20,779 nucleotides of DNA. Origin: a virus. Below are positions 1 through 20,779 of the stretch, one piece after another; position 1 is the first letter of the stretch, and every line of letters begins with the position of its first letter. The position numbers were made by a program, and so were the translations under genes. The stretch spans positions 1 to 20,779 of the IMG/VR virus record IMGVR_UViG_3300017760_000137. One strand, given 5' to 3'. Under the pieces are notes generated by a model. It was not told the DNA's origin, ran no database searches, and saw nothing but the letters and a program-made list of their open reading frames with translations.

Positions 1-1713
1 TGCTACTTGTTGTTGTAATATTGGGTCATTAGATGTATATTTAACTAACGACTTGTCACCATAAATTTGTGATTGTTCAATTATATTCACACTAGAATAA
101 AATGATATTTCTTCTAGTTGTTTTTGATTACTATATACTTTCTTATTTATATATCCTGTCAAGTCAGCACCACCTGAGGTTATACCTTGAGTTTTAATAA
201 ATTGTATAGCCGCAAGTTGTTGATCTACTCTCTTTAATTTAGACATTACTTTTTCAATAACCTTTTGTACTTTCTGTTCTATGCCGACAATTCTAGTTTT
301 TGTCGGTACATCCGATTCAACATCGCCAGTCTCTTTGCTCTCCACACCTTCTTCATTACTTTCCGTCTCCGTCTCATTTTCTGTTTCCTTATCTTCAGCC
401 ACATTAGATTCAGTAGATACATTTTCACTAGTTTCTCCTGTCTCATTTGTTTCATTAGGTGTTTCTTCCATAGTTTCTGTTGTTGTAGACTCAGTTTCAT
501 TGATTTCCTCTTTCGGTTCTTTCATTAAAGTTTCAGTAGGTTCTTCTTCTTTAACTTCTTCCGTCAGTGTAGGCTCATTGTTGATCTCCTCTATTTGTTC
601 TTCTTTGATTTCTTGTACAGGTTCTTCTTCTATAACTTCTATAAATGATACAGCAGACCCAAACTCTTCTTTCATTTCTTCCATAACCATGTTTGTGGCC
701 TCTTCAAAAAACTGCTCTTCTTGTATTTCAACTTCTACTAAAGCAGTTTCAAATTCTTCTACTAGATTTTCTTCTACTAATATCTCTTTAAAATTCTCTA
801 CAAAAATTTCTCTAAACTCTTCTATCTTAATTTCTTTTACTTCTATCTCTTCTAATTCTAACATAGGTAAAGGTGCAAACTCAAAAGTTTCTATTTCTTC
901 TACCTGTGCTAAATTAATTTCTTCTAATTCTAGTACTAAAGTTTCTATTTCTAATTGTGCTTCTTCTAATTGTAAATTTGCAAGTTCTATTTCTTGTTGT
1001 GTCTCTTCAGTGATTTGAATTGGTGTATATGTTATGTCTAATAATGTGGCAGTTAAACTTGCACCAAGTAAGTTAGGACCAATAGAAGCTGTATTAGATG
1101 TATCACCACCGTCTGTACCTTTCCACTCCCAATCGTATTTACGTGAGCCTGTATCTGTATAACTTACCGTATCTGTATATGTGATGGTATTGCCGTAGTA
1201 GCCAGCGTCATTGTTTCTTGTAAATGTAGTTATTGCAATTATATTATCATTGCCGTCTAGTATCTTAATAGTGTTTGTGAAAGTATCTCTTTGACCACCA
1301 CCAACATTTGATTGACCACATTGATATGATGAACCAGTCCATTCACAATTTTGTACTTCAGATATAGAGTTTAAGGTCACACCACCATCTAAACTATTTT
1401 CTGTTGTTGTAAATGAACCACCTGATTGTTTTGTAGTTGTGATACCTACTAGAGAACCAGTATCTGAAATAATACCTTCTCCCTTTGCCTCTAACTCATT
1501 TGTAAATGCTTGAATACCACTATCAATAGTGAAACCCTGACCTGCACCTACTTTGTCAGGTGATAGAGCGTCTCCTTGATTTTGATAGTTAGATTGACCT
1601 GCACCTGCATTAGGTAGCAAGTTGCCTGAGGTTGCTGTCTCTGCCTTACTTACGCTTTGAGAAGTCGTAAGGATTAAGAGACTGAGCCCAACAATATACT
1701 TTGTAATTTGCAT
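1..1713 (-). CDS. Large secreted Glu-rich virion-associated protein (partial, runs off left edge)
   Basis: This is an open frame of 571 codons with no stop, read from ATG at 1713 to the window edge, so the C-terminus is missing. The first ~24 residues look like a Sec signal peptide (MQITKYIVGLSLLILTTSQS, then VSKA before ET). The next part (about residues 25-225) is Gly/Ser/Thr/Asn-rich and starts with NLLPNAGAGQSNYQNQGDAL. It has two Cys near residues 123-132 (QNCEWTGSSYQCGQ), a possible disulfide. Residues from about 230 to 450 are extremely rich in Glu (many ELEE, EEIE and KEE runs), probably helical or extended. A less biased tail follows (VIEKVMSKLKRVDQQLAAIQ). I recall similar NLLPNAG proteins in marine phages, but I know no function for them. 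Export implies an envelope or virion-surface role. Its ATG has no good Shine-Dalgarno, and a small overlapping frame upstream does. The plus-strand Ser-rich frame over this gene is a shadow of the Glu codons. Confidence 0.85.
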   Translation of the reverse strand, partial: MQITKYIVGLSLLILTTSQSVSKAETATSGNLLPNAGAGQSNYQNQGDALSPDKVGAGQGFTIDSGIQAFTNELEAKGEGIISDTGSLVGITTTKQSGGSFTTTENSLDGGVTLNSISEVQNCEWTGSSYQCGQSNVGGGQRDTFTNTIKILDGNDNIIAITTFTRNNDAGYYGNTITYTDTVSYTDTGSRKYDWEWKGTDGGDTSNTASIGPNLLGASLTATLLDITYTPIQITEETQQEIELANLQLEEAQLEIETLVLELEEINLAQVEEIETFEFAPLPMLELEEIEVKEIKIEEFREIFVENFKEILVEENLVEEFETALVEVEIQEEQFFEEATNMVMEEMKEEFGSAVSFIEVIEEEPVQEIKEEQIEEINNEPTLTEEVKEEEPTETLMKEPKEEINETESTTTETMEETPNETNETGETSENVSTESNVAEDKETENETETESNEEGVESKETGDVESDVPTKTRIVGIEQKVQKVIEKVMSKLKRVDQQLAAIQFIKTQGITSGGADLTGYINKKVYSNQKQLEEISFYSSVNIIEQSQIYGDKSLVKYTSNDPILQQQVA

Positions 1714-1762
1714 AGATTATAATGCCACTCCAAATAATCCAATTGATAATACCGAAATCCAT
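1646..1762 (-). CDS. Small single-span membrane protein overlapping the next gene's start
   Basis: A 38-codon frame starts at ATG 1762 and ends with TAA at 1646-1648. It is preceded by a strong ribosome binding site (AAAGGAAAACT then ATG). The peptide has one hydrophobic segment (residues 4-18, GIINWIIWSGIIIYA) followed by a polar tail ending NPYDFSKRK. That is a normal layout for a phage mini-membrane protein with the tail in the cytoplasm. It overlaps the first 68 bases of the large secreted protein in another frame. That gene's own ATG (1713) has no close Shine-Dalgarno, so the two may be translationally coupled. I do not recognise a family. The support is the ribosome binding site, composition and position, so it may be spurious. 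Confidence 0.45.
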   Translation of the reverse strand: MDFGIINWIIWSGIIIYANYKVYCWAQSLNPYDFSKRK

Positions 1763-1781
1763 AGTTTTCCTTTACTAGTCT

Positions 1782-2507
1782 TTACTTTACTTTTTTTTTT
1801 AGCTTCTCAATTTCAAGTTCTAGTTTTTTCTGTTCAACACTATTCTTACTCATTTCATTTGCTTGTTTGGCAATAACTTCATCTTTTTCTTTCATCTTTT
1901 TTTCCCATTCTTTATTGCCTTTTTCTATAACTTTTAATCTCTTTGTATACACTTTGTAATCTGGTCTTAATTTGTTATATTTTTTCCATTGTTCTTTTGC
2001 TTCATTACCTATCTTACCTTCAAAAGGACAAGGCGTGCCTGATTGTTCCATTGCATAGAACACTCTCTCATCTTGGCATAGTATTGATACAGCTGCAACT
2101 TTCATACCTAAGTCATTTAATACTTTACTTAATTTAATTCTTTCACAATTCTCATCTGTTCTAAAAGTACCTGCTGATACACCTAAACCGAAAGTAGATA
2201 CACCACCTGATAACCCTACTACACAAAGGTCTTGCGACATTGCTGACATACTAGGTGCTGATGATTGAGACGTAACCCTAGTGTCACCTGAATAGGCGTT
2301 AGTAGTATTTGTAGTTGTTGTATTATTACTTGATCCAGATTGATATTCATTCGTTGTTTCTGCCGAATAACCACCTGATATAGTGGTGTTTGAACCGCTC
2401 GCATTTGTTTGAGAGTTCGTTGTCGTTCCAGAGTTGGTAACATCAGCCCACGAAGGTGTTAACCCTAGCATAATGTAGAATAACAAAAAGACTAATAATC
2501 TTTTCAT
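1782..2507 (-). CDS. Exported Ser/Thr/Asn-rich protein with C-terminal coiled coil
   Basis: This is a 241-residue protein. A signal peptide covers residues 1-21 (MKRLLVFLLFYIMLGLTPSW, cut before ADV). About 70 residues of low-complexity Ser/Thr/Asn/Gly follow. A conserved-looking central block (about 90-170) has four Cys: QDLCVVGLSGGVSTFGLG, DENCERIKLSK, SILCQDERV and GTPCPFEGK. These could form two disulfides in the periplasm or virion. Residues ~175-241 are Lys/Glu-rich with a heptad-like pattern, probably a coiled coil. I recall this SGGVSTFGLG/DENCERIKLS family from marine phages, where it has no assigned role. The start is fixed by AAAAGGAATT just before ATG. It is the first gene behind a perfect late promoter core (2567-2574), so late expression is expected, together with the large secreted protein downstream. 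Confidence 0.85.
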   Translation of the reverse strand: MKRLLVFLLFYIMLGLTPSWADVTNSGTTTNSQTNASGSNTTISGGYSAETTNEYQSGSSNNTTTTNTTNAYSGDTRVTSQSSAPSMSAMSQDLCVVGLSGGVSTFGLGVSAGTFRTDENCERIKLSKVLNDLGMKVAAVSILCQDERVFYAMEQSGTPCPFEGKIGNEAKEQWKKYNKLRPDYKVYTKRLKVIEKGNKEWEKKMKEKDEVIAKQANEMSKNSVEQKKLELEIEKLKKKVK

Positions 2508-2566
2508 AATTCCTTTTGATAATGTTTAGATAATGTGAAATAGTGTAGTTTAAATCAATTCTAAAG

Positions 2567-2574
2567 TATTTATA
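2567..2574 (-). promoter_or_regulatory. T4-type late promoter core TATAAATA
   Basis: The minus strand reads TTTTATAAATACTTTAG. TATAAATA is the core read by the T4 late sigma factor gp55, which needs no -35 box. It lies six bases past the stop of the 174-residue gene, inside a 72 bp gap and about 60 bases before the next ATG (2507). The same spacing recurs at 9369-9376. Confidence 0.75.
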
Positions 2575-2579
2575 AAATT

Positions 2580-3104
2580 TTATTCGTAGATTTTTTTCTT
2601 TTCATAAGCAGGTTGATGTCTGCCTATAATATCAAGTATTTCCCAAGAGCCGTCTTCATTTACTCTTACTTTTGCGTTAACTTTGTCGCAAGTCATGTTG
2701 TAAACGCCCTCTTTATTTTCAGTTTCTCTATATTCTTTTTCTTTTTCTCTTTTGTTTTTTAAACAATCTACTAAATTCTCTGAAGCAACGTGATCTACTA
2801 AAACTCTATTGCCGTTTTCATCTATTTCAAATATGCAAACTGCGAATACCACACCCTCTTCAGGCGTAGATGAAGACGCTTTATGTTCTTCTTTCATCAC
2901 GGTTACGTGTTTGTGTTTCTTTTCGATAGGACAAACTTGATGACCATCATCACCACAACCTGTGCAATCAGCTAATGCTTTATTCATACCAAAAGCAAAT
3001 AACATGAAAAGAACAAATATAATAACAGGACTATATTTTTCTATTAACTTAAATCTTTTCTGTTCTTTTTCAGTGATTTGATCTATGTTATTTTCTGTAT
3101 CCAT
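2580..3104 (-). CDS. Membrane-anchored cysteine-containing protein (paralogue of next upstream gene)
   Basis: This is a 174-residue protein. After a charged N-terminus it has one hydrophobic segment (about residues 27-46, SPVIIFVLFMLFAFGMNKAL), which is a signal anchor or an uncleaved span. DCTGCGDDGHQVC follows, a Cys-rich patch that could bind metal or form disulfides. The C-terminal part (about 85-165) contains LVDCLKNKREKEKEY and YNMTCDKVNAKV. These match in order and spacing LSQCLKSKRVATREV and IFACKSVKALL in the 101-residue protein encoded just upstream, so the two appear to be tandem paralogues sharing a two-cysteine domain. Its ATG overlaps the stop of that gene by one base. No function is recognised. 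Position between lysis-type genes and exported proteins suggests a late envelope role, which is inference. Confidence 0.8.
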   Translation of the reverse strand: MDTENNIDQITEKEQKRFKLIEKYSPVIIFVLFMLFAFGMNKALADCTGCGDDGHQVCPIEKKHKHVTVMKEEHKASSSTPEEGVVFAVCIFEIDENGNRVLVDHVASENLVDCLKNKREKEKEYRETENKEGVYNMTCDKVNAKVRVNEDGSWEILDIIGRHQPAYEKKKIYE

Positions 3105-3409
3105 TAGTCTAATATTTTTAGTAATCTAATACCGTATTTTGTTTGTTTGTCTTCTTGTAATAATGCCTTTACAGATTTACAAGCGAATATAACTCTTTCG
3201 CCACCTACTTCTCTAGTTGCTACTCTTTTAGATTTTAAGCATTGACTTAAATTTTCTTTGTATACCCACTCAATCAATTTACCATTAAGTGTTAATGTTA
3301 AGGCAATTACGCCATCTTTTTCATACTTCTCTCCACCAGTGTAAAGTTTAGCTGCAAATACACTTGAAGCAAATAGTATCATAAAAAATGTTATTAGTAA
3401 TTTTTTCAT
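3104..3409 (-). CDS. Small exported protein with two-cysteine domain
   Basis: This is a 101-residue protein with a textbook signal peptide (MKKLLITFFMILFASSVFA, cut before AKLY), giving a mature protein of about 82 residues. The mature part has two Cys (LSQCLKSKR and IFACKSVKA), likely disulfide-bonded in the periplasm, and basic and hydrophobic strands between them. The same layout occurs in the C-terminal half of the 174-residue neighbour downstream, so gene duplication is likely. It is joined head to tail with both neighbours by one-base stop/start overlaps, so translation is probably coupled. I do not recognise a named family. Confidence 0.8.
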   Translation of the reverse strand: MKKLLITFFMILFASSVFAAKLYTGGEKYEKDGVIALTLTLNGKLIEWVYKENLSQCLKSKRVATREVGGERVIFACKSVKALLQEDKQTKYGIRLLKILD

Positions 3410-3861
3410 TATTGTGTTTTACCGTTTTGATAGATTATATTTCTATTACTATCTTTTAATTTTTCTACATCTTCTCGTAAAATTTTTACGTCTTCTTGTA
3501 ATCTCTTAATGTTGACACCATTGTTCATCATATTTTCCATTTGTTTTTGTATGGATTCTAATTGACCAGCGATGTGTTCAATCAACATGAATTGCTCTGA
3601 GTCAGCAGGTGGTGAACCTAATTCTCCTCTAGGCCACTTAATTCTAAATTCGTTATTCTTCTCTATGTCAGCAGATAATGTTTCTGTAACCTGATTTAAA
3701 TCTTTTTCAGATAATTGTGCTTTAGTTTCAAGCATGGTGATACGTTCTAACACACCGAAGTATGCCCAAACGCCAACTGCAACTGCTGAAATAATAGCCA
3801 ATAAGTTTTTCATTGGCATGCTAATAGCTGTCTGTTCTGATATATCAAGTCTATTTTTCAT
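3409..3861 (-). CDS. Membrane-anchored coiled-coil protein, lysis region
   Basis: This is a 150-residue protein. Residues 1-16 are polar (LDISEQTAISMPMKN), then one hydrophobic span at about 18-40 (LLAIISAVAVGVWAYFGVLE), then a long helical region with heptads. A conserved-looking block follows (FRIKWPRGELGSPPADSEQF, then MLIEHIAGQLESIQKQME), and a second coiled coil ends the protein. I remember this block as common in T4-like marine phages, without an experimentally assigned function. The topology (short N-terminus inside, coiled coil outside) fits a spanin-like or tail-associated membrane protein. It overlaps the upstream lipoprotein gene by 11 bp. A holin or accessory spanin role is possible but unproven. 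Confidence 0.8.
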   Translation of the reverse strand: MKNRLDISEQTAISMPMKNLLAIISAVAVGVWAYFGVLERITMLETKAQLSEKDLNQVTETLSADIEKNNEFRIKWPRGELGSPPADSEQFMLIEHIAGQLESIQKQMENMMNNGVNIKRLQEDVKILREDVEKLKDSNRNIIYQNGKTQ

Positions 3862-4237
3862 TTTTGTCCTCTAAATCACCTTCGTAGTACTCTTTATATT
3901 TATCTAACAAATCATTTGTAATCTTTAATTGATTCCTAATTTGTGCAAAATTCTTGGCAAGAAGTTCAAAATCTTTATCTGTCAGTCCCCATAAAACAGG
4001 ATCAATACCAGATTCCTCTAGTTTTTTAAATACTTCCTCAGCGTTCTTACTAGTGATAATTATCCATCGTAAGTTCTCTAACTCTAATGGAGTAGGCTTG
4101 TTCAAATTGAGTTTTTCACGCTCAACTTCCTTTTTAAATATCTCTAATGTCTTTACACCCGAACAACTAGTAAGGGACGTAATTAGGATTAGCGATACTA
4201 GGACACTCGCTATTAATTTCACTTTTCTTTGTAGCAT
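3851..4237 (-). CDS. Lipoprotein, probable outer-membrane spanin (Rz1-like)
   Basis: This is a 128-residue protein. It starts with a lipoprotein signal peptide ending in a lipobox (LITSLTSC), so Cys25 should be lipidated and the mature protein outer-membrane anchored. The mature part has TPLELENLRWIIITSKNAEE and a GLTDKDFELLAKNFAQIR helix, ending in an acidic/basic tail. The start lies inside the upstream gene (4167-4625, another frame). This is the arrangement typical of overlapping i-spanin/o-spanin pairs, whose o-spanin is a lipoprotein. At about 100 mature residues it is longer than lambda Rz1. The o-spanin role is inferred from lipobox, overlap and partner. The ribosome binding site is weak (AAAGAAAAGA), so translation may depend on the upstream gene. 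Confidence 0.75.
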   Translation of the reverse strand: MLQRKVKLIASVLVSLILITSLTSCSGVKTLEIFKKEVEREKLNLNKPTPLELENLRWIIITSKNAEEVFKKLEESGIDPVLWGLTDKDFELLAKNFAQIRNQLKITNDLLDKYKEYYEGDLEDKNEK

Positions 4238-4625
4238 TCTTTTCTTTTTCTGTTAATGGTGAACCACTTGCGATTTCAATACATCTTGTAGCAAGTGCTG
4301 ACGCACCGTTTGTTATACGTTCAATAGAGTCTGTTCTTTGTATAGCTAATTTACCAACATCTCTACTCTTCTTATTAAATCTTTTATCTAAATCGTCTAG
4401 GTCTTTTTTTAACACACTAACTAACTGATTCATCTTTTGATTAGCTGCTAGTATCTCTTTAAAGTCTTCTTTTTGTGACGTGATAAGTTCTTGTTGTTCA
4501 GCGACTGCTGATTCTAGTTTGATTGCATTTTCTTTTAATACTGCATTATCTCTTTGCAACTTTAACACATAGCCCACTGAGCCTAGTAAAGCAATTATAA
4601 TCAAACCAATAATGTAAATTCTCAT
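4167..4625 (-). CDS. Probable inner-membrane spanin (Rz-like)
   Basis: This is a 152-residue protein from ATG 4625 (MRIYIIGLIIIALLGSVGYV). A longer frame starts further upstream, but that start would run through the 36-codon membrane gene and place charged residues before the anchor, so I chose the internal Met. It has one N-terminal membrane anchor (residues 3-20). An uninterrupted coiled-coil region from about 22 to 95 follows (KLQRDNAVLKENAIKLESA), then a C-terminal part with two Cys (ATRCIEIAS, SECPSIANP). N-in anchor plus periplasmic coiled coil is the i-spanin layout. The lipoprotein gene that starts within its 3' end supports the pairing. Together they would fuse inner and outer membranes in the last step of lysis. 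The function is inferred from topology and neighbours. Confidence 0.75.
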   Translation of the reverse strand: MRIYIIGLIIIALLGSVGYVLKLQRDNAVLKENAIKLESAVAEQQELITSQKEDFKEILAANQKMNQLVSVLKKDLDDLDKRFNKKSRDVGKLAIQRTDSIERITNGASALATRCIEIASGSPLTEKEKNATKKSEINSECPSIANPNYVPY

Positions 4626-4626
4626 A

Positions 4627-4737
4627 TTACTTCTTCCAAAATTTAAGTTTTTTTGCAAAAGCAGCCAAGTCTTCAAACTTCTCGTTGACATACCATCCTG
4701 CAATAAAACCTACTATGAATCCTATTGTTGTAAACAT
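4627..4737 (-). CDS. 36-residue single-span membrane peptide
   Basis: ATG at 4737 opens a 36-codon frame ending with TAA at 4627-4629, one base before the spanin-like start at 4625. The peptide begins MFTTIGFIVGFIAGWYVNEK. It has one membrane span with Gly spacing (GFIVGFIAG) and then a charged tail ending KLKFWKK. It fills the exact gap between the DUF1353-like gene and the spanin-like gene, which argues that it is real. Its size, single span and place in a lysis group would suit a small holin/pinholin or a regulator. Such mini-membrane proteins are also common in marine T4-like phages without known roles. Confidence 0.65.
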   Translation of the reverse strand: MFTTIGFIVGFIAGWYVNEKFEDLAAFAKKLKFWKK

Positions 4738-4741
4738 ATCT

Positions 4742-5323
4742 TTATTCCTTTATTTTAGCGTTTCTTTTTCTATGACCATTCCACGCAACAAAGCCACCTA
4801 ATCTTAATGACCAGTATGCTAAATGATTCATTGTGTAAAAACCATTTACTTCTATACATATATCTCTAAAGATTTCGTCTGCTCTTTTTTGATCTACTAC
4901 TAGAAGCGCTCCTTTACCAGTTCTTTTTAAACAAGCGTATTTGTAAGCATAGTCGTGTACTAGACCACCCATTAATAATACACCAACTGGTGAAAAAAAA
5001 GTTCTTAAAAATTTTGGTATACTTGCGCCGTCAAATACAAAACCTGCTGGTATGACATATTCATTACCATTGATTCTATATTTCCAGTCTTTTGTTATTT
5101 CCCAATTTCTTGTAGAAAGTAACCACATTGCGATACCTTTCCAGAAACCCTTGCCTTTTGTTTTGATTGGCACAGGTTTTAGTTCTGGCATTTTGTCAGC
5201 ATGAAAAGTTAGTTTACTTACTTTCTTTTTATCTAACAAGTTTATTAAAAGTGTTATTATTACTACTGCAATTAAGATTGACCATTGCCAAAATTTCATT
5301 GCTAGTGCTACTATAAGTTCCAT
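4742..5323 (-). CDS. DUF1353-like membrane-anchored phage protein
   Basis: This is a 193-residue protein. Residues 10-30 form a membrane anchor (FWQWSILIAVVIITLLINLL). The soluble part carries the DUF1353 signature: NGNEYVIPAGFVFDGASIPK (86-104), then SPVG and GGLVHDYAYKYA (119-130). The His123-Asp124 pair is the likely active or metal-binding centre of the family. DUF1353 occurs in many phages, often near lysis or tail genes, and its biochemical role is not established to my knowledge. Upstream AAGGACTAAA before ATG fixes the start. Lying directly before the membrane peptide and the spanin-like pair, it may belong to the lysis group, possibly acting on the cell wall from the membrane. That last step is inference. 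Confidence 0.8.
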   Translation of the reverse strand: MELIVALAMKFWQWSILIAVVIITLLINLLDKKKVSKLTFHADKMPELKPVPIKTKGKGFWKGIAMWLLSTRNWEITKDWKYRINGNEYVIPAGFVFDGASIPKFLRTFFSPVGVLLMGGLVHDYAYKYACLKRTGKGALLVVDQKRADEIFRDICIEVNGFYTMNHLAYWSLRLGGFVAWNGHRKRNAKIKE

Positions 5324-5324
5324 T

Positions 5325-5939
5325 TTAGTCCTTACTTTTTTTATTTTTATCTATGTATGATTGATAGACTTTATAAGCCTGTCTCAAATTTTTTTTCTTT
5401 TCAGGATCTTTTGCTCTGACACTTGCTACTTTTGCTCTTTGACCCATTGCAATTGCAGCCTGCATTTTATGTGCGTGTGTTTTGCCTGACCCTCTTATCT
5501 TACTTACAGATTGTTTTGCTTTTGGTTTATCTGTAAAACCTAGACCGTGTATAGTACCTTTTGGGTTTTCATCTGTGTATAAATCACTATGTTTATCTGA
5601 CCCAGCAGGTTGACCTTTCTTACGAGGTATTCTATTTGTATTAGCAGTTACCATAGGTTTGTATGTACCTAAACCTGGTCCTGTTCTTTGTGAATATATT
5701 CCTGCTTGTTTACTTGATTGAGCACCTTTGTATTGTGGGAATAATTGACCTTGACCTCCCATGGATGCCATAGGGTTTAAAGTTGATATAGGTCCTACAC
5801 CCACACCATAAGTCACTCCCATGTATTCTCTTAATTCTTTTAAACTTTTCTTACGGCCAGCACAATGTGCTTTTTGTGAGAAACCTTTTGGGTTATCACA
5901 ATCAATAGACTTTTTATATTTGTCTGACCAGTTTGACAT
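5325..5939 (-). CDS. Basic Gly-rich structural-type protein with Cys-pair motif
   Basis: This is a 204-residue, strongly basic protein. The N-terminus has DCDNPKGFSQKAHCAGRKK (residues 14-32), a Cys-pair motif I recall from small proteins of T4-like marine phages. It is followed by KELREYMGV and a Gly/Pro-rich, probably disordered middle (GVGVGP, GGQGQLFPQYKG, GPGLGTYKP). The C-terminal third has KTHAHKMQAAIAMGQRAKVA, then a Lys-rich helix. LRE at about 34-36 fits the [L/I]-x-E prohead-protease consensus, but it is internal rather than N-terminal. The gene overlaps the next upstream gene by one base. A head-associated or DNA-binding role would suit the charge and disorder, but I cannot name the function. 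Confidence 0.75.
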   Translation of the reverse strand: MSNWSDKYKKSIDCDNPKGFSQKAHCAGRKKSLKELREYMGVTYGVGVGPISTLNPMASMGGQGQLFPQYKGAQSSKQAGIYSQRTGPGLGTYKPMVTANTNRIPRKKGQPAGSDKHSDLYTDENPKGTIHGLGFTDKPKAKQSVSKIRGSGKTHAHKMQAAIAMGQRAKVASVRAKDPEKKKNLRQAYKVYQSYIDKNKKSKD

Positions 5940-6517
5940 TATTTCTTTTTACCTTTAAGATATTCTACATAGTCATTAACTTCACTATCGAATTGACTTA
6001 ACATTTTAGAAGCTGCGTCATTTCTAACATTACCAGGAATAGTTCTACTATTCATATTTTTAGATTTTGCAATTTCTTTAACTTTATTATCTACTGCATA
6101 TCTGAATAACTTAACTGCTAAATCTTTATTGTAAACACCTTTTACTTTTTTTCTTGCTAAGTTTTTTACAATAGGTTCTATTTGCCTTGAATATAACTGA
6201 CCATCATTTGAGGCCTGTGTTGCAATTTCACTTGCTGACAAATTTTCATTCATTCTAAATTTAGTTAAGAAGTTAGTTATTCTTTTTTTAAATTCGTCTT
6301 TATTTTTTTTCTTATAAGATTTTGCTGCTTTAGGTTCTACGCCTGGTTCACCATCTGGTCCTACACCTATACCTGCGATATTACCACCGCCTGCACTATT
6401 AGCAGGTGCGTCTTCTTCAGGTACACAATTAGGCACTCTTTTACCATTTTTCTTTTTGAAACCTACTGCCTTATATCCTGTCCAGCATGCCTCTCTTAAT
6501 TTTCTAAAAGTAATCAT
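5939..6517 (-). CDS. Candidate capsid-targeted small protein, C-x-x-GY motif
   Basis: This is a 192-residue basic protein. The N-terminus MITFRKLREACW fits the tag shared by several proteins here, with a possible prohead-protease site LRE|A (cut after Glu9). Next comes CWTGYKAVGFKKKNGKR, then CVPEEDAP, a Cys pair spaced like that in the 91-residue protein (CPDGYRF to CVP). A flexible stretch follows (NSAGGGNIAGIGVGPDGEPG), resembling GVGVGP in the next gene. The C-terminal 130 residues are helical (FLTKFRMNENLSASEIATQA, EPIVKNLARKKVKG). I recall related CVP..GGG..GPDGEP proteins in marine myophages but no function. Gene ends touch both neighbours. A role as a head internal protein is inferred from the tag only. 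Confidence 0.8.
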   Translation of the reverse strand: MITFRKLREACWTGYKAVGFKKKNGKRVPNCVPEEDAPANSAGGGNIAGIGVGPDGEPGVEPKAAKSYKKKNKDEFKKRITNFLTKFRMNENLSASEIATQASNDGQLYSRQIEPIVKNLARKKVKGVYNKDLAVKLFRYAVDNKVKEIAKSKNMNSRTIPGNVRNDAASKMLSQFDSEVNDYVEYLKGKKK

Positions 6518-7104
6518 TAAAATTTGATCCTTTCTATATTGTCCTCTGACACTATTACTTTTTTTTGTGTCTCTTCACTAACAACATGATATAAGTTAAC
6601 ACCTAAAAAGTTATCAAAAGGTACTTGATCTTCTACGTTTTTTACAATATCGCCTACGTCAGCAGTCTTTTCATTATTCAGATCAGTTAATGTATCTGTC
6701 ATAATAAATCTACCTTGAGGTAGTATATTGTCTTCAGATGATTCTTTCATATCACCAAAGTGTATTAAATCATTATTTCTTAAATAAGTATAAAGTTCTT
6801 TTTCAATTTCAACCATATTCAAATCTTTACTTTCTTTAAGTAATAGACCTAATGCAGCTGCATATGTGCCTATTTTAGATTTACCGCCAGGTATTACATT
6901 TATTAAACGCTTTAAATTAAAAACAAATTTATGTAAGATAGTATAACTATCTCTTTCTTTAGAAGTTTTTAATTCTTTTGTTTTTCGTAATACTTTTCCA
7001 TTCTTATCAATTATGCCGTACTTATAAGCGTCTTGTTTTTCAAAAGGAGTAATTAACATCTTAATTATCCTATATGTTATAAGTACATCTATTGCTCTTC
7101 CCAT
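6517..7104 (-). CDS. Conserved phage protein of unknown function
   Basis: This is a 195-residue protein beginning MGRAIDVLITYRIIKMLITP. It then reads KYGIIDKNGKVLRKTKEL and a helical block ILHKFVFNLKRLINVIPGGK. I recall proteins with this start and the FNLKR..PGGK block as widespread in T4-like marine phages, annotated only as hypothetical. The C-terminal half is acidic (SSEDNILPQGRFIMTDTLTD). There is no signal peptide, no membrane span and no capsid-targeting tag, so it is a cytoplasmic or virion-assembly protein. Stop and start overlap the neighbours by one base on both sides, showing tight co-expression with the small head-type proteins around it. Confidence 0.8.
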   Translation of the reverse strand: MGRAIDVLITYRIIKMLITPFEKQDAYKYGIIDKNGKVLRKTKELKTSKERDSYTILHKFVFNLKRLINVIPGGKSKIGTYAAALGLLLKESKDLNMVEIEKELYTYLRNNDLIHFGDMKESSEDNILPQGRFIMTDTLTDLNNEKTADVGDIVKNVEDQVPFDNFLGVNLYHVVSEETQKKVIVSEDNIERIKF

Positions 7105-7466
7105 TACATTTGTTCCAAACTATTTAATATTGTTTTGTTTATCTTAACATTGTTAAATTCTTCATCACTAACATACTTTAAATATACTAAAAAAGTTTTA
7201 AGTATTCCCCAAAACTCTCTTTCTATTTTAAAAAATAACAAAGTACAAGCTGCGTCAACACCAAAAACATTTTGTAGTACAATTAGATGATTAATAACTA
7301 ATCTAGTTTTTAATTCACCTGTTGCCTTGTACTTACGAAATAAGCGTTTAATATACTTAAATCGTTTCACATCCTCATAAAACTCTTTTTCAGAGTCAAA
7401 ATTAGGACAATCATAGTTTTTGATTGCGTAAAACAACCAGTTATCTTTTGTTATCTTACTGAACAT
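7104..7466 (-). CDS. Conserved small phage protein of unknown function
   Basis: This is a 120-residue protein rich in aromatic and basic residues (DNWLFYAIKNYDCPNF at the start). Its centre reads LVINHLIVLQNVFGVDAACT then LLFFKIEREFWG, a block I remember from hypothetical proteins of T4-like marine phages. It is probably all-helical. No catalytic motif is visible, and the hydrophobic parts look like a protein core rather than membrane spans. It overlaps the genes on both sides by one base. Function unknown. Confidence 0.75.
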   Translation of the reverse strand: MFSKITKDNWLFYAIKNYDCPNFDSEKEFYEDVKRFKYIKRLFRKYKATGELKTRLVINHLIVLQNVFGVDAACTLLFFKIEREFWGILKTFLVYLKYVSDEEFNNVKINKTILNSLEQM

Positions 7467-7918
7467 TAAGCAAGCTCTGCATAAACTTTAACAGCGCCGT
7501 TTTCTAATGTTTCGTAATTACCTTTTAACTTTAACTCTCTACCTAATTTATGTTGTATACCATCATCATTAATATCAGAGCCATCAGTGTCTTTACCGAA
7601 ACGACCACCGTGTTGTGTCAAACCAGTTTCAAATTTACCACTCTTGCCTTCTACACTTACAGAGTCTTTGAATACTAAACCGATTGTGCCTAGTCTTTGT
7701 GATAATTGACTTAGCGCAGCCTCTGGTTTAATATATTCTCTGTCTGCAATAGATTTAACAAAAGCATTTACTCTTTCAAGTACAGCAGGTTCATGTATGT
7801 TGTGAACGCCAATAGAACCGTCTTCAATAGATTCTTCGCCACCACCTGCAGTGTTGACACCTTTAGCATCCCCAGCATATCCTTTGTATTCCTTGATATG
7901 TTGTTTAAATGTTTTCAT
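7466..7918 (-). CDS. Candidate capsid-targeted protein (MKTF tag)
   Basis: I place the start at ATG 7918 (150 residues). It follows the upstream stop directly and has a strong ribosome binding site (AAAGGAAACTAAA). The longer frame from 7984 would overlap the upstream gene and lacks this. The N-terminus MKTFKQHIKEYKGYAG closely resembles the T4 IPIII capsid-targeting peptide as I recall it (MKTYQEFIAEA), with a possible cut IKE|Y after Glu10. Next are a Gly-rich acidic linker (TAGGGEESIEDGSIG) and a helical block (ERVNAFVKSIADREYIKPEA). An Asp-rich loop GKDTDGSDINDDGIQ could bind calcium. The C-terminus is beta-like. No enzyme family is recognised. It could be an internal head protein or a core component. 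Confidence 0.8.
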   Translation of the reverse strand: MKTFKQHIKEYKGYAGDAKGVNTAGGGEESIEDGSIGVHNIHEPAVLERVNAFVKSIADREYIKPEAALSQLSQRLGTIGLVFKDSVSVEGKSGKFETGLTQHGGRFGKDTDGSDINDDGIQHKLGRELKLKGNYETLENGAVKVYAELA

Positions 7919-7919
7919 T

Positions 7920-8138
7920 TTAGTTTCCTTTAACTTTTCCCTTAACTTTTTGTAATAACTCGGATGATACCACACCATTGCCATTACCTTTCTTGTTTTC
8001 TTTTCTCATACTTTTAAAAGACTTACCGCCAAGTAAATCTTCTTCAAAGTCATTTACTGATCCCATCTCCTCAAACTGCTCAGAGTGAGGAGTGTTATCA
8101 GCGATTTCGTTTAAGAATTTGTCCATTTCTTTATCCAT
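7920..8138 (-). CDS. Small charged phage protein
   Basis: This is a 72-residue, highly charged protein with an acidic N-terminal half (MDKEMDKFLNEIADNTPHSE, EEMGSVNDFEEDLLGG) and a basic C-terminal half (KSFKSMRKENKKGNG, ending KVKGKVKGN). The split charge suggests that it bridges partners or binds nucleic acid through its tail. KSFKSMRKE resembles KSFKDMRKE near the C-terminus of the 249-residue protein at 9878-10627, so a short module may be shared. It starts one base into the stop of the coiled-coil gene and ends just before the MKTF-tagged gene. No family recognised. Confidence 0.7.
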   Translation of the reverse strand: MDKEMDKFLNEIADNTPHSEQFEEMGSVNDFEEDLLGGKSFKSMRKENKKGNGNGVVSSELLQKVKGKVKGN

Positions 8139-8380
8139 TATGCTAATGAAGCAGAAACTGCCTTATCCTTTTCATTTAATAAAACCTTAGTGTCTTTTTT
8201 CTCTGTGTCAATCATCGGAATGAGTTTATCAATCTGTTGTATCGCACCATATACAGCATTTAAATTATTCTGCTGTGTAGTCAAAGACTTTTTAGTTTTT
8301 TCTATATTAGATGATATAGTGTCAAAATCACTTTGTAATTTTTTTCTTTCATCTTGTAGATAATCTAATTCAATACCCAT
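8138..8380 (-). CDS. Small coiled-coil protein
   Basis: This is an 80-residue protein that is almost wholly a predicted coiled coil by eye, with heptad-spaced hydrophobics in LDYLQDERKKLQSDFDTISS and NIEKTKKSLTTQQNNLNAVY. The part following is IQQIDKLIPMIDTEKKDTK. It has no Cys, no membrane span and no tag. ATG 8380 has AAAGGATATTATT before it, a good ribosome binding site. It lies just after the structural protein at 8398-8859. A scaffold or chaperone-like role is possible. Such short coils also occur as tail-fibre chaperones, but nothing here is specific. Confidence 0.7.
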   Translation of the reverse strand: MGIELDYLQDERKKLQSDFDTISSNIEKTKKSLTTQQNNLNAVYGAIQQIDKLIPMIDTEKKDTKVLLNEKDKAVSASLA

Positions 8381-8397
8381 AATAATATCCTTTCAAA

Positions 8398-8859
8398 TTA
8401 CGAAGTTGTATAACCGTTACCTGCGATTACATTCCAATTACTATTTTTAAATAAACAAGTTACCGTTTCACCTTGAGCGTTTAACAAAATATTAGTATAC
8501 CCTCTTAAATTAGAAGGTGTAATAGTTTGTATGTGTGTGCCTGAAGATGAAGTGTTAATAAATGTTTTTACTTGTCCATCTGAACCATCAGCAAGTGTTA
8601 TTGTTGCAGTACCAGCTGTACCATTTACCTCTGTTATTGCACTAGTCACATCTGCTACAAGTGTAGTTGAACCATCACTTGTTAATGATTGTGAAGCTTG
8701 TGCTAAACCTAAGAAAGATGGTATATTGTTAAATACGTCTTCGGCTGCAATTTTTTTGTTGATTGGTGTTCCAGTAGGATCATCTACTACGTGAAATAAG
8801 TCTGCAGCTGCAATCCCATCACCAAGATTAGAAAGCGCTGTTATTTTTTTATCTGCCAT
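8398..8859 (-). CDS. Virion structural protein (fibre/decoration type)
   Basis: This is a 153-residue protein beginning MADKKITALSNLGDGIAAAD, then LFHVVDDPTGTPINKKI. This head segment recurs at the start of many phage fibre and appendage proteins. The remainder is Thr/Ser/Gly/Ala-rich beta-type sequence (TEVNGTAGTATITLADGSDG, then a KTFINTSSSG stretch) and ends in a short module with NWNVIAGNGYTTS. No Cys except one near the end, no signal peptide and no capsid tag. It has its own 109-base leader with stem-loops and a possible weak late promoter, so it can be expressed apart from its neighbours. Virion location is inferred from sequence style and from my memory of related marine-phage proteins. 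Confidence 0.75.
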   Translation of the reverse strand: MADKKITALSNLGDGIAAADLFHVVDDPTGTPINKKIAAEDVFNNIPSFLGLAQASQSLTSDGSTTLVADVTSAITEVNGTAGTATITLADGSDGQVKTFINTSSSGTHIQTITPSNLRGYTNILLNAQGETVTCLFKNSNWNVIAGNGYTTS

Positions 8860-8874
8860 TTTTTTCTCCTATAA

Positions 8875-8911
8875 ACCCTTTCGGGTATGCTACTCTAGGT
8901 ATGTTCCTAGA
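8875..8911 (-). promoter_or_regulatory. Two stem-loops in the leader of the structural gene
   Basis: In the transcript of the gene starting at 8859, CTAGAG... is preceded by a 6 bp stem TCTAGG/CCTAGA (8894-8899 with 8906-8911, 6-base loop). A 4 bp stem ACCC-GAAA-GGGT with a GNRA tetraloop follows (8875-8886), ending a few bases before the AGGAG ribosome binding site. They may stabilise the mRNA 5' end or modulate translation. Role inferred. Confidence 0.45.
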
Positions 8912-8925
8912 TCACTTTGTTAATA

Positions 8926-8933
8926 TATTTAGT
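8926..8933 (-). promoter_or_regulatory. Possible degenerate late promoter
   Basis: The minus strand reads ACTAAATA, two mismatches from TATAAATA. It sits 67 bases before the ATG at 8859, close to the 59-60 base spacing seen for two perfect copies. Weak; it rests mainly on position. Confidence 0.25.
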
Positions 8934-8934
8934 A

Positions 8935-8953
8935 GGGCGCCCAAAGAGCGCCC
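8935..8953 (-). terminator. GC-rich hairpin after the 113-residue gene
   Basis: A GC-rich inverted repeat (GGGCGC with GCGCCC, 7-base loop) lies 16 bases past the stop at 8969 in a region otherwise very AT-rich. The tail that follows is A/U-rich (TACTAAATATATT), not a clean U run, so termination may be partial. It separates two structural genes. Confidence 0.55.
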
Positions 8954-8968
8954 CCTAATATTATAATA

Positions 8969-9310
8969 TTAGTTTGATGTTAAGCACACTAGAGTCTCTG
9001 CTTGTACTCTACTTGCTCTGCCACCAGAACCTTGTTTTCTTAATACCCAACCACTGTGTGCGCCAGTCACTTTTAATAAAGTAGAACCGTCTTGCGACAA
9101 TTGTCCTGCACTAGCTTCAGAAGCCGAGATATTGAATAAACCAAGTTTTGCACCTGTAATAAACTGACTGAAAGTTTCGTTTTTGTATAACTTACCAGCT
9201 GCAGCGTTATTACCAGTGTGCATATTCGCCGCTGTCGGCGACTTGTTTACGTAAAGAAGTGACCATAAAGGTGCACTTCCTCCACTATCTGTTTTTGCCC
9301 AACTTGACAT
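8969..9310 (-). CDS. Small virion structural protein
   Basis: This is a 113-residue protein beginning MSSWAKTDSGGSAPLWSLLY. Its C-terminus reads GAHSGWVLRKQGSGGRASRV then QAETLVCLTSN. I recall the GWVLR..G.GGRA.RVQ.ETLV ending from small structural proteins repeated in T4-like marine phages, with the MSSW start also typical. The composition (Gly/Ser/Ala-rich, beta-like) suits a capsid-decoration or tail protein, but the exact virion position is unknown to me. It has a perfect late promoter core 59 bases before its ATG and a GC-rich hairpin after its stop, so it is probably a highly expressed single-gene late transcript with some read-through. Confidence 0.8.
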   Translation of the reverse strand: MSSWAKTDSGGSAPLWSLLYVNKSPTAANMHTGNNAAAGKLYKNETFSQFITGAKLGLFNISASEASAGQLSQDGSTLLKVTGAHSGWVLRKQGSGGRASRVQAETLVCLTSN

Positions 9311-9368
9311 AATTTTCTCTCCTATTTAAATATTAGTTAATAGTACTCAATTTGTTGATATAATGCTA

Positions 9369-9376
9369 TATTTATA
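9369..9376 (-). promoter_or_regulatory. T4-type late promoter core TATAAATA
   Basis: The minus strand reads CTTATAAATATAGC. The core lies three bases after the stop of the HAD gene (9380) and 59 bases before the ATG at 9310, in a 69 bp gap. It abuts the stem-loop at 9376-9395. Confidence 0.75.
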
Positions 9377-9395
9377 AGACTAAAAACCTAGTCTT
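9376..9395 (-). terminator. Stem-loop over the HAD gene stop codon
   Basis: A 7 bp stem AAGACTA/TAGTCTT (9389-9395 with 9376-9382, 6-base loop) includes the TAG stop of the HAD gene and ends exactly where the late promoter core begins. There is no U run after it. It may be a weak terminator or may protect the 3' end of the upstream transcript. Confidence 0.4.
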
Positions 9396-9874
9396 TTTAA
9401 TTGTTGTATTGTTTTTGATGTTGATGTATGATGAATACCTATACCACCTGACATATTAAAATCTCTTATGTTTTTTTCGTAATCATCAATTAGAATTGCT
9501 GGTTTACCTCTTTTTGCAAAGAGTTTCTTTTCTCTTCTTTTTACAAGGTTAACTTTCTGTGAGTTAACCATATTAACATTTTTTCTTAACCATGCTCTTT
9601 TACCTGGTATGCAGTTAGGGTCAAAATTTTCTTCTACGTATGCACTTAAAATATGTGGGTCATGTTTAGATATATAAGACCATAATTGCTTACCACCTTG
9701 CATCCAAGGTAGGTCATACCAGAAGTTTTTATTTTGTAAGATAAGTGACCACTTTTGTTTAGATGAGGGTATATTCATCCATCTGTTGATAGACATACCT
9801 GTTGTCTTAACGGCTGCAGTTTTAAAGTCTGCTAGTACACCATCCATATCGCAATAGATGATTGGTTTATCCAC
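9380..9874 (-). CDS. HAD-family 5'-nucleotidase-like protein
   Basis: This is a 164-residue HAD-superfamily phosphatase of the 5'(3')-deoxyribonucleotidase type. Motif I is YCDMDGVLADF, with Asp9 as nucleophile and Asp11 as acid/base. Motif II is Ser77 in HILSAYVEE. Motif III is a Lys in the basic VKRREKK segment (111-117), and motif IV is ILIDDYEKN with Asp130 and Asp131. All four motifs are present, so it should be active. The reaction expected is dephosphorylation of (d)NMPs in the cytoplasm, which would tune nucleotide pools during infection. Polynucleotide 3'-phosphatase activity, as in the HAD half of T4 Pnkp, is an alternative. It lacks the N-terminal capsid tag of its neighbours. It follows the 249-residue gene with a short gap and is the last gene before a late promoter. 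Confidence 0.85.
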   Translation of the reverse strand: MDKPIIYCDMDGVLADFKTAAVKTTGMSINRWMNIPSSKQKWSLILQNKNFWYDLPWMQGGKQLWSYISKHDPHILSAYVEENFDPNCIPGKRAWLRKNVNMVNSQKVNLVKRREKKLFAKRGKPAILIDDYEKNIRDFNMSGGIGIHHTSTSKTIQQLKRLGF

Positions 9875-9877
9875 GAT

Positions 9878-10627
9878 TTAGATTCTCTCTGATTGTGGTT
9901 CAGTATCTACGGATGCAATTTTTTTACCTGTCATAGTCTTATTCATTTCTTTTCTCATATCTTTAAATGATTTTTCATTTTCAGGTTTGCCTAGTTTCTT
10001 TTGCATTTCTGCTTTTGATTCACCGTATTTTGTTTTAAATTGTTCAGCAGATAAATCTTTCATATCAATGGCGATCTCTTTCATTCTACCCTCTTTGATA
10101 GGTTTAATGATTTGTTTTTCACCATCTTTTGCTTTTTGCACTTTAGCTTGATTTATCTTTTCACCTTTATCGTCAGGCATTACTTTTTCACTTTTCATTG
10201 CCTTTTCTAAAGAGTCTGCTTGTTTGCTGTGAAGTGCTGTTGCCTTTTTAAGACCTGCAACTACTTTTTTAATATCGCCAGCGTCTTTATTATTTAAAGT
10301 CTCTTTTACGTTTGTTGAGATTGCTTTTCTTCTTTTGTGAAGATACTTATCAGTAGAATCAACATCACCATCGTTGTCAATGTCTTTGTCTTTTCTGTCG
10401 TCAAATTTTTTCTTAACAGCGTCTTTGTTTACTGGGTCTAATTTACTTTCACTTACAACTTTAGCAGCTGCGTCTGCAAGTGAACCTGGTTTAGTACCTA
10501 AGTATTTTTTCTCTGTTGTTAATTTAACATCTGATTTAAATGTTCTGTCTATCGTTGGCTGCTCTGAAGCTATTTTTGTAGAGAGTTCTTCAATGCTGCC
10601 TTTTTTACTATCTAAATATTTACTCAT
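9878..10627 (-). CDS. Repeat-bearing Lys-rich protein with EF-hand-like loop
   Basis: This is a 249-residue, very Lys-rich protein. Two N-terminal repeats are visible: KYLDSKKGSIEELSTKIASE (3-22) and KYLGTKPGSLADAAAKVVSE (41-60). A 12-residue calcium-loop match follows, DIDNDGDVDSTD with ligands Asp82, 84, 86, 88, 90 and 93 and Gly87, just before KYLHKRRKAI. Then come a helical module (IKKVVAGLKKATALHSKQAD) and a LSAEQFKTKYGES module, both echoed in the 325-residue neighbour. It ends with KSFKDMRKEMNK. No catalytic motif is seen. I recall KYL..KPGSL repeats from marine T4-like phages. A scaffold or internal head role would fit, as inference. It overlaps the upstream stop by one base. Confidence 0.8.
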   Translation of the reverse strand: MSKYLDSKKGSIEELSTKIASEQPTIDRTFKSDVKLTTEKKYLGTKPGSLADAAAKVVSESKLDPVNKDAVKKKFDDRKDKDIDNDGDVDSTDKYLHKRRKAISTNVKETLNNKDAGDIKKVVAGLKKATALHSKQADSLEKAMKSEKVMPDDKGEKINQAKVQKAKDGEKQIIKPIKEGRMKEIAIDMKDLSAEQFKTKYGESKAEMQKKLGKPENEKSFKDMRKEMNKTMTGKKIASVDTEPQSERI

Positions 10628-11604
10628 TACTTCTTTCCTTTTTTAGCTGCACGAGCCTTTTTCGCCAAATCAGCGTCAGCTGTGTAGTATGCTTTTCCTT
10701 TTGTGATGAACGCATTAACTCTAGCAAATGCCCATTGTTGTGGCGTTGTACCAGGTCTATGTCCACCTTTCCATGCAGCCATACCCCTATTGTACACTTG
10801 TTTTAAAATGCCATAAGGTATGCCTGACTTTTCAGATTTATTTTTTATGCCTTCAATCTGTTTTTCATCTATTTGTTGCATTTCTTTTTCTTTCTTTGGT
10901 TCTTTTTCTGAAGTTAATCTAGCTGCTCTTTCTTTATTTTTTAAGTCATCTAGTTTTAACTTCATTGTTTCTAAATCACTCTTTGCAATTGCAAGAGGTG
11001 TTTTCTGTTTTGGATCACCAACATCCATACTATTAACTTTATTATTTTTATCTGTAATTCTATTTTGTAAATCAGATATTCTTTGAGCAGGTGTTTGTTC
11101 TACTTCAGTAATACCCACTTTCTTTTTAACAATATTTGTTGCCGTAGCGTATCTTACTGCGTCACCTTTTTCTTTACCATATCTGTCTTTAAAATCTTTT
11201 TTAGGTAAATCATCTGCCATCTTATGTACTTTTTTTACCTGACCTTTTGTCAAGTCTGCTTCTTTGACAGCCTTTTTTAGCATATCTCTCTGACCAGCAT
11301 GAGCGTCTGAAGCCTTATCTAATTTAGATATAACTTTTTTAACAACTGATAAATCTTGGTTGTCTAAGCCTTCTTTAAACTTAATATTACCTTTTAAAAT
11401 GTCTGAAGTGACTTCTATCTCTCTGACACCATCTCTCTTTAATTGTGCCATTTTGTCATCTGCTGACTTCTTATCTTTATAAGGTATTGCAAATCTTTTT
11501 TTGTTTAATGGATCTCTATATCTTACTACAAAGACCTGTGTAAATTCATTTACTTGATTTACTTGTTCTCGTAATTCTTGCCAACTTATTCTATATCTAC
11601 TCAT
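10627..11604 (-). CDS. Modular Lys-rich phage protein, possible capsid tag
   Basis: This is a 325-residue basic protein. The start MSRYRISWQELREQVNQ may be a longer form of the N-terminal tag, with a possible protease site LRE|Q after residue 14. Residues ~20-80 form a small mixed domain (VFVVRYRDPLNKKRFAIPYK). Next come the module VVKKVISKLDKASDAHAGQR and the module LPKKDFKDRYGKEKGDAVRY. Both have counterparts in the 249-residue protein and the second also in the 953-residue protein. A long charged coiled-coil stretch follows. The C-terminal domain reads GIPYGILKQVYNRGMAAWK then GGHRPGTTPQQWAFARVNAF, a block I recall from several marine-phage proteins, of unknown function. There are no enzyme motifs. 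It lies between the 953- and 249-residue genes with one-base overlaps. Confidence 0.8.
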   Translation of the reverse strand: MSRYRISWQELREQVNQVNEFTQVFVVRYRDPLNKKRFAIPYKDKKSADDKMAQLKRDGVREIEVTSDILKGNIKFKEGLDNQDLSVVKKVISKLDKASDAHAGQRDMLKKAVKEADLTKGQVKKVHKMADDLPKKDFKDRYGKEKGDAVRYATATNIVKKKVGITEVEQTPAQRISDLQNRITDKNNKVNSMDVGDPKQKTPLAIAKSDLETMKLKLDDLKNKERAARLTSEKEPKKEKEMQQIDEKQIEGIKNKSEKSGIPYGILKQVYNRGMAAWKGGHRPGTTPQQWAFARVNAFITKGKAYYTADADLAKKARAAKKGKK

Positions 11605-14465
11605 TAGTTATTTACCTTTGCCCCTGCTCTCCACTGATAACAAGACCAGTATCGTGCTTTCCATTTCGGCCCTGGAGTATCACATCTATGTCTTGCTCTG
11701 AAGCTTCGTCTTCTTGCAGGATCATCTCTCTTAATACTCAAACCTGTTGTATCACCAAAAGAAACTTTTACTACTTTACCTGTTTCGCCTTTTACATAAA
11801 CATAAAACTTTTTAGAACCACCTCTAATCGGGTCGTTTAGTTTTACCTTTTTGCCTTGATATTCGGCCTCTTGTAAAGGTTCTGACTCGTGTTCAAATAA
11901 ACACTCGTCACATTTCTTATCAAACTCTTCATCAAATTGTTTAAAACTTTTCACTTCTATATTTTCTCCGATACTCTTTCTGACTTCTTCTTTTTCATCG
12001 CCATGTTTTGATTTAAAGTCTTCTTTTGTTAGAGTTTTAATATCTCTACTATATTCTTTAAATCTACTTTTGACAATCTCGTCATTTGTATCAACAACTT
12101 TGTTGATCATTTTTTCGTAGGTTTCTTCTAATTTAGATTCCCACTCATCACCGTATCGTCCCTTATATTTATCTATTGTTTCATCGCTATTTCGCCACTC
12201 TTCAATGTCTTTTAATTCTACTTTATTAATCATTTTAATCTTCTTACCAGAGACTTGTATTTTGTTATTTTCTGGATTACTAGGGGTATATGTTGTGCCT
12301 TGAAACTTAGGATCATAATTAGTTTCACCTGGTGTAATAGATGAAGTGTATTTTGCATAATCATGCCCTATATCGTATGCCTCAGGCATACCCATATCTG
12401 TAAGACCCATATTTACTTTTTCAGTCTCTTTATTATTTTTGTTAATTTTTAGTTCACCATACATCTGTTTAAACTTTTTCGTGTACTTACTAGGTTTAGT
12501 CTTTGCACCTTTATCAGCACTTGTTTGTTTGTAGGCTGCAGGATCATCATCTCTCATTTTAGATTGTTTGTCTAATTGAGACTTATGTTGTTTTGCCTTA
12601 TCTTTTGAAAGACCTTTTACATATTTTTTAGGTAGACCTGTCTCTTTATCTTCAGGCGATTTCTTAATTGAACCACCTTTATCATAGTACTTTGGATCTC
12701 TTTTATATTTGTGTTTAGCAATTTTCTTTGCTCTTTCTTCTAACTCAATAGGATATACTGGCGTTTCCATAATATTATGTAACCAACATCTATGTAATTG
12801 ACTATCAACATCTTCTAAAGTCACATAGTTTGTTCCTCTTCTTATAACTATACCAGTTATACCATTTTGTATATCGTCAACTATATCTCCTATTTCATAG
12901 ATATGTTCACTGATATACTGATCTCTTAATGTCATCTTTTCTAATTCTTCTCTTGTTGAAGCAGTTATGAAAGGTTTAAATCTTAATGCACCTGCACCAG
13001 CGTCATGGTTGACACCTGCAGCCAATTGCATACCTTTTCTTACATCTTTGAATAATTGTAAACCTTTATTTGAATTACCAAATGATGAAGGTAAACCTTT
13101 TTTAAATATATCGTAGTTGTCTGATTTAGCGGCAGTTCTCATTTTACTTGCACTCATACCTGTTGCACCATCAGCGTCTGGATCTCTTTCACCAGCAGAT
13201 ACAATATTGATTTTATCATAATTATAGAAACCATGTCTACTTCTTATGTTATTGTATTTCTTAATTGTTGTTTCAAATTCTCTTACTCTATCACTACCAA
13301 CTACCATAGATAATTCTGTTGTACCTCTATTGTATAGATCGGTTACTATTTCAAATACACTATTAGATTTACTTACAATAATATTTCTAGCGTGTCTAGG
13401 AAACATTTGTTTCATTGCCTGTATTTTTTGTCTATATGATAAAGGATTCTTTGCACTATCCTCTGACTTACTTACAAAGATATAATAGTTATCTGCTCTA
13501 ACTTGCGATAACTTATTCATAAGTTTTTCATGTCCGATTGTTGGTGGATTGAATCGACCAAAGGTAAACGCTATATGTCTACCTTTGGCCTCTTTTATTT
13601 TAGATAATGATTTCAGTTCATCTGGTGTTATTTTCCCGTCATCCATAATGTCGTTCAAATGTTTAAAGAATTTGAGATAATGATACTTCTCTAACATTTT
13701 ATAAATTACATTTTTAGGAAGTCGGTTCTTAACGCCAAACTTTCTGATTTCTTCTGGTGACATATCAGCCGCAAAAGAGTCTTTCCTATCTTGTACGGTC
13801 TTGTCACCAATATCAATTAGAGTGTTAATAGAGTCTGTAATTTCAGCTAACTTCTTAGCAACTAATGTACTCAACCCATCTATATCAGATGAGGTAAGCC
13901 TTGATAGTTCCTCATAATCAATAATATCTCGAGCCAATTCACCTTTAACAACATCTATTTCAGAAACACGTTTCTGAAAATCCGCTAGATATTTTTCAGG
14001 TTCGAAGGTGCCAGGTTCTGGTCTTTTGATAAACTTATTATCGTCTATGTCAAAAGTACCATCTGCCATGTCCCTTGCCTTACTAAATGTAGCAGGATCT
14101 ATGATAGAAAAGTAGTTTACAGGATGATCGGTGCCGGGTATTGTTTCACCATTTATTTCGCCTTGATATTCTCTTATTTTTTCATGTACCTTTTCTTGTT
14201 CTTCCTGTGAACCAGGTATATCAAATAAGATATTTACATCTAAATCAGCGTCATCTCTATATTGTTTTGTTAGTATAGAACCAATTAAGGTATACTTAAC
14301 TACTTTCCCAAATTTTTCAAATGTTTTAATTCCGTCTATTATTTGTTTTCTTACAGCAGGCTTTAAACTAGGATTACTTGTATCTGGATTATCAAATACA
14401 GGTCTTGCGTATGTCTTTCTAGGTATGTCTATAATAGACTCTTTTATAAAATCTTTAAATCTCAT
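11604..14465 (-). CDS. Multidomain protein: Pol-beta-type NTase + NMNAT/cytidylyltransferase-like + C-terminal basic domain
   Basis: This is a 953-residue protein. The N-terminus MRFKDFIKES has the shared tag (possible cut IKE|S after Glu9). Domain 1 (about 40-130) is a Pol-beta-type nucleotidyltransferase: LIGSILTKQYRDDADLDVNI, with Gly62-Ser63 and Asp74/Asp76. Domain 2 (about 296-460) is an HxGH-class adenylyl/cytidylyltransferase resembling NMNAT: FTFGRFNPPTIGHEKL (TIGH 309-312), VVGSDRVREF (388-397) and SASKMR (438-443) in place of ISGTxxR. The middle (about 590-860) is charged and low complexity, with FKSKHGDEKEEVRK matching modules of the two genes downstream. The last 69 residues form a basic Cys/Trp-rich domain (RARHRCDTPGPKWKARYWSC). 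Possible protease sites IKE|A (292) and LQE|A (866) fall at domain borders. Expected products are nucleotide transfer or NAD synthesis; substrates are unknown. Confidence 0.85.
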   Translation of the reverse strand: MRFKDFIKESIIDIPRKTYARPVFDNPDTSNPSLKPAVRKQIIDGIKTFEKFGKVVKYTLIGSILTKQYRDDADLDVNILFDIPGSQEEQEKVHEKIREYQGEINGETIPGTDHPVNYFSIIDPATFSKARDMADGTFDIDDNKFIKRPEPGTFEPEKYLADFQKRVSEIDVVKGELARDIIDYEELSRLTSSDIDGLSTLVAKKLAEITDSINTLIDIGDKTVQDRKDSFAADMSPEEIRKFGVKNRLPKNVIYKMLEKYHYLKFFKHLNDIMDDGKITPDELKSLSKIKEAKGRHIAFTFGRFNPPTIGHEKLMNKLSQVRADNYYIFVSKSEDSAKNPLSYRQKIQAMKQMFPRHARNIIVSKSNSVFEIVTDLYNRGTTELSMVVGSDRVREFETTIKKYNNIRSRHGFYNYDKINIVSAGERDPDADGATGMSASKMRTAAKSDNYDIFKKGLPSSFGNSNKGLQLFKDVRKGMQLAAGVNHDAGAGALRFKPFITASTREELEKMTLRDQYISEHIYEIGDIVDDIQNGITGIVIRRGTNYVTLEDVDSQLHRCWLHNIMETPVYPIELEERAKKIAKHKYKRDPKYYDKGGSIKKSPEDKETGLPKKYVKGLSKDKAKQHKSQLDKQSKMRDDDPAAYKQTSADKGAKTKPSKYTKKFKQMYGELKINKNNKETEKVNMGLTDMGMPEAYDIGHDYAKYTSSITPGETNYDPKFQGTTYTPSNPENNKIQVSGKKIKMINKVELKDIEEWRNSDETIDKYKGRYGDEWESKLEETYEKMINKVVDTNDEIVKSRFKEYSRDIKTLTKEDFKSKHGDEKEEVRKSIGENIEVKSFKQFDEEFDKKCDECLFEHESEPLQEAEYQGKKVKLNDPIRGGSKKFYVYVKGETGKVVKVSFGDTTGLSIKRDDPARRRSFRARHRCDTPGPKWKARYWSCYQWRAGAKVNN

Positions 14466-14740
14466 TATTCTCCGCCGCCTCCATTGCCGCCGTTACCACC
14501 GTTTGCGCCATTGCCACCGTTTCCATTACCATTGCCGTTACCATTTCCGTTAGTATCACCATTACCATTTGTATTATCTGTATCAGCGTTTTTACTTGTT
14601 GTGCCGATACGACCAAAGAAAGGGTATCTTACATATTTATTTCCTGTAGGAACACAAACCTTTAGTTTATTGTCAAATCTATATCCGTCAGGACATCTTT
14701 TATCTGCAACTAAACTCATGTACTCTTTAAATTTCTTCAT
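14465..14740 (-). CDS. Small protein with Gly/Asn repeat tail
   Basis: This is a 91-residue protein. The start MKKFKEYMSLVADKR resembles the shared tag in its first eight residues but lacks the [L/I]-x-E site. Then CPDGYRFDNKLKVCVPTG gives a Cys pair, with the C-x-x-GY to CVP pattern also found in the 192-residue protein. The last ~35 residues are almost only Gly and Asn (GNGNGNGNGNGGNGANGG and onward), encoded by a GC-richer repeat at 14466-14575. Gly-rich tails are seen in phage adhesins and flexible linkers. Neither role can be assigned. It overlaps the kinase gene by 4 bases upstream and the 953-residue gene by 1 base downstream. Confidence 0.75.
   Translation of the reverse strand: MKKFKEYMSLVADKRCPDGYRFDNKLKVCVPTGNKYVRYPFFGRIGTTSKNADTDNTNGNGDTNGNGNGNGNGNGGNGANGGNGGNGGGGE
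14466..14575 (-). repeat. Gly/Asn-codon low-complexity repeat
   Basis: Short GGTAAT/GGCAAT/GGCGGT-type units alternate in the 3' end of the 91-residue gene, encoding the Gly/Asn tail. The local GC is clearly above that of the surroundings. Such tracts often vary in length between relatives by slippage. Confidence 0.65.
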
Positions 14741-15426
14741 GTTCTTCTTTTTGTTTTTCTCTCACCTGCCATCCATCTTTTTGCAATGTAAGATGATATA
14801 GGTTTTGTAATCATTCGTCTAACTATTTTTGATATATTATTTAATGTTATGGTTACTAATTCTGCCTCTGATCTATTATTATCAACTACAACAAAATTAT
14901 TCATACCAAATAGTCTTTGAAACTTACCGATATTACTTTGTACACCTTCCCAGTTTTTCTTTACAATATATTCTGGTACAATTCTTTCTCTTCTTTTTTG
15001 TCTTTCTAAAGCAACATCTAAACTAGTATTTACAAATACCATATAACAATCATATCCTAATTGTTTAAGCATATTAGCATTTCTAGCAATAGTATCATAA
15101 TCTCTACCTGTACTATCAATAACTAAACCAAGTCTACCTTTTAAATAAGTTTGTAATTGATTAAAAATGGTACCTTTTGCTTTCTTTCTTAATATATCTC
15201 TAAAGTATTCTTCTTCATCTGGCATTTTCATAGACAAACCTGCCTTTTTAATTTCTCTTTCAAATGCAATATCAGAGTTTACAACTTTTAAACCTGAACC
15301 TGCAAATGCTGAAGAAGCTACAAATGTCTTACCTGAACCAGGACCACCTGCAAGAAAAAATGCTTTGAATATACCTGGATCATAAAGACCCTCATTTATC
15401 TGTTGTGCAAAACTTTTAATTTCCAT
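14737..15426 (-). CDS. P-loop kinase, zeta-toxin/polynucleotide-kinase-like, with capsid tag
   Basis: This is a 229-residue P-loop phosphotransferase. The N-terminus MEIKSFAQQINEGLYD fits the shared tag, with a possible cut INE|G after Glu12. The Walker A motif is GGPGSGKT (27-34, Lys33). A catalytic-type Asp52 lies in KVVNSDIAFE, where kinases of the zeta-toxin/T4 Pnkp class keep their substrate Asp. The Walker-B-like strand is LGLVIDSTGRDYDTI (Asp104). An Arg-rich lid, ERQKRRERIVPEY, follows. The substrate may be the 5' end of RNA/DNA or a small molecule; the motifs do not decide. It lies two genes from a ligase-like protein, which makes a repair pair plausible. It overlaps adk by 11 bases and the next gene by 4. 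The last ~25 residues are very basic. Confidence 0.8.
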   Translation of the reverse strand: MEIKSFAQQINEGLYDPGIFKAFFLAGGPGSGKTFVASSAFAGSGLKVVNSDIAFEREIKKAGLSMKMPDEEEYFRDILRKKAKGTIFNQLQTYLKGRLGLVIDSTGRDYDTIARNANMLKQLGYDCYMVFVNTSLDVALERQKRRERIVPEYIVKKNWEGVQSNIGKFQRLFGMNNFVVVDNNRSEAELVTITLNNISKIVRRMITKPISSYIAKRWMAGERKTKRRT

Positions 15427-15994
15427 CTTCTATTGCCTTTATAATTTTATTAGCGTTATCTTCTATTGTACCACCCTCTGCTTTTATTTCTACGAAACCA
15501 GGTTTGTCTCTAAAATGTTCTACTGCAGGACCTGTTTCTCTATTGTATAAGTCTATTCTATTATTGATTATCTCTTCAGTATCATCTGCTCTACCTCTTG
15601 CTAATAATCTTTTTAAAATTTCTTCTCTACTGACATCTAAAAATATAACTTTATCGTAACCTATGTTTGCCTCTTCCATATCTCTTACTTGCGTCATATA
15701 TCTAGGCCAACCATCTAAAACATAACCAGTAGGTGATTGATCTACTTTATCTTTAATTAATTTTAAGACTATTTCATTAGGCACAAATTGACCTGTTGAA
15801 ATTATATCTGCAACTTGTTTTCCTATCTCACTACCTTTTTCTACTTCTTTTCTTAACATGCCACCTGGATAGATATGAGGTATAGAAAACCTTTTTGTAA
15901 TGTATTCTGCATAAGTAGATTTGCCTGAACCAGGACCGCCCATTAATATAATTCTTCTAGTTGTCTCTTCTAAAAATGTCAAAAATGTTTTCAT
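15416..15994 (-). CDS. adk: Adenylate kinase with N-terminal capsid-type tag
   Basis: This is a 192-residue adenylate kinase (2 ADP = ATP + AMP), short-lid type. Walker A is GGPGSGKST (19-27, Lys25). The AMP-binding region is YPGGMLRKEV (42-51) where bacterial Adk has STGDMLR. DGWPR (94-98) matches the DGFPR motif. The lid is short and Arg-rich (LLARGRADDTEEIINNRIDL), with no zinc Cys. Normal Adk starts about 12 residues before the P-loop Gly-rich turn, with the first strand almost at Met1. Here an extra MKTFLTFLEE precedes it. This matches the tag on neighbouring proteins and a gp21-type site LEE|T, which would restore a normal N-terminus near TTRRIILMGG. It could set adenylate pools, or work beside the NMNAT-like domain downstream. 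One-base overlap with the ligase-like gene. Confidence 0.88.
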   Translation of the reverse strand: MKTFLTFLEETTRRIILMGGPGSGKSTYAEYITKRFSIPHIYPGGMLRKEVEKGSEIGKQVADIISTGQFVPNEIVLKLIKDKVDQSPTGYVLDGWPRYMTQVRDMEEANIGYDKVIFLDVSREEILKRLLARGRADDTEEIINNRIDLYNRETGPAVEHFRDKPGFVEIKAEGGTIEDNANKIIKAIEDGN

Positions 15995-17217
15995 TATCCT
16001 TTTATCCAGTTCTTTTGTAAATTAAAGTTAGCAGTACTAAATTCTAATCTATCTACTAATTTAACAGCATTACCCATTCTATCTACAGCAACATAACCTT
16101 CTGGATTAGTTAATTTAAATCCATTGTTAGTTTGTAGATATGTACCGATAGATTTAATTTGATTCATCTTACTTACTAAAAAGTTTTTTGCTGTTTGTAA
16201 AGATACATAACTTGCGATTGCAAAGTATATCTCATTTTCATATCTATCAATAAATTTTAAACCTTCGTTTCTAATAGTTTCATATTTTCTTTTTGCACTA
16301 TCAGTTTTTCTTTTTGTAATTTCGTCATCTAAAACTGAAGCATAATATTTTCTAAAATCTGTTTGTAGTTTTTTTACACCACTTATTGCTCTACCTCTTT
16401 TGATATAATCATTAAAGTATATTTTTAATCTTGCACCAACTGATAATAAATTAGTTTGTGATTTTAATAAATTTAAAATTCTTTTGCCTTTGCCAATAGA
16501 ACCCATAGCCATTCTTAACATGCCATCGTATCTATCACTTTCTGCGTCTGTAAATGTTGCAACACCTGAGTTATCTTTATAACTAGCGTCATCAAAAAAT
16601 ACTGATGGCGTCTTTGTAAATGAGTTTACATTAACGCCAAAACTTGCTTTTAAATCAACCATCTTTCGACCTGTGTAAGTAGTGTGAAAGATTATGCCTA
16701 ATTTACTTCTTAATATTCTTTTTGCAAGATCAGTATTTTGAGGTACAGCGTAAGTAATAGTGTTAGGTTTAAACGCAATTGAGTCTTCACCTCTAATACT
16801 TACTTTTTCAATATCTTTAGGTGTATATAATAAATCGCCTTGAACGATACCTTTGATATTTAATTTTGGTAATTCTTTTAAACAAACAATTAGTTTGTCT
16901 GCTAAACCACCTGCGTGATTTTTTCTTATATCTGATTGTGTGTAATTGATTTTAGGATTTACATTGAAGACAGATTTTGATCCAACAAAAAATCTGTTGT
17001 TTTCAGGATTGATACCACAGAATACAGCTGGCGCACCATCCCATTTGACTGATAGATTAACTTTTCTACGAGATGATCCTAAAAGCATATTTCTTAACGA
17101 TTTAAGAAACTCTATTGCTTCTAAGCCACCTGAGTAGCCGTTATTGATTATGTTATCTTCTAAATGTTCTAAATGTGTATTTTTAGCTTCATTTAGATAT
17201 TGTTTAAAACTATACAT
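15994..17217 (-). CDS. KxDG covalent nucleotidyltransferase (RNA/DNA ligase-like) with capsid tag
   Basis: This is a 407-residue protein. The N-terminus MYSFKQYLNEAKN is a clear copy of the shared tag (possible cut LNE|A after Glu10). SVKWDGAPAVF has Lys58 in KWDG, the motif I (KxDG) of ligases and capping enzymes, where Lys carries the AMP. FFVGSKSVF (76-84) would be motif Ia and GIVQGDLLY (123-131) motif III. GIIFHTTYTG resembles IIIa. Near the C-terminus PEGYVAVDRMGNAVKLVDR gives motif IV (Glu373-Gly374) and motif V (Lys386), similar to the EGYV of T4 RNA ligase 1 as I remember it. The ~180 residues between IIIa and IV are a large helical insert. I know it as a hypothetical family of marine myophages; the ligase assignment is my reading of the motifs. 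It is the first gene behind a late promoter. Confidence 0.8.
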   Translation of the reverse strand: MYSFKQYLNEAKNTHLEHLEDNIINNGYSGGLEAIEFLKSLRNMLLGSSRRKVNLSVKWDGAPAVFCGINPENNRFFVGSKSVFNVNPKINYTQSDIRKNHAGGLADKLIVCLKELPKLNIKGIVQGDLLYTPKDIEKVSIRGEDSIAFKPNTITYAVPQNTDLAKRILRSKLGIIFHTTYTGRKMVDLKASFGVNVNSFTKTPSVFFDDASYKDNSGVATFTDAESDRYDGMLRMAMGSIGKGKRILNLLKSQTNLLSVGARLKIYFNDYIKRGRAISGVKKLQTDFRKYYASVLDDEITKRKTDSAKRKYETIRNEGLKFIDRYENEIYFAIASYVSLQTAKNFLVSKMNQIKSIGTYLQTNNGFKLTNPEGYVAVDRMGNAVKLVDRLEFSTANFNLQKNWIKG

Positions 17218-17309
17218 TTGTTTCCCACTATATCCATTATATCAAAATTCAAGGCCATTGTCAATAAAAATTCCAATCAAATCCATTAATAAATCACTAC
17301 TTACGACAA

Positions 17310-17317
17310 TATTTATA
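17310..17317 (-). promoter_or_regulatory. T4-type late promoter core TATAAATA
   Basis: The minus strand reads CTTATAAATATTGTCG, eight bases past the stop of the 71-residue gene, in a 108 bp gap and 93 bases before the ATG at 17217. It should start the long unit coding for the tagged enzymes. The rest of the gap (17218-17309) is AT-rich with no clear hairpin. Confidence 0.75.
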
Positions 17318-17325
17318 AGATTAGA

Positions 17326-17541
17326 TTACTTGATTTTTAATACTTTATGTACAAACCACTTTAAAAATCTCTTAATATAACCGTTAACCCATTTATTCAT
17401 TACCCAACGAAAGATTCTAACGACTATTAATATAGGACTTGCTAGAACATCAAAGGCAATAAGTCCAACATCAACAGAAAAATCTATAATGTTGTCTGTA
17501 TTACAAGCCTTCTTCCATCTTTCTTTAAGTGTTAACTTCAT
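17326..17541 (-). CDS. Small membrane-associated protein
   Basis: I place the start at ATG 17541 (71 residues), one base after the stop of the 402-residue gene, with AAAGGGAATTAGA before it. The frame reads eight residues further upstream, but there is no better site there. The N-terminus is basic (MKLTLKERWKKACN). A hydrophobic region of about 30 residues follows (DFSVDVGLIAFDVLASPILI, VVRIFRWVM), then a basic amphipathic tail (GYIKRFLKWFVHKVLKIK). It is probably membrane-bound at the inner face, with the tail lying on lipid. I do not recognise a family. The hydrophobic and strongly basic helices would suit a membrane-perturbing or host-takeover peptide, as speculation. Confidence 0.65.
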   Translation of the reverse strand: MKLTLKERWKKACNTDNIIDFSVDVGLIAFDVLASPILIVVRIFRWVMNKWVNGYIKRFLKWFVHKVLKIK

Positions 17542-17542
17542 T

Positions 17543-18751
17543 CTAATTCCCTTTGGCAATAACAAACTTGCCTGAAAGAGGTGTACGAGAGGTTACATAT
17601 TGATACATAATTAAAACAAAGTCATTAATTTGTTGTTGACTTTTTTTATCTGTTCTTCTAAACCACTTCTTCAGAACGGGCATAATATTATTAATAATAT
17701 TTAAGGCAGATATTTCACCTCTTTTAAAATTGAATAAATTTTTATTTTGTCTTTCTAATGCTGATCTTTGTTTTACAATAGGTTCAATCTGTTTAAAATA
17801 CATCTTCTCACCATCTTCATATAATTTTTTTACTTTTACTCCTGTTTGTCTATCTACAAATGATAACAAGTTAGCAAATACTTTCATAGAACCTATTGAA
17901 CCACCTCTTGCCTCTGCACCACCACCTAAAAACTCTGCAACAAATCTTTTAGCACTAGGGTCGTGTCTGAATTTTATATCACCAGATTTAAGTAATATTC
18001 TCATATCTCTAGTTTCTGTCTTCTTACCAAAGGCAACTTTCTTATAAGGTTTCCAGTCTGTTGTTCCTTTTACCACTAAATTTTTTAGTGATTGAATTTC
18101 TTTTTTTCTATCAAAGTTAACTAATTGTATTATAGCTTTTTTTGTAGTTTTCTTTAGTGATAAAGGCAACATATTACCACTATCAATTAAATCACTTATT
18201 AAAACATTTAATTGTGGGAACCCAAATGAATTGGGTTTAGCTTCTGCTAATGTAGTTCTTAATTTATCTTTTGCCATTTTACTTGCAAGATATATGTCGG
18301 CAGGAGACCATTTGTTTATGTCACCAAATCTTGTTTGATTTTTTATAGTGATAGGCATTTTGTTTGCCATAGACCATAACTTTTGTATAGTACCCATAAC
18401 ATCTTTATCACCTCTAAAGTAAAATAGATTTTGATAACCTTTACCTTTAATTTTGTAATCTTTATCTATTGTTTCTATTTGTTTAATTAGTTCTACTGCA
18501 ATTAGATTAGATGATGTATACCAATCATTATTAGAAGTTAAAAATTTAGTTATGTCATTGTAAGAAACACCGGGTGTATCTAGTCGTTTAAACGCTAGTT
18601 CTAACTTTTTATTATACTTGTCTTTAAAATCTGTAAATGTGGGATATGTTTTAAGGTCAAATGCCTTATCTATACTACTTGCACCTACATTATCTGCAAG
18701 TGAAGAAAATAGTGCTTGTGCTGATTCTAATAATGTTGTCTTGTCTGCCAT
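17543..18751 (-). CDS. Unrecognised 402-residue phage protein
   Basis: This is a 402-residue basic protein, cytoplasmic by composition (no signal, no span). Visible blocks are DNDWYTSSN-type helix starts near residues 70-80, FGDINKWSPADIYLASKMAK (about 145), an Asn/Leu-rich helix (FPQLNVLISDLIDSGNMLPL), and IKFRHDPSAKRFVAEF followed by GGGAEARGGSIGSMKVF (about 260-290). The C-terminal half is helical and Lys-rich. I recall the KWSPADIY and RHDPS..RGGSIGS blocks from hypothetical proteins of marine T4-like phages, without known function. The conserved Asp/Arg/Gly-rich loop suggests a binding or enzymatic site. It lacks the capsid tag. It is separated by 24 bases from the oxygenase gene upstream and is followed one base later by the small membrane protein. 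Confidence 0.75.
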   Translation of the reverse strand: MADKTTLLESAQALFSSLADNVGASSIDKAFDLKTYPTFTDFKDKYNKKLELAFKRLDTPGVSYNDITKFLTSNNDWYTSSNLIAVELIKQIETIDKDYKIKGKGYQNLFYFRGDKDVMGTIQKLWSMANKMPITIKNQTRFGDINKWSPADIYLASKMAKDKLRTTLAEAKPNSFGFPQLNVLISDLIDSGNMLPLSLKKTTKKAIIQLVNFDRKKEIQSLKNLVVKGTTDWKPYKKVAFGKKTETRDMRILLKSGDIKFRHDPSAKRFVAEFLGGGAEARGGSIGSMKVFANLLSFVDRQTGVKVKKLYEDGEKMYFKQIEPIVKQRSALERQNKNLFNFKRGEISALNIINNIMPVLKKWFRRTDKKSQQQINDFVLIMYQYVTSRTPLSGKFVIAKGN

Positions 18752-18775
18752 ACATATATTTATGTATTAGGCTAT

Positions 18776-19342
18776 CTAACTTTTGTAATCTGCGTAAACA
18801 TTACCTGAAACGGTATATCTGTAACCTTCAAAAGGTTGTTGTCTAACTTCATGCCTCATCATACTAGGAAAAATTAATAACATTCCTGGTTTGATTTTTT
18901 TCTCTACACCAAGTCCTTCTTTTGTTTTTACTTCAGGAAAGTATAAACCTGGGGCACCTTCTGGTGCAGTTATGTAATAAGCACAGGAATAGATAGCAGG
19001 CCAGTGATCATGTGCTTTAGTTGTTTGACCTGAAGTGTACTTTAAACCCCATAGATTTTTTATTAAAAACTTATAGTTATGAGTTGGATTAAATTGCATA
19101 CGAGAAATAGCGTCACAAGCATCCAAATACATTTTAGCAAATCTTTCAAAACCAGGATATTCCCACATTTGCCAATATGTCATTTGACATTGTGCGTTTG
19201 TTTTATGCCCTTGTTGATCGCCTACTTTTTCTATTTCTTCTATAAGAAGTTTATCCATTTCTGGTTCATCAAGTTGAAACTCAAAAATAGCTTCTTTTCT
19301 ATTTACTTCAAAATCGTTTCTTGCTATTTGATATTTCTTCAT
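18776..19342 (-). CDS. 2-oxoglutarate/Fe(II) oxygenase-like protein (second copy)
   Basis: This is a 188-residue protein from ATG 19342 (MKKYQIARNDFEVN). A longer frame from 19414 exists, but AAGAGAAGCG precedes this Met and the extra residues do not look like the family, so I take the shorter form. The jelly-roll signature is KAHDHWPAIYSCAYYI (His111, Asp112, His113), then PGMLLIFPSMMRHEV (His164) and YRYTVSGNV (Arg175, the 2-oxoglutarate anchor). These match the 2OG-Fe(II) oxygenase type common in marine myophages. Its substrate is unknown; protein or nucleobase hydroxylation is possible. It overlaps the small basic gene by 35 bases in another frame. Only about 30% of residues by eye resemble the first copy, so it is an old or separate duplication. 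Confidence 0.8.
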   Translation of the reverse strand: MKKYQIARNDFEVNRKEAIFEFQLDEPEMDKLLIEEIEKVGDQQGHKTNAQCQMTYWQMWEYPGFERFAKMYLDACDAISRMQFNPTHNYKFLIKNLWGLKYTSGQTTKAHDHWPAIYSCAYYITAPEGAPGLYFPEVKTKEGLGVEKKIKPGMLLIFPSMMRHEVRQQPFEGYRYTVSGNVYADYKS

Positions 19343-19565
19343 CGCTTCTCTTATCAAAACAAGATGGGAAACCATAGTTACCAAATGTTTTGTTTTTGTT
19401 TTGAAATTTAACAAGTGCTTTTACATCTTCTTCAAAGAAAGATTCTTTTAAAACCTGACCTTTAGGCATTTCAACTGCTCTCCATATTATCTTGCCATTC
19501 TTTTTAACCATAGCAGACTTGTAATACACACCCTTATTTATTCGTTTTTTAATTTTCTTTTTCAT
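19308..19565 (-). CDS. Small basic phage protein between two oxygenases
   Basis: This is an 85-residue, strongly basic protein: MKKKIKKRINKGVYYKSAMV, KKNGKIIWRAVEMPKGQV, FFEEDVKALVKFQNKNKTFG, and a C-terminus with CFDKRSDEEISNSKKRF. The first half looks like a small beta domain with Lys/Arg on one side, which would suit nucleic-acid binding. Its ATG overlaps the stop of the 207-residue oxygenase (ATGA type), and its 3' end overlaps the next oxygenase by 35 bases. The conserved pairing with both oxygenases hints at a joint role, but nothing identifies it. Confidence 0.7.
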   Translation of the reverse strand: MKKKIKKRINKGVYYKSAMVKKNGKIIWRAVEMPKGQVLKESFFEEDVKALVKFQNKNKTFGNYGFPSCFDKRSDEEISNSKKRF

Positions 19566-20185
19566 AATGAGTTAAAACTTAATGCTATCCTATCTGTTGT
19601 TTGGTTTACTTTATAACTAGAGTCATGTTCTATCCACGATGGGAATATTATTAAATCATTATTCTTAGGTTTAAAATTAAAATTTATGCAATTGTTTTTA
19701 TCAATATTATCAAACTTATATAATTTGACTTTATCGTTTGGATTATAAAAATATATATCACTACTTGAATCATCTATATTTAAGTATATCACACCACTTA
19801 ATTTAGAGGGTATATGGTCGTGTTTCATTAAACTACTATCTTTATCCATAATTGTAATCCATGAGTTATCTACTTTTAAATTTTTAAATCCTAATTCTAT
19901 TGAAGTTTTATCTATTATGTTTTGTATATCTTGTTTTAAATTTTTACATTCTGGTACATTGTTTGTAAAATAATCTACTATATAATCGCCATCTTTAAAT
20001 TTAAACTTATCATTTTTATAATGTGATATTTTAAAGTTGCCATATCCTACACCTTCTACATTACCTAAATTATTAAAAACATTTGAATTGTCTTTTATGT
20101 GTTTAACAATATCTTTTCTTATATTGTCATCTAAAAAATTTTCAATATAGATTATAGGTGTACTAAACAATTCTATTTTGTTCAT
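19562..20185 (-). CDS. 2-oxoglutarate/Fe(II) oxygenase-like protein
   Basis: This is a 207-residue protein of the short phage 2OG-Fe(II) oxygenase type. N-terminal MNKIELFSTPIIYIENFLDD is typical of the family's opening strand. The iron-binding part is LMKHDHIPSKLSGVIYLN (His122, Asp123, His124), with the distal His187 in FPSWIEHDSSYKV. Arg199 in TDRIALSFNSL should bind the 2-oxoglutarate carboxylate. All key residues are present, so it should be active. The substrate is unknown; such genes are frequent in marine T4-like phages. It begins with an ATGA overlap with the helicase stop, so it is co-transcribed with replication genes rather than from a late promoter nearby. Confidence 0.85.
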   Translation of the reverse strand: MNKIELFSTPIIYIENFLDDNIRKDIVKHIKDNSNVFNNLGNVEGVGYGNFKISHYKNDKFKFKDGDYIVDYFTNNVPECKNLKQDIQNIIDKTSIELGFKNLKVDNSWITIMDKDSSLMKHDHIPSKLSGVIYLNIDDSSSDIYFYNPNDKVKLYKFDNIDKNNCINFNFKPKNNDLIIFPSWIEHDSSYKVNQTTDRIALSFNSL

Positions 20186-20779
20186 ACTTTAAAATCAGAA
20201 AACTTATCGTAAACATTTTCAGCAGGTCTAGGTCCTGCAGGTTGATTAAGTTGTTCTTCACTCTCTTGGTTACCATCTGATAAGTTTTGTGCTGATTGTT
20301 CTACATCATATAGTCTCATTTTACTTCTATCAACACCAACAATAAATGATCTATTTACAGCAGGATCATTATATCTATTTTTTAATTGTTTAACTTTCAT
20401 TTGATTTAATTCTTCTAAATCTTCATTTGATATAAGAGCAAACATAAAATCAGCAGTTGCAGGAAGACCAAAACTTTCTGAAGTATCTTCTAAACCAACA
20501 TCACTTGACATATAACCAGTTCTAGTTGTTTGTGTAGCAGATACAATAGGTAAATTATTTCTTACAGCAAGACCTCTTAATTCTTCAGCGATTGCCTTAA
20601 CATAAAAATAAGATGATATATTGCCACCTTTAAATCTACTAGATGAACATATATTTAAATAATCTATGAATACAATATCTGGTTTAAAACTTTTCTTTAA
20701 TGCAAGTTCATCAATAAGTCCTTTGAAATGGCCTGCGTGAGCAGACGCAGTAGGATATTCTTTAATAATTAATTGACCA
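20182..20779 (-). CDS. gp41: Replicative DNA helicase, T4 gp41-like (C-terminal part, runs off right edge)
   Basis: The frame is open from the stop at 20182 to the window edge, giving the last 198 residues; the start is outside. It reads IIKEYPTASAHAGHFKGLID then KSFKPDIVFIDYLNI, where IVFIDYLN is the Walker B strand of DnaB-family hexameric helicases. LPIVSATQTTRTGYM is the H3-type strand with its polar sensor, followed by FGLPATADFMFALI and VDRSKMR near the end. The order and spacing agree with T4 gp41 as I remember it. The enzyme unwinds DNA 5'-3' at the fork and works with primase gp61. The last ~40 residues are a polar, Gln/Ser/Pro-containing tail. It is the strongest marker for a T4-like phage. 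Confidence 0.9.
   Translation of the reverse strand, partial: GQLIIKEYPTASAHAGHFKGLIDELALKKSFKPDIVFIDYLNICSSSRFKGGNISSYFYVKAIAEELRGLAVRNNLPIVSATQTTRTGYMSSDVGLEDTSESFGLPATADFMFALISNEDLEELNQMKVKQLKNRYNDPAVNRSFIVGVDRSKMRLYDVEQSAQNLSDGNQESEEQLNQPAGPRPAENVYDKFSDFKV

Follow-up and report, generated by a model that had tools for sequence, protein, structure and literature searches.

Genes of the window and their N-termini

The window analyzed here is a 20,779-nt stretch, IMG/VR record IMGVR_UViG_3300017760_000137, which is a genome fragment of a marine T4 relative. Five of its proteins, all encoded on the minus strand, start with a T4-type capsid-targeting sequence: an aromatic residue, two residues, usually a second aromatic residue or His, and then [L/I]-x-E followed by the predicted cut site (marked here with a slash). 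The DUF6267 protein (407 aa, 15994..17217; PF19782, E 5e-123), which has ligase/nucleotidyltransferase-like motifs, starts with MYSFKQYLNE/A (codons 17188-17217). The adenylate kinase (192 aa, 15416..15994) starts with MKTFLTFLEE/T (15965-15994), an addition before the canonical adenylate kinase N-terminus, as the TIGR01351 alignment starts (model position 1) at residue 14. An AAA_33/zeta/polynucleotide-kinase-like P-loop kinase (229 aa, 14737..15426) carries MEIKSFAQQINE/GLYDPG (15391-15426), an NMNAT-like protein of 953 aa (11604..14465) carries MRFKDFIKE/SIIDIPR (14439-14465), and a 150-aa protein of unassigned function (7466..7918) carries MKTFKQHIKE/Y (7889-7918). The ORF list gives the last in a longer, 172-aa form; relatives share the MKTFKQHIKE start, and the start was set at 7918.

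All seven N-termini quoted in a first-pass annotation are present in the window, letters as quoted, and two of these are less certain as tags. The short variant MITFRKLRE/A (6491-6517) of a 192-aa CWxGYK-domain protein (5939..6517, minus strand) is tag-like, but it is shorter and has few relatives in the comparison set. The DUF5824 protein (325 aa, 10627..11604, minus strand) possibly has a tag of a second type; the cut first proposed, MSRYRISWQELRE/Q (LRE13/Q), is probably wrong, since the site conserved among relatives is an [LMV]xE immediately ahead of the domain, which in the window corresponds to ..QVNE20/F. Two elements had been overlooked: a tag-like stretch with a cut site inside the 953-aa protein (KSFKQFDEE...LQE866/AEYQGKK, residues 839-866; 11868..11951, minus strand) and a 91-aa protein (14465..14740, minus strand) whose start, MKKFKEYMSL, has aromatic residues spaced as in a tag but lacks the Glu site. 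The CWxGYK domain also occurs in cyanophage proteins detected by mass spectrometry (MS); it was rejected as a constant follower of the cleavage site (4/20 cases). The PADLOC matches obtained with the kinases seem to reflect general P-loop similarity.

The DUF6267 motifs occur in the order KWDG58-61, QGD126-128, PEGYV372-376, and AVKLVD384-389, with key residues invariant in the alignment. Judged by eye, we take this to be the nucleotidyltransferase/ligase order KxDG, G(D/E)L, EGxV, KxV/K. Neither Foldseek nor VIA-align matched a low-confidence AF2 model convincingly to a PDB structure, hhalign gave no match with T4 Rnl2 (RNA ligase 2) or gp30 (DNA ligase), and PDB sequence searches with both alignments returned nothing useful. 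Because fold and profile comparisons gave no convincing match, the description "ligase-like" refers only to motif order.

The 953-aa protein comprises a weak Pol-beta-type nucleotidyltransferase match, an NMNAT/cytidylyltransferase domain (Foldseek match to NadM/NMNAT, E 2e-5), DUF5824, and a C-terminal phrog_7595 domain. Its embedded stretch matches the N-terminal sequence that other phages encode in a separate gene, and stand-alone tagged counterparts are found in L075-L080, L013, and HTVC008M (gp131). [LI]xE is present at 14/14 distinct junctions of this family. As the cut sites mark domain junctions, the sequences suggest that the family is processed as a polyprotein.

Two promoters precede the DUF6267 gene. 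A perfect sigma-70-type promoter, TTGACA-N17-TATAAT (17236..17264, minus strand), lies just upstream and is found in 20/24 relatives with at least 10/12 matches. A T4-type late promoter, TATAAATA (17310..17317, minus strand), lies farther upstream of the start and heads the operon; in 23/24 IMG/VR relatives checked, it occurs 71 to 101 nt upstream of DUF6267. In the close relative G001 (165,693 bases), TATAAATA shows no excess (27 versus 32 expected per strand by composition shuffle); the argument for a late promoter is therefore based on its conserved position and a strand bias of 27 to 2, not on its count.

The tag pattern against chance and in relatives

The tag was examined with a strict pattern derived from T4 (pattern A: aromatic residues at 4 and 7, [LI]8, and E10, with an offset of -1 to +1). 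In T4 itself, this pattern recovered ipII and ipIII. In the window, 3 genes matched versus 0.03 expected (p 5e-6), with a mean of 0.02 for shuffled N-termini. A broader form matched 4 window genes, and the P-loop kinase tag (F6, Q9, I10, and E12) fell narrowly outside it. The bare triad [L/I]xE at residues 7 to 14 occurred in 14 window genes versus 4.3 expected; in G001 it showed no excess (34 versus 31.7 expected), and it was dropped as a tag criterion because of this chance-level frequency. The bare triad is thus uninformative, which weakens this element of the earlier argument. The G001 triad count is what an origin of such N-termini in chance or AT-rich composition could draw on, but the pattern A counts speak against it and conservation across many relatives refutes it, leaving it a negligible probability. 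The tags themselves are genuine and greatly exceed what chance would give.

Alignment of N-termini across relatives, a check proposed in the first-pass annotation, showed the tag to be conserved on the five families: among 80 related contigs, it was present on 204/276 of their ORFs versus 0/1373 other ORFs. In one further lineage, cytidylyltransferases were tagged (80/80) and no other family was; in another, DUF6267 (38/57), p150-like (15/17), and gp15-like (8/8) proteins were tagged. Melnitz-like orthologues of the 150-aa protein, which supply this 15/17 count, start with MKNF..[HYF]I.E. Taken over five families/junctions, 85/85 distinct anchored sequences have E at P1, and 81/85 have [LI] at P3. 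Relatives of the P-loop kinase have F at P7 in 19/20 distinct sequences and [LI]xE before GLYD in 20/20, with P4 variable (H/N/Q). Distant relatives retain [LI]xE at the border between tag and domain. The conserved positions are those important in T4 mutagenesis (PMC9026906). A strict-pattern scan of HTVC008M gave zero matches; its tags are degenerate (gp126, MLSFTGYSNLSE; gp127, MYNDLLVE; gp129, MIPFILKE). The cytidylyltransferase of RaK2 has no tag.

Protease, capsid protein, and virion proteomes

Cleavage of the tags would call for a gp21-type prohead protease. The window, a genome fragment, contains no protease gene. The search for a gp21 homologue, also proposed earlier, was successful in relatives: an S77 (gp21-type) protease is encoded in G001 and in 5/5 reference phages tested, and a prohead protease, gp88, is annotated in HTVC008M. 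The G001 capsid protein has FLSE/A at the site where T4 gp23 has FLTE/A.

Cytidylyltransferase/NMNAT orthologues of part of the 953-aa protein share the tag (MKKFSAFLNE/A, MKSFLQFLKE/A, MRFRQFIIE/A, and MKNFSSFLTE/A). According to the published proteomes, which are the basis for all virion data given here, such tagged proteins were found by MS in purified virions of S-SM1, S-SCSM1, S-SZBM1, and S-CREM2, as was a tagged SAM hydrolase of S-CREM2. This MS support is limited to one SAM hydrolase and the NMNAT family, and the four NMNATs are orthologues rather than independent cases. Over whole genomes of the proteome-mapped cyanophages, 5/6 tag matches with annotated starts were MS-detected virion proteins (p = 8e-4 against overall detection rates); the tagged S-SZBM1_191 was absent from the detected set.

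The tag was said at the outset to be at risk if homologues lacked it while keeping the domain intact. Such homologues exist for DUF6267 in S-SZBM1, S-SM1, and Syn9. In S-SZBM1, the tagless DUF6267 (MAKNTHLEHLED) begins exactly at the predicted cut of the window protein; it was not among the virion proteins listed, whereas the adjoining tagged cytidylyltransferase was. We therefore read the tag as optional and its role as not refuted.

The tag might instead be an amphipathic N-terminal peptide that binds something else, such as a membrane, the replisome, or a different complex, with virion detection reflecting carry-over of abundant proteins. The authors of two cyanophage proteome papers themselves raise carry-over for detected proteins, and P4 is variable in the P-loop kinase tag. 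This explanation is nevertheless very improbable: the tags reproduce the T4 internal-protein pattern down to its cleavage triad, the capsid-protein site agrees as well, genome-wide matches are nearly confined to virion-detected proteins, and the domain border retains [LI]xE. If the tags are cut as proposed, the first peptide of mature S-SCSM1 ORF91 is predicted to be AAESGASVQAK (uncut tryptic form, EAAESGASVQAK) and that of S-SZBM1_140 to be AVAAAAK (uncut form, QFIIEAVAAAAK).

Proposed role and comparison with known systems

We give a probability of about 85% to the reading that these tags serve as propeptides for capsid targeting, as in the T4 internal proteins: they would dock proteins on the prohead core and be cut by a gp21-type protease, and the cargo would likely be ejected with the DNA. 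The original proposal that such tags load enzymes into the head is supported by tagged NMNAT orthologues in four cyanophage virions, the retained [LI]xE, and the proteases of relatives. Packaging in the head is strongly supported overall, and for the DUF6267, adenylate kinase, P-loop kinase, and 150-aa proteins it is a prediction from the tag. Cleavage after [L/I]-x-E, which we infer from the sequences, is well supported. Since the tag is shared and tagged relatives of one enzyme are in purified particles, the enzyme set is probably packed in the head and delivered with DNA; entry into the host would follow by analogy with T4.

The tags would attach at least five mutually unrelated cargo proteins to the core as the head is assembled: DUF6267, the adenylate kinase, the P-loop kinase, and the 953-aa and 150-aa proteins. 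The protease would then cut after [L/I]-x-E, freeing mature enzymes among the packaged DNA, and in long fusion proteins would probably cut internal [L/I]-x-E junctions as well, releasing domains. The enzymes would most likely be ejected with the DNA and be active at the start of infection. A less probable course is that the tagged proteins are assembly factors that bind the core, are cut, and then either help to build the head or remain within the virion, without host delivery. In T4, gp21 also cuts core proteins, gp22 among them, which are mostly expelled (PMC9026906), and no enzymatic role is known for the 150-aa protein or the DUF5824 proteins; but the intact catalytic motifs of the adenylate kinase, P-loop kinase, and NMNAT-like domain fit a host role over a scaffold, and the tagged SAM hydrolase reported in S-CREM2 virions is the anti-restriction cargo expected of delivery. 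We consider this course unlikely.

As for what the delivered enzymes might do, our best guess is that they counter host defense by repairing RNA ends as well as nucleotide/NAD pools. Tentatively, and with the odds somewhat against it, the set could be a head-borne, modular, tag-addressed kit (ligase-like, polynucleotide-kinase-like, NMNAT-like, and adenylate kinase), partly made as polyproteins cut in the capsid, whose delivery at time zero rebuilds cleaved RNA and depleted NAD/nucleotides before phage expression. The tag offers a sequence rule for predicting which of the many uncharacterized proteins made by abundant marine phages reach the host just as infection begins, and a possible mechanism for the recurrence of NMNAT-like enzymes in cyanophage particles.

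T4 IPI, IPII, and IPIII, like the window proteins, begin with a 10-residue peptide that is aromatic at positions 4 and 7, has [L/I]8 and E10, and carries the cut site [L/I]-x-E/, and in both systems a single tag is common to unrelated proteins. The cargo differs: small anti-restriction proteins in T4 and, in the window, enzymes of several families from one gene cluster. Cut sites inside fusion proteins likewise distinguish the window from the T4 internal proteins. The cyanophage virion NMNAT/cytidylyltransferases (S-SM1, S-SCSM1, S-SZBM1, and S-CREM2) have a catalytic domain homologous to that of the window and the same type of tag, and the available portions of the papers on them name no targeting signal; unlike these, the window domain lies within a multidomain protein of 953 aa, which has additional tagged neighbors. 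T4 Alt and the polyvalent proteins are also multidomain, head-carried, injected enzymes, as the window proteins would be if injected. The Alt propeptide (MELITELFDE) differs from the window tags, and a general Pfam search found no polyvalent hallmarks (ArdC-N, MPTase, MuF, or ART), the matches of the 953-aa protein being to other domains. The tag device is thus already known from T4 internal proteins; its extension from small anti-restriction proteins to the loading of a cassette of several enzymes in marine T4-like phages seems not to have been described.

Occurrence of the tag in the window and in related phages

The window spans all 20,779 bases of an IMG/VR record from a fragmentary T4-like marine virus, with most genes on the minus strand; judged by the DUF6267 gene, the closest cultured relatives are Pelagibacter phage HTVC008M, Methylophilales phage Melnitz, and cyanophages. 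The first-pass annotation had proposed a shared N-terminal tag ending in [L/I]-x-E, and the seven N-termini that it quoted were all found in the window (7/7). Its argument from the short distance between Met and [L/I]-x-E stood only in part. The bare triad is weak evidence, being present within residues 7 to 14 in 34 genes of the 165,693-base relative G001 versus 31.7 expected. Mutagenesis of the T4 peptide MKTYQEFIAE assigned residues 4 and 7 to targeting and residues 8 and 10 to processing (PMC9026906), and the pattern taken from these residues is strong evidence, matching 3 window genes versus 0.03 expected. In G001, five of seven matches to a broader pattern (p = 2e-5) and 5/5 matches to a tighter version fell inside the homologous 16-gene cluster.

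Comparison of N-termini over related phages, suggested by the same annotation, showed the tag to be concentrated in five families (DUF6267, adenylate kinase, P-loop kinase, the 953-aa NMNAT-like protein, and the 150-aa protein p150): across 80 related contigs, it was found on 204 of 276 ORFs of these families and on 0 of 1373 others. Two other lineages gave the same outcome. Cyanophage-like contigs had tags on all cytidylyltransferases (80/80) and on no other ORFs, and in Melnitz-like contigs the tag was on DUF6267 (38/57), p150-like (15/17), and gp15-family (8/8) ORFs and on a single ORF besides these.

Further tag-like N-termini were observed. The 54-aa T4 gp61.1 (gene 61.1; NC_000866, 18966-19130) starts with the full capsid-targeting pattern, MKTFKEFIKE/D (slash, predicted cut), and may be an unrecognized internal protein. 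Melnitz gene 2 (82-1131) encodes a RimK-like ATP-grasp enzyme with the tag MTQKFSQFITE/E; the enzyme might modify host proteins at entry. The deoxyribonucleotidase homologues HTVC008M gp134 (11128-11718) and Melnitz gp22 (19277-19789) have N-terminal extensions with LVQE or INE directly before the domain; their window counterpart has no such extension. A glycine-rich 91-aa window protein (14465-14740; MKKFKEYMSLVADKRCPDGYRF) has tag-like aromatic spacing without the Glu site.

Tagged proteins in cyanophage virions

In published mass spectrometry studies, a cytidylyltransferase/NMNAT-like protein was detected in virions of S-SM1 (PMC3037559), S-SCSM1 (PMC9602691), S-SZBM1 (PMC9146016), and S-CREM2 (PMC10665884). 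The link of these detections to the tag is made here: the respective N-termini are MKKFSAFLNE/A, MKSFLQFLKE/A, MRFRQFIIE/A, and MKNFSSFLTE/A. Whole-genome scans with the pattern matched one gene each in S-SCSM1 and S-SM1 and two each in S-CREM2 and S-SZBM1 (the latter with annotated starts). Five of these six matches are among the listed virion proteins (p = 8e-4 when overall detection rates are taken into account), representing about two independent families because the four NMNATs are orthologous. The second S-CREM2 match, the SAM hydrolase gp6 (3837-5081; MKDFDSFLEE/F), is also in the detected list, which together with its tag suggests an anti-restriction enzyme delivered with DNA. The 105-aa S-SZBM1 protein SSZBM1_191 (122311-122628; MKSFKSFLSE/S) is encoded beside a detected virion protein but was not itself detected.

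The untagged 402-aa and the 249-aa window proteins are related to S-SCSM1 ORF90 and ORF92, and the domain of the 192-aa window protein is related to S-SZBM1_139, all of them detected virion proteins in these lists. Untagged window proteins may thus be virion proteins too, and the tag need not be the sole route into the virion.

Predicted cleavage site, protease, and promoters

With alignments anchored at the conserved domain start, E directly preceded the domain in all distinct sequences of the P-loop kinase, the 953-aa protein, DUF6267, and the C-terminal domain. Two positions ahead of this E stood [L/I] or, in rare cases, V or F; the upstream peptide differed in sequence and length. The tag is an add-on: the adenylate kinase profile match begins at residue 14 of the window protein and the tagless S-SZBM1 DUF6267 (M-AKNTHLEHLED) starts at the exact predicted cut of the window protein, MYSFKQYLNE/AKNTHLEHLED.

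In 14 relatives of the 953-aa protein (L030, a related record, at 12478-13125, and 13 further loci), a PAP2 phosphatase domain (PF01569, E = 6.5e-9) lies between an MRFK[KD]F-type tag and an [FL]xE/SIIDIPR site. Other phages encode the C-terminal domain in a gene of its own, whose product begins with a tag-like stretch (MKTFKEF...LQE/AEYQGKKV, MKKFTAK...ITE/AEHQGKKV, and HTVC008M gp131); the window has the fused form, but the junction retains a tag-like stretch and an [LI]xE/A site. The 953-aa protein has the appearance of tagged modules joined in one chain, with putative protease sites still between them.

A search for a gp21 homologue, also proposed in the first-pass annotation, was successful in related phages: G001 and 5/5 reference phages tested encode a gp21-type S77 protease, and one is annotated in HTVC008M. 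The G001 capsid protein has FLSE/AAPTN at the position of FLTE/AEIGG in T4 gp23. Of 24 IMG/VR relatives checked, 23 have a T4-type late promoter, TATAAATA, at a distance of 71 to 101 nt before the DUF6267 start, and 20 have a sigma-70-like promoter immediately ahead of the gene. The late promoter reported for marine T4-like phages is NATAAATA, and genes with early plus late promoters have been described in them (PMC2984593).

Proposed mechanism and relation to known capsid targeting

In the most likely mechanism, the tag would dock the protein onto the prohead core, a step supported by work in T4 with this pattern and by the tagged orthologues in virions, and the protease would cut after [L/I]-x-E, a step supported by the conserved sites. 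The mature enzyme would remain with the packaged DNA and, only by analogy with T4 (PMC12373910), be ejected with it. The motifs of DUF6267 follow the order seen in covalent nucleotidyltransferases, without fold support, and its neighbors are a polynucleotide-kinase-like enzyme, an adenylate kinase, and an NMNAT-like domain, for which Foldseek ranked NadM first. Joined to this domain is a region with a weak match to a Pol-beta-type nucleotidyltransferase (E = 0.001, short of the Pfam cutoff). Such enzymes would suit the repair of defense-cleaved RNA or the replenishment of NAD and nucleotides.

None of the papers found by literature search links capsid-targeting sequences with marine T4-like phages. 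The device itself is already known, and T-even ip genes were found through it (PMC12373910, citing Repoila 1994).
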